Assembly: GCA_019135865.1 (NCBI GenBank)
Contig: JAGVVD010000011.1
Location: 62,001-126,000, forward strand
From: Elusimicrobiota bacterium
GTDB taxonomy: Bacteria; Elusimicrobiota; Elusimicrobia; Elusimicrobiales; UBA9959
Reading direction: 5' to 3'
Length of the DNA: 64,000 nucleotides
Shown: piece after piece, positions 1-64,000 of the stretch
Layout: the number at the start of each line of letters is the position of its first letter
Numbering within the stretch: position 1 is the first letter of the stretch
Program-made: the position numbers and the translations under genes
Notes under the pieces: model-generated
Seen by the model: only the letters and a program-made list of their open reading frames with translations
What the model was told of the DNA's origin: nothing
The model's database searches: none

Positions 1-600
1 CCCAACCAGGAGAAACGGCTTTTCCCTTTGCTGGATAACCTGCTCGGCAAGGCGCGGGCCGGGCTCGGCGACATAACGGAGGTGCGCGCGGTGCGCGGAC
101 CCGGCCGCTTCACCGGCATACGCATAGGGCTCACGCTGGCCCGCTCGCTGGAACTGCTGCTCGGCTGCCGCGCCCGCGGCGTGACCGTCTTCGAGACCCT
201 GGCCCTGTCCGCCGCCCAGCTGCTGCCGGCCGGCGGGAAACTGGCGGTCCTTCTTCACGCCTTCAAGGAAGAATATTTCGTCCAGTTCTACCGAATTCCC
301 TCCGGCGGAAAGGTCCCGAAGCCGCTCGGCGCCCCGGTCTGGCTGCCCGAGGCCGGCGCCAGGGAGCTCCTGTCCTCTTCGGCCCCGGACCTCTGCGTCG
401 CCGACGCCGAGGAGAAGCCCGGAATATATTCGCTGGCCCCGGCCGGCTGTCCCAGGGCGCCCGCGCGGCTCTCCCTGGTCACGCCGGCGGCGGTGTGCGC
501 CGCGGGCGCGGTCTACTGCGCTCCGCCGGAGCCGCTCTATCTCAAACCGGCCAAGTACGAGCTGGACGCGAAAGCGAAAGCCCGGGGGCGCGGAAAATGA
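1..600 (+). CDS. tsaB: tRNA threonylcarbamoyladenosine biosynthesis protein TsaB (5' truncated)
   Basis: TsaB is the inactive ASKHA-fold partner of TsaD in making the t6A37 modification of ANN-decoding tRNAs in the cytoplasm. The reading frame is open from the first base of the window, so the N-terminus lies outside it. About 199 codons remain. The family hallmark GPGRFTGIRIG is visible near residue 35 of the visible part, preceded by the LLDNLLGKA helix that is typical of TsaB. The C-terminal part ends in PLYLKP, as is common in the family. The stop overlaps the next start as ATGA (597-600), which implies translational coupling with rimI; tsaB-rimI adjacency is common in bacteria. Identification is firm; the true start cannot be seen. 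Confidence 0.9.
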   Translation, partial: PNQEKRLFPLLDNLLGKARAGLGDITEVRAVRGPGRFTGIRIGLTLARSLELLLGCRARGVTVFETLALSAAQLLPAGGKLAVLLHAFKEEYFVQFYRIPSGGKVPKPLGAPVWLPEAGARELLSSSAPDLCVADAEEKPGIYSLAPAGCPRAPARLSLVTPAAVCAAGAVYCAPPEPLYLKPAKYELDAKAKARGRGK

Positions 601-1049
601 CGGTGCGCCGCGCCTTCGGGAAGGACATCCCCGCGCTGGCCGCCATCGAGGCCTCCTGGCCGGGCTACCCGGCCTGGGGGGAGAAAGGCCTGCGCGAGGA
701 ACTGACGAAACCGGATTCCGTGACCCTGGTCGCCGAGGAGAACGGCGCCGCCGCGGGGTTCATTAACTTCTGGATAGTGAGGCCCGAGGCGCAGATAAAC
801 TCGCTGGCGGTGTCGAAGGATCTCCTCCGCCGCGGGACCGCCCGCGCCCTGCTGGGCAAATGCGCGGAATACGCGCGCAAGAGCGCCTGCTCCTCGATGA
901 CGCTGGAGGTCGCGGAAGGCAATTCCGCCGCCCTCGCGCTCTACGCCTCGGCCGGCTTCGCCGTGGAAGGGCGCAGGCCCAGGTTCTATAATAACGCGGA
1001 GGACGCCCTGCTGCTGCGCAAGGCGCTGCCCGCAGGAGACAAGACATGA
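597..1049 (+). CDS. rimI: GNAT acetyltransferase, RimI-like (ribosomal protein S18-alanine N-acetyltransferase family)
   Basis: This is a 150-residue GNAT protein, the usual RimI length. The acetyl-CoA-binding motif A is present in variant form (VSKDLLRRGTARALL, around residues 72-86), after the beta-strand INSLAV. The C-terminal ALALYASAGF matches the RimI/GNAT motif B. I chose the ATG at 597 because it overlaps the tsaB stop as ATGA. An upstream in-frame start at 495 would lie wholly inside tsaB. In many bacteria rimI sits beside tsaB, which supports the specific name, but the substrate is inferred. A second ATGA overlap (1046-1049) couples it to the TPR gene. Confidence 0.85.
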   Translation: MTVRRAFGKDIPALAAIEASWPGYPAWGEKGLREELTKPDSVTLVAEENGAAAGFINFWIVRPEAQINSLAVSKDLLRRGTARALLGKCAEYARKSACSSMTLEVAEGNSAALALYASAGFAVEGRRPRFYNNAEDALLLRKALPAGDKT

Positions 1050-3211
1050 GGAACACGCTGCTCGCCGTACTGCTCTTCGCCGCCCCCGCCGCCGCGGCCT
1101 TCAACAAGTCGGCCTATCTCCATTTCATGACGGGCGTCACCCGCGAGAGGAAGGGGGAATACGACGAGGCGCTGCGCGAGTACAGGGCCGCCATGCTGCT
1201 GGACCCCCGGTCCGTCTATGTCCGCCGCCAGGCCCTGAACCTGGCCCTGCACGTGGGCAAGGTGCAGGAGGCCGAGGCCTGGGCCGACTATATAGTGGAG
1301 GCCGAGCCGGCGTCGGCGGAGAACTGGATCCTCTACGGCAACGTCCGCTGGGCGAAGAACGATATCGACGGGGCGCTGAAGGCCTTCTCCAAAGCGGTGG
1401 AGCTGGAGCCGGAGAACGACGAGGCCGTCTACCAGCTGGCCGGCGCCAGCAGCACGCGCGACCCCGCGGCGAGCATAAAGCACCTCGAACGCTACGCGGA
1501 ACTGCGGCCGGACGTCGCGGCGGAGACCTGGTTCCAGATAGGCACGCTTTACAGCGCGACGGGCAGGAACGAAGAGGCCAGGTCGTACATGCTCAAGTCG
1601 GCCGCCGCCGATTCCTACTACCTGCAGCCGCGCTACGCGCTGGGAGGCTATTACGAGACCGTCGGGGACACCGCCGCGGCCGTGGCCCAGTACGAGGAAC
1701 TGGCCGACCTGGACCCTTCGAACAGGGACCTCCTCAACCATCTCGGCGCCATGCTGGCCGGGCCGGGGGTGAACGACCTCGATAGAGCGGAGATGTACTT
1801 CCTCAAAGCCAACGCCCTGGCCCCTTCCGACCCGGATTCCTGCTTCTGGCTGTCGCTCATCGCCGAGCAGCGGGGGGATTTCGGCGGCGCCGCCGCCTAT
1901 ATGGAACGCTCGGCCGGGCTCAAGGACAACCCCGGCCTGGTCATGCGCCTCGCCTATTACTACAGCCGGGCGGAGACGACGGACAAAGCGGTCGCCCTGC
2001 TGGAGGACGCCAGGAAAAGATGGCCCGGGAACGCGGAGATAGCCTACTTCCTGGCCCTCGGGCTCGACGATACCGGCCGTACCCGCCGCGCGCTGGAGCT
2101 GATGAAGGAGGCGTTCACGCTGGACCCCGCCTACAGGGAGGCCCGGATGCAGTACGCCATAGTCTCCGAACGGGAGGGGAACATCGCGGACGCCGAGGAG
2201 CAGTTCAGGGTGATACTCTCCTCCGAGCCCGACAACGCCGTGGTGCTCAACTACCTCGGCTATTCGCTGGCCGACAGGGGGCTCAAGCTCGACGAGGCCG
2301 AGCGTTTCATCCGGCGGGCGCTGGAACTCGAACCCGGCAACGGCGCCTACATCGATTCGCTGGGCTGGGTGCTGCATAAAAAAGGTCTTCACGGTGAGGC
2401 CCTGGCGCGGCTGGAGGAAGCCGTGCGGCTGATAAACTCCGACGCCGTAATCTGGGAGCATCTCGGGGACGTGCTCGCGGCGCTGGAGCGGAAGGCGGAG
2501 GCGGTCGCGGCCTGGTCGGCGTCCCTTCACCTGGAGACCGGGTCGAAGCGCTCGCCCGCGGTGAAGGAGCGGATGGTGGGGGCGCTGCGCGGCCTGCCGC
2601 CGGCCGAGGCCGGCGCCGCGCTGGCCGGCGCGCTCGGCCGCCTCCTTCCCGGCCCGTCGTCCTACGCGTCGTTCTGCCGCCTCACCATCTCGGCTTTCGG
2701 ACGCAGCCTGAAGTTCGACGGCGTGCTGAACTATTCCTCTCCCGCCGATTTCACCTTCACGATAACGGGCCCCCTGATGGCGCCGCTCTGGAAAGTGCGC
2801 GTCAGGGACGGGTCCGTCGAGATGGACGAGCCCGCCGCCCTGGACGGAAAGGTCAGGGAGGGCTTCGCCTACTGGGCGCCGCTGCTGGCCGGCGAGATGC
2901 GCTATTTCTACTCCGGCGGCATATTCCGGGAGCCCGGGCTCCTGCTCAAGGCCGGCCGCCGCGGCGTTTCCCTGAAAGCGGGGCGGAGATCGGCCGAACT
3001 CGACGGCAGCGGAGTGCGGCTGGGCTCCATGGACTCCGGCGAAGGCCTGAAGATGTCCTTCGGGGAGTATTTCGCGCATAAGGGCTACTGGCTGCCGGGG
3101 AGCATAGAGATAAAGGTCCCCTCGGCCAGGCTGCTGCTGACGGTGGACCAGCGGCACGTCAATATGCCGGTCCCCAATCCTCTTTTCTCGCCCGCGCCGT
3201 TACCGGAATGA
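1046..3211 (+). CDS. Exported TPR protein with LolB-like C-terminal domain
   Basis: The 721-residue protein starts with a cleavable-looking signal peptide (residues 1-18, ending AAAA-F) without a lipobox cysteine. Residues about 20-520 are a long TPR array: repeated units of about 34 residues with W/L/G/Y/A/P spacing, such as AENWILYGNVRWAKNDIDGA. From about residue 530 the sequence turns into a beta-rich domain (FCRLTISAFGRSLKFDGVLNY, then GPLMAPLWKVRVRDG) that resembles LolB-type lipoprotein-receptor folds. That assignment is by pattern and position only. In Pseudomonas-type genomes separate TPR and lolB genes precede ispE, and this gene also directly precedes ispE through an ATGA overlap at 3208. 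A role in outer-membrane lipoprotein handling is inference. The start has a GGAG box about 7 nt upstream. Confidence 0.75.
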   Translation: MRNTLLAVLLFAAPAAAAFNKSAYLHFMTGVTRERKGEYDEALREYRAAMLLDPRSVYVRRQALNLALHVGKVQEAEAWADYIVEAEPASAENWILYGNVRWAKNDIDGALKAFSKAVELEPENDEAVYQLAGASSTRDPAASIKHLERYAELRPDVAAETWFQIGTLYSATGRNEEARSYMLKSAAADSYYLQPRYALGGYYETVGDTAAAVAQYEELADLDPSNRDLLNHLGAMLAGPGVNDLDRAEMYFLKANALAPSDPDSCFWLSLIAEQRGDFGGAAAYMERSAGLKDNPGLVMRLAYYYSRAETTDKAVALLEDARKRWPGNAEIAYFLALGLDDTGRTRRALELMKEAFTLDPAYREARMQYAIVSEREGNIADAEEQFRVILSSEPDNAVVLNYLGYSLADRGLKLDEAERFIRRALELEPGNGAYIDSLGWVLHKKGLHGEALARLEEAVRLINSDAVIWEHLGDVLAALERKAEAVAAWSASLHLETGSKRSPAVKERMVGALRGLPPAEAGAALAGALGRLLPGPSSYASFCRLTISAFGRSLKFDGVLNYSSPADFTFTITGPLMAPLWKVRVRDGSVEMDEPAALDGKVREGFAYWAPLLAGEMRYFYSGGIFREPGLLLKAGRRGVSLKAGRRSAELDGSGVRLGSMDSGEGLKMSFGEYFAHKGYWLPGSIEIKVPSARLLLTVDQRHVNMPVPNPLFSPAPLPE

Positions 3212-4098
3212 AGGCCGTTTCGCTGCGCGCGCGCGCCAAGGTCAACCTCTTCCTGGAGGTCACGGGGAAGAGGGCCGACGGCTATCACGACCTGCTCACT
3301 CTCTTCGCCGGCATAAGCCTCTCCGACGGCCTGACGCTGCGCCCTGCGGCGAAGCCCGGCATCGGGCTGACCGTGGTGAACGAGTCCAATTTCGCCCCGC
3401 TCCCGCGGGAGAAGAACCTGGCCTGGCGGGCCGCCGACGCTTTCTGCCGCGCTTTCGGCGTGGAACCGGCCCTGGAGATACGCCTGGTCAAGCGGATACC
3501 GTCCGGCGCGGGTCTGGGCGGCGGTTCCTCCGACGCCGCGGCCGTCCTGGACGGGCTTTCCAGGCTTTACCGGCGCGGTTCGGCCGCCGACCGGCGCCGC
3601 CTCATGGGGATCGCCGCGGAACTGGGCTCGGACGTCCCTTTCTTCCTTTCCGGGGCCGTTTTCTGCGAGGGCCGCGGCCGCGGCGAGAGACTCAAGACTC
3701 TCTCTCTGAAGCCTGGCCGCCACGCGCTGGCGGTCTATTTCCCCGGTTTCCCGGTGCCGACTCCGGGCGTCTACGCGGCGCTTAAACGCCCCGCCCCTTC
3801 CGTCGTGGCCGGCTCGCGCCGCAGGTACCGCCGCCTGCTCGCGGCCATGCGCTCCGGCTCCGGCCCGTCCGCCTGGGCCCCGCTGCTGATGAACCGGCTG
3901 GAAGACCCGGTCCTGCCCTCGCGGCCGGCCATAGCCGCCGCCCGCGCCCGCCTGGCGGAAGCCGGGGCGGCCGGCGTCCTGATGTCGGGCTCGGGCTCCT
4001 CCGTCTTCGCCGTCGCGGCCTCCCGCCGGGAAGCCTCCCGGCTGGCGCGGGCGCTGAAGCCTTGCAAAGGGAGGGTTTTTTTGTCAGAATTTGCCTGA
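3208..4098 (+). CDS. ispE: 4-diphosphocytidyl-2-C-methyl-D-erythritol kinase
   Basis: IspE is the GHMP-family kinase that phosphorylates CDP-ME at O2, the fourth step of the MEP isoprenoid pathway. At 296 residues it is of normal length. The substrate-binding opening AKVNLFLEVTGKRADGYHDL lies at residues 9-28. The glycine-rich ATP loop (PSGAGLGGGSSDAA, about residue 98) and the C-terminal GHMP motif (MSGSGSSVFAV, about residue 259) are intact. The ATG overlaps the stop of the TPR-LolB gene. The neighbourhood ispE-spoVG-glmU-prs-rplY-pth is a classical one. Confidence 0.97.
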   Translation: MKAVSLRARAKVNLFLEVTGKRADGYHDLLTLFAGISLSDGLTLRPAAKPGIGLTVVNESNFAPLPREKNLAWRAADAFCRAFGVEPALEIRLVKRIPSGAGLGGGSSDAAAVLDGLSRLYRRGSAADRRRLMGIAAELGSDVPFFLSGAVFCEGRGRGERLKTLSLKPGRHALAVYFPGFPVPTPGVYAALKRPAPSVVAGSRRRYRRLLAAMRSGSGPSAWAPLLMNRLEDPVLPSRPAIAAARARLAEAGAAGVLMSGSGSSVFAVAASRREASRLARALKPCKGRVFLSEFA

Positions 4099-4200
4099 CG
4101 GCAGGGGCCGTCTTATCCAAAGAAGTAAGCCGCTTGGCTTCTACGGGGGACTGCGCGCCTCTTTACTCTGTAGCGGAGGCTCTTACGACTGGGGGAAGTG

Positions 4201-4506
4201 ATGGAGATCACGGAAGTTCGTATACATCTGCGTAACGAGGCGAGACTGAAAGCGTTCGCTACGGTGACGTTCGACAACGCCTTCGTGGTGCACAACATGA
4301 AGGTAGTGAACGGTAACAAAGGGCTGATAGTCTGCATGCCGTCGAGGAAGATCAAGGACGGCTCTTATAAGGACATAGCCCACCCGATCAGCAACGAGTT
4401 CCGCGGCCGGCTGGAAGAGATCATACTGGGCGAATACAAAAAGGAACTGGCCAGGGCCGAAGCGTCCGGCGGCATCCCGGCGCCGACAGGGGCGGAAGAG
4501 GACTGA
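4201..4506 (+). CDS. spoVG: SpoVG family RNA/DNA-binding regulator
   Basis: This is a 101-residue SpoVG homologue. The start MEITEVRIHLRNEARLKAF and the central motif with GLIVCMPSRK are characteristic. SpoVG proteins are small nucleic-acid-binding regulators found well outside spore formers; the targets here are unknown. I chose the ATG at 4201, because GGGGGA at 4191-4196 gives a sensible spacing of 4, whereas the GTG at 4198 would touch it. A 102-nt gap separates the gene from ispE and a strong terminator follows, so it may be the last gene of the tsaB-ispE unit or have its own promoter. The C-terminal tail is acidic and low in complexity. Confidence 0.95.
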   Translation: MEITEVRIHLRNEARLKAFATVTFDNAFVVHNMKVVNGNKGLIVCMPSRKIKDGSYKDIAHPISNEFRGRLEEIILGEYKKELARAEASGGIPAPTGAEED

Positions 4507-4548
4507 GCCGCCCCGCGCGCCCCGCGCGGAGACAGCCCGGCCGCAAGG

Positions 4549-4570
4549 CCCGGCCGAGAGGCCGGGTTTT
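4549..4570 (+). terminator. Rho-independent terminator after spoVG
   Basis: A 7-bp perfect stem, CCCGGCC / GGCCGGG, with a GAGA loop is followed by TTTT. It sits between spoVG and the tRNA gene. Confidence 0.75.
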
Positions 4571-4584
4571 GCGGCCCGATTTAT

Positions 4585-4655
4585 TCCCGGGTGGTGTAAC
4601 GGTAGCACAACCGACTTTGACTCGGTTAGACATGGTTCGAATCCATGCCCGGGAG
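4585..4655 (+). tRNA. tRNA-Gln (anticodon UUG)
   Basis: A full cloverleaf can be drawn. The acceptor stem TCCCGGG (4585-4591) pairs with CCCGGGA (4648-4654), followed by discriminator G4655. The D-stem is GTG/CAC and the anticodon stem ACCGA/TCGGT holds the loop CTTTGAC with anticodon TTG. The T-stem CATGG/CCATG carries the TTCGAAT loop. CCA is not encoded. A tRNA-Gln between ispE and prs is also seen in pseudomonads. Confidence 0.95.
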
Positions 4656-4664
4656 AAAAAACAA

Positions 4665-4778
4665 GGAGAACTATTCCGTGCGCTGACGGCCCGGGAGTAC
4701 GCAAAGACGCGCTCGTACACCGTACTCGCGCTCCGACCATCGGCACTCGCGCTCGTATGCGGCTCCCGCTCCGCAGGA
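4665..4778 (+). repeat. Dispersed intergenic repeat, copy A
   Basis: This is one of three recognisable copies of a repeat of about 115 bp. All three begin near AACTAT and share a core of the form CGCTCG.ACACCGT.CTCGCGCTCCGACC, then CTCGCGCTCGTATGCG and a CCGCTCCGC end. The other copies are 4951-5050 (inverted) and 45590-45703. Copy A starts 9 nt after the tRNA-Gln gene. I see no open frame that it would encode in common with the other copies. Confidence 0.7.
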
Positions 4779-4856
4779 TAGTGATTCCACCGGTAAGCTC
4801 CCGCCGCATACTCCGTAAGCTCGCGCCTCTGACGGCTTTGCTTAACTCCCGGGCCG
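4687..4856. mobile_element. Possible MITE-like segment with inverted ends
   Basis: The 12-mer CGGCCCGGGAGT at 4687-4698 recurs as its exact reverse complement at 4845-4856. The similarity continues inwards: GCAAAG at 4701-4706 has its complement CTTTGC at 4837-4842. The 170-bp interval contains most of repeat copy A. There is no transposase and no clear target-site duplication, so a mobile origin is only a suggestion. Confidence 0.4.
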
Positions 4857-4950
4857 CCATCACCCGGCTATCCCCTGATATAGAGCCCTCGCTTTCATAG
4901 GGAAACAATGGGGGTGGCGGCGGATTCGCGGAGAAAAACCGTCCGGAGCC

Positions 4951-5050
4951 GCGAGCTTGCGTAAGCGCGAGCGGCGAGAGTCGGAAGCGCGCGCACGGTG
5001 TGCGCGACGCTGTTTTTTCGAAGCGAACCGCCGACAGGACCCCAATAGTT
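4951..5050 (-). repeat. Dispersed intergenic repeat, copy B (inverted)
   Basis: Read on the minus strand, this segment begins AACTAT and then runs parallel to copy C at 45590. Both contain CGAAAAAAC followed by a CGC.CACACCGTGC.CGCGCT core and CCGAC. It lies inverted relative to copy A, about 170 bp away, so the two could fold as a large stem in single-stranded DNA or RNA. It ends about 30 bp before the GIY-YIG gene. Confidence 0.7.
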
Positions 5051-5079
5051 ATTCAAGAAAGCGGGGCGGCTGCCTCCTT

Positions 5080-5364
5080 ATGAGAAGTTCGAACAAAAAA
5101 TCCTGGACCGTGTATATCGCGCGCTGCGCCAACGGGACGCTCTATACCGGCATAACCAACGACCTGGCCGGCCGTATAGCCGACCATAACGCGGGCAGGG
5201 GCGCCAAATATACGGCCGCTTTCGGCCCGGTGGAACTGGCCTGGCGGCGACGGAAGAAGGACCGCTCCTCGGCCTCGAAGCTGGAGGCGGCCATTAAAAA
5301 ACTCGCCCGGCCGCAAAAAGAGGCCCTGATTTCCCGCCCCGCCGCCCGATTTAGTAAACTATAG
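5080..5364 (+). CDS. GIY-YIG domain protein (UPF0213 / YhbQ-like)
   Basis: The 94-residue protein consists of one small GIY-YIG nuclease-type domain: VYIARCANGTLYTGITND at about residues 11-28, then the DHNAGRGAKYT segment typical of the UPF0213/YhbQ family. Family members are candidate DNA endonucleases of poorly defined role; some are linked to DNA repair. I chose the ATG at 5080. The frame stays open upstream to 4957, but that stretch is repeat copy B and reads as low-complexity arginine-rich sequence, so I regard it as non-coding. The ribosome-binding site is weak. It precedes glmU by 28 nt. Confidence 0.8.
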   Translation: MRSSNKKSWTVYIARCANGTLYTGITNDLAGRIADHNAGRGAKYTAAFGPVELAWRRRKKDRSSASKLEAAIKKLARPQKEALISRPAARFSKL

Positions 5365-5392
5365 GGAGATAACCGAGCTTCCTTTCCAACGG

Positions 5393-6784
5393 ATGCCTGA
5401 AAAAAAAGAACTGTGCGCTCTTATACTCGCCGCCGGCATGGGGACGAGGATGAAGTCGTCCATTCCGAAAGTGCTGCACGAGCTGGGGGACCTGCCGCTG
5501 GCCGCCCGCGTCATAAGGAAAGTGGCCGCGCTGGGGCCGTCGCGCATAGTCATTGTCGTCGGTCATAAGGGCGAAATGGTCCGAGAGCGGCTCGGCGCCT
5601 GGCTGGCGAAGAACCCGGTCGGGGCCGAGGTCGTTTTCGTGACGCAACGGTCGCTGACCGGCAGCGGACGCGCCGTGCAGGAGGCCGTGCCGGCTATAAA
5701 GGGTTTCGCCCATACTCTCGTGATCTGCGGCGACGCGCCGCTCTTCAGGCCTGCCACCATAAAAAAGCTCGCCTCTTTCTATTTCCGCAACAGGCCCGGC
5801 TGCGTGGTCATGACGGCGGACCTGGAGAATCCCGGCAGCTATGGCCGCATCATACGCGGCCACGGCGGCGCGGTTAAGGCCATAGTGGAGGCCTCCGACG
5901 CTTCGCCAGCGGAACTCGCCGTCAAGGAAGTCAATTCCGGCACCTATTTCTTCCATACCCCGGCGCTGCTCAAGGCGCTTAAGACCCTCAGGCCCAAGGG
6001 CCCAAAGCGGGAGTATTACCTGACCGACACTCTGGAGGCCATACTGGCCGCCGGCGGAAAGGTCCTGGCGGTAAAAGCCGCCGACGAGAGCGAGATAGCG
6101 GGTATAAATTCGAGAAAAGACCTGGCGGGAGCCTACAAGATGCTTAATAAGCGCGTTATCGAAGAACTCATGGACAAAGGCGTCACCGTAAAGGACCCGG
6201 CCGCCACCTACATAGAAGAAGGCGTGAAGATAGGCCCCGACACCGTCATCTACCCCGGCGTCCACATAAAAGGCGGAACGGTCATAGGCTCCGGCTGCCG
6301 CATCGGCCCGTCGGCGGTCATAGAGGACTGCCGCATAGACGACGGCTGCGAAGTGAAATTCTCCTGCTACCTCAACGGCAGCCGGCTGCGCGAGGGCTCG
6401 GTCGTCGGGCCTTTCGCCCACCTGCGCCCCGGCGCCGATATCGGCCCGGCCGCCAAGGTCGGCAATTTTTCCGAGGTGAAGAAGTCGCGCGTCGGGCGCG
6501 GCTCCAAGGTCCCTCACCTGAGCTATGTCGGCGACACGACGATGGGGGAGAAGGTCAATGTCGGCGCCGGCACCATAACCTGCAACTACGACGGGAAGAA
6601 CAAGCACGGGACCGTGATAGGCGACGGCGTCTTCATCGGCTCCAATACCAATCTCGTGGCTCCGGTTAAGATAGGCAAGGGCGCGCTGATAGCGGCGGGC
6701 TCGACCATAACCGAGAACGTTCCCGCGGGGGCGCTGGCCCTGGCCCGCTCGCGGCAGGTGCTCAAGAAAAGAAAGGGGATCTGA
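5393..6784 (+). CDS. glmU: Bifunctional UDP-N-acetylglucosamine pyrophosphorylase / glucosamine-1-phosphate N-acetyltransferase
   Basis: GlmU acetylates glucosamine-1-phosphate and then uridylates it to UDP-GlcNAc, the precursor of peptidoglycan and lipid A. The 463-residue length is typical. The N-terminal nucleotidyltransferase signature LILAAGMGTRMKS lies at about residues 10-22. The C-terminal half (from about residue 250) is a left-handed beta-helix of hexapeptide repeats. It includes VNVGAGTITCNYDGKNKH and GVFIGSNTNLVAPV, which form the acetyl-CoA/active-site region. The upstream TAAACT at 5355-5360, inside the end of the GIY-YIG gene, may be a -10 box of its own promoter. The stop lies 1 nt before prs. 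Confidence 0.97.
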   Translation: MPEKKELCALILAAGMGTRMKSSIPKVLHELGDLPLAARVIRKVAALGPSRIVIVVGHKGEMVRERLGAWLAKNPVGAEVVFVTQRSLTGSGRAVQEAVPAIKGFAHTLVICGDAPLFRPATIKKLASFYFRNRPGCVVMTADLENPGSYGRIIRGHGGAVKAIVEASDASPAELAVKEVNSGTYFFHTPALLKALKTLRPKGPKREYYLTDTLEAILAAGGKVLAVKAADESEIAGINSRKDLAGAYKMLNKRVIEELMDKGVTVKDPAATYIEEGVKIGPDTVIYPGVHIKGGTVIGSGCRIGPSAVIEDCRIDDGCEVKFSCYLNGSRLREGSVVGPFAHLRPGADIGPAAKVGNFSEVKKSRVGRGSKVPHLSYVGDTTMGEKVNVGAGTITCNYDGKNKHGTVIGDGVFIGSNTNLVAPVKIGKGALIAAGSTITENVPAGALALARSRQVLKKRKGI

Positions 6785-6785
6785 A

Positions 6786-7733
6786 ATGGTTGACTCCTGG
6801 AAGACCGGCCCGCTCCGCATATTCACCGGCAGCGCGAACCCCGCGCTGGCGCAGAAGATCTGCGACGCCCTCAGCGTCCCGCTCGGCCAGGCCAAGACCG
6901 GCCGCTTCGCCGACGGCGAGATAGACGTGCAGATCATGGAGAACGTCCGCGGCTGCGACTGCTACGTAATACAGCCGACCTGCCCGCCCGTCAACGAGAA
7001 CCTGATGGAGCTGCTGATCATGCTCGACGCGCTGCGCCGGGCCTCGGCCGGCCGCATCACGGCCGTCATCCCCTATTACGGCTATGGCAGGGCGGACCGC
7101 AAGCCCGCCCCTCGCGTGGCCATCACGGCCAAACTGGTGGCCAACCTGATAACCTCGGCCGGCGCCAACCGCGTGGTCACGATAGACCTGCACGCCGCCC
7201 AGATACAGGGGTTCTTCGACATACCGATGGACCACCTCTACGCCCGGCCGGTCGTCCTGGATTATGTCCGCGAGCATAAGATGTCCAACTTCATAGTGGT
7301 CTCGCCCGATATGGGCAGCGTGGAGCGCGCCCGGTCCTTCGCCAAGCGGCTGGACGCCGGGCTGGTGATAATCGACAAGCGCCGCCCGCGCCCCAATGTC
7401 GCCTCCGTCTACAACATAATCGGTTCGGTCGAGGGCAAGCACTGCCTCATTTTCGACGATATGGTCGATACCGCCGGCACGCTGACCGCCGTGGCGGCCG
7501 CCATAACCGAGCGCGGGGCCTCCGGGATAACCACTTTCTGCACCCACGGGGTCCTTTCCCGCGACGCGGTGGAGCGGATAGAGGCCTCCCCCATAAGCGA
7601 GCTGGTCCTGACCGACACTATCCCGGTGGCCTCAAAAAGTGCTAAAATCAAGACCGTCACCGTGGCCCCGCTTCTGGCCGAAGCCATCAAACGCAACCAC
7701 GGCGGCCATTCCATAAGCGAGCTTTTCTATTGA
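6786..7733 (+). CDS. prs: Ribose-phosphate pyrophosphokinase (PRPP synthetase)
   Basis: Prs transfers pyrophosphate from ATP to ribose-5-phosphate to give PRPP for nucleotide, His and Trp synthesis. The 315-residue length is exactly typical. The N-terminal FTGSANPALAQ and GRFADGEIDVQI, the DLHAAQIQGFF motif and the PRPP-binding loop DDMVDTAGT (about residues 223-231) are all present. The flexible-loop segment reads GRADRKPAPRVAITAKLVAN; the family's usual RQDRK is RADRK here. The start is the ATG 1 nt after the glmU stop, with GGGGA upstream inside glmU. Confidence 0.97.
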   Translation: MVDSWKTGPLRIFTGSANPALAQKICDALSVPLGQAKTGRFADGEIDVQIMENVRGCDCYVIQPTCPPVNENLMELLIMLDALRRASAGRITAVIPYYGYGRADRKPAPRVAITAKLVANLITSAGANRVVTIDLHAAQIQGFFDIPMDHLYARPVVLDYVREHKMSNFIVVSPDMGSVERARSFAKRLDAGLVIIDKRRPRPNVASVYNIIGSVEGKHCLIFDDMVDTAGTLTAVAAAITERGASGITTFCTHGVLSRDAVERIEASPISELVLTDTIPVASKSAKIKTVTVAPLLAEAIKRNHGGHSISELFY

Positions 7734-7769
7734 GAGGCCGGCTTTTTTCCAGCGGTTCAGGAGGAAGTG

Positions 7770-8486
7770 ATGCAACAGGTGAACGTTTCAGCCCAGCCCC
7801 GTGAGAAGACGGGCGGCAAGGGCGCTATCAGCTCCGTGCTCGGCAAGGGCATGGTCCCGGCCGTGGTCTACGGCGGCGAGAAGAAGCCCGTCTCCGTCAT
7901 GGTGGGGGAGAAGGAGATCGCCGGCGTGCTCAAGTTCGGCGACAACGCCCTCATAAAGCTCAAGTACGGTTCCGAAGAGGAGAACGTCATCATCAAGGTC
8001 GTGCAGCGCCACGTCGTGACCGACAGGGTCATACACCTCGACTTCCAGCGCATCCGGCTGACCGACAAGATGAAGTTCAAGGTCCACGTCAAGCTCGTCG
8101 GCGAGCCCCAGGGCGTGAAGCTCCAGGGCGGCATCATGGAACACGCCCTGCGCGAGTTCAACGTCCTCTGCATGCCGACCGAGATCCCCAAGGAGATCGA
8201 GGTCGACGTCACGAGCCTCAAGATCGGCGATTCCATCCGCGTCAAGGACGTGAAGTCGACGGTCGAGCTGACCGACGACCCGAACCATGTCGTCGTCAGC
8301 GTCATAGCGGCCAAGGAGGAGGTCGTCGAGACCCCCGCGGCCGCCGCCGCCGGCACGGCCGAGCCCGAGGTCATAGCCAAGGGCAAGAAGGAAGAGGAAG
8401 GCGCGGAAGGCGCCAAGCCCGCCGCGGGAGCCAAGCCAGCGGCCGGCGCCAAGCCGGAAGAGAAGAAGGCCGAACCCAAGAAATAA
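7770..8486 (+). CDS. rplY: 50S ribosomal protein L25/TL5/CTC
   Basis: This is the 238-residue, long (CTC/TL5) form of the 5S-rRNA-binding protein L25. The N-terminal domain includes RVIHLDFQRIRLTDK and is followed by the TL5-type C-terminal domain. The last 40 residues are a low-complexity Lys/Ala/Glu/Pro tail with a repeated AGAKPA unit, probably disordered. A perfect AGGAGG at 7759-7764 favours the ATG at 7770 over the GTG at 7767. The neighbours prs and pth match the usual prs-ctc-pth order. Confidence 0.95.
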   Translation: MQQVNVSAQPREKTGGKGAISSVLGKGMVPAVVYGGEKKPVSVMVGEKEIAGVLKFGDNALIKLKYGSEEENVIIKVVQRHVVTDRVIHLDFQRIRLTDKMKFKVHVKLVGEPQGVKLQGGIMEHALREFNVLCMPTEIPKEIEVDVTSLKIGDSIRVKDVKSTVELTDDPNHVVVSVIAAKEEVVETPAAAAAGTAEPEVIAKGKKEEEGAEGAKPAAGAKPAAGAKPEEKKAEPKK

Positions 8487-8504
8487 GGCGGCCCTTCTCA
8501 CAAC

Positions 8505-8551
8505 GGGAGCGGGAGCCGATAGAACTGTTCGGTTCCCGCTCCCCGCTTTTT
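8505..8551 (+). terminator. Strong hairpin with T-tract between rplY and pth
   Basis: GGGAGCGGGAGCCG at 8505-8518 pairs over 14 bp (one G-U) with 8530-8543, and five T residues follow at 8547-8551. A second, competing hairpin, CCCGCTTTTTAAGCGGG (8542-8558), overlaps the pth ribosome-binding region. It may terminate or attenuate transcription into pth. Confidence 0.6.
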
Positions 8552-8565
8552 AAGCGGGAGGGGGA

Positions 8566-9147
8566 GTGGAAGACCAGGTACAGCTCGCGGTCCTGCTGGG
8601 GAACCCGGGGCCGGAATACGAAAGGACGAGGCACAATATCGGCTTCATGGTCGCCGACCTGGCCGCCGGACGCCTCGCGCCCGGGGAGCGCTGGCGCGAC
8701 TGGAAGGGCCTCGGCCTTTACGTGGAATTCTCCAGCGGCGGCCGCCGCTGTTTCCTGCTCAAACCGCAGACCTATATGAACCTCTCCGGGCGGGCCGTAC
8801 AGAGCCTGGGCGGTTTCTATAAAGTGCCGGCCCCGGCCATACTGGCCGTCTACGACGACCTGGCGCTGCCGTTCGGCAAGCTCCGCATACGCAAGGACGG
8901 GTCCGGCGGGACGCATAACGGCATGAACTCGGTCATCGAGGCCGTCGGTCCGGCGCTGCCGCGGCTGCGCCTGGGCATCGGTCCCAGGCCGGCGCATATC
9001 CCCGGGACGAATTTCGTGCTTTCCAGGTTCTCTAAAGAAGAGGAGGAGCGTCTGCCGGCTTTCCTGGCCGCCGCCTGCGACGCCCTGGCCGGGGCTTTCT
9101 CGGACGGGGTGGAGAGGGCGATGAACGCTTTCAACAATGCACTTTAA
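8566..9147 (+). CDS. pth: Peptidyl-tRNA hydrolase
   Basis: Pth releases tRNA from stalled peptidyl-tRNA. At 193 residues it has the usual length. LLGNPGPEYERTRHNIGF carries the catalytic His and the Asn. KPQTYMNLSGRAV and YDDLALPFGKLRIRKDGSGG are canonical. The usual GGHNGLRS segment reads GTHNGMNS but keeps the His-Asn pair. The start is a GTG at 8566 after a GGGAGGGGGA Shine-Dalgarno stretch; no in-frame ATG precedes the conserved core. Its 3' end overlaps the next gene by 11 nt. Confidence 0.95.
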   Translation: MEDQVQLAVLLGNPGPEYERTRHNIGFMVADLAAGRLAPGERWRDWKGLGLYVEFSSGGRRCFLLKPQTYMNLSGRAVQSLGGFYKVPAPAILAVYDDLALPFGKLRIRKDGSGGTHNGMNSVIEAVGPALPRLRLGIGPRPAHIPGTNFVLSRFSKEEEERLPAFLAAACDALAGAFSDGVERAMNAFNNAL

Positions 9148-9376
9148 CGTACCGCCGCTGCTGAAGATAATCCTCGGCTTCGCTTTCCTGACGGCCGGCA
9201 TGGGGTATCTCTACAAGCCGGACCTGATGCTCAAGCTCAACAAGATACTGCGCGAGACCGTCCTCAACGATTCCTGGGTCGCGCTCAACCGCAGGAGCGT
9301 GGGCCTGCTGCTGGCGCTGCTCGGGGCGCTCCTGCTCTACATGGGCTTCGACAGGCTGGGGCCGCTCTATCCCTGA
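9137..9376 (+). CDS. Small membrane protein of unknown function
   Basis: This 79-residue protein has two probable membrane helices (about residues 8-26 and 54-71) joined by a basic, polar loop. I do not recognise the family. The start overlaps the end of pth by 11 nt, which implies co-translation. It is the last gene before the bidirectional terminator at 9401. GC content and codon use look like the neighbours. Confidence 0.7.
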   Translation: MHFNVPPLLKIILGFAFLTAGMGYLYKPDLMLKLNKILRETVLNDSWVALNRRSVGLLLALLGALLLYMGFDRLGPLYP

Positions 9377-9400
9377 CTCCCTTTTCCGGACATGAAAAAA

Positions 9401-9430
9401 CCGCCGGGAAAGTTCCCCGGCGGTCCTTTT
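9401..9430. terminator. Bidirectional terminator
   Basis: CCGCCGGG (9401-9408) pairs with CCCGGCGG (9416-9423). It is preceded by AAAAAA and followed by TCCTTTT, so it can serve both the pth unit and the convergent minus-strand ORF. Confidence 0.75.
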
Positions 9431-9446
9431 CCGGTACGCGGCCGCG

Positions 9447-9620
9447 CTAGTTCGTATTGACGGCCCGGCCCTTGCCGCTCCCGGTCACGAGAAAAAGCCA
9501 GACCAGCTTGTCCGTGGATCTCATGATCTCCCGCCAGGGTTTCCCCTTGACGGCGGGTTTATCCCCGGTGCGCCGGGGATTGTCGGATTCGTACCTTCTG
9601 GAAAGTTCTTCCCAGGTCAT
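9447..9620 (-). CDS. Small hypothetical protein
   Basis: This 57-residue, strongly charged protein (MTWEELSRRYESDNPRR...) ends in a short hydrophobic WLFLV segment. I chose the start at 9620 because a GGGGGG Shine-Dalgarno lies just upstream on the minus strand. The frame is open further, to TTG at 9680 and ATG at 9677, but these would sit on a TATACT box (complement of 9681-9686) that looks like its promoter. I recognise no family, and coding status is uncertain. Confidence 0.45.
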   Translation of the reverse strand: MTWEELSRRYESDNPRRTGDKPAVKGKPWREIMRSTDKLVWLFLVTGSGKGRAVNTN

Positions 9621-9749
9621 CTGTCCCCCCTCTGAACCCCCGGTTTCGGGCGCTGAAACCCATGGGGTCCCCTCCATCAAAGTATAGCCCGCGCGGGCGC
9701 CGGCCGGCAGGGCCGGCGGGCCTACCCGCGGCCGGGTCCAAAGTCCCGG

Positions 9750-10175
9750 CTACTCCTTCTTATGCAGCAGCAGGTCCCCCGCCTTTGAAATGAGCAGCAG
9801 GTCCCCGCCCGTCGCGCCGTAAAAGTCGCCGGGCCTCGGGACGCCTATCTCGCCGTGCGTGTTGAGGAAAGCCTCCAGGCGGAATCTGAGCGGCAGGAGC
9901 TCGGGAAGTATCAGGTCCGAGCCGTCCATCGAGTACTGCAGCGGGAAAGACGGGTTTATGATCTTCAGCACGGCGAAAGGGACCCCCGCTTCGCCGCGGG
10001 CCACGATGAAGAGCATCGTGTTGGACTTGAGAACCTTCTGCCCCGGCACGGGCTCCAGCTCCACCGTCCCGGAGACGCTGAAGGCGGCGCGCAGGAGGTA
10101 GGGCGAGAGGAACCAGGCCGCCGCAGCGCAGACGGCCAGCAGAAGAGAGAGATAGAACCGCTTTTTCAGCAACAT
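9750..10175 (-). CDS. Membrane-anchored protein with CcmI/CycH C-terminal-like domain
   Basis: The protein has 141 residues. Residues about 7-28 form an N-terminal signal anchor after a KK pair. The rest matches the pattern of the periplasmic C-terminal domain of the cytochrome c biogenesis factor CcmI/CycH: SGTVELEPVPGQ, then LFIVARGEAGVPFAVLKI and a final PRPGDFYG. In CcmI this domain presents apocytochrome to the haem ligation complex. Here it stands alone, without the TPR part and without ccm genes nearby, so its function is open. A TAGAAT box (complement of 10185-10190) lies 9 nt before the ATG, which suggests a near-leaderless mRNA. Confidence 0.65.
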   Translation of the reverse strand: MLLKKRFYLSLLLAVCAAAAWFLSPYLLRAAFSVSGTVELEPVPGQKVLKSNTMLFIVARGEAGVPFAVLKIINPSFPLQYSMDGSDLILPELLPLRFRLEAFLNTHGEIGVPRPGDFYGATGGDLLLISKAGDLLLHKKE

Positions 10176-10184
10176 CCGGCTTTG

Positions 10185-10190
10185 ATTCTA
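10185..10190 (-). promoter_or_regulatory. -10 box of the CcmI-like gene
   Basis: The minus strand reads TAGAAT (5 of 6 to consensus), ending 9 nt before the ATG at 10175. No Shine-Dalgarno is evident between them. Confidence 0.4.
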
Positions 10191-10273
10191 TAAAATAGGG
10201 AGGGCGCCGCGCATCCGTATTCCCGGGCGGGGCGGCGCAATAATCATTTAATATTCATTTAACAACCCCTTTA

Positions 10274-10302
10274 TTGAAGAGCGGGGGGCGCCATGTTAAA
10301 CT
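10274..10302 (+). promoter_or_regulatory. Promoter of the coiled-coil gene
   Basis: TTGAAG (10274-10279), a 17-nt spacer and TAAACT (10297-10302) preceded by TGT make an extended -10 promoter. It lies 27 nt upstream of the ATG. Confidence 0.5.
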
Positions 10303-10329
10303 GTTACTGTAGATCTTAAGGAGCTGATC

Positions 10330-12519
10330 ATGGCCGACGATTATACCGAACTTGAGCAGCTGGTCAACGACGTTACCAGCATAGATACCGCGAGGATGAC
10401 CCTGCGCTGGGCGCTCGAGCGCCTCAACGGCATCGAGAAAGAGCGCGCCGTGCTCCGGAAGGACCTCGGTCTTTCCGAGGAGGGCCGCAAGAGCCTCGAG
10501 GCCCGCGTGCGCGAACTCGAGGAGTCCTTCCGCAGCCGCGCCAAGGCCCTGGACGAGAAAGAAGGCTTTTATTCCAAACTGGAAGCCACCATGTCGCTGC
10601 TGGGCGAAGGCAAGCTGGACCTGCAGCAGCTGCTGCGCAAGGAGACCCGCCTGGACCAGCTGCGCGCCGCTCTGGAGGAGGAATACCAGGCCAAGTTCGA
10701 GGAACTCGACCGCAAACAGAAGTCGGTCATAGAGCGCTGGAACCGGCGCCTGCTGGACGTGGAGGCCCAGTACGCCGCCCGCCTGAGCGAGGCGCAGGCG
10801 GAATACGATTCGCTCCGCTCCGGGATGGAGGCCGAGCACCAGTCCCGCCTGACCGCGCTGGAGAAGAATTACAGGTCCAGGGAGGCCGGCCTTAAAGCCC
10901 GCATCGACCTGCTGGAGAAGTCGCTGCGCGGTTCGGAGGGGGACGTCGAGTCCCGCCGCCGGGAGCTCGAGAGCGAGTTCCTGGCAAGAAAGACCGTGCT
11001 CGAGGAGAATTTCCTCCGTCTGCGCACCGAACTGGAGTCCTCGCTGGACGCCAGGCTGCGTTCGGTGGACGCCGCGCACGCGGAGCAGCTGCGCTCGCTG
11101 GAGTCCACCTGGTCCGTGGAACGCGCCCGGCTGCTCGAAGAGCAGAGGGCGAGGGAGTCGCAGTTCAAAGCGGCGCAGGAGAGGATAGGGGAGCTGGAGA
11201 GCGAACTGGCCTCGGCGCGGGACCGCGCGGCGGCGGAAGCCGCGGCCCTGCTCGCGAAAAAAGAGGAGTTTTTCCGCTCGCGGACCGCCGAACTGGAACG
11301 CAGGCTGGCCGCGGCGGAGGAAGAGCAGTCCGCCGAAGTGTTCAGGCGGATAAGGGAGAAAGAGGAACTGTTCGACCGGACGCTGGCGGAAGCCGAAGTC
11401 CAGCGGGAGCGGGACCGCGCGGCGTTCGAGGCGCGCGCGAAAGAGGAACGCGACTTCGCCGAAAGGAGGTTCTCGGAACTTTCCGCCGCCGCCGCCGAAA
11501 AGGAACGGGAGCTGGAGGGCACGGCGCGCTCCCTGCGCGCCGAACTGGCGGCCGAACGGGAGCGTCTCGGGGCGCTGGCCGCCGCCGCCGAAAAGAGCGC
11601 GGAAGAGGCCCGCGCCGGGATACGGCGCCTGCTCGAGCTCAACCGCCGCGCCGGGGAGGAGGCCGTGGCCGCCGAGGCCGGCTTCAGCCGCGAGCTGGCG
11701 GAGGTCCGCGCCGCGGCCGAAAAGGAGGCGCGGGAGCGCGTAGAGGAGGCCGTGAAGGTCCGTACCGCCGCTGCGGCGGCCGAGATAGAGGCGCTGAGGT
11801 CCGCGAAGGCGGGGCTGGAGGAGAAGGCCGCCCGCCTGGAGGACGGACTGTCCGCGGCCCGCGCCGAAGCCGCCAGGCTCGAACGCGAGCACCGCGCCAG
11901 GGAGGCCCTGGAGAAGGACTCGGCCCGGTCCGAAAAGGCCGCCGAAGAGTCCGGGCGCGCCCGCGCCGCGCGGGAGAAGGAGGGCCTGCTGGCCGAGCTG
12001 GGGAAGCGCGAGAAACTCCTGGAGGCCGCCGGCCTGAAGATCGCCGATCTCGAGAAGCGGCTGGCCTCCCACGGGCAGGAGGCCGCCGAAGTCGTGCTCG
12101 GGCGGCTGGCCGGGCAGGAGGAAAAGTTCCGGGAGATCATCGCCGGGTTCCAGAAGCGGCAGCTGGAGCTGGAAGCGGGCTATTTCACGCAGCTCGAACG
12201 GGCCCGCATGGATTACGAGGAACGCCTCGCCCGGGCGGCCGAACTGGCCGCGGGCAGGGAGAAGCTGCTCAAAGAGCGCGAGGCGGCCTGCGCCAGCCGT
12301 CAGCGGGAACTGGACGCCGCGCAGGCGGAGCTCCTTTCCAGGGGCGCGGCCATGGAAAAAGAATTGTCGGAGCGGCTCCGGGCCGCGGCCGAGGCCGGGC
12401 GCGGGCTGGACGCCCGCCGCCTGGAACTGGAGCGGGACTACGCCGGCCGGTCCGCGGAGGTCGAGAAACTGCGTCTCGAACTCTCCAGGGCCATAGCCGC
12501 CTATAAGGGCAGGAAATGA
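10330..12519 (+). CDS. Long coiled-coil protein
   Basis: The 729-residue protein is almost entirely made of Glu/Arg/Ala/Leu-rich heptads and has no signal peptide or membrane segment, so it should be a cytoplasmic rod. The first 45 residues (ELEQLVNDVTSIDTARMTLRWALERLNGIE) are less repetitive and could be a small globular or docking region. It resembles SMC/Rad50-type coiled coils only in composition; there are no Walker motifs. The start has AGGAG 7 nt upstream and an extended -10 promoter. The stop overlaps the start region of the next gene, whose product has a coiled coil and membrane helices, so a membrane-tethered structural pair is plausible. Confidence 0.8.
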   Translation: MADDYTELEQLVNDVTSIDTARMTLRWALERLNGIEKERAVLRKDLGLSEEGRKSLEARVRELEESFRSRAKALDEKEGFYSKLEATMSLLGEGKLDLQQLLRKETRLDQLRAALEEEYQAKFEELDRKQKSVIERWNRRLLDVEAQYAARLSEAQAEYDSLRSGMEAEHQSRLTALEKNYRSREAGLKARIDLLEKSLRGSEGDVESRRRELESEFLARKTVLEENFLRLRTELESSLDARLRSVDAAHAEQLRSLESTWSVERARLLEEQRARESQFKAAQERIGELESELASARDRAAAEAAALLAKKEEFFRSRTAELERRLAAAEEEQSAEVFRRIREKEELFDRTLAEAEVQRERDRAAFEARAKEERDFAERRFSELSAAAAEKERELEGTARSLRAELAAERERLGALAAAAEKSAEEARAGIRRLLELNRRAGEEAVAAEAGFSRELAEVRAAAEKEARERVEEAVKVRTAAAAAEIEALRSAKAGLEEKAARLEDGLSAARAEAARLEREHRAREALEKDSARSEKAAEESGRARAAREKEGLLAELGKREKLLEAAGLKIADLEKRLASHGQEAAEVVLGRLAGQEEKFREIIAGFQKRQLELEAGYFTQLERARMDYEERLARAAELAAGREKLLKEREAACASRQRELDAAQAELLSRGAAMEKELSERLRAAAEAGRGLDARRLELERDYAGRSAEVEKLRLELSRAIAAYKGRK

Positions 12520-12521
12520 TC

Positions 12522-13049
12522 ATGAACAAGGGAAAAGCGGTCAGGTGCGTTCCGGCGGAACTGTTCCGCGGCCTGCAGGACCTCTCCCGCGGGCTCTGGG
12601 AGGAGAAGAACCCCGCCGCGGTACGCCTGGGCGCGCTGCTGGAGGAATTCGGCGAAGAGGTCTCCTCCATGGAGAAACTGGTCGGCGAGCACGAGGCCGC
12701 CTGCTCGGCCCGCCTGTCCGAGGCCGGGCGGGAGCACGCCGCGAAAGAGGCGCAGCTGCTGGCGCGGATAGACGAACTGCGGGAGCGGACGGCGGCGCCG
12801 GAGGCCGGCCCCGCGGACGCGCCCCGGTCCCTCCCGCCCGTTCCGGAGCCCGCGTCCCGCGCCGCGCAGGGCCGGGAGGAGAGCAGGGAGATCTTCGTTT
12901 TCGCGCTCCTTGTCTCGGTGCTGACCTCGGCACTGGGCGTCATCGGGGGCTATCCTTACCTGGTGTTCGCCGGCGCGGCCGCTTTCGCCCTTTTCGCCGC
13001 CGTCTTCCTCCTTGTGCTGGCGGGCGCCTATTTCGACCGCCGCCGCTGA
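12522..13049 (+). CDS. Coiled-coil protein with C-terminal membrane helices
   Basis: This 175-residue protein has an N-terminal soluble region with helical, Glu-rich segments (about residues 10-85) and a Pro/Ala/Glu-rich linker. Two hydrophobic helices follow at about residues 120-140 and 145-168, and it ends in DRRR. I do not recognise a family. I chose the ATG at 12522 because AGGA at 12511-12514 gives a spacing of 7; the ATG at 12516 overlaps the upstream stop but is too close to the box. It is probably translated with the coiled-coil protein and could anchor it to the inner membrane. Confidence 0.65.
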   Translation: MNKGKAVRCVPAELFRGLQDLSRGLWEEKNPAAVRLGALLEEFGEEVSSMEKLVGEHEAACSARLSEAGREHAAKEAQLLARIDELRERTAAPEAGPADAPRSLPPVPEPASRAAQGREESREIFVFALLVSVLTSALGVIGGYPYLVFAGAAAFALFAAVFLLVLAGAYFDRRR

Positions 13050-13208
13050 TCCCCGCCGCCGGGCGGGGGAACGTCCCCGGCGTGGCTGGCCCGCATCTTC
13101 ACTCCACATAACGTCGCTTTATTAAGGCATCTTTATGAAAGGATGTGTTTTGCCATGCGCAAGATCGCATGAGGCGGTCTACGCGGGCGATAGTGATAAT
13201 TCCCGCTC

Positions 13209-13237
13209 TTGACACCGCTTTGGTCCTTTTATAGCAT
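13209..13237 (+). promoter_or_regulatory. Promoter of the secreted-protein/PorV operon
   Basis: A perfect TTGACA (13209-13214), a 17-nt spacer and TAGCAT (13232-13237) lie 96 nt upstream of the start at 13334. Confidence 0.5.
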
Positions 13238-13333
13238 GGACTGACGGATTCGGGGGGGGATAATCCTTTGCAAATTTCAGGGTTCATTAGATACGCCGCG
13301 AGGGCGGCATACGCTGTATTATTGGAGGATAAT

Positions 13334-14446
13334 ATGAAGATGGTTCCATTCGTGGTCATAATTATGATTAGTGGCATATTCATGGGCTTTTCCCAGAGTT
13401 TCGGCGCCGATTCCGAGATAAAAAAAGACGAGACAAGGGTTCATGAACTGCTTTCCAAAATTGAGCAGGCGCAGGGCTTCCCCAATGCCATGAATCGAGC
13501 GATTCAGCTTTTCGAACGGGAAACGCGGCCTGGTAAAGTTACTCCCGAACTGAAGCGTGAGATTATCAATCGTCTTGTCGGAGTGTACAAGACCATGGGG
13601 GCTCCGTCTCAATTGTGCGCGGATAAATTCCCCGATATCGATCAATATATCCAATGCCTTGGCAAAGAAGACGATCTCGATGAACTAATCAAAAGTGCGA
13701 ACAGACGGGGGATCATCGGTATTGTCAGTAATTATGGCGGTTCGAATGAGGCGCGAGAGTTCTTTTTAGACGTTCTGGAGAATGCAAACCCTCTTTACCG
13801 TAAAGAGGCCTTACATCAAATATACTTCGGGGGAATTAACGGTGATGAGGTTTATGACAAGATACAAAGCCTTGTTTCTCGCGGATTGGTAAACAAGAAA
13901 GATGTCCTTTCCGCACTGAAAGGGGCCAACCCGAAGCGTGCGATCAAAGAGATACAGGATTTAATTGCTACTACTAAGGACCCCGAACAGTTCGTCAGAA
14001 AAGGCAACCTGCTCTCGGAATACGGCGACCCTGACCTGATGGATGTAGTGGTGGACCGCTATGAGCACTTTAAAAACATCCCTCAGGGCGAGAGGCCTCA
14101 TCGTTATGACCCGACCTACGCTTTCAAGAGAGATGTTCTCGAAAAATATATTGAGAAAAAAAACGGTGTGCGCTTAAAAAAGGCGCTTGGTATTTTCGCG
14201 GACCGGGGAACTTTTGATGATATGAGCCTGGGCATCATAGAGACAAAAATAAAAAACGGGGACGCTTATTCGCGTGAAGCCGCTGCCGATTTTCTTGTTA
14301 GTCAAATCGAAAAAGGGTTCGTCAGCAGGGAAAAGGGGGTTCCGGTTTTAAAAACAGCTTTGTCGCGCGAAAGCGACCATAGCCTTAAAACCAAACTGGA
14401 AAAAGCTGTAAGTGGTTCAAGAATGGGCGGGGGTATGGAGAAATGA
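13334..14446 (+). CDS. Exported protein of unknown function, first gene of the TIG/PorV operon
   Basis: The 370-residue protein has a signal peptide (about residues 1-24, ending SQSFGA) and then a mainly helical, charged sequence that could be HEAT-like; I see no decisive motif. I chose the ATG at 13334 because GGAGG (13324-13328) lies 5 nt upstream and the signal peptide starts there; the frame opens earlier at 13268 without support. Base composition is distinctly AT-richer than in the housekeeping genes, with many A/T third positions. The stop overlaps the giant gene's start (14443) as ATGA, so the two are coupled. Confidence 0.75.
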   Translation: MKMVPFVVIIMISGIFMGFSQSFGADSEIKKDETRVHELLSKIEQAQGFPNAMNRAIQLFERETRPGKVTPELKREIINRLVGVYKTMGAPSQLCADKFPDIDQYIQCLGKEDDLDELIKSANRRGIIGIVSNYGGSNEAREFFLDVLENANPLYRKEALHQIYFGGINGDEVYDKIQSLVSRGLVNKKDVLSALKGANPKRAIKEIQDLIATTKDPEQFVRKGNLLSEYGDPDLMDVVVDRYEHFKNIPQGERPHRYDPTYAFKRDVLEKYIEKKNGVRLKKALGIFADRGTFDDMSLGIIETKIKNGDAYSREAAADFLVSQIEKGFVSREKGVPVLKTALSRESDHSLKTKLEKAVSGSRMGGGMEK

Positions 14447-17400
14447 ATCGCTTTCTGTTTGCGTTATTGTCGATATTCATATTCAACAACTTTAACATTT
14501 ATGCACAGGCCCAGGGGAATATCTCCGCCAGGGAAATCGGAGATGTTGTATTCCGTAATCTGGATTTTAATATTGGCGGAATTACGGATGTTCATGGTGC
14601 GATTTATGTGGGGCATACGATCAAAACAGGGATGCCGAGTGCCGCCTTCTTCCATGAGCTCATCGAGATGGCCGGCGTTCCCAAGGGAGGGACATCATTG
14701 AAGTTGCTGAGAGGTCCGGCCGGGGAGATTTATCTGGACAATATTGTGACCCAGGCCGAGGGTATTGGTTATGAAAACCTGGCGTCTTTTTCGACCATGC
14801 ATTCCGGATATCGTGGCGCTTTCATGCACCCGAGTTATCCGGGTATTGTGATTCGCAGGCGTATATTGGAGAAAGCCCAGGAGTTAATGTTCAGGGATGA
14901 CCCAATTTCTTACATTGTTGTCTCCGGCGAGTCTTTTTCTGATCTGTCTTTCAAGTATTTCCGTTACCATGAAACTGCAGGAGCCACGCTCACTGATGCT
15001 GATATAGATCGTATGCGCAGCGATGCCTTTGTCGAATATTGCTATGCGGCCGCCGGCCGGCCGATACTGGGCGACAATATTACCACGCGGACGGGGGCGG
15101 ATGCGCTTAATTCGCGGGGAATCGGGCTCCTGCCTTCTCATCAGATGGAGGCAATGGGAGCCTCTTTGACCGGAAATCCTGTTTTAAAGGCCTATGATAA
15201 TCTAACCAATGAGTTGATTTCGGATATCGCCGGGACAACGGACCTGCGTCTTGAGCTTAAGGATTTTCAGTCCGGCCCCGGATATGTTTCCATTCAACGG
15301 TTGCAGGGCGGTTATCCGCTGGGGTCGGCCGGTGTTTTATCTTTTGATCTTAAATCCCCGCAAGGGCATATATTGCTCGACAACATCGCGGAAGTTCAGG
15401 AGAGGAACCTGTCCGACTTCGCCGATATCACCCCTGGATATTCCTATCAGATCCGCGCCTACGACCACGCCGGGAATTATTCCGACCTCAGCTTCCAAGT
15501 GGCCGGGTATCCCACTGTGAGCATGGAATCCGTCAGTCCTCTTTATTATGACTTCAGGGGGGTCTCGCCGATAATACCGTCCACGCAGGAGCGTGACCAC
15601 TATTTTACATTCAAGGACAATACTGTCGGATTGTCACACGTGCTGATGACGGGTCCTGCGGGGACTATCATGGATTGGACGTTCGAGCCGCCCGTTAATC
15701 TCGAGGACGCTCGTCTGACCGGAATGGCGCCCGGGGACTATAACATTGTCGTGACCAACGCGGCCGGCAACGCGACCATGGCGTCCTTCAATATTGCGGA
15801 CCTGAACGTTCACGTGAACATAGACGGTTCCCGGCAGGTCATAGATTATTCGCCCGATCCTTTAGGCCCCAGTTCGATAGTGGTGAGGTTGAAAGCGGTA
15901 GGCGAAGGTTCAAATGATTTGGACCGCATCGAGTTGCTTGATTCAGTTGGGTCGGTTCTGGATGTTAAACAACTCGACGGAAAAAATGCTGAGGCTAATT
16001 TTTTATTGCCTTCCCTTGTGGTGTCTGAACCGCTGTTCTATATAGAGCCGTACCGCGCTCCAACCCCCCTGTTTCATGGGACACTTCGGCTATGGGATAC
16101 GAAAGGCAACCACAAACTTACGGACATCGATTTGTCCATGAATTATTTTGGGGGCGTGCCGATGGGTGCGTGGACCGGAATGCTTTTAGAGACGCCTGAT
16201 TTTACCGCAAGTGGTTCGCATAAGTCGGAGATTTTTGATATAGAGGAGGTCCCCACGCCGTTGTTGTCGGGCGCACTTGTTTCCGATACTTACACCAACT
16301 ATGAACCTGGATTTTCTAGGCTAGGAGTAAGGTTCTCGGGGACGGCGACCAAGGAGGCCGGTTCAGGGCCTATCACCGATAAGCAGTTTGTCGGCTCCAT
16401 AAGTATTAGGTCGTATACCTCCGATTCCCCGGATATGTCTAATGCCGCGCAGTATATGGTGGAGGCAGGAAACCTTTACGCGGTCAAATACGACTGCGAG
16501 GCAGGAACGGCGGCGGGGGTAATCATAGGAGATCTTGCTGCGCAAGTGTGTATTGAAGGTCAGGTTCCGCAAAGGCCGATGATTCCGGTCAAAAGATACA
16601 TCCAAATCGAGGCTATTTTTAGGGAAGCCAGCCCCAGTTCTTTCGTGAACAGACTGTGTTTAGTGCCGGAGGTGGATGAAAATTATCAACCAACTGGGCG
16701 CTGCACGACGGGTCTCGTTCCGGAGAAATGGAGCTTTCATAAGCCGGGGTATCTTTCCGGGATTGCCATCAACAGTTTGGAGTATCCCCCAGGCGACCCC
16801 AATCAGGTTATTGCCGGGGAGAATGTTTCGCTGGAACGTCTCGACGGGCAGGTTAAAATTGATTTCAGCAAAGTCTTGGAGCCGGGTTCGCTCTCGGCTA
16901 CTCTCACTGCTTCCGAGTCTCCCCCGGGATTCGTAGCGAGTCCTGCGGGCCTTGCGTATGAAATTGGCGTCGGACTTCTGTTTGCGGGCACAGCAAAAAT
17001 GACCATAAAGCATGATACGAACCTCTTAACAGCCGAACAAATCTCCATGTCGAGGATTGTTAAAGTTCTGGATGATCCCGCCGGAAAGTATGAAATTTTG
17101 CCTACTATAAACAACGGCGACGGAACGGTTTCCACTAACATAACCGGCTCCGGTCGTTTTATGGTGATGTTTCCGGAATTCCAAATTCCCCGGACCGTCT
17201 CCGGTTCCAATCTCACATTCTTTTCTGGCGAGGCTGTTTCTCTGGAAAACTACAATACATCGTCCCCCGAAGGACAGGCTCTGCTGGCGATGGTCAAATC
17301 ATATGACCGAATTCCATTGGGGCAAATAATACGCCTGGGGCCGGATGGGGTAAGTTTTTCGCCGAGCGGCGTTGTCCGCATGATTTATTCGGACGCCGAC

Positions 17401-20400
17401 GTGGCCGCGCTCGGGATAGACGAGGACTCTTTGGAAATACATCAATTCGCCGCTGACGGGTCCTCTTTTTCCCGGCTTCCAATGCAAATCCTCGACAGGG
17501 AAACTAAAGAGTTGACGGCACGCGTTCCGGCCTTGTCTTCACTTTTTGCGGTGACGGCCAGCAGTGTACAGGCCGAGCATATCTCTCCGACCAGTTATCC
17601 CGACATTGTCCCGCCGGTGACGTTGATTTCCCACGAAGGGGAAACAATGGGGGGAGCAACTGGTCTAATGATTTCAACTGCTACCAAAATCGTTTTTTCG
17701 GCGCAGGATCAGTACGTCGGACCCAATGTTCAGTCCTCCGGCAATAAACTGACAAACTATCTGGTGAGCCCGCAGGATGAGATTGTGCAATTGTCAACTT
17801 ACACCGCCCCCTTCGCTTTAAGCGAAGGTGTTCACTCGCTATTCTATTTTAGTGTGGATAACGCGTTGAATTACGAGTTTGTGAAGTCTGCCACGTATTA
17901 CGTCGACGGCACCGCGCCGCGTACGGAGCTTCTCTGGAACCTCGGGGACGAGGTGGTATATTGCGGCGATACGCCGTGCCTGGGCCCGTCCGACGAGCTG
18001 GTCCTGAATGCTGTGGACCCGGTCTCCGGCGGGGTTTCCTCCGGCGTGGATTTCAGCGCCCTGCTCATCGACGTCACCCCGGAGGAATGCGGCGGACTCG
18101 AAGTACTCGATCCGCAGGCCCCGTTGGGCACGTGCCTTAATCCGGTCTATACCGGGCCGTTCAGCATGCCCCCCGGACCGCACACGCTGTACTATTTCAG
18201 CGTGGACAAGACCGGCAATTTCGAGCTCGCGAACTCCACTTCGGTCTTCGTGGACGATATGCCGCCGGAAGTGACGCTCTACGCGGACGGCGTGGAAGTG
18301 TCCGACGGCGGCGAGGCTTTCCTGCTGGAAGGGGCTTCCGTAACGCTGGCGGCTTTCGACCCTGTTGACGACGGCTTCTCCACCGGTATCTATGAAACGG
18401 AATATCTTATAGACGTCGCGTTCGACAGTTGCCCGCCGGAAGAGGAAGACGGCGACGGCGAGGAGGAAGGCGACGGCGAAGAGGGGGAGGACGGCGAGGA
18501 CGAAGAAGATGACGGCCCGCGCGGCACCTGCGGCTATTCGGGCTATGAAGGCCCGTTCACGCTGACGCCCGGCACTCATACCGTCTATTATCTGGCCCAT
18601 GACATGGTGGGGAATACCTCGGCGGTGAGGACGGCCTACTTCACGGTCACATCCTCATCGGGTGCGGCGGAGGCTTCCATCACGCCCTCTTCCGGTCCGA
18701 TAGGGCTGCCTTTCACTATAACGGGCGAAGGGTTCGGGACTTACTCTGCGGGCACTACGCTGACGCTGATAGGCGGGGCCACCGCGCCGCTGACGCTGTG
18801 GACGGATACGCAGATAAAGGGCACCGTGCCCGGTTCGCTGGCGGCGGGGGAATACCCGGTCCTGGTGATGCGCGGAAGCGAAGTTCTGGCCGAGACCTCT
18901 TCGTTCACTGTCGTTGTACCGGCCCTGTCCGATATAACGCCTTCGTCCGGTCCGATAGGTCTGCCTTTCGCGCTGACGGGAACAGGTTTCGGCAACTATG
19001 TGGCCAGTTACACGCGGGTGCTCATAGGCGGGACTACCTGCCCGCTTACCCTGTGGACCGACACGCAGATCAAAGGGACCATTCCCGGCACAATAGCGCC
19101 CGGGATGCATGAAGTCATGGTCGAACGGGAACTCAACGGCGGGCTGGTCCGGTCGGCGACCGTCATGTTCGACCTGCGGAACATGGAGGCGGACTGGATA
19201 GCGCCTTCGTCGGGTCCGATAGGTATGCCCTTCACGATAGCCGGCTCGGGCTTCGGCAACTATGTCGCCAATTACACGACAGTGCTCATGGGGGGGGCCA
19301 CCTGCCCGCTGACCTTATGGACCGATGGCCAGATAAAAGGGACGGTGCCCGGCGGGCTGGCGACGGGGCAGTACCCGGTGCTGGTGGAGCGTCGGACGGC
19401 CGACGGCGGCGTGATGCACAGTCCCGAGATGTCCTTCACCGTGCTGGCGGTGGACGCGGCCAGTATGACGCCGGTAGCCGGACCCATAGGTATTCCTTTT
19501 ACAATCTATGGCGCGGGCTTCGGTAATTATTCGGCCGGTTGGACGCGTGTGCTTATCGGCGGGACCACGGCACCGCTCACTTTGTGGAGCGACACGCAGA
19601 TCAAGGGCACGATGCCGGGTGTTCTGGCCGCCGGGACGCATGAGGTCATAGTCGAGCGCGAGCTCAACGGCGGGCTGATACGCTCTTCCGCGCTGAACTT
19701 CGACGTGGTCACACCGTCGGCGCAGTTGATAACCCCGTCGTCGGGGCCTATAGGCCTGCCGTTCGTGCTGGACGGGACCGGGTTCGGCAATTACGTGGCC
19801 AATTACACGCGGGTACTCATAGGCGGGACTACCTGCCCGCTGACCTTGTGGACGGACAGCCAGATAAAGGGGACGGTGCCGGGCACTATAGCGGCCGGCG
19901 CGCATGAAGTCGTAGTAGAACGTCAGCTTAATGGCGGGCTGGTGTCTTCGCAAGCGCTCGCCTTCACGCTGACCGTGCCGGACCTGGCCGCCATCGCCAA
20001 GGTGCTTATCGGCGGAACCACGGCCCCGCTTACACTGTGGACGGACGGGCAGATAAAGGGCACTGTGCCCGGCACAATAGAGCCCGGCATGCATGAAGTG
20101 CTGGTCGAGCGCGCCTTCAATGGCGGCGTCGCCCATTCGCAGGCATTATCCTTCGAACTGGCCGACCCGGTGCTGGAAGGGGTATCGCCGTCACCGGCGG
20201 CGGTGCTCTCGCCGTTCACGCTGACCGGCTACAACTTCGGCAATTACGCGGCCGGTAAGTCGGAGGCGCTCATCGGCGGCGCGACGGCGCAACTGACGCT
20301 GTGGACGGACACGCAGATAAAGGGCAAACTGCCGGCGCTGGGCGAGGGGGACTATCTCGTGCTGGTGCGGCGCAGCTTCAACGGCGGCGTGTCGCAGTCC

Positions 20401-21024
20401 GAGGTTTCCACCATGACGCTGGTGGAGCCGTCGGTGTCGAGCATGACGCCGCTATCCGGCCAGCCTGGCGGCAGTTTCAGCGTCTTCGGCGCGTTCTTCG
20501 GTCCTTACGACGCGGCCATAGCGCGCGTCTTGATAGGCGGGCTGCCTTCCTCTTTAAGCCTGTGGAACGACGGCCGGATAAACGGAAGCGTTCCGGCCGA
20601 GCTGGGCGTAGGCACGCATACGGTGATAGTGTCGCGCGGCCAGTACCAGGGAGATCCGCTCGAGTTCTATGTCCCCGACGGCGGCGGGTACAGTCCCTCG
20701 TTCCTGTCCCCGCTGTCGCCGTCGGCCGCGTTCCGGCTGGGCGCGGTATACGTCTATCCCAACCCCGCCAAGGGCGGTGTTGTTCCCGTCTTCCATCTTG
20801 AGTTCGGCCTGGCCGACAAAGTGGAGCTGAAGGTCTACAGCGTGGCGGGCACGCTGGTACATGAACGCACGCTGACGGGTCCGCCGCAGGTCACAAGCCC
20901 GGTCTACGCCTATGAATACGCCTGGGAAGGGCATATAGCGAGCGGGGTGTATTACTTCACCGTCGAAGCCGAGCGCGCGGGCTCTAAACTCAAGTCCCGC
21001 GGCAAATTCGCGGTGGTGAGGTGA
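14443..21024 (+). CDS. Giant secreted IPT/TIG-repeat protein with T9SS-like C-terminal domain
   Basis: The protein has 2193 residues. A signal peptide covers residues 1-22. A long beta-rich region without clear family (about 25-1130) is followed by OmpL47-like modules with the recurring YYFSVD..GN motif (about 1120-1390). A very acidic Glu/Asp/Gly insert lies at about 1334-1362. Eight IPT/TIG-type units follow (about 1410-2077; units near SSGPIGLPF...GFGNY...LIGG...PLTLWTD.QIKG). The last 95 residues contain YVYPNPAKGG and a final beta sandwich like type A T9SS/FlgD-like sorting domains. Unit 6 is truncated. Codon use switches from AT-rich to GC-rich near residue 1145. The ATGA overlap upstream and the PorV-like gene downstream suggest one export operon. 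A surface adhesin or sheath role is inference. Confidence 0.85.
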   Translation: MNRFLFALLSIFIFNNFNIYAQAQGNISAREIGDVVFRNLDFNIGGITDVHGAIYVGHTIKTGMPSAAFFHELIEMAGVPKGGTSLKLLRGPAGEIYLDNIVTQAEGIGYENLASFSTMHSGYRGAFMHPSYPGIVIRRRILEKAQELMFRDDPISYIVVSGESFSDLSFKYFRYHETAGATLTDADIDRMRSDAFVEYCYAAAGRPILGDNITTRTGADALNSRGIGLLPSHQMEAMGASLTGNPVLKAYDNLTNELISDIAGTTDLRLELKDFQSGPGYVSIQRLQGGYPLGSAGVLSFDLKSPQGHILLDNIAEVQERNLSDFADITPGYSYQIRAYDHAGNYSDLSFQVAGYPTVSMESVSPLYYDFRGVSPIIPSTQERDHYFTFKDNTVGLSHVLMTGPAGTIMDWTFEPPVNLEDARLTGMAPGDYNIVVTNAAGNATMASFNIADLNVHVNIDGSRQVIDYSPDPLGPSSIVVRLKAVGEGSNDLDRIELLDSVGSVLDVKQLDGKNAEANFLLPSLVVSEPLFYIEPYRAPTPLFHGTLRLWDTKGNHKLTDIDLSMNYFGGVPMGAWTGMLLETPDFTASGSHKSEIFDIEEVPTPLLSGALVSDTYTNYEPGFSRLGVRFSGTATKEAGSGPITDKQFVGSISIRSYTSDSPDMSNAAQYMVEAGNLYAVKYDCEAGTAAGVIIGDLAAQVCIEGQVPQRPMIPVKRYIQIEAIFREASPSSFVNRLCLVPEVDENYQPTGRCTTGLVPEKWSFHKPGYLSGIAINSLEYPPGDPNQVIAGENVSLERLDGQVKIDFSKVLEPGSLSATLTASESPPGFVASPAGLAYEIGVGLLFAGTAKMTIKHDTNLLTAEQISMSRIVKVLDDPAGKYEILPTINNGDGTVSTNITGSGRFMVMFPEFQIPRTVSGSNLTFFSGEAVSLENYNTSSPEGQALLAMVKSYDRIPLGQIIRLGPDGVSFSPSGVVRMIYSDADVAALGIDEDSLEIHQFAADGSSFSRLPMQILDRETKELTARVPALSSLFAVTASSVQAEHISPTSYPDIVPPVTLISHEGETMGGATGLMISTATKIVFSAQDQYVGPNVQSSGNKLTNYLVSPQDEIVQLSTYTAPFALSEGVHSLFYFSVDNALNYEFVKSATYYVDGTAPRTELLWNLGDEVVYCGDTPCLGPSDELVLNAVDPVSGGVSSGVDFSALLIDVTPEECGGLEVLDPQAPLGTCLNPVYTGPFSMPPGPHTLYYFSVDKTGNFELANSTSVFVDDMPPEVTLYADGVEVSDGGEAFLLEGASVTLAAFDPVDDGFSTGIYETEYLIDVAFDSCPPEEEDGDGEEEGDGEEGEDGEDEEDDGPRGTCGYSGYEGPFTLTPGTHTVYYLAHDMVGNTSAVRTAYFTVTSSSGAAEASITPSSGPIGLPFTITGEGFGTYSAGTTLTLIGGATAPLTLWTDTQIKGTVPGSLAAGEYPVLVMRGSEVLAETSSFTVVVPALSDITPSSGPIGLPFALTGTGFGNYVASYTRVLIGGTTCPLTLWTDTQIKGTIPGTIAPGMHEVMVERELNGGLVRSATVMFDLRNMEADWIAPSSGPIGMPFTIAGSGFGNYVANYTTVLMGGATCPLTLWTDGQIKGTVPGGLATGQYPVLVERRTADGGVMHSPEMSFTVLAVDAASMTPVAGPIGIPFTIYGAGFGNYSAGWTRVLIGGTTAPLTLWSDTQIKGTMPGVLAAGTHEVIVERELNGGLIRSSALNFDVVTPSAQLITPSSGPIGLPFVLDGTGFGNYVANYTRVLIGGTTCPLTLWTDSQIKGTVPGTIAAGAHEVVVERQLNGGLVSSQALAFTLTVPDLAAIAKVLIGGTTAPLTLWTDGQIKGTVPGTIEPGMHEVLVERAFNGGVAHSQALSFELADPVLEGVSPSPAAVLSPFTLTGYNFGNYAAGKSEALIGGATAQLTLWTDTQIKGKLPALGEGDYLVLVRRSFNGGVSQSEVSTMTLVEPSVSSMTPLSGQPGGSFSVFGAFFGPYDAAIARVLIGGLPSSLSLWNDGRINGSVPAELGVGTHTVIVSRGQYQGDPLEFYVPDGGGYSPSFLSPLSPSAAFRLGAVYVYPNPAKGGVVPVFHLEFGLADKVELKVYSVAGTLVHERTLTGPPQVTSPVYAYEYAWEGHIASGVYYFTVEAERAGSKLKSRGKFAVVR
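18670..20674 (+). repeat. Tandem IPT/TIG-coding repeats (8 units of about 260 bp)
   Basis: Units start near 18670, 18922, 19186, 19450, 19711, 19981, 20164 and 20428. Most are close at the DNA level, for example in the segment coding PLTLWTD.QIKGT.PG. The sixth unit (19981-20160) lacks the front third of about 27 codons, an in-frame internal deletion. Units 7 and 8 are the most diverged. Confidence 0.85.
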
Positions 21025-21029
21025 GCGCC

Positions 21030-21911
21030 ATGAAAAAGACCATGCTGACCATAGCGATGCTCCTCCCGGCCGGCGGCGCTCACGCCGCGTCCAGCGGGGC
21101 GCAGTTCCTCAACATAGACGTATCGGCCCGGGCGGTGGGTATGGGCTCCGCCTATACCGCGGCGTCGGACGGCGCGGGCTCTATAGGGTATAACCCGGCG
21201 GGCCTGCTGGGCGGCGGCGGCGTGGAGGCGGCCCTGAGCCATACGCGCTGGCTGATGGAGTCGTCGCACGACTTCGCGGCCGCGGCCTTCCCGCTCAAGG
21301 GGCTGCGCGCTGGCGTGGGCTACAGCCGTTTCGCCGCCGGCGAGATGACCGCGCGCGACACGTCGGGGGCGGCGGTCGGGAGCTTTTCCAACACCGACCA
21401 GGCGGTATCGTTCAACCTGGCGGGGCGGGTGAAAGGGCTGGGGCTGGGCGCGGGGGTCAAGTACATAACCAGTTCGCTGGGCGGCGAGAACGCCTCCACT
21501 TTCGCGGCCGACCTGGGCGTATCCGCCGGGCTGGGGCGTGTTACGGTGGGTCTGGCGGCGCGCAATATCGGGCCGGGGCTCAAGTACCTGGACCAGTCGG
21601 ACCCGCTGCCTCTGGCGGTATCGGCCGGCGCGCTGGCGCATATCATCCCCGGCTTCGGCGTGAGCGCGGATATCACGCGGCTGGCGCACGACGACCGGAC
21701 GGTGGTCAGCGTGGGCAGCGAATACGCGCTCCTGCCGGCGCTGTCGTTGCGGGCCGGGTACCTGGCCGGGCGCACCACGGCGGAGGACGACAACCGGGGT
21801 TTTTCGGCCGGGGCGGGCGTGAACCTGGCGGGGGCATCGCTCGATTACGCGCTTACGCCCTACGGGGAGCTAGGCAGCGCGCAAAGGATAACGCTGAGGA
21901 AACGATTCTGA
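21030..21911 (+). CDS. PorV/PorQ family (UPF0164) outer-membrane protein
   Basis: The 293-residue protein has a signal peptide (1-21, ending GGAHA) and the family's N-terminal signature GAQFLNIDVSARAVGMG, with SIGYNPAGL about 20 residues further on. Repeated amphipathic strands and a final aromatic-type residue (RKRF) indicate an outer-membrane barrel. In Bacteroidota, PorV carries T9SS cargo to the sorting complex; here it directly follows a giant protein with a YPNP-type C-terminal domain. I chose the ATG at 21030, with GAGG 8 nt upstream; the GTG at 21021 overlaps the previous stop but would spoil the signal peptide start. Confidence 0.85.
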   Translation: MKKTMLTIAMLLPAGGAHAASSGAQFLNIDVSARAVGMGSAYTAASDGAGSIGYNPAGLLGGGGVEAALSHTRWLMESSHDFAAAAFPLKGLRAGVGYSRFAAGEMTARDTSGAAVGSFSNTDQAVSFNLAGRVKGLGLGAGVKYITSSLGGENASTFAADLGVSAGLGRVTVGLAARNIGPGLKYLDQSDPLPLAVSAGALAHIIPGFGVSADITRLAHDDRTVVSVGSEYALLPALSLRAGYLAGRTTAEDDNRGFSAGAGVNLAGASLDYALTPYGELGSAQRITLRKRF

Positions 21912-21949
21912 ACGCCGGGCGGGTCCTTTACCTCCGGCCGCATCATTAC

Positions 21950-21955
21950 TATACT
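21950..21955 (+). promoter_or_regulatory. -10 box of the cyclase-like gene
   Basis: TATACT ends 6 nt before the ATG at 21962, so the transcription start should coincide with the start codon (leaderless). Confidence 0.45.
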
Positions 21956-21961
21956 TAGGGC

Positions 21962-22573
21962 ATGGCGAAAAAAGAAAAGCTCCTTTCCAGCGAAGAGTTC
22001 TTCGATATACTGCGGCTGCGCACCCCCGGCAACGCCGCCCGTTCCGACGCGCTGATAAATTCCAGGAGCGGGGCCGAGATGGCCGTCCTGGTCTGCGACT
22101 CCTCCGGCTTCTCCAAGAAGACGCACGAGCACGGCATAATCGAGTTCCTCGACACGATGGTCAAATGCCACGACCGTTTCGTCAGGATAGTGGAGGGGGT
22201 CGGCGGGCAGGCTCTTTCCAGCAAGGCCGACAACCTGATAGCCCTTTTTCCTTCCGTGGATACGGCGGCGCGGGCCGCGCTGGACCTCAACGCCTGGCTG
22301 AAGGCCCGCAACGCCGGGCTGCCGGCCTATAAGAGATACAATATCTGCTCCGGCATAGATTTCGGGCCCCTGATAAGGCTCACCGACGACGCCTACGGGC
22401 CGGCCGTAAATGTGGCTTTCAAAGTGGGGGAGGACGTGGCGGGGATGGACGAGATCCTGCTGACCGGCAGGGCCGCCGCGGAGCTGGACGGCTCGTTCCG
22501 GAAGCGCTATTCGAAGAACGTCACGATAGGCGCGGTGAGCTTCGACCTCTACCGCCTGCTCCCGCGGCGCTGA
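21962..22573 (+). CDS. Class III nucleotidyl cyclase-like protein
   Basis: This 203-residue stand-alone domain shows the class III cyclase pattern. The first metal-binding Asp lies in LVCDSSGFSKKTHEHG (about residue 42), and the second Asp in SSKADNLIALFPS (about residue 83). There is a GIDFG turn, and then YGPAVNVAFKVGEDV (about 144-158), where the transition-state Asn is kept but the usual Arg is Lys. There is no receiver, HAMP or membrane part. It could be an active cyclase with altered chemistry or a nucleotide-binding remnant. The gene is single, with a TATACT box directly upstream and a terminator downstream. Confidence 0.75.
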   Translation: MAKKEKLLSSEEFFDILRLRTPGNAARSDALINSRSGAEMAVLVCDSSGFSKKTHEHGIIEFLDTMVKCHDRFVRIVEGVGGQALSSKADNLIALFPSVDTAARAALDLNAWLKARNAGLPAYKRYNICSGIDFGPLIRLTDDAYGPAVNVAFKVGEDVAGMDEILLTGRAAAELDGSFRKRYSKNVTIGAVSFDLYRLLPRR

Positions 22574-22600
22574 CCGCGCGCCGTCCCGGCCCGATAAAAA

Positions 22601-22623
22601 ACCCCGCCGCGGCGGGGTTTTTC
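22601..22623. terminator. Bidirectional terminator
   Basis: The 18-base palindrome ACCCCGCCGCGGCGGGGT is preceded by AAAAA and followed by TTTT. It separates the convergent cyclase-like and HEAT/NlpC-like genes. Confidence 0.8.
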
Positions 22624-22640
22624 ATCGTACGGGAAGGAGG

Positions 22641-24005
22641 TCAGAATCCCGGTATCGAGGGCACGCCGGGCAGTTCCACGGGGGAGCCCGAACCGAAGGC
22701 CGAGTTCAGCGCGCCGAAGGCGTTGGTTATGATGCCGGGGTTCGGGGCTACGATGCCCGAGGGGGTCTGCTGCGTCCAGACGCCGGGAACGCGGGTCCCC
22801 ACGTTGACGGCGGCGTCGTACTGCTCGGCCGGGGTCAGCGGCCAGCCCCAGCTGTTCTCCAGCTCGTCGGGGGTTATGTTCAGGCCCGCCTGCTCGTAGG
22901 CGAATTCGCTGAACCCCACGCAGTCGAAGACGAGGGGCCCCTTCTGGGAAAGATGGGTGTCGTTGTATTCGGCGCCCTGCAGGCGCAGGGCCGTGCGGAT
23001 GATGGACTCCCTCTGCGCAGCCGTCGGCGGGACCCTGGTGGTCTTCACGGCGTAAAGGGGGTACTTGAAATGATGGGTGTAGTCGTACCAGCCCACGGTG
23101 CGGGTCCCGCCGGGCGTGAAATAATTGGGCACGCAGTCGTATACGACGGGCAGCAGCTTGCCGTCCTCCACTTTCGTGCCGCCGTAGATCCCGGTATGGC
23201 CTATGGGCAGCATGTCGACGAACCAGCCGGAGATATTGCCGGTCTGGCCGCCGGTGTAGAGCAGGTCGGCGCGGGAGATGGCGCTGGGGACGGCGGAGGG
23301 GGCGGTCGAAAGGCCCCCGGCCAGGCCGAGGCGGTCGAGCACCTCGAAAGCGGCCGCGCGCACCGGCTCGGTCTCGGCCGGGTTGCCGGCGACAGAGCGC
23401 AGGAAAGAGGCGGCTTTCTCCGTTTTCTGCTTGCCCGCGCCGAAAGCTATGTTCATCTTGAAGACTTCGTCGGAAGACCGGAAGAGGCGTTCCAGCTCGC
23501 CGGTCACCTTGGCGCTGGTTATCTCGCCCAGGGCCCAGACCGCGTCCAGGGCGGCCAGGCGGGCGCGGAAATTGTCCTCGTAGGCACCCTTGTTGCCGGA
23601 GCCGCCGAGATAGGCCTCGATATTGGCCACCAGCAGCGGAACGGCGTACTCGTTGTTCCGCAGTCCCAGCTGGCGGGCGGCGCAGGCGCGCACGCCGGGG
23701 TCGGCGGCGGCCGCGGAAGCGGCCAGGTCCTTCCTGACGCCCTCGTCGGTGGCCGAGCCCAGTATGTCGATCACGGAGCAGCGGTAGCCGGGGTCGCGGG
23801 AGGCGTCCAGAGCGTCGCCCAGCATGATCCTGGCCTTGAAAGGTTCCGCGGCGGCCCGGCGCAGGGCGGGTTCCGTGCCGGCGAAGGACTTGGCGCGGTT
23901 CCCTCCTTCCACGCGTTCCAGAAGGGATTCGAGCGTGTCGGCGGCGGCGGCGTTTACGGCGAGAGAGGTTATAAGCGAGAAAACTATCGTCTGGATCTTC
24001 CTCAT
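22641..24005 (-). CDS. Exported HEAT-repeat protein with permuted NlpC/P60 (YiiX-like) domain
   Basis: The 454-residue protein has a signal peptide (1-20, ending NAAAA). Residues about 25-220 form alpha-helical HEAT-like repeats (KDLAASAAAADPGVRACAAR and similar). From about 235 a papain-like domain of permuted order follows: GHTGIYGG supplies the His early, and FDCVGFSEFAYE supplies the Cys about 120 residues later, as in YiiX/LRAT-type peptidases or acyltransferases. It should act in the periplasm on peptidoglycan peptides or lipids; the substrate is unknown. I chose the ATG at 24005 because GGAGG lies 7 nt upstream; the frame's earlier start at 24059 crosses the promoter (TATAAT, complement of 24034-24039). 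Confidence 0.75.
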   Translation of the reverse strand: MRKIQTIVFSLITSLAVNAAAADTLESLLERVEGGNRAKSFAGTEPALRRAAAEPFKARIMLGDALDASRDPGYRCSVIDILGSATDEGVRKDLAASAAAADPGVRACAARQLGLRNNEYAVPLLVANIEAYLGGSGNKGAYEDNFRARLAALDAVWALGEITSAKVTGELERLFRSSDEVFKMNIAFGAGKQKTEKAASFLRSVAGNPAETEPVRAAAFEVLDRLGLAGGLSTAPSAVPSAISRADLLYTGGQTGNISGWFVDMLPIGHTGIYGGTKVEDGKLLPVVYDCVPNYFTPGGTRTVGWYDYTHHFKYPLYAVKTTRVPPTAAQRESIIRTALRLQGAEYNDTHLSQKGPLVFDCVGFSEFAYEQAGLNITPDELENSWGWPLTPAEQYDAAVNVGTRVPGVWTQQTPSGIVAPNPGIITNAFGALNSAFGSGSPVELPGVPSIPGF

Positions 24006-24033
24006 GCGTGTTCCTCCATGTGTCTGCGTATAA

Positions 24034-24039
24034 ATTATA
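24034..24039 (-). promoter_or_regulatory. -10 box of the HEAT/NlpC-like gene
   Basis: A perfect TATAAT on the minus strand, 28 nt upstream of the ATG at 24005. No clear -35 is visible. Confidence 0.4.
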
Positions 24040-24095
24040 GCCCGCTTCTCCGCCCCCATCAGGGGTACAAAGGCGAACTTTCCGGCGGATTATTT

Positions 24096-24120
24096 CCCAG
24101 GCCTTTCTGGGCCCTTAGGG
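24096..24120. promoter_or_regulatory. Palindromic CCCAGGCC..TGGGCCC motif, copy 1
   Basis: This 25-mer differs at only a few positions from 57549-57573. Both lie in gene upstream regions and contain the inverted CCCAGGCCTT.CTGGG core. It may be an operator or a small repeat; its function is unknown. Confidence 0.4.
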
Positions 24121-24200
24121 CAAGCCTGCCGGGGTTTACAGGAAAAAAACCTATATGGTAGGATAGCCGGGGACCTAATCTGCCTCGATCAGGAGCTGAA

Positions 24201-25007
24201 ATGAGATTTTTGACGATATTGCTGGCCGTATCGGCGCTCTCCGCGCCCTGCCTCCGGGCGCAGACCGCGGAGGAAGTGGGCAGGGAGGTCCTGACCGCCT
24301 ACAAGAAAAAGGACCTGGAGGGGGTCAAGCGGCACATGCCGCCGGTGCTCGCGATGACGGTGGACAAGAAGTTCTTCAAGGACAAGGAGATAAAGCGCGA
24401 GGTCATCGGCCTGCGCCGCTGGGACGGCAAGGTCCGCGAGGTGCGCTATTTCGCCACCAAGGCGGGCGTGACGGCTTCCGTCTATTACGACGAGGACGCC
24501 GATCCCGCCAGGATACGGGTCTTCCTCCTCAACAAGGCCGGCGACGCCTGGAAGCAGGCCCTGGGCTCTTTCCTGGTCATAGAGAAGGAGAAGTTCATGG
24601 CCTACGGTGAAAAGGAGCCCTCGGCGAAAGCCGTCGCCCGGGCCGTGGCCGCGCAGCCCGCCTCCCAGCCCGCGATCGTGCAGGGGGAACCCCAGGACCC
24701 CCCGAACAGGGGTTATGTCATAGAGATGGCCGACGCCACGGTGATCAAGGACCCCACCACGGCGCAGCTGCGCAAGGCTTTCGACGCCCTGGGCGAGGAG
24801 AACTTCTTCATAACCCTTAATTCGCCCGACGGCTTCATCACCGCGTCGCGCTCGGGGGGGACTTACGACGTGGAGTACAAGGACGCCCAGGGCCAGTTCG
24901 CCGCGATAGACGAGATGTCCTCCGACGAGGCTTTCGTGCTGTTCGGTTCCTACATGAAGAAGGAGCGCAACTGGAAGGGGAAGGCCAAATGGAGGCCTTT
25001 CGACTGA
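24201..25007 (+). CDS. Exported protein of unknown function
   Basis: The 268-residue protein has a signal peptide (1-20, ending CLRA). Residues about 22-135 could be a SnoaL/NTF2-like or Tgt2-like alpha-beta domain (EVGREVLTAYKKKDLEGVKR is typical of such openings). A Pro/Ala/Gln linker follows, then a second alpha-beta domain. I recognise no catalytic residues. The start has AGGAG 6 nt upstream. It appears to be a single gene bounded by the upstream palindrome region and the terminator at 25030. Confidence 0.7.
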   Translation: MRFLTILLAVSALSAPCLRAQTAEEVGREVLTAYKKKDLEGVKRHMPPVLAMTVDKKFFKDKEIKREVIGLRRWDGKVREVRYFATKAGVTASVYYDEDADPARIRVFLLNKAGDAWKQALGSFLVIEKEKFMAYGEKEPSAKAVARAVAAQPASQPAIVQGEPQDPPNRGYVIEMADATVIKDPTTAQLRKAFDALGEENFFITLNSPDGFITASRSGGTYDVEYKDAQGQFAAIDEMSSDEAFVLFGSYMKKERNWKGKAKWRPFD

Positions 25008-25029
25008 ACGACGCCGCGGACCGACGGAG

Positions 25030-25061
25030 AAAAAGCCCCCGGGCAGCCGGGGGCTTTTTTT
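25030..25061. terminator. Bidirectional terminator
   Basis: AAAAGCCCCCGG and CCGGGGGCTTTT arms surround GCAG, with seven T residues on the plus strand and A residues on the other side. It lies between convergent genes. Confidence 0.85.
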
Positions 25062-26161
25062 CAGACCCTGCGCAGGGTGATGACGGGCAGTTCGGCCGGG
25101 GCCAGCAGGCGCATGGGCGGGCCCCAGGTGCCCGCGCCGGCGGTCACGTAGAAGAAAGAATCTCCCAGCCGGTACAGGCCGTAGAAGTAGCGGTAGGCCA
25201 GGCGCGTGAAGAAGTGGAAAGGGAAGATCTGGCCCCTGTGGGTATGGCCGGAGAGCACGAGGAAACGGCCCTGCTTCGCTATAGCGTCGTAAAGCAGCGG
25301 CTGGTGGCTGAGCACCAGCGCGAAAGGCTCGTCCCTGAGCGGCGCCAGCGTCCGCGCCACGTCCTCCGGCCCGAGGCCGGCCGTCCTGATATCGTCCAGC
25401 CCGGCTATTTTGAGGCCGCCGGTCTCCGCCACGGCGTTGCGCAGCATCTTTATTCCCATGTGCTCGTAGCAGCCCAGGGACCTGTCCAGGCCGTAGTAAT
25501 ACTCATGATTGCCGAGTATGCCGAACACGCCCAGCCGAGGCTTCAGGCCGGCCACGGCCCGCTCCAGTTCCGCTTCGCAGGTCAGGCCCGGGTCCACCAG
25601 GTCGCCGGTGAAGACCACCAGGTCCGGTTCCTCCGGGGCGAGGCGCTCCAGGGCGTCCCTGAACTTCACCACCTGGTAGCCCGAGTCTATGTGCATGTCC
25701 GAGATCTGGGCTATCTTGAGGCCGTCGAGCCCCTCCGGCAGGCCGGGTATGTCCAGGCGCAGGCGCTTTATTCCCGGCGTCGCGAAACCGTTATACAGGG
25801 AGAGGGCCGTAAGAGCGGCCAGCAGGGCGCAGGCGGCCCGGGGCGCCCAGGCCGGCAGCGGGCGCGCGGCGGCGGTCAGCGCCAGGCGGAGGCCGTCGTA
25901 GACCAGGAAGCCCATGCCCCAGAAGAAGATCGCCCCCATCCAGATGAAAGCCGCGGTATAGAGATGCTCCAGCGGGGCGTTGACCACGCGGCGGACGAAC
26001 ATCGAGGCCGGGGAGAAGAACGCCAGGCAGAGGAACGCCAGGCGCAGCGCGCCGGCCTTGGAGGGGGCGAAAGCGCGCGCCAGCCAGCCGGCCGCGTAGA
26101 AATGCAGCCAGACATAGAAGGCCATCATGAGGGCGAAGACGATGAAGAAAGAGGGTTTCAT
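25061..26161 (-). CDS. Membrane-anchored metallophosphoesterase (YkuE/YaeI-like)
   Basis: The 366-residue protein has about four N-terminal membrane helices (residues 1-120) and then a calcineurin-type phosphoesterase domain. All metal-binding blocks are present: ISDMHIDSG, VFTGDLVDPG, GNHEYYYG, LSHQP and SGHTHRGQ. Relatives hydrolyse phosphodiesters in lipids or nucleotides; the substrate here is not predictable. I chose the ATG at 26161, where the membrane segment begins; the frame opens further upstream but crosses the promoter TATAAT (complement of 26171-26176), only 9 nt before the start. It is divergent from the MarC gene. Confidence 0.85.
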   Translation of the reverse strand: MKPSFFIVFALMMAFYVWLHFYAAGWLARAFAPSKAGALRLAFLCLAFFSPASMFVRRVVNAPLEHLYTAAFIWMGAIFFWGMGFLVYDGLRLALTAAARPLPAWAPRAACALLAALTALSLYNGFATPGIKRLRLDIPGLPEGLDGLKIAQISDMHIDSGYQVVKFRDALERLAPEEPDLVVFTGDLVDPGLTCEAELERAVAGLKPRLGVFGILGNHEYYYGLDRSLGCYEHMGIKMLRNAVAETGGLKIAGLDDIRTAGLGPEDVARTLAPLRDEPFALVLSHQPLLYDAIAKQGRFLVLSGHTHRGQIFPFHFFTRLAYRYFYGLYRLGDSFFYVTAGAGTWGPPMRLLAPAELPVITLRRV

Positions 26162-26170
26162 GGCCGGGAT

Positions 26171-26230
26171 ATTATAGTAAGTTAGAGCCGCGCCCGTCGT
26201 CGGACGGGCGGGCGGGTAAAATTGTATACT
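26171..26230. promoter_or_regulatory. Divergent promoter region with two start-proximal -10 boxes
   Basis: TATAAT on the minus strand (complement of 26171-26176) lies 9 nt before the ATG at 26161. TATACT on the plus strand (26225-26230) lies 9 nt before the ATG at 26240. Neither gene shows a Shine-Dalgarno, so both mRNAs are probably leaderless or nearly so. Confidence 0.5.
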
Positions 26231-26239
26231 TTCGGGGCG

Positions 26240-26869
26240 ATGGACCTGCTGCATTACTCCCTGATGAGCGCCGCTTCGCTCTTCGCCATCATAAACCCGC
26301 TGGCGGCGATCCCGACCTTCTTCGCGATGACCTCCGACAATACGGAGGCCGAGCGGCTGCGCATGGCCCGTACGGCCTGCGTGACCGCCGCGGGCGTGCT
26401 CGTTCTCTTCGCCGTCACCGGCATGGCCGTTTTCTCGGTGTTCGGTATAACGCTTGCGGCCTTCCAGATCGCGGGCGGCCTGCTGCTGCTGCTGGTCTCG
26501 CTGGATAATCTTCGCGCGAAGCGTTCGGGCGTTCAGGAAACGGAGGAGGAGAAGGCCGCGGGTACGGCCAAGGCCGACGTCTCCATCACGCCGCTGGCCA
26601 TCCCGATGCTTTCGGGGCCCGGCGCCATAACGACCGCCATACTGCTTTCCTCTAAGGCGAAGAGCCTGGTGTACGACGGCGTGCTGATACTGCTTTTCGG
26701 CCTGGTCTGCCTGGCCTGTTACGGGATCTTCAGGTTCTCGATACTCAAGGCTGCAAAGGTCAACCCGATACTGATGAACATCACGACCCGCGTAATGGGC
26801 CTCATCCTGGCGGCCACGGCCTTCCAGTTCATCATCGACGGTATAAAGAAAGCTTTTTTCCCGGCCTGA
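26240..26869 (+). CDS. MarC family integral membrane protein (UPF0056)
   Basis: The 209-residue protein has about six membrane helices and the family patterns FAIINPLAAIPTFFAMT (about residues 16-32) and ITPLAIPMLSGPGAITTAIL (about 115-134), which are hallmarks of MarC/UPF0056. The cellular function is not well defined; the old link to antibiotic resistance was withdrawn. I chose the ATG at 26240. The open frame starts at a TTG in the -10 region. It converges on rtcB with a gap of 9 nt and no visible terminator. Confidence 0.9.
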   Translation: MDLLHYSLMSAASLFAIINPLAAIPTFFAMTSDNTEAERLRMARTACVTAAGVLVLFAVTGMAVFSVFGITLAAFQIAGGLLLLLVSLDNLRAKRSGVQETEEEKAAGTAKADVSITPLAIPMLSGPGAITTAILLSSKAKSLVYDGVLILLFGLVCLACYGIFRFSILKAAKVNPILMNITTRVMGLILAATAFQFIIDGIKKAFFPA

Positions 26870-26878
26870 CGGACGGGG

Positions 26879-28321
26879 CTAACCCTTGACCACGCAGAGC
26901 GGTCTGAGCCTGGCGACTATCTTCGCCAGGCCGGCCCCCGCCACCACCCTCACCACCTGTCCGGCGTCCTTATAGGCTTCGGGCATCTCCTCGCCCAGCG
27001 TGCCGCGCGCCGCGGCCATGACGGAGACGCCGTTCCCGGCCAGCTCGCGGACGATGTCGCGCCCGTGCGCCCGGCGCGACGCCTCGCCGCGCGACAGCAG
27101 CCGCCCGGCGCCGTGGCAGACCGAGCCGAAGGTCTCGCCCAGCGCGCCCGTTCCGGCCAGTACGTAGGAGGCCCTGCCCATGTCGCCCGGTATAAGTACC
27201 GGCTGGCCGGCGGAGCGGTACTCCGCCGGCACTTCGGGATGTCCGGGCGGGAAGGCCCGCGTCGCCCCTTTGCGGTGCACCATCACCTTCCCGGCGCGCC
27301 CGCCGGGGGCGGCGTGCTCCTCGATCTTGGCGATATTATGCGCCACGTCGTAGACCAGGCGCAGGCCCAGTTCCCGGGGCGAAAGTTCCAGCGCGGCGGC
27401 CAGGGCTTTTCCGGCCGCCCAGCCCAGGGCCTGGCGGTTGGCCCAGGCGTAATTGGCGGCCGCGCGCATGGCGGCCAGGTAGCGTTCCGCTTCGGGACTG
27501 GAGCAGGGGGCGCAGGCCAGCTCGCGGTCCGGCAGGGCTATGCCGTACCGCCGGGCGGCGGCCAGCATCTCGTCGAGGGAATCCGCGCAGACCTGGTGTC
27601 CCAGCCCGCGCGAGCCGGAATGCAGCATGACGGCCGCCAGGCCTTTCTCGAGGCCGAAGGCGGCGGCCGCGGCGGGATCGAATATCTCCGCGACCTCCTG
27701 TATCTCCACGAAATGATTGCCCGAGCCCAGCGTGCCCAGCTGGCCGCGCCCGCGCTCGAGCGCGCGGCGGCCGAGCGCCCCGTACTCGGCGCCGTCCAGC
27801 CGTCCGCCGGACTCGCAGCGCTCCAGGTCCCCCGCTTCGCCCAGGCCGCGCTCCACGGCCCAGCGGGCGCCTTTCTCCGCGACGGCCTTCTCGTCGCTCT
27901 TCGAGAGCCTTATACTGCCCTCCGAGCCCACGCCGGCCGGCACGGCGGCGAAGAGGGCGGCGGCTACGGCGTCCCGGCCGCGGAGTATCCGCCCGGCCGG
28001 CACCGCCGTCGCCAGCAGCCGCACGCCGCAGTTTATGTCGTAGCCCACCCCTCCGGGCGAGACCACTCCGTCGGAAAGACCGAAGGCCGCCACGCCGCCT
28101 ATCGGGAAGCCGTAGCCGGCGTGGCCGTCGGGCATGACCAGCGCGGCCCGCCTTATTCCCGGCAGCGAGGCCGCGTTCGCCGCCTGCAGCAGCGTCCTGT
28201 CGTCGAGGGTCCGCTCTATCTCCGCGTCGGCGTAGACGACCGCCGGGACGGACATGCCGGGGCGGGAGCCGGCGGGCAGCTCCAGTCTCCAGGGGTCCAG
28301 CCTCCTCAGTTTCTCTTTCAT
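26879..28321 (-). CDS. rtcB: RNA-splicing ligase RtcB
   Basis: RtcB joins 2',3'-cyclic phosphate and 5'-OH RNA ends with GTP and Mn2+, in RNA repair. The 480-residue length is typical. Conserved blocks are MPDGHAGYGFPIGG, GGVGYDINCGVR (metal-binding Cys), LGTLGSGNHFVEI, HSGSRGLGHQ, and CHGAGRLLSR with the guanylylated His. VCHGAGR is preceded by PGDMGRASYVL, where GSMG.SYVL is more common. No RtcA or archease gene is nearby. It starts at ATG 28321. Confidence 0.95.
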   Translation of the reverse strand: MKEKLRRLDPWRLELPAGSRPGMSVPAVVYADAEIERTLDDRTLLQAANAASLPGIRRAALVMPDGHAGYGFPIGGVAAFGLSDGVVSPGGVGYDINCGVRLLATAVPAGRILRGRDAVAAALFAAVPAGVGSEGSIRLSKSDEKAVAEKGARWAVERGLGEAGDLERCESGGRLDGAEYGALGRRALERGRGQLGTLGSGNHFVEIQEVAEIFDPAAAAAFGLEKGLAAVMLHSGSRGLGHQVCADSLDEMLAAARRYGIALPDRELACAPCSSPEAERYLAAMRAAANYAWANRQALGWAAGKALAAALELSPRELGLRLVYDVAHNIAKIEEHAAPGGRAGKVMVHRKGATRAFPPGHPEVPAEYRSAGQPVLIPGDMGRASYVLAGTGALGETFGSVCHGAGRLLSRGEASRRAHGRDIVRELAGNGVSVMAAARGTLGEEMPEAYKDAGQVVRVVAGAGLAKIVARLRPLCVVKG

Positions 28322-28391
28322 GGGTCGGATATCGTCGGCGTTCCCGGCCGGCCTCCTCCGGAAGGCCCGTCCGTCCGGAAGGCGCGGGGGC

Positions 28392-28991
28392 TCAGGTCGA
28401 GAGGGAGGCCAGGTCGTCCAGGGCCCCGCCTATTCTGCCGGGCTCCAGCTCGGCCTCCAGGTCCGGCGCCGGCATGTCGGCCGAGGCCCTGCCTTTTTTC
28501 GACACTATCGACATGTAGCCGCGCTCAAGCAGGCGCCGCGCGGAGTCCCGGCGGCGGTGATCGGAGAAGAAGGCCGCGAAGGGACCGGGTTCGGGGGAGT
28601 AGGAGGAGAACTTCTCGTCGAAACCCGCGTCGCCGGTAGGCACGGGTTTCAGGAAAAAATTCCTGACGCCGGCCAGGGTGTCCGGGCGCTGGATGCTGAA
28701 GTCGACCGGGAGGAGGCTCTCCATGGAGAGGCGTATCACGGGCGGGGCGTTCTTGCCGCCGGAGACGACGGCGACGCTGAACTTCCTTCCTCCCTTGACC
28801 CCTTCGACCCTCGGGCCGAGGAAACCGGAGACCGCCTGGCCGCCCAGGAAGGGGGCGATCTCCCGCAGCCTGTTGAGCCGTTTGCGCATGGCGACCTTGC
28901 CCAGCAGGTAGGCTATGCCGATGACGGCCGCGTAGGCCAGCACCCAGAAATACTTCATCAGCGCCGCCAGGTCCATGTTCTCCGGATTCAT
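28392..28991 (-). CDS. Membrane-anchored hypothetical protein
   Basis: The 199-residue protein has one membrane helix (about residues 10-30, FWVLAYAAVIGIAYLLG), a basic stretch, and then a soluble alpha-beta domain of about 165 residues with no motif I recognise. I chose the ATG at 28991 because GGAGGAG lies just upstream on the minus strand; the open frame extends 14 codons further without a ribosome-binding site. The start abuts the end of the TPR-like gene (28988), so the two are probably co-transcribed. Confidence 0.65.
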   Translation of the reverse strand: MNPENMDLAALMKYFWVLAYAAVIGIAYLLGKVAMRKRLNRLREIAPFLGGQAVSGFLGPRVEGVKGGRKFSVAVVSGGKNAPPVIRLSMESLLPVDFSIQRPDTLAGVRNFFLKPVPTGDAGFDEKFSSYSPEPGPFAAFFSDHRRRDSARRLLERGYMSIVSKKGRASADMPAPDLEAELEPGRIGGALDDLASLST

Positions 28992-30133
28992 CGCTCTCCT
29001 CCCGACGCCAGGGCCAGGAAATGACCCTCGCACCTTCTGCAGCCCCGCGCTCTTTCCAGCAGTCCGAGCGCCCAGGCCCGGTCCCCCGCCTTTTTCCGGC
29101 CCGGGAGGAGCAGGGCCGCCCGACTAAAGAAGAACTCCTGACGCGCGGGGCTGGCGAGTCCCGATATAAGCAGCGCCCATGGACTGTTCAGGACCCGGTC
29201 CGCCTCCTCCGCCGCCTCCCGAAGCCGACCCTGCAGCAGCAGCGTCTCCGCCAGCCAGGTCCGCGCTTCCAGGTCGGCCCCGTTGACGGCCAGCGCCTTC
29301 CGCAGTTCGGCTGCAGCGGCCTTGCGTCGTCCCAGTTTCGCCAGCGCGGCGCCCCTCCAGCAATGGCTCATGGGGCTGCGGCCGCCCGCGCCGGGGCGCA
29401 GCGCCCGGAGCGCCTCCTCATACCTGCCCGCGAAAAGCAGCAGCTGGCCGCGCCAGGCCTCGAAGGAAGGAGAGCGGAGCGCGCGGGATTTCCGGGCCAG
29501 GAAGGCGAAGGCCCTTCCGCTTTTGCCGGAGCAGAGCAGCGCCTCCGCCGCCAGGCCGCAGGCGTTCTCGTCGCCGGGAAAGTTCTTCAGCGCCGGGGCC
29601 AGGGCGCGGGCCGCTTCGGCCGGTCTGCCGGAGGCGAGCAGCAGCCTGGCCGCGGCGGGATTCATAGCCGAGAGCCGGCCGGAGAAAACGGCGGGAGCGG
29701 CCGCTCTCCCGCGGGGCTCGAGCCTGGCGCGCAGCATGAAAAGATGCAGTTCCCTGAGACGGGCGGCCGCAGCCGGAAGGCGCGCCTTCCGGACCGAGGA
29801 CACCGCGCGCAGCCATTCCCGCAGCATGCCGGCGTCATAGAAACTCATCCAGGGGTCCCCGATCAGCTCGATAGCCTCGCGGGGGAGGCCTCGCGCGCGC
29901 GAAAGAAGTTCCGTGGAGAGCCGCAGGGCGTCCGGATAAAGGCCGGCGATCGCGAGCGCCGCCGCTTTCTGCGGGGAGGGGCCGGCCAGGGCCGCGTACC
30001 TGCGGAAAAGCCCGGCCGCTTCCCCGAACCTGGCGCCGTTCCTAAGGCGTTCCGCCAGGGCGTAAAGCCTGTCCAGCCGCCCGGGAGAGAATCGGACGCG
30101 GAACTTGTGGGAGATGAAGGAATCGAAGTTCAG
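28988..30133 (-). CDS. TPR-like protein; start codon unclear
   Basis: The protein-like sequence is alpha-helical with TPR-type units (RPAEAARALAPALKNFPGDE and GRYEEALRALRPG). The first ATG in frame is at 29848, giving 286 residues. However, 95 further upstream codons read as good protein (LNFDSFISHKFRVRFSPGRL onwards), back to a CTG at 30133. No ATG, GTG or TTG occurs in that stretch, and GGAGG (complement of 30149-30153) lies 15 nt before the CTG. So the gene either uses an unusual start or has a frameshift or sequencing error near the T6 run. It follows fumA with a short gap. Function unknown. Confidence 0.55.
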   Translation of the reverse strand: MNFDSFISHKFRVRFSPGRLDRLYALAERLRNGARFGEAAGLFRRYAALAGPSPQKAAALAIAGLYPDALRLSTELLSRARGLPREAIELIGDPWMSFYDAGMLREWLRAVSSVRKARLPAAAARLRELHLFMLRARLEPRGRAAAPAVFSGRLSAMNPAAARLLLASGRPAEAARALAPALKNFPGDENACGLAAEALLCSGKSGRAFAFLARKSRALRSPSFEAWRGQLLLFAGRYEEALRALRPGAGGRSPMSHCWRGAALAKLGRRKAAAAELRKALAVNGADLEARTWLAETLLLQGRLREAAEEADRVLNSPWALLISGLASPARQEFFFSRAALLLPGRKKAGDRAWALGLLERARGCRRCEGHFLALASGGER

Positions 30134-30184
30134 GTGACCCGTAAAAAACCTCCGGCCGGTCCGCCTCGCGGGCCCGCAGCCGCT

Positions 30185-31801
30185 TCAGCGCCCGCTGAAA
30201 AAGTCGTTTCCTTTGTCGTCGACCAGTATGAAGGCCGGGAAATCCTCGGCCTCTATCGCCCAGACGGCCTCCATGCCCAGTTCCGGGTAGTCGAGCGTCT
30301 CGACCTTCTTTATGTTGCGCTCGGCCAGCAGCGCGGCCGGGCCGCCCGGCGAGCCCAGGTAGAAGCCGCCGTATTTTTTGCAGGACTCGGTGACGGCCTT
30401 CGAACGGTTGCCCTTGGCTATCATGACCAGCGAGGCGCCGCGCGACTGCAGCGGGTCCGTATAGGAGTCCATGCGGCCGGCCGTGGTGGGGCCGAAGGAG
30501 CCCGCCGGCCTGCCGGCGGGCGTCTTGGCCGGGCCCGCGTAATAGACCGGGTGCTTCAGGAGGTAATCCGGCAGCGGCCTGCCCGCGTCGAGCAGTTCCT
30601 TGAACTTCGCGTGGGCTATGTCGCGCGCGACCACGATGCGGCCGTTGAGCGAGAGGCGGGTGCCGACGGGGTGCTTCGAAAGCTGCGCGCGTATCTCGTC
30701 CATCGGCCTGTTCAGGTCCACGGGAACGCAGGCGGAGCACGAAGAGAATTTCGCGCGGGCCTCCTCCGGGATAAGGCGGCCGGGATCGCGCTCCAGCTCC
30801 TCCAGCCAGACGCCCTCCTTGTCTATGCGGGCGAGGATGTTGCGGTCGGCCGAGCAGGAGACGCCCATGCCGACGGGGCAGGAGGCGCCGTGCCGCGGCA
30901 GCCGCACGACGCGTATGTCGTGCGCGAAATACTTGCCGCCGAACTGCGCCCCGAAGCCGATCTTCTCCGCGGCCTTGAGCAGCCTGGCCTCCAGGTCCCG
31001 GTCGCGGAAGCCCCGGCCGAGGCCGTCGCCGGACTCCGGCAGGCCGTCGAGGTAGCCGGTCGAGGCCAGCTTGACGGTCTTGAGGCACATCTCGGCGGAG
31101 GTGCCGCCGATGACGAAGGCGATATGGTAGGGCGGGCAGGCCGCGGTGCCCAGCGAGCGCATCTTCTCGACCAGGAATTTCTCCAGCGAGACCGGGTTGA
31201 GCAGGGCTTTGGTCTCCTGCCAGAGCATGGTCTTGTTGGCCGAGCCGCCGCCCTTGGCGATGAAGAGGAATTCGTAGGAATTGCCCGGGACCGCGTAGAT
31301 GTCCACCTGGGCCGGCAGATTGTCGCCGGTGTTCCTCTCGGCGTACATGTCCAGCGGCGCCGTCTGGGAATAGCGCAGGTTCTCGCCGGTATAGGCCTCC
31401 CAGATGCCCTGCGAGATGAAATGGGCGTCGTACACCCCGGTGCGGACGTTCTCGCCTTTCTTGGCCACCACGGTGGCGGTGCCGGTGTCCTGGCAGAAAG
31501 GCAGCTCGAAGCGGGCCGAGATGGCGGCGTTCTCGAGCAGGCAGTAAGCCATGAACTTGTCGTTCTCGGAAGCTTCGGGGTCGGAGAAGATCCTGGCCAC
31601 CTGCTCCTGGTGGTCGGGGCGCAGCAGGAAGGAGGCGTCGCGGAAAGCCTCGCGCGCCAGCAGGGCCAGCGTCTCCGGAGCGACCTCGACCGTCTCGTGG
31701 CCGGGCTCGCCGGAGACCTTGATCCCGTCCTTCGTGAGGAGGCGGTACTTTACGTCCGGTTTTTTCAGCTGGAATATCTCGCGGTAGACGAACTCGGGCA
31801 T
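30185..31801 (-). CDS. fumA: Fumarate hydratase, class I (iron-sulfur, FumA type)
   Basis: Class I fumarase interconverts fumarate and malate using an oxygen-sensitive 4Fe-4S cluster. At 538 residues it is the fused (alpha plus beta) form. Candidate cluster cysteines lie in [13 protein letters not shown] (about 103), [15 protein letters not shown] (about 222) and [12 protein letters not shown] (about 310). The beta part has the family motif [17 protein letters not shown] precedes the ATG at 31801. It is the fourth gene of the sdhC-A-B-fum unit, which gives a continuous succinate-fumarate-malate segment. Confidence 0.95.
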
Positions 31802-31867
31802 GGTCTTCTCCTGGGGGCGGGGAAAACGGCGGGAAGCCCCGCGCGCGGCGGAGCCTCCCGCGGGAGG

Positions 31868-32632
31868 TCAGCGCTTGGAGAGGAAGTTGGCCAGCAGGAA
31901 CTCCCGGTTCATGCGGGCGATATTGGCGACCTTCACTTCCTTGGGACAGACGGCCTCGCACTCGTACTCGTTGGTGCAGTTGCCGAAGCCCTCGGCGTCC
32001 ATCGCTTCCACCATGTCGAGCGCGCGCTTCGCCTTCTCGGGCCCGCCCTGCGGCAGCAGCGCCAGCTGCGAGATCTTGGCGCCGGTGAAGAGCATGGCCG
32101 CGCCGTTGGGGCAGGCGGCCACGCAGGCGCCGCAGCCTATGCAGGCGGCGGCGTCCATGGCCTCCTCGGCGTCGTCCTTGTCCACCGGGACGGAGTTGGC
32201 GTCGGGCGCCGCGCCGGTATCGACCGAGACGTAGCCGCCGGCGGCCATGATGCGGTCCAGCGAAGAGCGGTCCACGACGAGGTCCTTCAGGACCGGGAAG
32301 GATTTCACGCGCCAGGGTTCCACGGTGATGACATCGCCGTCCTTGAAGCGCCGCATGTGCAGCTGGCAGACGGTGGAATGTTCGTCGGGGCCGTGCACGT
32401 CGCCGTTCACCACCAGGCCGCAGCAGCCGCAGATGCCCTCGCGGCAGTCGCTGTCGAAGGCGATGGGGGTCTCGCCGCGCCTGACCAGGTCCTCGTTGAG
32501 CACGTCGAGCATCTCGAGGAAGGACATGTCCGGGTCCACGCCCTTCACCTCGTAGGACTCCATGCGGCCTTTCTCCCCCGGACCGGCCTGCCGCCATACC
32601 CGCACGGTCACTCCGAATTTCTTCTCGCTCAT
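31868..32632 (-). CDS. sdhB: Succinate dehydrogenase/fumarate reductase iron-sulfur subunit
   Basis: This is a 254-residue SdhB/FrdB. The 2Fe-2S motif CREGICGCCG (about residues 63-72) with a downstream Cys in TVCQLH, the first CxxCxxC block CIGCGACVAACP, and the second in CTNEYECEAVCP supply the three clusters. These carry electrons between flavoprotein and membrane cytochrome at the inner face of the membrane. The gene lies between sdhA and fumA on the minus strand. Direction of catalysis cannot be told from sequence. Confidence 0.95.
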   Translation of the reverse strand: MSEKKFGVTVRVWRQAGPGEKGRMESYEVKGVDPDMSFLEMLDVLNEDLVRRGETPIAFDSDCREGICGCCGLVVNGDVHGPDEHSTVCQLHMRRFKDGDVITVEPWRVKSFPVLKDLVVDRSSLDRIMAAGGYVSVDTGAAPDANSVPVDKDDAEEAMDAAACIGCGACVAACPNGAAMLFTGAKISQLALLPQGGPEKAKRALDMVEAMDAEGFGNCTNEYECEAVCPKEVKVANIARMNREFLLANFLSKR

Positions 32633-32644
32633 GATCGGTCTCCG

Positions 32645-34558
<1,914 letters not shown>

Positions 34559-34559
34559 G

Positions 34560-35249
34560 TTATCTGGCCTCCGTCGCGGCGACCTGGTAATGGTGCTCGA
34601 CTTTTTTCTGGTCGAGTTCGAGCAGGAAATAGACCGAGATCATGGCGAAGCCGGCCATGGTCAGCGCGACCAGCAGCCCGCCCAGCTTTATGAACGGCGT
34701 ATACTTGGGATGGTTCACCCCCAGCGTCTGGAAGGCGCTCTGCATGCCGTGGCTCAGGTGCAGCGCCAGCGCCAGCGAGCCGGCTATATAGACCCCGACG
34801 AAGACCGGGTCGCGGAAAGCGCCGGTCACCATGGCGTAGAACCCCATCGAGTGATCGGCGAAGCGGAAGTCCACCAGGTGGTAGACCAGGTAGGCCAGTA
34901 TGGCGGCGGCGGTGTAGAGCATGGTGGCCGAGCCGATGGTCCGGCCGCCCTGCCACCTGCGTTCCTCGTAGCCGGCCGGCGCGTTGCGCCAGTCCTCCCA
35001 GCGCACCCAGACGGCCGTGACGATGTGCAGCAGGAAGACCGCGGCCAGCCCCAGTTCGGCGTAGATTATGAACGGGTTGGAAAGCAGCAGGTCCACCCAG
35101 CCGTTATAGGCCTTCTCGCCGTAGAAGAGCAGGAGGTTCTCGGCCAGGTGCACCAGCATGAAGGCGCCCAGCGCCAGGCCGGTGACGGCCATGACGAACT
35201 TCCTGCCTATAGAGGTGAAGATCACGCGTTTGACGAATCCAATGTCCAT
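34560..35249 (-). CDS. sdhC: Succinate dehydrogenase cytochrome b subunit (type B)
   Basis: This 229-residue membrane anchor has five helices and His residues in the expected places for two haems b ([43 protein letters not shown]). It receives or donates menaquinol electrons. I chose the ATG at 35249 because GGAG lies 9 nt upstream. The frame remains open for more than 1,100 codons further back, antisense to the NHL-repeat gene, which is not credible coding. First gene of the sdh-fum unit, with a good promoter at 35290-35318. Confidence 0.93.
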
Positions 35250-35289
35250 TTTTTTCGGCTCCGTTCCCCGGCGTTCTATGGAATTCAAA

Positions 35290-35318
35290 ATAATATAAAT
35301 ATCCCGGCGGTTTGGCAA
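35290..35318 (-). promoter_or_regulatory. Promoter of sdhCAB-fumA
   Basis: On the minus strand TTGCCA (complement of 35313-35318), a 17-nt spacer and TATTAT (complement of 35290-35295) lie 41 nt upstream of sdhC. Confidence 0.6.
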
Positions 35319-35371
35319 GGCGGGCTCCGGGCGCTCCGCCGCCGCCGTTTTCGCGGCGCCCGTATGTGATA

Positions 35372-35377
35372 TATAAT
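35372..35377 (+). promoter_or_regulatory. -10 box of the NHL/transglutaminase gene
   Basis: A perfect TATAAT about 60 nt upstream of the ATG at 35436, divergent from the sdh promoter. No convincing -35. Confidence 0.4.
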
Positions 35378-35435
35378 ATGGGAGGGATCCCTGCAGACCT
35401 TTATGAACATACCGCTGTTTCCGCGGAGGAACACT

Positions 35436-38400
35436 ATGAAGAGTTTCAATATCTGCGCGCTCATGCTCGCCGCCCTGCTGGCCGCGCCGGCGGGCGCATA
35501 CGACAAGATCGAGTTCAAGGGCCAGATAACGAACCCGATGCTGACCAGGCCCTCCGGCGTCGCTTCGAACGGCGAGCGGGTCTACGTCGCCGACGCCAGG
35601 GCCAGCGCGGTGCTGGTCTTCGAGGCCGCGGAGGGCAAGTTCGTGTCGAAGTCCGACGCGCAGCTCAAGGGCCCCGCCGGCCTGGCGATAGGCGCCGACC
35701 GCCTCTACATAGCCGATTCGGGCAATTCCCGCGTCAGCGTCACGGACCTCGACGGCAAATATCTCTGGTCCTTTTCCGGCAAGGGCAAGGGTCCGGGACA
35801 GCTCTCCTCGCCCATGGCCCTCGCCTTCGGTCCCGACGAAAGGCTTTACGTGGCCAATACCGGCGCCTCCAGCGTCGAAGTATTCAACGCCGACGGCATC
35901 TATCTTTACGGTTTCCCGACCAAACGCAACGACGGCGTCACCGTCGTGAAGCCCGCCGCCATAGCCGCCGATTTCGCCGGCAACCTCTTCGTTTCCGACC
36001 CGTCCAAGTCGCTGCTGCAGCAGTACGACCGCTCGGGCAGGCTGCTGCGCGAGCAGGAGATAGCCAACAACGGCGTGGCCGCCGGCCCGGACGGGATCAT
36101 CTACATCGTCAACGCCAGGGAGGGCAAGGTGCGCGAGCTGGGCTATGACGGCTCCGTCATCGGCACTTTCGGCACCCGCGGCAAGGGCAGGACCGAGTTC
36201 CAGAACCTCTGCGGCGCCGCCGCCGATCCTGCCGGTACCCTGTATCTTTGCGACGACGGCAACAAGAAGGTCACCTACCTCCGGCTCGAAGGCACCAAGG
36301 GGGCCGAAGGCCTGAAGCCGGCCGCGCTGCTGACGCGCTTCACCATCAAGGGCCCGGCGGACAAGGCGGCCTTCAAGAGCGACCTGCTGGCCGTGCGCGG
36401 GGACGGTTCCATGATCGCCTACATGCCCGACGCCAGGGAACTGGTGCTCATAGAGAAGGGCGTGAAGAAGACCGTGGCCGTCATGGGCAAGCTGCCGGGC
36501 CAGGTGAAAGCGCCCAAGGGGATCTTCGCCGCCGGGGACGGCAGGTTCTTCGTCGCCGACACCGGCAACGACCGCGTGCAGATCTTCAAGGCCGACGGTT
36601 CCTTCGAATCCCAGTTCGGCGGCTCCGGCTCCGGCGAGGGCAAGTTCAGGGCCCCGATGGGCCTGACGGTCAACGGCAACAAGAACGTCTATATCGCCGA
36701 CTCCAGGAACAAGCGCGTGCAGGCCTTCAGCCAGGACGGCATCTTCCTCTTCGCCGTCGGCCCGCAGGTAGGCGCCCTGACGCTGATGGACCCGGTCGAC
36801 GCGGCTTCCGACGAGAAGAACAATCTCTATATCCTCGACGCGGGGCTCAAGAAGGTCATAGTCACCGACCAGAGCGGGAAGTTCCTCTCCGCCTGGGACG
36901 ACTCCGGGTCCCTGGTCTCGCCGGCCTCGCTGGTCTACGACGGGAAGGGCTTCTTCTACGTGCTGGACAAGGGCGCCTACAGCGTCAAGATCTTCGACGC
37001 CGCCGGCCGCTTCCAGGCCTCTTTCTTCGCCCGGGGCGCCGGAGAGCGGGAGCTCGCCGCGCCGCAGTTCCTTGCCTACGGCGGGGACCGGATACATATC
37101 GCCGACGCCGGCGCCGGCAGGATCGTCTCCTTCGACATAAGCTATATACCCGAAGCCCCGGCGGATTTCGCCGCGGCGCCGGGCGACAGGGGCGTGAAAC
37201 TTTCCTGGAAGCCGGTCGGCAACCACCGGGTCAAGGGCTACAAGGTCTTCAGGGCCCCCGCGGAGGGCGGCAAATGGGCCGAACTGGCCTATACCGAGAA
37301 GACCTTCCACGAGGACGCCTCGGCCGTGGCCGGCGCAGCCTACCGCTACCGGGCCGCGGCGGTCTCGTCCGCGGGGTTCCCCGGCGAATACACGCCGGCC
37401 GCGACGGCGGCGGCGGGCGGGAAGGCGGCGGCCGCGGCGGTCCGCGACCCCCGCAACGTCTCCCCGGTGGAGATAGAGCCCGTCGAGCTGAACTACATCT
37501 TCTCGGCCAACTACAAGCGCTATCTCAACAAGCCGGTGGGCCGCATCGCGGTGCGCAACAATACCGACAAGGCCTTCAGCAACGTCAAGATCTCCTTCAA
37601 CCTCAAGGACTACATGGACTTCCCGCACGATTCCATCGTCGAATCCATCGGTCCGAACGAGGTGAAGGAAGTCGACCTGATGGCCACGCTCAACAACCGC
37701 GTGCTCGGCATAACCGAGGACACCCCGATACAGTCCCAGCTCTCGGTGACCTATTATACCGACGGGCAGGAGAAGACGGTCACGCTCAATAAACCGGTGA
37801 AGGTGCTTTCCAAGAACGCGATAATCTGGGACAGGCCCGAGCGCCTGGCCACCTTCATCACGGCCAAGGACACCCCGGTCTTCGCTTTCAGCCGCTACGC
37901 GCTGGTCGAGACCGGTAAGCTGGAGAAGGAAGCCGCGCTGGTGGACGAGAACCTGGTCAAGGCGCTTTTCGCCTGGGAGGCGCTGGGCGAGGAGGGCGTA
38001 ACCTACCTGGCCGACCCGGTCAATCCCTACGCCACCGCCAAGAGCGGCGCGGACGAGCATATCCTCGACACCGTGCAGTTCCCGCGCACCACGCTGAAGA
38101 TACACAGCGGCGATTGCGACGACCTGACGGCGCTCTTCGCCTCGATCTTCGAGGCCGCCGGTCTGCGGGCCGCCCTGCTGGACTACCCGTCGCATATCGC
38201 CGTGATGTTCGAGGCCAGGTCGGCCGACGCCCGCGAGGTCGGCCTGCCGGAGGATATGCTGGTGCGTCACAACGACGCCTGGTGGATCCCCCTCGAGACC
38301 ACGATGGTGGGCAAGGATTTCCACGACGCCGTGGCCACCGCCGCCGACATGTACAATAAGATGAAGGAATCGGTGAAGATCGTGGACGTGCGCGCCGCCT

Positions 38401-38900
38401 GGTCCGAATTCGAGCCCGTCACCCTGCCCGAAGCCGAGGCTAGGTACGAAGGCGGAGAGAAACTCTCGCCGCGGGTGAAGAAAGCGCTGGAGGCCCTGCT
38501 CAGGTCCCGCTACGGGCATATGAAGAAATATTACGGCGATATTCTGGCCTCCGACCCTTCCAACGAGGACGCCCTGCTGAACCTGGGACTGCTGCACGCC
38601 CAGCACGGGGAGAACGGCGAAGCCGCCGGGACCTTCGGGAAACTGCTCGAAAAGGACCCCGGCCACGCCGCCGCGCTCAATAACCTGGGGAACCTGGCTT
38701 TCAGGGCCGGCGACGCCGCCAAGGCCTCGGAGTATTACCGCAAGGCTTCCAAGGCCGACCCTTTCGACGCCGGGACCTGGCTGAACCAGGCCCGCGCCGC
38801 GCTCAAGGCGGGCAGGAAGGACGACGCCAGGACCTACGTGGAGCGCGCGGTCAAAATAGACCCCTCGGCCAAAGCCGCGGGAGACCAGCTTCTTAAATAG
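35436..38900 (+). CDS. Exported NHL-propeller / FN3 / transglutaminase-like / TPR protein
   Basis: The protein has 1154 residues. A signal peptide (1-22, ending AGA) is followed by about twelve NHL-type blades (about 30-570; for example GDGRFFVADTGNDRVQIFK). One fibronectin type III domain comes next (about 575-660). A beta-rich region is followed by a transglutaminase-like domain (about 830-990) with Cys in HSGDCDDLTALF (about 893), His in YPSHIAVMF and an acidic residue in WWIPLETT. Two or three TPRs end the protein (about 1030-1150). The triad appears complete, so a periplasmic protease or transamidase role is possible. I chose the ATG at 35436 with GGAGG 6 nt upstream; the frame opens at 35403 without a signal start. 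It is co-transcribed with the next small gene. Confidence 0.8.
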   Translation: MKSFNICALMLAALLAAPAGAYDKIEFKGQITNPMLTRPSGVASNGERVYVADARASAVLVFEAAEGKFVSKSDAQLKGPAGLAIGADRLYIADSGNSRVSVTDLDGKYLWSFSGKGKGPGQLSSPMALAFGPDERLYVANTGASSVEVFNADGIYLYGFPTKRNDGVTVVKPAAIAADFAGNLFVSDPSKSLLQQYDRSGRLLREQEIANNGVAAGPDGIIYIVNAREGKVRELGYDGSVIGTFGTRGKGRTEFQNLCGAAADPAGTLYLCDDGNKKVTYLRLEGTKGAEGLKPAALLTRFTIKGPADKAAFKSDLLAVRGDGSMIAYMPDARELVLIEKGVKKTVAVMGKLPGQVKAPKGIFAAGDGRFFVADTGNDRVQIFKADGSFESQFGGSGSGEGKFRAPMGLTVNGNKNVYIADSRNKRVQAFSQDGIFLFAVGPQVGALTLMDPVDAASDEKNNLYILDAGLKKVIVTDQSGKFLSAWDDSGSLVSPASLVYDGKGFFYVLDKGAYSVKIFDAAGRFQASFFARGAGERELAAPQFLAYGGDRIHIADAGAGRIVSFDISYIPEAPADFAAAPGDRGVKLSWKPVGNHRVKGYKVFRAPAEGGKWAELAYTEKTFHEDASAVAGAAYRYRAAAVSSAGFPGEYTPAATAAAGGKAAAAAVRDPRNVSPVEIEPVELNYIFSANYKRYLNKPVGRIAVRNNTDKAFSNVKISFNLKDYMDFPHDSIVESIGPNEVKEVDLMATLNNRVLGITEDTPIQSQLSVTYYTDGQEKTVTLNKPVKVLSKNAIIWDRPERLATFITAKDTPVFAFSRYALVETGKLEKEAALVDENLVKALFAWEALGEEGVTYLADPVNPYATAKSGADEHILDTVQFPRTTLKIHSGDCDDLTALFASIFEAAGLRAALLDYPSHIAVMFEARSADAREVGLPEDMLVRHNDAWWIPLETTMVGKDFHDAVATAADMYNKMKESVKIVDVRAAWSEFEPVTLPEAEARYEGGEKLSPRVKKALEALLRSRYGHMKKYYGDILASDPSNEDALLNLGLLHAQHGENGEAAGTFGKLLEKDPGHAAALNNLGNLAFRAGDAAKASEYYRKASKADPFDAGTWLNQARAALKAGRKDDARTYVERAVKIDPSAKAAGDQLLK

Positions 38901-38921
38901 ACGAGGGAACTAGGAGGGAGC

Positions 38922-39515
38922 ATGAGCAAGACCATAATAGCCGCGATGCTGTTCTCTTTCTGCGCCGGCCTGGCCGCCGCGGAGGAGAAACCGGCGGCCC
39001 AGGCGCCGGCCGGGACGGACCAGGCGGAGGTCCGCAAGGACAAGGAAAAGGAGAAGGACAAGGAGTCCTGGAAGTCCTGGTACGACAACTTCTACAAGGG
39101 GCTGCGTTCCAAGGTGCAGAAGAAATTCCACTCCAGGACCCGCGTCAGCGCGGTCGCGGCGGTGCGCGGCGACAAGACCGGCGCCGACGCCTCCGAGCTC
39201 TACTGGAAGGGCGGCGTCTCCGAGCAGGGCCTCAAGAAGGCCGAGGCCGAGCGCAAGGCGCTGGGCGACGCGGCGGAACTGGTCGTCAACGGCGACGCGG
39301 CCGCCGGCCGGGCCGCGCTGGAGAAGTTCATCAAGGAGAATCCCGAGAGCCTGTACCTGCCGGACGCCAGGGAGGCCCTCGGGATGCTTCCCGCGGAAGC
39401 GCCCGCCCCGGCCGCGGCGACGCCGGCGAAACCCGCCGCCACCGGCAAGGACGCGGCCCCCGCCAAAGAACCGGCGCCGGGAACCGCGCCCGTAACGGCC
39501 GGCGACGGCAAGTAG
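38922..39515 (+). CDS. Small exported Lys/Ala-rich protein
   Basis: The 197-residue protein has a signal peptide (1-20, ending GLAAA), then a Lys/Glu/Asp-rich stretch (DKEKEKDKESWKSWYDNFY) and a helical middle with a possible degenerate TPR (AAELVVNGDAAAGRAALEKF and the following NPESLYLPDAR). The tail is a disordered Pro/Ala/Lys segment. GGAGGGAG precedes the ATG. It lies 21 nt after the NHL/transglutaminase gene and before a terminator, so it is probably its partner. The family is not recognised. Confidence 0.7.
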   Translation: MSKTIIAAMLFSFCAGLAAAEEKPAAQAPAGTDQAEVRKDKEKEKDKESWKSWYDNFYKGLRSKVQKKFHSRTRVSAVAAVRGDKTGADASELYWKGGVSEQGLKKAEAERKALGDAAELVVNGDAAAGRAALEKFIKENPESLYLPDAREALGMLPAEAPAPAAATPAKPAATGKDAAPAKEPAPGTAPVTAGDGK

Positions 39516-39531
39516 AACGTACGGAAATGAG

Positions 39532-39561
39532 AAGGGCGGCCTCCGGGCCGCCCTTTTTTTT
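39532..39561 (+). terminator. Rho-independent terminator
   Basis: AAGGGCGGC / GCCGCCCTT stem (9 bp) with a CTCCGG loop, followed by eight T residues. Confidence 0.85.
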
Positions 39562-39576
39562 GCCGGTCCGGTATAA

Positions 39577-40359
39577 TTACTGCAGCGGGGCTCCCGGCAG
39601 TTTTTCGGCGCTGCCGGGCGCGGGGTAGGTGACCGGCGCGTGCTCTATCTCTTCCGTCCCCTGCGGGACCGGGAGGCCGGACTGCATTTCCGCCGCCGGC
39701 GGGTCCTCCGGCCTGGCGACCGGGGACGAGGGGTCCTTCAGCCGGGTATAGACGTCGGTGGCGGTTTTCCAGAGCATGTTGCGCAGCAGAGCGCGTTCCC
39801 TGGCGGCGGGGCTGGCGAAAGGATAGAGCGGGAAGATCAGCGCGTGGAACACCGTGCGGTGCCTGGCTATCTCCTCCACTTCCAGCTTCCCGCCGCGGTC
39901 CGAAGTCGCCAGGATCCGGTAGTTGACGTTCAGCGAGGAGGGGACCAGCATGATCCAGGAGGTCTCCACCAGGAAGGACTTGAACAGGTCCCGGTAGGTC
40001 CAGCGGCCGTAGGTGGTCAGGTCCAGATACAGGGTGCCCTCTCCGCCGGCCGGGTCGTAAAGCCCGGCCTCCTTCATTATATTGAACGCCCTGGTCCGCA
40101 GTTCGAAGAACTCCTGCCTCTCCACCGGGACGGGTTTGGGCGGCGGCGTCCCTTCGACGGTACCCTGGCCTATCAGTTCCGCCGGGTTGAAATAAGGATA
40201 ATTGGTCCAGGTGAAGCGGAGCGAGGAGAAAGGCCGTATCTCTTCGTCGGCCATCATCGCTCTCAGCCCGTTGCGGTCTATCCGGACGTCCCCCGACTGG
40301 AAGGAGGCGCAGCCGGAGAACAGCAGCGGGAGCAGAAGCGGTATCCTGTATATCTTCAT
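39577..40359 (-). CDS. Lipoprotein of unknown function
   Basis: The 260-residue protein has a lipoprotein signal (LLFSGC, Cys at about residue 18). The rest is an alpha-beta domain without known motif; the WTYRDLFKSFLVETSWIMLV region suggests amphipathic or membrane-associated helices. I chose the ATG at 40359. The TTG at 40371 is an alternative. A GATAAT box on the minus strand (complement of 40372-40377) lies 12 nt upstream, giving a very short leader. It is divergent from the Lux-like operon. A GNA1162-like role is possible but not supported. Confidence 0.7.
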   Translation of the reverse strand: MKIYRIPLLLPLLFSGCASFQSGDVRIDRNGLRAMMADEEIRPFSSLRFTWTNYPYFNPAELIGQGTVEGTPPPKPVPVERQEFFELRTRAFNIMKEAGLYDPAGGEGTLYLDLTTYGRWTYRDLFKSFLVETSWIMLVPSSLNVNYRILATSDRGGKLEVEEIARHRTVFHALIFPLYPFASPAARERALLRNMLWKTATDVYTRLKDPSSPVARPEDPPAAEMQSGLPVPQGTEEIEHAPVTYPAPGSAEKLPGAPLQ

Positions 40360-40433
40360 CGGCAGATACAAATTATCACATTATAAGGCCCAAATCAAAA
40401 CGTGGTCCCTCCGGCCGGCGGGAAAGGACGGCT

Positions 40434-40476
40434 CCGGCCGCCCCGTATTAATCCGGGTCAATGGCGGGGCGGCCGG
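40434..40476. promoter_or_regulatory. Perfect 12-bp inverted repeat upstream of the Lux-like operon
   Basis: CCGGCCGCCCCG (40434-40445) recurs as its exact reverse complement CGGGGCGGCCGG (40465-40476), 19 nt apart. The right arm covers the -35 position of the promoter whose -10 TATAAT is at 40485-40490. An operator or an upstream hairpin is likely. No T-tract follows. Confidence 0.5.
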
Positions 40477-40484
40477 GCTATTTA

Positions 40485-40490
40485 TATAAT
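40485..40490 (+). promoter_or_regulatory. -10 box of the Lux-like operon
   Basis: A perfect TATAAT, 48 nt upstream of the ATG at 40539. No -35 hexamer can be seen; the palindrome takes its place. Confidence 0.5.
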
Positions 40491-40538
40491 ATCACGGGCC
40501 GCCAGCGGGGCGGCGAAAGTGGCGCCGGAGGCTTGAAA

Positions 40539-41768
40539 ATGAATTTCCGTCACGTCGATCTGACCGTCAATTCGGGGGACAACAACTTCGTCATACGCAT
40601 CCGCAACGCGCGGCACGAGGACGGCCGCCGCATCCAGATGCTCTTCGCCGAGGTGTACGGCCATAATTACCCTATGTCGCTGGTCTCGGACCGGGCCAAG
40701 ATGAACCACGCCATCTCCAGCGACGAGTATTTCTGGCTGGTCGGCGAGCATAACGGCCGCATCATCGCCAGCCAGATCATGCACGTGGACGCCGAGAACC
40801 GCCTGGGCAAGGCCATCGGCGCGGTCGTGTCGCGCGAGTACCGCAAGCATAAGCTCAACAACATCATGATGAACCTCATCATGGAGAGCGTCACCAAGAA
40901 GCACAAGATAGTGGACGCCGTCTACGCCACCACGCGCACCGTGACGGCCGCGCCCCAGAAGGTCCTGGACAACCTGGGCTTCTCCGCCCTCGGCATCTTC
41001 CCCAACGCCCACAAGATCCACGAGCACGAAACCTATTGCCTGACCGCCTACTACGTGCTCTCGGCGTGGGGCAAGCGGCGCAGGCCGGTGAAGCTGCTCA
41101 AGGAGATCGAGCCGTTCTTCAGGCTCGCCCAGCGCGAGCTGCTCAGCCGGCTGCCCAACAAGGAACTGCAGCTCGGCGCGGCGCGCTTCGTGGTGGAGAA
41201 GTCCCCCGACGCCGGGCATCCCAACAGGGCCGACCAGAAGCTGATACAGTTCGAGACCGTAAACGCGCCCAGCTTCGTCGCCGAGCGCTTCCGCAGGTCG
41301 GGCAATACCGGCGTCTTCTCCAACTTCTACGTGCCTTTCCATAAACCCAATATGATGCTGGTCTCGCACGACCAGAAGACCGAGGTCTACCTGCAGTACA
41401 ACCCGCAGGACAAGTACACCGCCATCATCGGCGGGCGGAGCGAGATCCAGGACCTTTCGCTGCTGCTCAACAGCGTGGCGGACGTGGTGAGCAACCTCAA
41501 TATCAGCTACCTCGAATGCCTGGTCGACGCCTATACGCCGGAGCTGCAGCGGCAGGCCATAGACGCGGGGTTCCTGCCCAGCGCCTATTTCCCCGCGATG
41601 CGCCTGGTGGGACGCAAGCGCTGGGATTATATCGCCTTCTCCCGCTCCTTCGAGACGCTGGACTTCCGCAAGGTCAGCCTTATCCCGACCTACCGCGCCT
41701 ATCTGAAGGAGTACATCAAGATGTGGAACGCCATGTACGTCGAGACGGCGCTGCGGAGCGGCAAGTGA
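40539..41768 (+). CDS. GNAT family acyltransferase, first gene of the Lux-like operon
   Basis: The 409-residue protein has an N-terminal GNAT domain (about residues 14-200), with the acetyl-CoA motif GAVVSREYRKHKLNNIMMN (about 95-113) and LDNLGFSALGIFPN near its end. A second domain (about 200-409) resembles another GNAT-type fold. The donor and acceptor are unknown; an N-acyltransferase acting on an aldehyde- or acyl-carrying partner would suit the context. I chose the ATG at 40539 (GGAGG 7 nt upstream); the frame is open from 40461 across the promoter. The stop overlaps the LuxE-like gene as GTGA (41765-41768). Confidence 0.75.
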   Translation: MNFRHVDLTVNSGDNNFVIRIRNARHEDGRRIQMLFAEVYGHNYPMSLVSDRAKMNHAISSDEYFWLVGEHNGRIIASQIMHVDAENRLGKAIGAVVSREYRKHKLNNIMMNLIMESVTKKHKIVDAVYATTRTVTAAPQKVLDNLGFSALGIFPNAHKIHEHETYCLTAYYVLSAWGKRRRPVKLLKEIEPFFRLAQRELLSRLPNKELQLGAARFVVEKSPDAGHPNRADQKLIQFETVNAPSFVAERFRRSGNTGVFSNFYVPFHKPNMMLVSHDQKTEVYLQYNPQDKYTAIIGGRSEIQDLSLLLNSVADVVSNLNISYLECLVDAYTPELQRQAIDAGFLPSAYFPAMRLVGRKRWDYIAFSRSFETLDFRKVSLIPTYRAYLKEYIKMWNAMYVETALRSGK

Positions 41769-42925
41769 AGCTCCGGGCCTGCTCCAGGCCGGTAGCGGTC
41801 CCGCTGGGCGACCGCACCGCCATGGGCAGGCTTGCCGAGCTGCCGCCTTACCGCCATTCCGCCTCCGACAGGGCCGTTTTCACCGCCGCGCTGCGGGCGT
41901 CCTCGGCCGTGCACCTGCGCCGCTGCCCGGAGTTCGCGGGCCTGTGGCGGGCCGAGGGCTTCCGGCCCGCGGACCTGCGCTCCTGGCGCGATACCGCCCG
42001 CATGCCCCATATCGTAGTGGCCGCCTTCAAGGAGCGCGCCCTGGTCAGCGCGGCCGGGAAGGAGATAGTGCTGGAGATGACCTCCAGCGGCACCTCCGGC
42101 CAGCGCAGCCGCATCGTCTTCGACCGGCCCTCGCTGCTGCGGCTGCAGCGGCAGGCCTGGCAGGTCTTCAACGGCATGGGCCTGGCCGCCGGGGGGACCG
42201 TCACCGACTATCTCTGCTTCACCTACGATCCCGCCGTGGCCAGGAACGTCGGCACGGCCTTCAGCGACGAGAGCATCACCGGCCTCACCCTGCGCGGCGA
42301 GGTCTTCTACGCCCTGCGCTGGGACGCGGGGAAGAAGGATTTTTATTTCGACCTCGAAGGCGCCGTGGCCGCGCTGGAGCGTTTCGAGCGGAGCGGCCGG
42401 CCGGCCCGCCTGGTCGGCTTCCCCGCCCACGCGATGGCGGTCTGCGGGGAATTCTCCCGGCGGCACGGCCGCGCCGCCCGGCTGCACCCGGACAGCCGGG
42501 TCATAACCGGCGGCGGCTGGAAGGACAAGCAGGACCGCGCCGTGGACAAGGGCGAGATGCGCGCGCGGCTGGCCCGCTCGCTCGGCCTGCCGGCGGAGCA
42601 TGTCCGCGACCTGTTCGGCATGGTCGAGCACGGCGTGCCTTACGTGGACTGCCGGCTCGGCAATTTCCATATTCCCGTCTACAGCCGGGTGATAGCGCGG
42701 CACCCGGCCACCCTGAAGGCCCTCCCCTGCGGCGAGACCGGCCTCCTGCAGTTCATCGCGCCCTACCTGACCAGCTATCCTTCGATCTCGCTGCTTTCCA
42801 GCGACAGGGGCTGGATCGAAAAGAAATGTCCCTGCGGCCTCGGCGGCGAAGTGCTGCATATCGCCGGGCGCGCGGGGATCACTAAAATGAAGGGCTGCGC
42901 GGTTTCCGCCGCCTCGACGCTATGA
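41765..42925 (+). CDS. LuxE-like acyl-protein synthetase
   Basis: The 386-residue protein belongs to the adenylate-forming superfamily, with the LuxE-type ATP loop EMTSSGTSGQRSRI (about residues 99-112) and a final GEVLHIAGRAGITKMKG. In luminous bacteria LuxE activates a fatty acid as acyl-AMP and passes it to LuxC for reduction. The length fits LuxE (about 370-380). A GTG start (41765) overlaps the previous stop, and ATGA at 42922 couples it to the LuxC-like gene. No luxA/B-like gene is present, so the aldehyde product must serve another purpose. Confidence 0.8.
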   Translation: MKLRACSRPVAVPLGDRTAMGRLAELPPYRHSASDRAVFTAALRASSAVHLRRCPEFAGLWRAEGFRPADLRSWRDTARMPHIVVAAFKERALVSAAGKEIVLEMTSSGTSGQRSRIVFDRPSLLRLQRQAWQVFNGMGLAAGGTVTDYLCFTYDPAVARNVGTAFSDESITGLTLRGEVFYALRWDAGKKDFYFDLEGAVAALERFERSGRPARLVGFPAHAMAVCGEFSRRHGRAARLHPDSRVITGGGWKDKQDRAVDKGEMRARLARSLGLPAEHVRDLFGMVEHGVPYVDCRLGNFHIPVYSRVIARHPATLKALPCGETGLLQFIAPYLTSYPSISLLSSDRGWIEKKCPCGLGGEVLHIAGRAGITKMKGCAVSAASTL

Positions 42926-45570
42926 GAAAGAACAACGCCTACCTTTTCGGCAGGAGCCTGCGCCGCTCCGGCCCCTGGACGCCCGCCGAGGTGGAGAAGA
43001 TCTGCCGCCGCGCCCGCGCCGCCGCCGCGCCGCTGGCCGCGGCCTCCCCGGAATACGTGCTGGACACGCTTGACGCGGTGGGCCGCTTCTGCGGCGACAA
43101 AAAAGGGGCGTGGTACCGCGGGGCCTTCCGGGAAATGAAAGAGTACTCCGGCTTTTCGGCGGAGACGGTCGCCCTGCTGCTGGATTCCCTGCCGCGGATG
43201 TTCAGCCGCGCCGAGACGGAGAAACGGCTCGCCCTGGAAGTCGGCCTGCCCGGCGCGCTGGAAGGCTGCGTGCCTCGCGACGGCTACGCGGGCGAGGTGA
43301 CCGCCTCGCCCCGCGGCGCGGTGCTGCACGTCACCGCCGGCAATGTCTTTATCGGGGCGATAGATTCGCTGCTGATGGGGATGCTCACGCGCAACGCCAA
43401 CGTGGTAAAGGCCTCCAGCGGCGGCGGCGCCGCCATCGCCCATTTCGCCCGCGCGCTGAAAAAATGCGACCGCCGGGGACTGCTCGCCTCCTCGGTGGCC
43501 GTGCTCGAATGGCCCGGCGGCGCGCGGGAGCTGGAGCTGGCCGCGGCCAGCTCCGTGGACGCCGTCATGGTCTGGGGAGGGGAACAGGCGGTCTCCGCCT
43601 GGCGCTCCGCCGCCCCTTCGACGGTGCACGTGGCCGGCTTCGGCCCCAAGATGAGCCTGGCCGTGGTGATGCCTTCGGCGCTGGCCGCGGAGGGCGCGGC
43701 CGCGGTGGCGGAAAAGATAGCCCGCGACGCCAGTTTCGCCGAGCAGCAGGCCTGCTCCTCCCCGCAGGACGTCTTCATAGTGGACCCGGCGCTGCGCCGC
43801 CGCGATCCCCTGGCCCGGGAATTCCGGCTGGCCCTGGCCGCCGGCTTCAGGAAGGCCGCAGCCGAGATCCCGCCCGGCCCGCTCTCTTTCGACGAGCAGG
43901 CCGAACTCACCCGCGCGCGCGGCCTGGCCAAGATAGACGCCGCGGCCGGCGCGGCCGCGCTCGAAAGCGCCTTCCCTTCCACGGACTGGACCGTCATAGC
44001 GGAGAAGGACGCCCGGTTCAGGCCCTCGCCGCTCAACCGGACGCTTTACCTTAAATGCGTGGATTCGCTGGGCGACGTTGCGAAGGCCGTGGCCGCCCGC
44101 CGCGGCATGATACAGACCGCCGGCGTCGCGGGGACGCTGGCCGAGCGGCGGGAGGTGGCCCGCCGCCTGTCGCCGCTGGGCGTGGCCCGGATCACCCGGG
44201 CCGGCGCCATGCTCGAAGCCCCGCCCGGCTCGCCTCACGACGGCACCTTCCCGATGCGGGAGCTGGTGCGGTTCACCGGCGTGGAGGGCGCGCCCTCGGC
44301 TGTCGACGTCCTTTCCGAACTGACGGAGCACGCGCGTTCGAAGAGCCCTTTCTACCGGAAGCACCTGCGCGGCGTGCCTCCGATAGTTTCCGAAGAGGGA
44401 TTCCGCAAGGTGCCCCTGCTTACCAAGGACCATATCCTGGCCAATAGCCCGCCGGACAGTACGGCCATGTTCACCGCCCCGGTGCGCGGCGGCGTCTACT
44501 TCGCCAGCGGCGGCTCCACCGGCAGCCCGAAATACATCTTCTTCGAGGACCGCGAGCACGATAAGGTCTCCCGCTTTTTCGCGGCCAGCATGATGAGCGC
44601 CGGCCTGACCGGCGAGGACAGGGTGGCCAATCTCTTCGTGGCCGGCAATCTCTGGTCCAGCTGGCTCGGCGTCGAGCGGGCGCTGGCGCTGACGCCGGCC
44701 GTCTCGGTGCCGGTGGGCAGCGCGCTGCCGCTGCCGGTCATAGCGGCCTACCTGCGCGATTTCAAAGTGACCGTGATAGTCGGCCTGCCGTCCTTCCTGC
44801 TTAAGTTCGCCGAGTTCATACGGGAGCACAGGAAGGAGTATCCTTTCCCGCTCAGGACCATCCTTTTCGGCGGAGAATACGCCGGGCCGGAGATGGTGCG
44901 CTTCTTCAGGAGCGTCTTCCCCGGCGTGAGCGTGCGTTCCGTCGCCTACGCCTCCGTCGACGCGGGCATGATCGGCTACCAGTGCCCGCATTGCCCGGGC
45001 GCGGTGCACCATCTCTTCGAGTCCGGGCAGTACATGGAGATCCTCGACCCCGCCACCGGCCTGCCGGTCAAGCCCGGCGCCACCGGCGAACTGGTCGTCA
45101 CGGTGCTGCAGAAGCGGCATATGCCCATCATCCGCTTCAGGGTGGGGGACCTCGGCCGCTGGGTGGAAGGCCCGTGCCGCTGCGGCCGCGCCGACCGGCG
45201 CTTCGAGATACTCGGGCGCTGCGACGACCGCATCCACGCCGGCGGGGCGCATATCTTCGTCGGCGACATCTCGCGCGCGGTGGCCTCGGTCAGGGGGCTG
45301 AGCCTGAATTTCCAGCTGGAGATCTCCGCCGGCAAGGGCGGCGACCGCCTGAAGCTGCGCGTGGAGACGCGCGGCGCGGCGCCGGCCCCGAAGGGCACGG
45401 AGGCGGCGCTGCTGGCCGCCCTGAGGAAGAACTGCCGGGACATGGCGGATTCGTTGGACATGAAGTGGCTGGCGCCGCCGGAGCTGGAAGTGCTGCCGGC
45501 GGGCGCGATAGAACGAGTGGCGCGCACCGGCAAGATCCGGCGCGTCATCGACCGCCGCGTGAAGGCCTGA
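42922..45570 (+). CDS. LuxC-like acyl reductase fused to a PaaK-like CoA ligase
   Basis: The protein has 882 residues in two parts. Residues about 1-450 are LuxC-like (aldehyde dehydrogenase superfamily): SPRGAVLHVTAGNVFIGA and the nucleophile region FAEQQACSSPQDVF with Cys at about 277. Residues about 465-882 resemble phenylacetate-CoA ligase: RGGVYFASGGSTGSPKYIFF (about 520-539, AMP loop), then RFRVGDLGRWVEGPCRCGRA and KIRRVIDRR near the end. The fusion joins acid activation and reduction, so an acyl or aryl acid could be converted to an aldehyde on one polypeptide, with the LuxE-like protein as a second activating unit. No stop or frameshift separates the two halves. Confidence 0.85.
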   Translation: MRKNNAYLFGRSLRRSGPWTPAEVEKICRRARAAAAPLAAASPEYVLDTLDAVGRFCGDKKGAWYRGAFREMKEYSGFSAETVALLLDSLPRMFSRAETEKRLALEVGLPGALEGCVPRDGYAGEVTASPRGAVLHVTAGNVFIGAIDSLLMGMLTRNANVVKASSGGGAAIAHFARALKKCDRRGLLASSVAVLEWPGGARELELAAASSVDAVMVWGGEQAVSAWRSAAPSTVHVAGFGPKMSLAVVMPSALAAEGAAAVAEKIARDASFAEQQACSSPQDVFIVDPALRRRDPLAREFRLALAAGFRKAAAEIPPGPLSFDEQAELTRARGLAKIDAAAGAAALESAFPSTDWTVIAEKDARFRPSPLNRTLYLKCVDSLGDVAKAVAARRGMIQTAGVAGTLAERREVARRLSPLGVARITRAGAMLEAPPGSPHDGTFPMRELVRFTGVEGAPSAVDVLSELTEHARSKSPFYRKHLRGVPPIVSEEGFRKVPLLTKDHILANSPPDSTAMFTAPVRGGVYFASGGSTGSPKYIFFEDREHDKVSRFFAASMMSAGLTGEDRVANLFVAGNLWSSWLGVERALALTPAVSVPVGSALPLPVIAAYLRDFKVTVIVGLPSFLLKFAEFIREHRKEYPFPLRTILFGGEYAGPEMVRFFRSVFPGVSVRSVAYASVDAGMIGYQCPHCPGAVHHLFESGQYMEILDPATGLPVKPGATGELVVTVLQKRHMPIIRFRVGDLGRWVEGPCRCGRADRRFEILGRCDDRIHAGGAHIFVGDISRAVASVRGLSLNFQLEISAGKGGDRLKLRVETRGAAPAPKGTEAALLAALRKNCRDMADSLDMKWLAPPELEVLPAGAIERVARTGKIRRVIDRRVKA

Positions 45571-45589
45571 CGCCGCCGCGGCTGACCGC

Positions 45590-45703
45590 GGAGAACTATG
45601 CCGGGTGCTGGCGGGGGCTCACCACGAAAAAACGCCGCTCGCACACCGTGCTCGCGCTCCGACCTCGGCCCTCGCGCTCGTATGCGCCTCCGCTCCGCGA
45701 GGA
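45590..45703 (+). repeat. Dispersed intergenic repeat, copy C
   Basis: GGAGAACTAT starts this copy, as in copy A at 4665. The core CGCTCGCACACCGTGCTCGC with CTCGCGCTCGTATGCG (45672-45687) follows, and the copy ends near CCGCTCCGCGAGG. It fills much of the gap between the Lux-like operon and the aminopeptidase gene. Confidence 0.7.
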
Positions 45704-45776
45704 GCAAAGCACCGTCAGCTGCGGCGCATCCATCCCCCGGTCGTCTCCTGATGTGACCCGCCGCGGACCGCTTTGG

Positions 45777-45782
45777 TAGAAT
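45777..45782 (+). promoter_or_regulatory. -10 box of the aminopeptidase gene
   Basis: TAGAAT (5 of 6), 46 nt upstream of the ATG at 45829. A TGTGAC at 45752 is a weak -35 with a long (19-nt) spacer. Confidence 0.35.
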
Positions 45783-45828
45783 GATTCGGAGGGGCCGGCG
45801 CCCCCCGAGATCGAAACAGGAGGAGAAC

Positions 45829-47034
45829 ATGAGCGTTTACACCCCGAGACAACTGGAGAAGTACGCCGACGCCCTGATCTGGGGCCTGACCGCCGCCCGC
45901 CCCAAGCCTTTCAAAAAGTACGACAATATCCTGGTCCGCTGCGACCTGGAGGCCAGGGAACTGGGCGAGGTCGTCCACCGCAAGCTGGTCAAGCGCGGCT
46001 TCAACGTGGTCTTCAATTTCCTCTCCACCCCGGCCATAGAGCGTTCCTTCTACGAACATTCCGACGAGAGGCAGCGCGGCTTCCTCGGGTCCTGGGATAA
46101 GGAGCTCTACAACAACCTCAACGGTTACGTCTACATCAACGCCCCCGCCTCGCTGACCCATCTCAAGGACATAGACACCAAGCGGCAGTCGCAGGCGGCC
46201 ATCGCCCGCAAGCCGCTCTGGGAGATACGCAACAGGCGCGAGGGGAAGGGACAGTTCGCCTGGACCCTCTGCACCTACCCGACGGAGGAGCTGGCGAAGC
46301 AGGCGAAGCTCTCCCTGAAGGAGTACGCCGCGCAGATAGCCAAGGCCTGCTACATAAACGAGCCCGACCCGGCCAAAAAGTGGAACAGCATCTTCAAAGA
46401 AGTGACGGCCATCAAGAAATGGCTCAACGCCCTGCCGATAGACACCATCCGCACCGAATCGGCCTCCATGGACTTCGAAGTGAAACTGGGCGACCGCCGC
46501 AAGTTCCTCGGGGTGAGCGGCCACAATATCCCGAGCTTCGAGATCTTCACCTCGCCGGACTGGCGCGGCACGCGCGGCGTCTACTACGCCAACCTGCCGA
46601 CCTTCCGCGGCGGCAACTACGTGGAGAGGATACGCCTGGAGTTCAAGGACGGACGCGCCGTGAAGATCTCCGCGGCCAGGGGACAGGACTATGTCCGCAA
46701 GGTCATGGCCACCGACAGGGGCGCCGCGCAGATAGGCGAGTACTCGCTGACCGACCGCCGGTTCTCCAAGATAGACAAGTTCATGGCCGACATACTTTTC
46801 GACGAGAACCATGGGGGGAAGCACGGCAACTGCCACGTCGCCATCGGCAGCGCCTATACCGACACCTACGCCGGCGATCCGTCGAAACTGACCAAAGAGG
46901 CCAAGGCGAAGCTGGGCTACAACGACTCGGCCGTGCACTGGGACATGATCAATACCGAGGACAAGAAGGTCACCGCGACGCTGAAGAACGGGAAGAAAGC
47001 GACCATATACGAGAAGGGCCAGTTCAAGTACTGA
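45829..47034 (+). CDS. M29 family metalloaminopeptidase
   Basis: The 401-residue protein is of the usual length for M29 (aminopeptidase T/S) enzymes, which remove N-terminal residues with two metal ions in the cytoplasm. Conserved late blocks are DENHGGKHGNCHVAIGSAYT and YNDSAVHWDMI, the latter providing His and Asp ligands. The central DFEVKLGDRRKF.G.SGHNIP resembles the family's substrate-side segment. AGGAGGAG lies just before the ATG at 45829; the open frame to 45781 crosses the promoter. Single gene with its own terminator. Confidence 0.9.
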   Translation: MSVYTPRQLEKYADALIWGLTAARPKPFKKYDNILVRCDLEARELGEVVHRKLVKRGFNVVFNFLSTPAIERSFYEHSDERQRGFLGSWDKELYNNLNGYVYINAPASLTHLKDIDTKRQSQAAIARKPLWEIRNRREGKGQFAWTLCTYPTEELAKQAKLSLKEYAAQIAKACYINEPDPAKKWNSIFKEVTAIKKWLNALPIDTIRTESASMDFEVKLGDRRKFLGVSGHNIPSFEIFTSPDWRGTRGVYYANLPTFRGGNYVERIRLEFKDGRAVKISAARGQDYVRKVMATDRGAAQIGEYSLTDRRFSKIDKFMADILFDENHGGKHGNCHVAIGSAYTDTYAGDPSKLTKEAKAKLGYNDSAVHWDMINTEDKKVTATLKNGKKATIYEKGQFKY

Positions 47035-47056
47035 GCCCCGCGCGGCGCCGCCGCCG

Positions 47057-47087
47057 GAGGGCCGCCCGCGGGCGGCCCTCTTTCTTT
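47057..47087 (+). terminator. Rho-independent terminator
   Basis: GAGGGCCGCC / GGCGGCCCTC arms around CGCG, followed by TTTCTTTT. Confidence 0.8.
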
Positions 47088-47122
47088 TGTGGCCCACCGC
47101 TTAATTTGGAATAATGTAATAC

Positions 47123-48370
47123 ATGAGCACACTGATGGCGGCGTTAAAGACGGAACGCGGGCGGCACGTGGCGCGCGGCGTCTTCCTGGCGGGTTTCTCG
47201 GCCACCTTCCTCTTCTGCGGCTACGAGTTCATCCGCTCGCCCGCCGAATCCATCTTCATGGCCCATTTCAGCGCGGCCGACAAACCCTACGCGCTGAGCG
47301 TGGTGCCTTTCTTCATGGCGGCCATGATCTACCTCTACGGGCGCTCGCTCTCGGCCTTCGGCGGCTCGCGCACCATGGTCGGTTCCATGCTGGTCTCGGC
47401 CGCCGGCCTGGTCGGCCTCTATTTCGCCGTGGGCCTTCTCGGCAAGCCCGCCGCCTTCCTGCTCTACGTCTTCAAGGAATCCTATGTCGTGATAATCTCG
47501 GAGCAGTACTGGTCCTTCATCAACAGCGTGCTGCGCGACGAGGAAGGCAAGGTCTTCAACGGCCCCGTGGCCGGCCTGGGCGCGCTGGGCTCGCTGCTGG
47601 GCGGCTTCTTCCTCAGCCGTTACGTGGCCGGCTTCGGCACCGAGGCCTTCATCCTCTTCTCCGCCGTCATGTTCTTCCCGGCGGCCGTGCTCATACGAGG
47701 GGCTTACGCGCAGGCCGGAGAGCCGCAGCCCTCGCGCGAGGAGGCCGGCGGCCGGCTCGGCCACGTGCACCTGAGCATACTGAAACAGAACCGCACCGTG
47801 CTCTTCATCGCCCTCGTCATTTTCAGCGCCCAGGTGGTGGCCACCATGCTGGACATGCGCTTCTCGCTGCTGGTGCAGGACGCCCTGCCGGACAAGGACC
47901 TGCGCACGGCCTACCTGGGCTCCTTCTGGATGTGGGTCAACGGCTTCTCGTTCGCGATGCAGTTCATCATGGCGCCGCTGCTGCTGCGCTGGGTGCCGAC
48001 CCGCGGCATACAGGCGGCCATCCCGGCCGTGCACATCGCGGCCTGCGCGCTGCTGCTCGTCGCCCCGTCGCTGGCCCTGGCCGCCGGCGCTTTCCTGCTC
48101 TTCAAGGGGATGGACTATTCCATCTTCCGGGCCTCCAAGGAGACGCTCTACATCCCGTTCTCCTACGACACCCGCTACCGCGCCAAGCAGGTGGCCGACG
48201 CCTTCACCTACCGCTTCTCCAAGGGTTTCACTTCCATGGTCCTCTCGGCGGTGAAGGCCTCGGGCGGCATGCCCGGCGGGGCCTACGCGGCGGCGGCGCT
48301 GCTCTTCGCGGCCGCCTGGCTGGGGCTGTCGTTCCCGATGACGGCGAAGCGGGAAACCGCGGCCGCCTGA
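47123..48370 (+). CDS. NTP/NDP-exchange-type (AAA family) transporter-like membrane protein
   Basis: The 415-residue protein has about 11-12 membrane helices. The segment DYSIFRASKETLYIPFSYDT and the following AKQVADAFTYRFSKG match the AAA (ATP:ADP antiporter) family signature, which usually reads KEMLYIP. In Chlamydiae and rickettsiae these carriers import host nucleotides. Relatives of unknown substrate also occur elsewhere, so exchange of ATP for ADP here is not established. The region before the ATG is AT-rich (ATAATGTAATAC) with no Shine-Dalgarno, so the mRNA may be leaderless. Confidence 0.75.
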   Translation: MSTLMAALKTERGRHVARGVFLAGFSATFLFCGYEFIRSPAESIFMAHFSAADKPYALSVVPFFMAAMIYLYGRSLSAFGGSRTMVGSMLVSAAGLVGLYFAVGLLGKPAAFLLYVFKESYVVIISEQYWSFINSVLRDEEGKVFNGPVAGLGALGSLLGGFFLSRYVAGFGTEAFILFSAVMFFPAAVLIRGAYAQAGEPQPSREEAGGRLGHVHLSILKQNRTVLFIALVIFSAQVVATMLDMRFSLLVQDALPDKDLRTAYLGSFWMWVNGFSFAMQFIMAPLLLRWVPTRGIQAAIPAVHIAACALLLVAPSLALAAGAFLLFKGMDYSIFRASKETLYIPFSYDTRYRAKQVADAFTYRFSKGFTSMVLSAVKASGGMPGGAYAAAALLFAAAWLGLSFPMTAKRETAAA

Positions 48371-48390
48371 ACCGGCCCGCCCGGAAGCGA

Positions 48391-48421
48391 AAGAGCCGCC
48401 CGCGGGCGGCTCTTTTCTTTT
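48391..48421. terminator. Bidirectional terminator
   Basis: AAGAGCCGCC / GGCGGCTCTT arms around CGCG, followed by TTCTTTT. It separates the transporter from the convergent PorV-like gene. Confidence 0.8.
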
Positions 48422-48436
48422 GCCGGGACCGGCCCG

Positions 48437-49432
48437 TCAGTAGTTCAGGGTCAGGGACATGCGGTGGGCGACGCCGAGGTCGCCGTGGGGGGAGAAGGAA
48501 TAATCCAGGCTGTAGATGTCGTGCCGGAAACCGGCGCCCAGGCCGACGTTGCGGAAGCCCGAGTTCTCGGTGAGGGCGCGCGTGTTGAAGCCGGCGCGCA
48601 GCGCCGCCTCGGTGCGCCTGCCGAAGGGCACGCGGAGCTCGCCGCCCATGGCGAGCCAGGGGTAATTGTCCCTCGGGTAGACGAAATCGGCGGTGAAATC
48701 GAGGTGCCTGCCCAGGTGCGTGACGCTGCCGAGCTTCAGGACCAGCGGCAGCGGCGCCTCCTCTTTGTCGTGGCGCAGGCTGCCCATTATGTTCTGCGCG
48801 AGCATGCTCAGGCGGAACCTGTTCTCGAAGAAGTAAGGGAAGAGGAGGCCGATGTCCGCGGAGATGGTGTTGTCGCTGGCCAGGATCTTGGAACGCACCA
48901 GTTTGCCGTTGGCGCCCAGCACGAACCTCTCTTCGGGATCGCGGTTGAAGCCGGTGATGTAGCAGGCGAAGCCCACGCTCAGCGACACGTCGTAGGGACT
49001 GAAGGAGCCGATGTCCGCGGCGTTCTCGTCGGTCCTTTTGATGCTCCCGGCGGAGAAATGCTTGGCTGCCATGCCCCAGGCGCCGACGTCTCCCGCGTTC
49101 TGGGCGTAGGAGAAGTAGTTCATGGACATGTCCGCCATGTACAGGGAGTGCATGAGGAAAAGGGACTGTTTCTTTATGTGGATGAGCCCGGCCGGGTTCC
49201 ATTCGATGGAGGAGGCGTCCCCGACGAGGGAAGTGTAGGCCTCGCCGAGCGCGGCGCCCCTGGCGCCGGCCATGACCTTGAGGAACTGGCCCGAGGAGGT
49301 CCCGACCGCGGCGGAGTCGAAACCCGCCCCGGCGGCGGGGGCGCAGGGGAGCGTCAGCGCGGCCAGGCACAGGAGGGCGGTCCCCGCCAGGAAGGCGGGT
49401 CCGGCCGCGGTCATGGTCCGGGTCCCGTTCAT
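48437..49432 (-). CDS. PorV/PorQ family (UPF0164) outer-membrane protein, second copy
   Basis: The 331-residue protein has a long signal peptide (about 1-37, ending AAGAG). The family opening GTSSGQFLKVMAGARGAALGEA and the SSIEWNPAGL motif are clear. The rest is a beta-barrel pattern ending in SLTLNY. I chose the ATG at 49432, which follows the FN3 gene's stop by 1 nt, with GGAG about 7 nt upstream; the frame's further N-terminal extension lies inside the FN3 gene. It pairs with the giant FN3 protein as the first copy does with the TIG protein. Confidence 0.85.
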   Translation of the reverse strand: MNGTRTMTAAGPAFLAGTALLCLAALTLPCAPAAGAGFDSAAVGTSSGQFLKVMAGARGAALGEAYTSLVGDASSIEWNPAGLIHIKKQSLFLMHSLYMADMSMNYFSYAQNAGDVGAWGMAAKHFSAGSIKRTDENAADIGSFSPYDVSLSVGFACYITGFNRDPEERFVLGANGKLVRSKILASDNTISADIGLLFPYFFENRFRLSMLAQNIMGSLRHDKEEAPLPLVLKLGSVTHLGRHLDFTADFVYPRDNYPWLAMGGELRVPFGRRTEAALRAGFNTRALTENSGFRNVGLGAGFRHDIYSLDYSFSPHGDLGVAHRMSLTLNY

Positions 49433-49433
49433 C

Positions 49434-52400
49434 TCAGCGCTCCACCGCCACTTTGAAGAGCTTGCCGCCGGCGTCCGGCGGTTTAATGAAGGCCAGGTAG
49501 ACCCCGCTGGCCACTTCCCCGTTGCGTTCGTTCTTGCCGTCCCAGCTGGCCGTACCGTCCTGCCCGGTGCGCAGTTCCCTGACCAGTTCACCCAGTATCG
49601 TGTAGATCTTTATGCCGGTACCGGCGGGCAGGCCGGCGAAACGCATGACGCCGGCCCTGGAGGAGGGCCGGTACGGGTTGGGGTAGATCTTGAGCCCCGT
49701 CGTACCGCTGCCGGGCACGGAGATCATGATCTGGAAAGTCGAGAGGTGCCAGGTCTGGGCCCTCACGATGTTCGCGGCCGTGTCGGAGACGGACGGGAGC
49801 GGCACCCAGCCCCCGCTGACCGGGTCGTAGAGGGCCAGGACCAGCCGCGACCTGTCCGTTCCCGCCGGGAGATCGTCGACGCGGTAGGGGACCTCGAGCG
49901 TCACGGCCTCCAGTACGACTACCGGGGGGAAATGAGTGACCTCCAGGCCTATGCCCGTCGGCAGCAGGGTCCCGGCGTTGGCCGGGGCCGAAGGCAGGGA
50001 GGCCTCCGGGGCTATCCTGATGCGGGTGGAGCCGCTCAGGCCGCCGGCCGGCACTATGATGGTGTAGTCGCCGTAGTAGGTCGGCAGCGAGACCGTGGTA
50101 TCCACCCCGTAAGGGGCCGTCCCCTTCCGGTCGGCCAGGGTGACGGTGGAGCCGGTCAGGGTGAAGGAGGAGCGATGGACGCCGCCGCGGCTTATGGCCT
50201 GCGCCCGCGTCCAGTAGGTGGCGCCAGTCAGCAGTCCCGTGAAATAGAGGGTGGTGGTCCCGTCCGCCACGCCCGAAGAGTACAGGACGGAGAAATCCTC
50301 CGTCGTGGAGACCTCCACGGCGTAAGAAGTCCCGTACTGGTTGTCCCCGTTCTCCCAGTGCACGCTGAAGGCGTCCAGTTTAAGGCCGGAGATGGCGTCG
50401 TCCTGCGCCAGCGCCTGCGGGGTGGCCGGCAGCGTCAGCGGCGCCGGCAGAGGGGTGAAAGCGGTCGGGACGCCGGTATGGTTGAGGGCGGCGATCTGCG
50501 CGTAGTAGGAGGCGTTGGAGATCAGCCCGTCGAACCAGGCGCTGGTCTCGCGCGTGGTCGAGGAATGCACCGCCGAGGCGAAATCCGGACGCGTGGAGAT
50601 CCGTACCTCGTATTCGGTGTCGGGAGGCGGCGGGTTCAGGTCCCTGTCCCAGTTTATCGTGACGGAGGACTTGCCTATGCCCGAAGGCGCCGCGGCCGCG
50701 GGGAGGAAGGCCAGGGTGGCCATGGGTTCGAAGGTGTAAGGCCCTTCCTGTATCCCCAGCCGGTTGAACGCCGTCACCCAGAAATAATAGGTGGTATTGG
50801 GGAAAAGCCCCGAAGTGCTGAGCGCCAGGTTGTAGGTGTCCGAACTGGTCACCGGGGCGTTGTCCGGGTTCTCCCAGTCCGGCGCGGTCGTAGTGACCAC
50901 CCTGTAGCGGGTGTCGGGCGGATTGTCCCCGGCCGTCCAGTTGACGGTGATGGAACCCGTGCTCAGGAAGGAGAAATCCGCCTGCTCCGGCGGTATGGCT
51001 CGCGTCACGGTGGAGCCCAGTACCGAGAAGCGCTTGTCCCCGTCGCGGGCCAGCGTACCGAGCCGGAAATAGTACGAGGTGTCGGGCGCCAGTCCCGTCA
51101 GCGCGAGCGTGGAGACCGAGATCTCCGCCGTGACCGAGGAGAAGGCTATGGCGTCGAACCCGGGCTGGAGCGAGGCTTCCAGCGAGTAACCCCAGGCGCT
51201 GTCCGGCGGCGGCTCCGGCGGCAGCGCGACCCAGGTGACCGCGGCGCTGGAATAGAAGACGCCGCTGAATTTCCCCCCGGCGGCCGCCTGGGGGAGAGTG
51301 TAGTCCTCGGAGGGCGTCGCCAGCGTGTAGACGGTGGTCCCCGAGAACACGGGTCCGGCGCGGAAATAATAGAAAGTATTGGGGTCCAGCCCTTCTACCG
51401 AGGCGGAGCCGGCGTCCCCGTCCGGTTCGAAGGTCTCCGCCGCGATGAGAGTGAAGGAGAAATAGGTGGAAGCCTGCACCGCGTAGCCGTCGGAGCCCAC
51501 TGGTCCGAAAGTCACCGTGGCGCTCGTGCTCCAGACCCGGTAGAGCGTGACCAGCGGCAGCGGGTCGGCCGCCAGCGTGGCCTTGTAGCCGAGGTCGCTG
51601 TAATTGGGGGTGAAGTCCCAGTTCAGGGCGGCTATGCGCAGGTAATAGGTCGTGCTCTGCCTGAGCGAGTCGAAGCGGAGGGAACCGCCGGAGGGGGCCG
51701 GGGCCGAAGTGAAATACACCTCCGCGCCGGAGCCGAAAGGCCCGGTGGAGCGCTCGAGCACGTAGCCGAGGCAGTTGTCGTTCTCGAGGTAGCTGACCGA
51801 AATGAAGGTCTGCCCTACGGCCAGCGGGGGGGTCACGTCCTGCGCGAGCTCCACCAGGTCCGCCAGCGTGATGGTGGAGACGGCAGCGGCGTAATTGCCC
51901 TCCAGGACGGAGTTCAGGGAGCCTCCCCTGAAATACCAGGTCGTGTTGGCCCGCAGTCCTTCTACCGAAAGCGAGTTCCAGGCCAGGTCGAAGGTGCGGC
52001 TGGAGATCACCGTGGCCCCCGGGTCCAGGCCGAAAGCCGCGGAGGTCGAAGCCTGCAGTTCGTAACCGGCGGCCCCGCCCGCCAGCGCGTCCCACGAGAA
52101 CGAGGCGGAGTTTATGTGCCTGGAGACCAGCCCGAAAGCCGAGATCGAAGAGGCCCGCGTGGTGAAGGATTCCACATAGGTGAAATTGGGGACCCCGTTC
52201 CAGTTGAGCGCGCCGGCCTTGTAGTAATAGGTCGTGTTCATCAGCAGGCCTTCTACCGTCAGTTCTCCCGCGGCGGCATTATCCGTGGCGGAGTAGTGCA
52301 CCGTCCCCGTGAAGAGCTGGGAGGTGGATACGAGCAGCGCGTAGCCCTCCGCGTCCCCCTCCTGGACCCCCGAGGCCATCGGCGTCCAGGAGACCGCCGC

Positions 52401-53084
52401 GCTGGTCCGGTGGACGATATGAGAGACGCCGGAGAGCCCGGCGGCCAGGGTGCTGGTCGAGATAACGCCGGAGTAGATCGTTTCCACGTCCTCCAGGTTG
52501 GAGGCCTTGACCCGGAACAGGTAGGTCGTGTTGGCCAGCAGCCCGCTGGCCGTAAGGGGGGGGTGCGGCAGCGCGATACTGCCCTTATAGGAAGTGAAAT
52601 CCGTGTGGGAGGTGTATTCCAGGACGTATTCGGTGTAGTCGGGGTTGCCGTTCGTCTCCCAGGCGACGCTGACCTGGGCCGTGACCGACGACTCCGCCGT
52701 GAAATAGCCTTCCCCGCCCTGGAAGAAAGGGCCGGTGGGCGCCGCCGCCAGCGTGGCCGATTGCGCGCTCTCGTAGGAAGCCTCGCCCTGCGCGGAATTC
52801 CTGACGCGGAAATAGTAGATGGAATCCTGGTCGAGGTTGACGTAGGTGGTGGTCTCCGCCGTCAACCCCGCCCCTCCGAACAGCGTTACCGAAAAGTCGG
52901 GGAGCGTGGAGAGCTGGACCGTGTAATCGTTGGTGTCGGTGTTCCAGGTGAAAGTGACGGTATTGAGCGTCGGCGCGCCCGGCGCGGGTGAGAGCTGCGC
53001 CGCGGCCGGGGCCGCCAATGCGGAGGCCAGGCCGAGCGCTAGAGCGGCGGCCAAAAGCCTGGACTTTCCGGTCGGAAGGGACAT
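49434..53084 (-). CDS. Giant secreted FN3-repeat protein with T9SS-like C-terminal domain
   Basis: The protein has 1216 residues. A signal peptide (1-29, ending AAAQ) is followed by about a dozen fibronectin type III-like units of 80-90 residues (about 30-990). These often carry L.PNTTYYFR.G or similar strand-F motifs, with V.WTA..... openings. A beta-rich region (about 1000-1120) follows. The last 85 residues contain LKIYPNPYRPSSRAG and SGVYLAFI, the type A sorting-domain pattern. The neighbouring PorV-like gene starts 1 nt after this stop. Expression may be leaderless: TATAAA (complement of 53091-53096) lies 6 nt before the ATG. Surface localisation is inferred. Confidence 0.85.
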   Translation of the reverse strand: MSLPTGKSRLLAAALALGLASALAAPAAAQLSPAPGAPTLNTVTFTWNTDTNDYTVQLSTLPDFSVTLFGGAGLTAETTTYVNLDQDSIYYFRVRNSAQGEASYESAQSATLAAAPTGPFFQGGEGYFTAESSVTAQVSVAWETNGNPDYTEYVLEYTSHTDFTSYKGSIALPHPPLTASGLLANTTYLFRVKASNLEDVETIYSGVISTSTLAAGLSGVSHIVHRTSAAVSWTPMASGVQEGDAEGYALLVSTSQLFTGTVHYSATDNAAAGELTVEGLLMNTTYYYKAGALNWNGVPNFTYVESFTTRASSISAFGLVSRHINSASFSWDALAGGAAGYELQASTSAAFGLDPGATVISSRTFDLAWNSLSVEGLRANTTWYFRGGSLNSVLEGNYAAAVSTITLADLVELAQDVTPPLAVGQTFISVSYLENDNCLGYVLERSTGPFGSGAEVYFTSAPAPSGGSLRFDSLRQSTTYYLRIAALNWDFTPNYSDLGYKATLAADPLPLVTLYRVWSTSATVTFGPVGSDGYAVQASTYFSFTLIAAETFEPDGDAGSASVEGLDPNTFYYFRAGPVFSGTTVYTLATPSEDYTLPQAAAGGKFSGVFYSSAAVTWVALPPEPPPDSAWGYSLEASLQPGFDAIAFSSVTAEISVSTLALTGLAPDTSYYFRLGTLARDGDKRFSVLGSTVTRAIPPEQADFSFLSTGSITVNWTAGDNPPDTRYRVVTTTAPDWENPDNAPVTSSDTYNLALSTSGLFPNTTYYFWVTAFNRLGIQEGPYTFEPMATLAFLPAAAAPSGIGKSSVTINWDRDLNPPPPDTEYEVRISTRPDFASAVHSSTTRETSAWFDGLISNASYYAQIAALNHTGVPTAFTPLPAPLTLPATPQALAQDDAISGLKLDAFSVHWENGDNQYGTSYAVEVSTTEDFSVLYSSGVADGTTTLYFTGLLTGATYWTRAQAISRGGVHRSSFTLTGSTVTLADRKGTAPYGVDTTVSLPTYYGDYTIIVPAGGLSGSTRIRIAPEASLPSAPANAGTLLPTGIGLEVTHFPPVVVLEAVTLEVPYRVDDLPAGTDRSRLVLALYDPVSGGWVPLPSVSDTAANIVRAQTWHLSTFQIMISVPGSGTTGLKIYPNPYRPSSRAGVMRFAGLPAGTGIKIYTILGELVRELRTGQDGTASWDGKNERNGEVASGVYLAFIKPPDAGGKLFKVAVER

Positions 53085-53090
53085 ATGACT

Positions 53091-53103
53091 TTTATAGTTT
53101 AAC
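53091..53103 (-). promoter_or_regulatory. -10 region of the FN3/PorV operon
   Basis: The minus strand reads GTTAAACTATAAA immediately upstream of the ATG. Either TAAACT or TATAAA would place transcription initiation at or within a few nt of the start codon. Confidence 0.45.
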
Positions 53104-53152
53104 AGATTCGGCGCGGAATTCGGTTAAGGATATGTTACACCGGCGAACCCCA

Positions 53153-53180
53153 TTGAAAGCGGCTCGGCTTGTATTATATT
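53153..53180 (+). promoter_or_regulatory. Promoter of buk-ptb
   Basis: TTGAAA (53153-53158), a 16-nt spacer and TATATT (53175-53180) lie about 86 nt upstream of the start at 53267. A further TATAAT (53180-53185) overlaps. Confidence 0.5.
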
Positions 53181-53266
53181 ATAATTGCGTCGGCGCCATC
53201 CCAGCGCCTTTCCCGACAGCGAACCCGCAGCCCCGGCCGTGCTTCCGCGAAGCCAGGAGAGAACGA

Positions 53267-54391
53267 ATGACGGAAAAAAAGCTGAACATACTGGTCATCA
53301 ACCCGGGCTCCACCTCCGACGAGGTGAGCTATTACCGCGGCAAGGACCTGGTCTTCCATAAGACCGTGCGCTACAGCCCCGCCGAGCTCGCCCCCTACGA
53401 GCGGGAGAAGATAACCGCCCAGTTCGACCTGCGCAAGAAGATGGTGCTCCGGGCGCTGCAGGAGCACGGCGTGGACCCGAAGGAGATGCACGGCGTCATA
53501 GGCCGCGGCGGCCTGGTGAAGCCCATAGAGGGCGGCGTCTACGCGGTGGACGAGGCCCTGCTCGCCGACCTGCGCGAAGGCGTGCTGGGCGACCACTCCT
53601 CCAACCTGGGGGGCATCCTCGCGCACGACATCGCCGGCCCGCTTGGCATCCCTTCCTTCATCGCCGACCCCGTGGTCGTGGACGAACTGGACCCGCTTGC
53701 CCGCTATTCCGGCATGCCCGAGAACCCGCGCATCTCCATCTTCCACGCGCTCAACCAGAAGCGCTGCGGCCGCCACGCCGCGCGACAGCTGGGCAAGCCC
53801 TACGAGGAATGCCGGCTCATCATCATGCACGGCGGCGGCGGCATCTCCGTCGGCGCGCACCGCGACGGCCGCGTGGTGGACGTCAACAACGCGCTCAACG
53901 GCGACGGCCCCTTCACGCCGCAGCGCTCGGGCGGCGTGCCGGCCGGCGGCCTGGTCGGGATGTGCTTCGGCGGCAAGTACAGCCGGCAGGACATGATGCT
54001 CAAGCTCAAGGGGCAGGGCGGCCTGGTGGCCTATACCGGCACCTCCGACTGCATAGCGCTGGAGAAATACATCCTGACCGGAGAGGTCAAGGAAGGGTGC
54101 GGCCTCGACCCGAAAAAGATCAGCCGCGAGAAGGCCAAAGAGGCGGTGCTGGCCATGGCGTACCAGATAGCCAAGGAGATAGGCGCCATGGCCTGCGCGC
54201 TGGAGGGCAAAGTGGACGCCGTGGTGCTCACCGGCGGCCTGGCCTACGACAAGATCATAGTGGAGGAGCTCAAGAAACGCGTCTCCTGGATAGCGCCCGT
54301 GCTCTCCTATCCCGGCGGCGACGAGATGGCCGCCCTGCGCATAGCGGCGGAAAAAGGCATCCTGCACCCCGATTTGGTCAAAAAATACTGA
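53267..54391 (+). CDS. buk: Butyrate kinase (acetokinase family)
   Basis: Buk transfers phosphate from butyryl-phosphate (or branched-chain acyl-phosphate) to ADP, making ATP. The 374-residue length is typical. LVINPGSTSDEVSYYRG at residues 10-26 and the core MHGGGGISVGAHRDGRVVD identify the butyrate-kinase branch. AGGAGA lies 6 nt upstream of the ATG at 53267; the open frame back to 52988 is antisense to the FN3 gene. Next to ptb, so the pair should convert acyl-CoA to acid with ATP gain. The physiological chain length is not determined. Confidence 0.92.
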   Translation: MTEKKLNILVINPGSTSDEVSYYRGKDLVFHKTVRYSPAELAPYEREKITAQFDLRKKMVLRALQEHGVDPKEMHGVIGRGGLVKPIEGGVYAVDEALLADLREGVLGDHSSNLGGILAHDIAGPLGIPSFIADPVVVDELDPLARYSGMPENPRISIFHALNQKRCGRHAARQLGKPYEECRLIIMHGGGGISVGAHRDGRVVDVNNALNGDGPFTPQRSGGVPAGGLVGMCFGGKYSRQDMMLKLKGQGGLVAYTGTSDCIALEKYILTGEVKEGCGLDPKKISREKAKEAVLAMAYQIAKEIGAMACALEGKVDAVVLTGGLAYDKIIVEELKKRVSWIAPVLSYPGGDEMAALRIAAEKGILHPDLVKKY

Positions 54392-54406
54392 TAAAGGAGC
54401 TATCCC

Positions 54407-55336
54407 ATGAACTTCAAGAATTTCGACGACCTGCTGGCCAAGGTGCGCGGAAAGACCAACCGCATCGTGGTCCCCGGCGCCAATAACGACGAGGTGCTGA
54501 CCGCCTGCAAGATGGGCGTGGACAACTCGATAATCTCCGGCGGCATCCTGATAGGGCCCAAGGCGCAGGTGGAGGAGATGGCGCGGAAGGTCGGCCTCAA
54601 GCTCGACATCTTCGAGATAGTGGACAAGAGCGACTACGCCGAGATGTGCAACCTGGCCGTGGACCTGGTCAAGGCCGGCAAGGGCGACTTCCTGGTGAAA
54701 GGCCTCGTCGACACCAAGTTCTACATGAAGGCCATCCTGCGCAAGGAGATAGGCGCCGTGGCCGAGGGGACCGTGCTGAGCCACTTCGTCCTCTTCGAGC
54801 AGGCGAACTACCACAAGCTCTTCGCCGTCACCGACGCGGCCATCATGATAGCGCCGACGCTGGAGCAGAAGCAGATGATCCTCAACAACGCCGTCGACAT
54901 GATGCGCCTGCTGGGCGTGGAGAAGCCCAACGTGGCGGTGGTCTGCCCGGTCGAGAAGGTCAACGAGAAGATCCCCAGCACGCTCGACGCGCAGGAACTG
55001 GTCAAGCGCAACAAGGAAGGGAAGATAAAGAACTGCGTGGTGGAGGGTCCCTACGACGTCTATATCTCCTTCTCCAAGGAACTCGCCGCCGAGAAGGGCA
55101 TCAAGGGCGCGCAGGTGCCCGGCAATACCGACATAGCGCTGTTCCCGGACCTCGACTCGGCCAACCCGGTCTACAAGTGCCTGAGCTTCTTCGGCGCCGG
55201 CATGAAGTCGGCCACGCTGCTGGCCGGCTCCAATATCCCGGTCATCCTGCCCTCGCGCACGGATTCGCCGATGACCAAGCTGCATTCGATAGCGCTGGCC
55301 TGCTATCTCAAGGACAGGAACAGGGTGCCGGCCTGA
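54407..55336 (+). CDS. ptb: Phosphate butyryltransferase
   Basis: This 309-residue protein of the phosphate acyltransferase family converts butyryl-CoA plus phosphate to butyryl-phosphate and CoA. The family pattern includes [27 protein letters not shown] and [19 protein letters not shown] precedes the ATG by 8 nt. It forms an operon with buk (15-nt gap); in Clostridia the order is ptb-buk, here reversed. It could also act on branched-chain acyl-CoA. Confidence 0.9.
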
Positions 55337-55361
55337 GCCGCCGCGCGACCGGGAGAAAAAA

Positions 55362-55826
55362 ATGATCTGGAACTTCATAAAGGACAAACTGTCCAAGGAA
55401 AAGCCCGCGGAGCCGAAGAAAGATGCGCCGGCGGCCACGGCCGCTCCCGCCAGGCCCGTCCCGCCGTCGGCGGAAAAACAGGCGCAGGCCGCCGCTGTTA
55501 AAGCCGTCAAGGCCGTCAAGGACAAGAGCGACGACGAGCTGGCGGCCGAGCTGGACAAGATCTCGCCCGAGATCCTGTCCCAGGCCCGCACCCCGCAGAT
55601 GCGGCAGATGATAATAGGCGTCTACCGCAAGATGCTGGCCGACGGGGTGGATATCAACGACGGCCGCGCGGTGAAGAAGTGGCTCAAGAAGCATCCCGAG
55701 GTGCTGCAGGGCGGAGAGGTGCAGAAGGTGGAGACCGTGCGCCGCGGGGAGCCCAGGATAGGACGCAACGATCCCTGCCATTGCGGTTCGGGAAAGAAGT
55801 ACAAGAAGTGCTGCGGAGCCGGCTAG
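55362..55826 (+). CDS. SEC-C motif protein
   Basis: This 154-residue protein has a Lys/Pro/Ala-rich disordered N-terminus (about 10-60), a helical middle, and a C-terminal SEC-C zinc motif, [16 protein letters not shown] (about residues 137-152), as at the end of SecA. SEC-C proteins bind zinc and often contact ribosome or SecB-like partners; the role here is unknown. It is probably co-transcribed with buk-ptb (25-nt gap) and ends at a strong terminator. Confidence 0.85.
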
Positions 55827-55851
55827 GACTTTTCCAGCGGCTGAAAAAAAG

Positions 55852-55884
55852 GACCCCCGGCGTCGAGAGCCGGGGGTCTTTTTT
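55852..55884. terminator. Bidirectional terminator
   Basis: GACCCCCGGC / GCCGGGGGTC 10-bp stem with a 7-nt loop, followed by TTTTTT and preceded by AAAAAAA. Confidence 0.85.
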
Positions 55885-55896
55885 CGCGCCTGCCGG

Positions 55897-56679
55897 TCAG
55901 TTCCAGGACACCTGGGGCGTCCCCTCCGGCGCCTGGGGCGTGAGATCGTCGAAATCCGGGTTGTCGGCGCTCATGTCGTTGAAGCGCCCGTCGCCGTATA
56001 CGCCGTAGGTCTGGAAACCGTCCACCTTGTCCACCAGGGGGCTGCTGAAGGTCCAGGCCGCGTCCGTCTGCAGGTAGGCCACGGGGGCCTCGTTCGTGCC
56101 GGCGTTGGCGGGGTTGGAGATGCGTATGCCGAGGGAGAATTTGGTCGCCCACTGTATGTCGAACTTCTCGGTCTTGACGGTGAGGTTGCCGATATACGCG
56201 CCCTTACCGTCGGGCGTCTTTCCGCCGTAATTGAAGGAGAGCGCGTACTCCATGTCCAGCACGGTCATGCCGGTCTTGTTCCTGCAGGCGATGCCGTAGC
56301 GCACTTCGCGCCGGCCTTCCCAGCCGGAGATCTGGCTCCAGCTGGCCCAGCCGGGATAGGCGCTGGCGTAATAATGGTCGAGATAGGCCTGGGGCTGGCC
56401 GGCGTTTATGAGTTTCCAGGCCCCGGCCCCTACGGCCACTATCACCACCCCCGGGTGTATTTTAGCGCCTGTGAAAGACGGTCCGTCCAGCGGGAGCTGC
56501 TGCTCCTGACCGAAGAGCGGGCCGGCGGGCGGAAGTTCCGGGGCCTGTTCGAAGGGAAAAGTGACGTCCGAGAGCCGCGTGAACGAACAGCGCGTCTGCA
56601 GACCGCGGTCCTCCCCGGCCCCGGCGAAGGCCGGGACCTGCAGGAGGGCGAGAACGAGCAGGGGTACGCGGAGGTTCAT
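55897..56679 (-). CDS. Exported protein, paralogue of the next gene
   Basis: The 260-residue protein has a signal peptide (1-20, ending AFAGA). The C-terminal 170 residues are clearly related to the neighbour at 56687-57445: shared patterns are YASAYPGW, GMTVLDMEYALSFNYGG, DGKGAYI.N, IRISNPANAGT and GFQTYGVYGDGRFNDMS. The fold looks beta-rich. I recognise no family. Both probably arose by tandem duplication and lie in one unit, with this gene downstream. A periplasmic or outer-membrane role is only inferred. Confidence 0.75.
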   Translation of the reverse strand: MNLRVPLLVLALLQVPAFAGAGEDRGLQTRCSFTRLSDVTFPFEQAPELPPAGPLFGQEQQLPLDGPSFTGAKIHPGVVIVAVGAGAWKLINAGQPQAYLDHYYASAYPGWASWSQISGWEGRREVRYGIACRNKTGMTVLDMEYALSFNYGGKTPDGKGAYIGNLTVKTEKFDIQWATKFSLGIRISNPANAGTNEAPVAYLQTDAAWTFSSPLVDKVDGFQTYGVYGDGRFNDMSADNPDFDDLTPQAPEGTPQVSWN

Positions 56680-56686
56680 CCGGTCC

Positions 56687-57445
56687 TTAGTTCCACTCCA
56701 CTTTCACGTTCTCCGGGGGAGCGGGAGGGACCAGGTCTTCGGCCATCTTGTCCGCGTCGGGGCTGATGTCGCGGAACATGCCGTCGCCGCGCACCGAGTA
56801 GGTCTGGAAGCCGCGCTGGGTCTTTATCGGGCTGGAGAAGCTCCAGTTGACGTCGGCTTGCATATAGGCGAGCGGGTCCTCGGGGGTGCCGACGTTCATC
56901 GGGTCGGATATCCTTATATCCATATAGTACTTGAAGCCCCATTTGATCTCGAAGCGGGTGGCCTTGGCCGTGAAGTTCGTTATGTACTTCCCCTTGCCGT
57001 CCTGATCGTGGCCGCCGTAGAAGAAGGAGACCTCGTACTCCAGGTCCAGCACGGTGATGCCGTAGAGGTTCTTGGACTTGAGTTCGTACACGACCTTCTT
57101 GGGGCCGCGCCAGCCGGTGATATTGTGCCAGTTGCCCCAGCCGGGTATGGCGCTGGCGTAGGTGTGGCTGAGATTGGAGGAGGCCTGTCCGCCGTTGACG
57201 ATGTTCCAGGCGGCCGCTCCGCCGTTGATTATGGCGCCCGCGGCCGCGGGGGCTACCTTGGTCGCGGGCTGCCGCTCCGGCATTACCAGGTTGACGGGCT
57301 CTTCGGAGGCTTCTACCTCGCGTACGTTCACGACGGTGTCGCTTATCGTGAAGTAAGCCGGGTCGGTTTCCGGGGTCTGCGCGCCCGCAAAGGACAGGGG
57401 CGAGAGCAGGAGTATCGCGGACAAGGTCGTTTTAAGGCGGTTCAT
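56687..57445 (-). CDS. Exported protein, tandem paralogue
   Basis: The 252-residue protein has a signal peptide (1-22, ending FAGA). A mature region of unknown family follows, aligning over most of its length with the gene at 55897-56679 (YASAIPGW, GITVLDLEYEVSFFYGG, IRISDPMNVGT, GFQTYSVRGDGMFRDIS). GGAGG lies just before the ATG at 57445. The upstream element GTTAAACTATA (complement of 57482-57492) is identical to that before the FN3 giant gene. The unit consists of these two genes. Confidence 0.75.
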   Translation of the reverse strand: MNRLKTTLSAILLLSPLSFAGAQTPETDPAYFTISDTVVNVREVEASEEPVNLVMPERQPATKVAPAAAGAIINGGAAAWNIVNGGQASSNLSHTYASAIPGWGNWHNITGWRGPKKVVYELKSKNLYGITVLDLEYEVSFFYGGHDQDGKGKYITNFTAKATRFEIKWGFKYYMDIRISDPMNVGTPEDPLAYMQADVNWSFSSPIKTQRGFQTYSVRGDGMFRDISPDADKMAEDLVPPAPPENVKVEWN

Positions 57446-57767
57446 GGTTCTTTCCTCCGGCAGAGGCGTTGTTTTTCCATATATAGTTTAACCGACCGGT
57501 AAAAAACCACAAGGGCGTAAGGGCCCATGTCCCTGTGCGGTCGATGGTCCCAGGCCTTCCTGGGTCCATTGGGAGGGCTTTCCGGCCGGACCGCGCGCCG
57601 CCGCCCGCCCTGGGGCCGGTTCCCTTTGGTCCTATGTCTCCCGGACCATTTGGGCCCTTGACAAAGGTCAACCGCTGTTTTAATCTATTATTCAGAACAC
57701 CGCCGCGGTAAGGAGCGAGGCCTCCTTTACCCTGGCGGGGGCGTTCTGTCCGGTCTCCGGGAAAGAT
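57446..57767. other. Intergenic region with clustered palindromic GG(T/A)CC motifs
   Basis: This 322-bp divergent gap carries the leader and promoter of the minus-strand pair and, from 57520 to 57657, a run of related motifs. These are GGGCCCATGTCCC, then the palindromic CCCAGGCC motif at 57549-57573 (also at 24096), and GGTCCTATGTCTCCC with GGACCATTTGGGCCC. No ORF fits. A TTGACA at 57658-57663 with TAATCT 17 nt on could be the kinase-gene promoter. Confidence 0.5.
57658..57686 (+). promoter_or_regulatory. Candidate promoter of the TPR-kinase gene
   Basis: A perfect TTGACA (57658-57663) lies within the palindrome TTGACAAAGGTCAA, with a 17-nt spacer and a weak TAATCT (57681-57686). Confidence 0.4.
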
Positions 57768-60281
57768 ATGAGAAAGACGATGACCGATCTGTTGCTTTCA
57801 GCCGTCCTGGCGGCGTCCGTTCTTGCGGCGCCCGCCCAGGCCGGACCGGACCCCTCCATTCCGGAGCCCGGCTCCTTGGTCACGGGGCGTCCCCGCCCGG
57901 ACGAAGTCCAGTTCCCGCATTTCAAGAAGCCGGCCATCGAGGCCGCGCGGGAACTGCTGGACGAGCTGGGCGGCAAGACGGACGAAGAGCGCGCGAGTTA
58001 TATAGACGAGAACTGCAACAGGATACGGTTCGTCGTGATGCGGGTCCGCCAGGCCGTGAAGGACGGGCGTATCGATCCCGCCGACCGGGTGCTGGCGGAT
58101 CTCGCCGAACTGAGGATAGGACCTTTCACCGGCGCGCCGTCGTTCCGCCGCGCCGATCTCGGCCGAAGGCCGCTTCCCGGCCCCGGTGCGGGCGGCGCCG
58201 GGTCGCCGCCCGCCGGCGGCTCCCGTTCCCCGGGCGGGTCGGGGCGCTCCGGCGCGGACCCGGGTCCGGCTCCCCTGATCGAAGCCCTGGTAATGGTCGG
58301 AGAGGAGGTGGAGTCGGGCGATAACAAAAAGGCGGAAGAGCACCTCGCCGTTCTGCGGGACGCTTTCCCGCGCAACCCGGACGTTCACACCGCCGCCGCC
58401 GAGTACTTCAACGAGATGCAGAACTTCGCCCGCGCGTCCGAGGCCGCGACCGAAGCGCTTAAACTGGCCCCGGAGCACGTCGACGCCTACAAGGCCAGGG
58501 CCCTGGCCCGCTCCTCCATGGAGGACAGGAAAGGGGCCATAGAGGATATACGCAAGGCGATGGCCGCCGATCCTCAGGACGAGTCGGCGCGCATCCTGTC
58601 GGCCCTTATAGAAAGCCGGCGCGAGACTTCCAGCCTGAAAGCCCTGGCCTCGCTGGAGGACATAAAACGCAGTTTCGACGGGAGCGGCGGTTCCGCCGTC
58701 CCCGGCGGGGACGACGCGGTGCTGCCGGGGACCGCCCCGGCCTCCGGTTCCGGGACCGCCGCCGCGGCCGGCGCCGCCGAACGGGCCTCTCCGCGGGAAC
58801 CGGCCAAGGCCGCCGCCTATCTGAAGACCGCCGCCTCCAAGACCAGGCTAGGCGATTACGAGGCCGCGGCCCGCTACGCGACGCTGGCGCTGGAGAAGGA
58901 CCCTCGCTCCGACGAGGCCCGCCTGGAGCGCGCCAACGCGAACAATTTCCTCGGCCGTTACGACGAAGCCGTCCGCGACACCACCCGCGTGCTCGCCGGC
59001 GACCCCGGCAATGTCCAGGCGCTCAACATGCGCGCTTGGGCGCTCAACCGCAAAGGCCTGTCCCGCGAGGCGGAGGGCGACGCCGGCCGGGCCATCAAGC
59101 TCAACCCCGGTTACGCCGATTCCTGGTTCAACCGCGCCCTGGCCTATGAGAAGATGGGCGACTATAAAAGGATGCTGGAGGATTTCAGGCAGGCGGCCTC
59201 GCTGAATTCGGCCTACGCCTCCCGTTTCCGCGACGCCGTGGCCCAGTATTCCGGCCAGGTCGGCGGCTTCGACCCGGGACCCGCCGCGGCCCAGGCCCCG
59301 GAGGAAAGCCAGGTCCCCGGCCCGCGCCGCGGTCATAAGGGCCGTTTCGCGATGACGCTCGGGTTCACCCTGAGCGGCGGCCTCCTCATCGCCTTCGGCA
59401 TGCTGCACGTGGTCTCCGGCCGGCGCGGCCAGGGCGCCGGAAGGGAGACCCAGCCCGACATCCTTTCCCCTTCCATTTTCTACGAGGGCGTCACCTCCGG
59501 CAAGTACAAGATCGAGCGCAAACTGGGCGAGGGCGGCATGGGCGTCGTTTACGAGGCCGTGGACCAGTCGCTCGAGCGGCCCGTCGCCATCAAGCGCATG
59601 AACGACGAGATCAAGCTCAACGAGAGCGAGAAGCAGCGCTTCCTGCAGGAGGCCCGCACGGTCGCGCTGCTGCACCATCCCAATATCGTCGAGATCTACA
59701 CGATCTTCGAGGAGGACGACAATATCTACCTCGTCTTCGAGTACATAGACGGGCCGACGCTGGACAAGAAACTGGAGAAAGAGGTCATGCTGGGCACGGC
59801 CGCCGTGGTCGAGATCTTCGACCAGGTCTGCAAGGCGCTCTCCTACGCGCATTCCAAGAACGTCGTTCACCGCGACCTGAAGCTCGGCAACATCATGATA
59901 AACTCCGAAGGCGACGTGAAGGTCATGGACTTCGGTCTCGCCCGTTCGGCCAGGGAGACGCTGGCCCGCGCCAGCCGGGAGGTCGTCGGGAGCCCCGCCT
60001 ACATGGCGCCCGAACAGGCCTCCGGCGTTTCCGGCCGCGAGTCCGACATCTACTCGCTCGGCGTCTGCGTTTACGAGGCCCTGACCGGGACGCTGCCTTT
60101 CCCCGGCCCGGATTTCCAGGAACAGAAAAATAAGATGCGCTATCATCCCGTCAGCGCGGTAATGGCCGGCATACCCAAGGCCTTCGACCCGCTGCTGGAA
60201 AAGGCGCTCGACCCCGATCCGGAAAAGCGTTTCCGCAGCGTGGACGAGTTCAGGGAGGCGCTGCTGGCGGTAAGGGGCTGA
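57768..60281 (+). CDS. TPR / Ser-Thr protein kinase with inverted topology
   Basis: The protein has 837 residues. A signal peptide-like N-terminus (1-25) is followed by Pro/Gly-rich linkers and two groups of TPRs (about 170-290 and 345-500). One membrane helix follows (about 526-547) and a complete Hanks-type kinase (about 578-835). The kinase has the G-loop LGEGGMGVVYEA, the VAIKR lysine, HRDLKLGNIM (about 700), DFG (about 721) and an APE-like MAPEQ. TPRs would be periplasmic and the kinase cytoplasmic, the reverse of most bacterial kinases, whose catalytic domain is N-terminal. Its signal and substrate are unknown. The ATG at 57768 has GGGAAAG upstream. Confidence 0.85.
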   Translation: MRKTMTDLLLSAVLAASVLAAPAQAGPDPSIPEPGSLVTGRPRPDEVQFPHFKKPAIEAARELLDELGGKTDEERASYIDENCNRIRFVVMRVRQAVKDGRIDPADRVLADLAELRIGPFTGAPSFRRADLGRRPLPGPGAGGAGSPPAGGSRSPGGSGRSGADPGPAPLIEALVMVGEEVESGDNKKAEEHLAVLRDAFPRNPDVHTAAAEYFNEMQNFARASEAATEALKLAPEHVDAYKARALARSSMEDRKGAIEDIRKAMAADPQDESARILSALIESRRETSSLKALASLEDIKRSFDGSGGSAVPGGDDAVLPGTAPASGSGTAAAAGAAERASPREPAKAAAYLKTAASKTRLGDYEAAARYATLALEKDPRSDEARLERANANNFLGRYDEAVRDTTRVLAGDPGNVQALNMRAWALNRKGLSREAEGDAGRAIKLNPGYADSWFNRALAYEKMGDYKRMLEDFRQAASLNSAYASRFRDAVAQYSGQVGGFDPGPAAAQAPEESQVPGPRRGHKGRFAMTLGFTLSGGLLIAFGMLHVVSGRRGQGAGRETQPDILSPSIFYEGVTSGKYKIERKLGEGGMGVVYEAVDQSLERPVAIKRMNDEIKLNESEKQRFLQEARTVALLHHPNIVEIYTIFEEDDNIYLVFEYIDGPTLDKKLEKEVMLGTAAVVEIFDQVCKALSYAHSKNVVHRDLKLGNIMINSEGDVKVMDFGLARSARETLARASREVVGSPAYMAPEQASGVSGRESDIYSLGVCVYEALTGTLPFPGPDFQEQKNKMRYHPVSAVMAGIPKAFDPLLEKALDPDPEKRFRSVDEFREALLAVRG

Positions 60282-60298
60282 ACGGCGCCGCGCCGGAA

Positions 60299-60333
60299 GG
60301 GGGCGTTCCCCGCGCGGGGGACGCCCCCTTTCT
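60299..60333 (+). terminator. Rho-independent terminator
   Basis: GGGGGCGT.CCCC and GGGG.ACGCCCCC arms around GCGC, followed by TTTCT. Confidence 0.7.
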
Positions 60334-60336
60334 ATT

Positions 60337-60344
60337 TGTATAAT
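60337..60344 (+). promoter_or_regulatory. Extended -10 promoter of tdh
   Basis: TGTATAAT (TATAAT at 60339-60344 directly preceded by TG), about 41 nt upstream of the ATG. Confidence 0.45.
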
Positions 60345-60385
60345 GTCCTGACGGTAATTCACCCCTTTCCACAGGAGCGGAACAG

Positions 60386-61414
60386 ATGAAAGCTCTCGTC
60401 AAGAAAAAGGCCGAAAAAGGACTCTGGCTGGAGGACGTGCCCCGGCCCGAGGTCGGCGACGGCGACGTGCTCATAAAGATAAAGAAGACCGCCATCTGCG
60501 GCACCGACGTACACATCTACCAGTGGGACGAGTGGGCGCAGAAAACTATCCCGGTCCCGATGCACGTCGGCCACGAGTTCGTCGGCGAGATCGCGGAGCT
60601 GGGCAAGGCCGTGCGCGGCCACCGCGTCGGCGAGCGGGTCTCCGGCGAAGGTCATATCGTCTGCGGCCACTGCCGCAACTGCAAGGCCGGCCACCGCCAC
60701 CTCTGCATCAACACCAAAGGCGTGGGCGTCACCCGCCCCGGCTGCTTCGCCGAATACCTCTCCATACCGGCCGAGAACGTCTTTTCGCTGCCCGACGGCG
60801 TCAGCGACGACGAGGCCGCCATCCTGGACCCGCTGGGCAACGCCGTTCACACGGCTCTCTCCTTCGACCTGATCGGCGAGGACGTGCTGATAACCGGCGC
60901 GGGCCCCATCGGCATCATGGCCGGCGCGATAGCCAACCATGTCGGCGCCCGCCACGTGGTCATCACCGACGTCAACGAGTACCGCATGGAACTGGCCCGC
61001 AAGCTGGGCATAAAGAACGTCGTCGATCCGCGCAAGGAGACCATGCCGGAGGTGATGAAGCGGCTCGGCATGACCGAGGGCTTCGACGTGGGACTGGAGA
61101 TGAGCGGCAACGGCCGGGCCTTCAACGATATGATAAATTCCGTCAAGATGGGCGCCAAGATAGCGCTGCTGGGCATACTGCCCGGCGATACCGCCATACC
61201 GTGGAGCCAGGTCATCTTCAAGGCCCTGTTCCTCAAGGGCATCTATGGCCGGGAGATGTTCGAGACCTGGTACAAGATGTGCGCCATGCTGACCAGCGGC
61301 CTCGACATCAAGCCGGTCATCACGCACCGGTTCCCGTACACGGAGTTCGAAGAGGGCTTCGAGATAATGTCCTCCGGCAAGTCGGGAAAAATATTACTGG
61401 ACTGGACGGCCTAG
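60386..61414 (+). CDS. tdh: L-threonine 3-dehydrogenase
   Basis: Tdh oxidises L-threonine to 2-amino-3-ketobutyrate with NAD+. The 342-residue length is typical of this zinc MDR. Catalytic-zinc residues lie in [12 protein letters not shown] (Cys38) and [10 protein letters not shown]. The structural-zinc cysteines are in [15 protein letters not shown] (about 97-111), and the NAD loop is [15 protein letters not shown] precedes the ATG. No kbl gene is next to it; a flavin-reductase-like gene follows with a 14-nt gap. Confidence 0.93.
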
Positions 61415-61428
61415 GCCAGGAGGCGATC

Positions 61429-61929
61429 TTGGATTTCTACCGTGATTTCGACAAGCTCTGCCTGGCCCTGGAAGGGACCGGCGCTTTCCTCGTCGTCGAG
61501 AACGGCGACGGCGGCGCCAACCCGATGACCATAGGCTGGGCCCAGCTCGGCGTGACCTGGGGCCTGCCGGTCCTGAGCGTCCTGGTCCGTCCCTCGAGGC
61601 ATACTTATTCCCTGCTGCGCGGCGCCTCCTGCTTCACGGTCTGCGTGCCGCGCGAGGGGGAGATGAAGAAAGAGCTCGCCTTCTGCGGCTCGCGCTCCGG
61701 GCGCGACGCGGACAAGGCCCGGGAATGCGGGCTCCGGCTTAAGAACGGCTCGCTGCCGGGGGCTTTCTTCGTCGAAGGCTCCGCGCTGGTCTACGAATGT
61801 TCCCTGCTGCACCGCGCCCCGCTGACTCCCGGCGCCCTGCCGCCGGAACTGGTCTCCCGCTATTATCCCGAGAACGACTGGCACGATATCTTCACCGGCG
61901 AGGTGAAGCTGGTCAGGGGGGGCGGGTGA
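61429..61929 (+). CDS. Flavin reductase-like FMN-binding protein
   Basis: This 166-residue protein has the flavin-reductase-like split-barrel pattern: NPMTIGWAQLGVTWGLPVL (about 35-53), SVLVRPSRHTY, and FTVCVPREGEMKKELAFCG. Relatives bind FMN and reduce it with NAD(P)H or act in redox metabolism. I chose a TTG start at 61429 because AGGAGG (61418-61423) lies 5 nt upstream; no ATG precedes the conserved core. The stop overlaps the next start as GTGA. Confidence 0.75.
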   Translation: MDFYRDFDKLCLALEGTGAFLVVENGDGGANPMTIGWAQLGVTWGLPVLSVLVRPSRHTYSLLRGASCFTVCVPREGEMKKELAFCGSRSGRDADKARECGLRLKNGSLPGAFFVEGSALVYECSLLHRAPLTPGALPPELVSRYYPENDWHDIFTGEVKLVRGGG

Positions 61930-63155
61930 GACGGTCCCGCGCGGTCCTGCTCCTGCCTTTCTGCCTGACCCTGGCCGCCTGCGGGCCGGTGAAGCGCAAG
62001 GCCGCCGGCTATTACGTCGACAAGGCCGCCGCCGTGATGGAAGCCTCGTCGGTACGCGAGAACGACGTCGAGAAGGCCTTCGGCTGGCTGGAGAAAGCGC
62101 TGAAGCTCGACCCCTCCTCCGAACGGGCGGTGAAGACCGCTGAGGAACTCTCCGCCGCGGCCGCCCGCAACGGTTTCGCGCGCGCTTCCGAGCTGGAAGT
62201 GCGCGTGCTCACCGGCCTCGTGAAGGAAAGCCCGCTGCAATGGCACGCCTATCCGCCCCTGGTGCAGGCCCTGGCGATGCGCGGCGAGATGGATACCCTC
62301 GCTTCGCTGGCCGCTTCGCTTTCCAGGAAGGAGAAGGAGCTCGACTCCGCCGGCCGCCACCGCGCGCTGATGGCCGCCTGCCTGGCCCGGGCCGCGCTGC
62401 TGCCGTGGCTGAGTTCCGACGGGTCCCTGGCCCTCAGCGCCAGTTCCGCCCGCGTCCGGGAGCGCGCGCTCGAATACGCCGCGCAGGCCGAACATCTCGC
62501 CTCGGCCCGCGCCGCGGTGGAGGGGCTGGAGAAGAAGGAGCCGGCGCTCAGGACGGGCGTCCCGCCGGCGCTGCTCTCGTCCTTCGAGGTCGCCATGAAC
62601 GACGTCTTCTCCCGCCCGGAGGAAATGGAGAAGCTGCGCTCCATTGCCGCTCTCTTCGCCGCGGACGCCGCCTACGCGAAGTCCGCGGACCTCACGGTGA
62701 AAGGGAACGTCCACCTGCTGGCCAGGGAGTACGGCCAGGCCCGCGCGATGTTCACCTCGGCGCTGCGCACCTGGCCCGCCATGCTGGACGCCCGCCGCCA
62801 GCTGGTGGAAGTGGACTTCCAGGAGGGCGCCGGGCTCGCCGTGGCCGGCTCCGACATGAAACAGGCGCGCAGACTCCTCTACCGGGCCTACGAGGACAGC
62901 GAGGACCTCATCGAGGCCGCGCTGGAAAAAGGTCCGGCCCTGCCTTTCGTCAGCCCCGGCCGCTTCGCCGGCGACCTTTACGCGCTCAAGGCCGCGGTGA
63001 TCTCGGCCGTCTACGCCATCGAGGGGCGGAAACTGCGCAACAAGGTGAAGCTGGAGACCGAATTCAAGGCGGCGCTGGACGAGGCCGTGCGCCTCGCCCC
63101 CGACAGCCGCCTGGCGAGGGAACTGCTTGAGCGTTATTCCAAAGAAGGCTTCTAG
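61926..63155 (+). CDS. TPR-like lipoprotein
   Basis: This 409-residue protein has a lipoprotein signal peptide (VLLLPFCLTLAAC, Cys at about 19). The rest is helical with TPR-like units (AFGWLEKALKLDPSSERAVK). I recognise no specific family. The GTG start at 61926 overlaps the previous stop; the open frame begins earlier at 61797, inside the flavin-reductase gene. The end overlaps the next gene by 29 nt. Confidence 0.75.
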   Translation: MRRSRAVLLLPFCLTLAACGPVKRKAAGYYVDKAAAVMEASSVRENDVEKAFGWLEKALKLDPSSERAVKTAEELSAAAARNGFARASELEVRVLTGLVKESPLQWHAYPPLVQALAMRGEMDTLASLAASLSRKEKELDSAGRHRALMAACLARAALLPWLSSDGSLALSASSARVRERALEYAAQAEHLASARAAVEGLEKKEPALRTGVPPALLSSFEVAMNDVFSRPEEMEKLRSIAALFAADAAYAKSADLTVKGNVHLLAREYGQARAMFTSALRTWPAMLDARRQLVEVDFQEGAGLAVAGSDMKQARRLLYRAYEDSEDLIEAALEKGPALPFVSPGRFAGDLYALKAAVISAVYAIEGRKLRNKVKLETEFKAALDEAVRLAPDSRLARELLERYSKEGF

Positions 63156-63774
63156 GGCCGCTTTCGCGGCCGCCGCGCTGGGGCTTTGCTGCGCGGCCGG
63201 CGCTTTTTCCCAGGAGGCCTCCACGGCCCCCGCGCCCTCGCAGGGCTCGCTGAAGGTCAATCTCGTCACGGACCTGGAAGGCTCCAGGATGGGCCTGGAC
63301 TATTCGCTGCGCTGGGACTTCCGCGACCTGGCCGGCATCAATCCCTTTTCGCTCAAAGGCTACGCCAGGCTCAACCCTTTCCGCGGCTGGAACATCTACG
63401 ACAATACCCGCTGGCGCTTCTACGGGGTCAGCGTGAACCCCTGGCGCGCGGTGGTCAGCCGGCGCAAGCCGGACCTCTCCGGGAGGGGGCAGGCCGCCGG
63501 GGGGAATAACGGCGGCGGGAACGGGAAAAGGGAGGCGGGACGCAGGACCTGGAAACTGTCGCTCAGCCCCCTGCTCGAGGACCTGCGCGAAAACCTCGAC
63601 GAGGACCTGCGGCGCGCCCTGCTCGACGCGGCGCTGGACCCGGTCTCGGACGACTGGCACGCCGTGCCGCGCGAAGGGAAGAAGGCCTTCATGAGGGACG
63701 TCCTGTCCCTCGAGATCTGGGAACTGCCGCTGCTCGGGCAGCCCGGGAAGGGAATAAAATATATCGCGGAGTGA
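63127..63774 (+). CDS. Exported protein of unknown function
   Basis: This 215-residue protein has a signal peptide (about 1-28, ending GAFSQ). Its mature part is beta-rich with aromatic residues (GYARLNPFRGWNIYDNTRWR), suggesting an outer-membrane-associated protein, and has a Gly/Asn linker. It ends directly against the convergent gene. The TTG start at 63127 overlaps the lipoprotein gene and has GAGGG upstream; there is no ATG before the signal peptide. The family is not recognised. Confidence 0.6.
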   Translation: MSVIPKKASRAAFAAAALGLCCAAGAFSQEASTAPAPSQGSLKVNLVTDLEGSRMGLDYSLRWDFRDLAGINPFSLKGYARLNPFRGWNIYDNTRWRFYGVSVNPWRAVVSRRKPDLSGRGQAAGGNNGGGNGKREAGRRTWKLSLSPLLEDLRENLDEDLRRALLDAALDPVSDDWHAVPREGKKAFMRDVLSLEIWELPLLGQPGKGIKYIAE

Positions 63775-64000
63775 TCAGGGCAGCGCGGCCGCGCCCCTGC
63801 CCGTCCAGCCGTCTATCCTGATGTCCAGCGGCCGCTCCAGCCGCAGATGCCGCACGTACGCGGTCTCGCCCGCCCGCGGCTGCGACTCCAGCCAGTCCCA
63901 GTTTATCTCCCCGTCCCCGCGCAGCGAGTTCACCGTCAGGTAACCGAGCCCCAGCGAGGTCACGTTGTGGAAGAAGTGGGTCCCGTAGGAAGGGTCCACC
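63775..64000 (-). CDS. PEP/pyruvate-binding domain protein, C-terminal part only
   Basis: About 75 codons are visible; the rest lies beyond the window. The segment DPSYGTHFFHNVTSLGLGYL is typical of the C-terminal end of PEP/pyruvate-binding (PPDK N-terminal-like) proteins. The stop is immediately adjacent to the stop of the convergent gene. Confidence 0.6.
   Translation of the reverse strand, partial: VDPSYGTHFFHNVTSLGLGYLTVNSLRGDGEINWDWLESQPRAGETAYVRHLRLERPLDIRIDGWTGRGAAALP

Follow-up and report, generated by a model that had tools for sequence, protein, structure and literature searches.

The window, that is, the whole stretch of 64,000 nucleotides (positions 62,001-126,000) of Elusimicrobiota contig JAGVVD010000011.1 that was analysed, contains three tightly coupled genes (Table 1) encoding a protein of the GNAT family, a LuxE-family protein, and a protein in which a LuxC-type reductase is fused to a PaaK-like AMP ligase. 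The order of these genes, their positions and the GTGA and ATGA overlaps that were given in a preliminary description are confirmed in the sequence. A GGAGG motif lies 7 nt upstream of the ATG at 40539, so that a longer reading frame from 40461 is unnecessary for gene 1. Simple scans for a promoter and a terminator around the trio gave nothing above shuffled sequence. The three-gene arrangement is not due to chance: same-order orthologues are present in dozens of genomes, and divergent lineages show both the gene order and the 4-nt overlaps again (at five loci, for example). In relatives, genes were predicted by training a simple codon model on the locus concerned, with approximate starts and some genes missed. 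Nothing in the window trio looks decayed.

Table 1. Features of the GNAT, LuxE and LuxC-PaaK genes (positions in the window)
Feature	Position	Strand	Basis
Ribosome-binding-site-like GGAGG, gene 1	40527..40531	+	sequence
Gene 1, GNAT-family protein, 409 aa	40539..41768	+	Pfam, NCBIfam, family profile, homology
GNAT domain of gene 1, approximately residues 20-163	40596..41027		
GTGA stop/start overlap of genes 1 and 2, with the GTG start of gene 2 inside	41765..41768	+	sequence
Gene 2, LuxE-family acyl-adenylating, acyl-Cys protein, 386 aa	41765..42925	+	Pfam LuxE 7e-35; solved LuxE 7xc6_E 1e-19
LuxE motif TSSGTSG, residues 106-112	42080..42100	+	alignment
LuxE acyl-carrying Cys378 (KGC motif)	42896..42898	+	kept in 31/31 orthologues
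ATGA stop/start overlap of genes 2 and 3, with the ATG start of gene 3 inside	42922..42925	+	sequence
Gene 3, LuxC-PaaK fusion, 882 aa	42922..45570	+	Pfam, NCBIfam
LuxC acyl-thioester reductase domain, residues 47-450	43060..44271	+	Pfam LuxC 4e-74; 7xc6_A 3e-23
LuxC catalytic Cys278 (EQQAC)	43753..43755	+	kept in 28/29 orthologues
PaaK-like AMP ligase domain, residues 463-879	44308..45558	+	Pfam, NCBIfam, fold search
Ligase P-loop SGGSTG, residues 529-534	44506..44523	+	kept in 28/29 rows
Ligase C-terminal Lys871 (TGK)	45532..45534	+	kept in 28/28 rows reaching the position

The Pfam GNAT match of gene 1 is weak and slightly below the cut-off (21.9 vs 24.3 bits), and TIGR03827 matches with an E-value of 6e-8, under the cut-off of that model. 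A search with the profile of the gene 1 family identifies N-acetyltransferases in the PDB; the nearest solved relatives, at weak similarity, are phosphinothricin N-acetyltransferase (1.6e-5) and archaeal N-alpha-acetyltransferases, enzymes that acetylate either protein N-termini or the alpha-amines of compounds resembling amino acids. Furthermore, gene 1 is homologous over its full length to Streptomyces proteins annotated as GNAT (the profile matches a Streptomyces cassette protein at 2.5e-86 across 369 columns); the names that public records give to families and products reflect annotation, not tests. The second half of the protein is conserved and has no family match, and a structural model of the GNAT built from four closely related sequences had a pLDDT of 40, too low to be useful. 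These matches support the view that gene 1 encodes a possible acyltransferase, as initially suggested.

Proteins of the LuxE and LuxC families convert an acid to an aldehyde, spending ATP and NADPH. Cys378 in the C-terminal KGC motif of gene 2 aligns with the KGC cysteine of the solved LuxE 7xc6_E, and Cys278 in the EQQAC motif of gene 3 aligns with DQQAC of the solved LuxC 7xc6_A. The lux models NF052251 and NF052244 match at 6e-34 and 2e-26, with scores far short of the NCBIfam equivalog cut-offs for lux-type LuxC and LuxE (117 bits against a cut-off of 750, and 92.5 against 550). The loss of catalytic residues, which the preliminary description had named as an outcome that would contradict it, is not observed at Cys378, Cys278 or Lys871. 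Judging by the families involved and the conserved cysteines, the trio probably activates an acid and reduces it to an aldehyde, as had been proposed.

The C-terminal part of gene 3 is an atypical member of the PaaK family. A Pfam search identifies AMP-binding (8e-13) and AMP-binding_C_2 (3e-6) in residues 529-879, and the scores against the NCBIfam PaaK models are far under their cut-offs (TIGR02155, 113.6 vs 646.3 bits; NF041878, 148 vs 700). In place of the usual motifs SSGTTG, YGLFTGG and YGLSE, the window domain contains SGGSTG, GNLWSSW and YASVD. Across the system, the P-loop has GG where the usual PaaK has SG, and in most of the domains GxLYxxF or GNLWSSW replaces YGLFTGG and a YxSxD-like stretch replaces YGLSE. 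In a tree with three catabolic-type PaaK proteins as the outgroup, the PaaK domains of the system form a single clade apart from the catabolic type (support 100; all trees come from quick searches, and SH-aLRT is their only support measure). Score, motifs and tree rule out an ordinary phenylacetate-CoA ligase. Thus, of the originally described reductase fused to a CoA ligase, the fusion stands, and the label “CoA ligase” is probably misleading because this domain belongs to a clade of its own outside catabolic PaaK and lacks the usual motifs. The altered loop, which, from the Burkholderia structures, we take to line the acid pocket of PaaK, suggests a different substrate. A structure predicted from four near sequences is of moderate quality (pLDDT 57), and a fold search with it recovers PaaK-family chains, including NatL2, AjiA1 and ClxA (approximately 20% identity), which, given the titles of the PDB entries, are presumably AMP-forming ligases of small-molecule assembly in natural-product pathways.

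The trio is widespread in the family to which the window belongs: at least one member is present in 35 of the 37 genomes, with several partial cases located on short contigs. In a second family, 24 sampled genomes of the same order have no true copy, and two other genera are positive. Phylum-wide, the fusion protein is matched at 1e-60 in 76 of 341 genomes; within the host genome, it matches a single place. The search for the trio in other genomes that was advised at the outset thus finds it near-universal in its own family, recurrent elsewhere in the phylum, and represented by cassettes on Salmonella and Streptomyces plasmids. GNAT and LuxE are conserved together with the fusion. For 15 loci, distances between the fusion proteins track those between the SdhA proteins (Mantel r=0.79, a value that none of 5000 permutations reached), which suggests vertical inheritance, with a mean identity of 66% for the fusion protein vs 84% for SdhA. 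The neighbors that are kept beside the trio, namely, an NHL/TPR protein, a lipoprotein, SdhA/SdhC, an M29-like aminopeptidase and a transporter, do not recur around divergent trios and look like inherited synteny. At three loci in relatives, the genes located between LuxE and LuxC-PaaK appear, by eye, to encode unrelated metal-transport proteins and are uninformative. A literature search identified no paper joining LuxE or LuxC to Elusimicrobia.

Gene neighborhoods and trees separate three forms of the cassette. Form A is the bare trio, as in the window, and comprises two nearby groups in the PaaK tree and one group in the LuxC tree (support 89). Form B, found in this sample only in Elusimicrobiota, combines the trio with a stand-alone PaaK, an MFS transporter and a second GNAT-like protein, the N-terminal part of which appears HATPase-like by eye and has no Pfam match. 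Several form B clusters additionally encode a protein with an N-terminal signal-like stretch, an invariant Cys/His/Asp pattern and a weak match to Gln_deamidase_2. Form C groups LuxE and LuxC-PaaK with a GNAT and a stand-alone PaaK, frequently accompanied by an MFS transporter, and is found in some Elusimicrobiota (three loci), on Streptomyces plasmids (NZ_CP108162, NC_016113 and NZ_CP081497) and, without the transporter, on a Salmonella enterica plasmid (CP054717); on a second Salmonella plasmid, the first three genes are annotated and no adjoining GNAT is. No copy of the Salmonella cassette was detected in E. coli genomes by megablast, and no copy of the fusion gene by blastn. The GNAT of the Salmonella cassette shows a weak match to amino-acid N-acetyltransferases, and its alignment with the window GNAT is confined to a short N-terminal stretch. 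The PaaK domains of form C fall into two clades that span phyla, one of fused and one of stand-alone domains, which suggests that the two-ligase set is ancient and was either inherited or moved as a unit. With a LuxC-PaaK fusion, LuxE, GNAT and a PaaK domain in the common clade, the window trio belongs to this cassette family; a second stand-alone PaaK and the MFS transporter are absent from the window operon, which is therefore not of the two-ligase form.

We propose, with a probability of roughly 45%, that these three genes form a minimal pathway, free-standing and non-NRPS, to an N-acylated amino-acid or dipeptide aldehyde; the simplest N-acyl peptide aldehyde would call for the parts present here, namely, GNAT, AMP ligase and LuxE/LuxC reductase. 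With acyl-CoA as the donor, the GNAT would acylate and so cap an amino acid at its alpha-amine; the PaaK-like domain would adenylate the N-acyl amino acid and join a second amino acid to it; LuxE would adenylate the free carboxyl and take the acyl group onto Cys378; and, after transfer to Cys278 of LuxC, reduction with NADPH would yield the aldehyde. The case for the catalysis of the last two steps, made from the LuxE and LuxC families, is strong, and that for the first two steps, the substrates and a role in protease inhibition, made from leupeptin, is moderate. The single ligase domain would form one amide bond in the window, vs two in the Salmonella and Streptomyces cassettes, and we hypothesize that the ligase count sets the number of amide bonds. 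On this analogy, the product would most likely be a protease-inhibiting peptide aldehyde and not a fuel for luminescence. The preliminary description offered a lipid, signalling or secondary metabolite as the product; the two-ligase cassettes of Salmonella, Streptomyces and other Elusimicrobiota narrow this range and point to a putative N-acyl amino-acid or peptide aldehyde. No homologous operon with a proven unrelated function was found.

Several observations run against the peptide-aldehyde reading: the weak similarity of the GNAT, the short alignment of its Salmonella counterpart, the vertical conservation, and the absence of an exporter gene from the bare window trio. In addition, PaaK-like enzymes can also form CoA thioesters. 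Near-universal, vertical, core-like conservation is unusual for a specialized metabolite or inhibitor and leaves room for a role in lipids or the envelope.

One alternative is a fatty-aldehyde lipid system (ether lipid, wax ester or fatty alcohol), in which PaaK and LuxE would activate fatty acids, LuxC would reduce them and the GNAT would acylate a lipid precursor. Long-chain fatty acyl groups are the substrates of the characterized LuxC and LuxE, in line with the matches to the two curated lux models, and core-like conservation would fit a membrane component. Nevertheless, this explanation appears unlikely, given that the lux scores are far under the equivalog cut-offs, that no fatty-acid or lipid genes adjoin the trio, and that the second PaaK of the sister cassettes is left unaccounted for. 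A pair resembling carboxylic acid reductase, in which PaaK would make an aryl- or acyl-CoA to be reduced by the fused LuxC for detoxification or salvage, would explain why a ligase and a thioester reductase share one chain and why the ligase resembles PaaK in sequence and fold. It is quite improbable because the PaaK signature motifs are replaced and because LuxE, a second activating enzyme with a conserved acyl-Cys of its own, would be redundant; the co-conservation of GNAT and LuxE with the fusion also speaks against it.

Luciferase-free luxC and luxE occur as well in the rfbKLMNO genes of Vibrio cholerae O1. A true precedent is provided by the Aeromonas group II flagellin glycosylation islands, which use luxC and luxE without luciferase (PMC7874193), so that the trio might supply acyl donors for surface glycans. 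In those islands, however, luxC and luxE are found among genes for ACP, 3-oxoacyl-ACP reductase and glycosyltransferase, none of which was recognized beside the window trio in a family scan that covered part of the neighbors; those neighbors to which Pfam assigns a family have different functions, and in relatives, too, the trio is not repeatedly flanked by genes of these families, making this explanation highly improbable. Light production is ruled out, given that the luciferase family PF00296 has no match in the whole host genome (2.95 Mb, listed completeness 100); luxAB, as already stated in the preliminary description in favor of another end product, is absent from the three-gene operon. 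The operon likewise contains no LuxD acyl-transferase hydrolase.

The peptide-aldehyde reading turns the puzzle of luciferase genes without luciferase into a testable prediction of a small molecule, and little is known of the natural products of this phylum. Because Streptomyces and a conjugative Salmonella plasmid carry this cassette as well, a single non-NRPS logic would be common to antibiotic producers, a pathogen and environmental bacteria, and the shortest, three-protein version would suit the study of amide-bond making by PaaK-like domains and of the hand-over to a LuxE/LuxC reductase. A broader form of this reading is speculative and rather doubtful: the trio would be a phylum-level core pathway of Elusimicrobiota in which no more than three proteins, with a single ligase domain, produce an N-acyl dipeptide aldehyde; this molecule would be vertically kept as a built-in protease inhibitor or signal, and the pathway would belong to a widespread non-NRPS family where the PaaK count per operon sets peptide length.

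Among known systems, bacterial luminescence genes share with the window the LuxC and LuxE families and the conserved catalytic cysteines, whereas the host genome lacks luciferase and the window trio has LuxC fused to a ligase and a GNAT added, and misses the lux equivalog cut-offs. The solved ligases NatL2, AjiA1 and ClxA have the PaaK fold in common with the window domain but stand alone in the solved chains, none being joined to LuxC. The Salmonella and Streptomyces cassettes all have the LuxC-PaaK fusion, an adjoining LuxE and a GNAT, as in the window; in Streptomyces, the three genes that close the cassettes are homologous to the window trio end to end and follow the same order, GNAT, LuxE, LuxC-PaaK. 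They differ in carrying a second, stand-alone PaaK, in Streptomyces along with an MFS transporter, and their proteins are only about 28-37% identical to those of the window.

The leup operon of Klebsiella oxytoca comprises four biosynthetic genes. The four biosynthetic genes of the Salmonella cassette, including two ligases, would be what acetyl-Leu-Leu-argininal requires. In Xenorhabdus bovienii, leupeptin is reportedly made by separate AMP-dependent ligases and a reductase, with no NRPS (PMC11212599), and the leup operon of K. oxytoca makes leupeptin and derived pyrazinones (PMC11480411). The logic of leup in Xenorhabdus, Photorhabdus and K. oxytoca, AMP-dependent ligases without NRPS combined with an aldehyde-forming reductase, is shared by the window operon, which is likened to leup by domain content alone. 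We propose only that the trio would work like leup and claim no membership in that pathway. Leupeptin requires two amide bonds, whereas the window has one PaaK-like domain.

The trio of GNAT, LuxE and LuxC-PaaK fusion genes in the window is flanked by genes for an NHL/TPR protein, a small protein that looks exported, a divergent lipoprotein-like protein, an M29-like aminopeptidase and an MFS-like protein. Their position beside the trio is conserved across much of the family; next to the divergent trios whose neighborhoods were compared, this placement is not kept.

Form B clusters of Elusimicrobiota, which add a stand-alone PaaK, an MFS transporter and a second GNAT-like protein, show a recurrent protein with a Cys/His/Asp pattern at one cluster edge (loci L073, L074, L075, L083, L091, L096 and L101). 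The motifs GFC[FY]GR, WRFHV and A[IV]D are all invariant in this protein, which starts with a signal-like stretch and weakly matches Gln_deamidase_2. Our guess is that it could be a thiol enzyme, either a target of the predicted aldehyde product or a protection from it. The second GNAT-like protein is matched in its middle part by the window GNAT profile, with the probability of 86%; its N-terminal part resembles, by eye, an anti-sigma-type ATPase, and a Pfam search with this protein yielded no match at or above the cut-off.

Features and their coordinates
Feature	Location	Source or basis
LuxE, LuxC-PaaK, PaaK, GNAT cassette	L107:12560-18318	Salmonella plasmid CP054717
Genes adjoining the trio	window 35403-40359 and 45829-48370	neighborhood comparison
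GNAT-like protein, ~490 aa	L101:6720-8195, and relatives in form B clusters	window GNAT profile match
2193-aa open frame	window 14443-21024	
1890-aa open frame	window 29021-34693, + strand	

Elsewhere in the window, the 2193-aa frame contains repeated IPT/TIG-like stretches and lies in a low-GC patch (~0.50 vs 0.65 around it); an Rfam search of positions 12900-18000, which overlap this frame, gave no match. The 1890-aa frame occupies the antisense strand of the succinate dehydrogenase gene region; it is apparently an artefact of high GC content.

No copy of the Salmonella cassette was found in the complete E. coli genomes searched. The carrier plasmid is conjugative, and transposase and recombinase genes border the cassette, in which single genes are annotated and the pathway as such is not.
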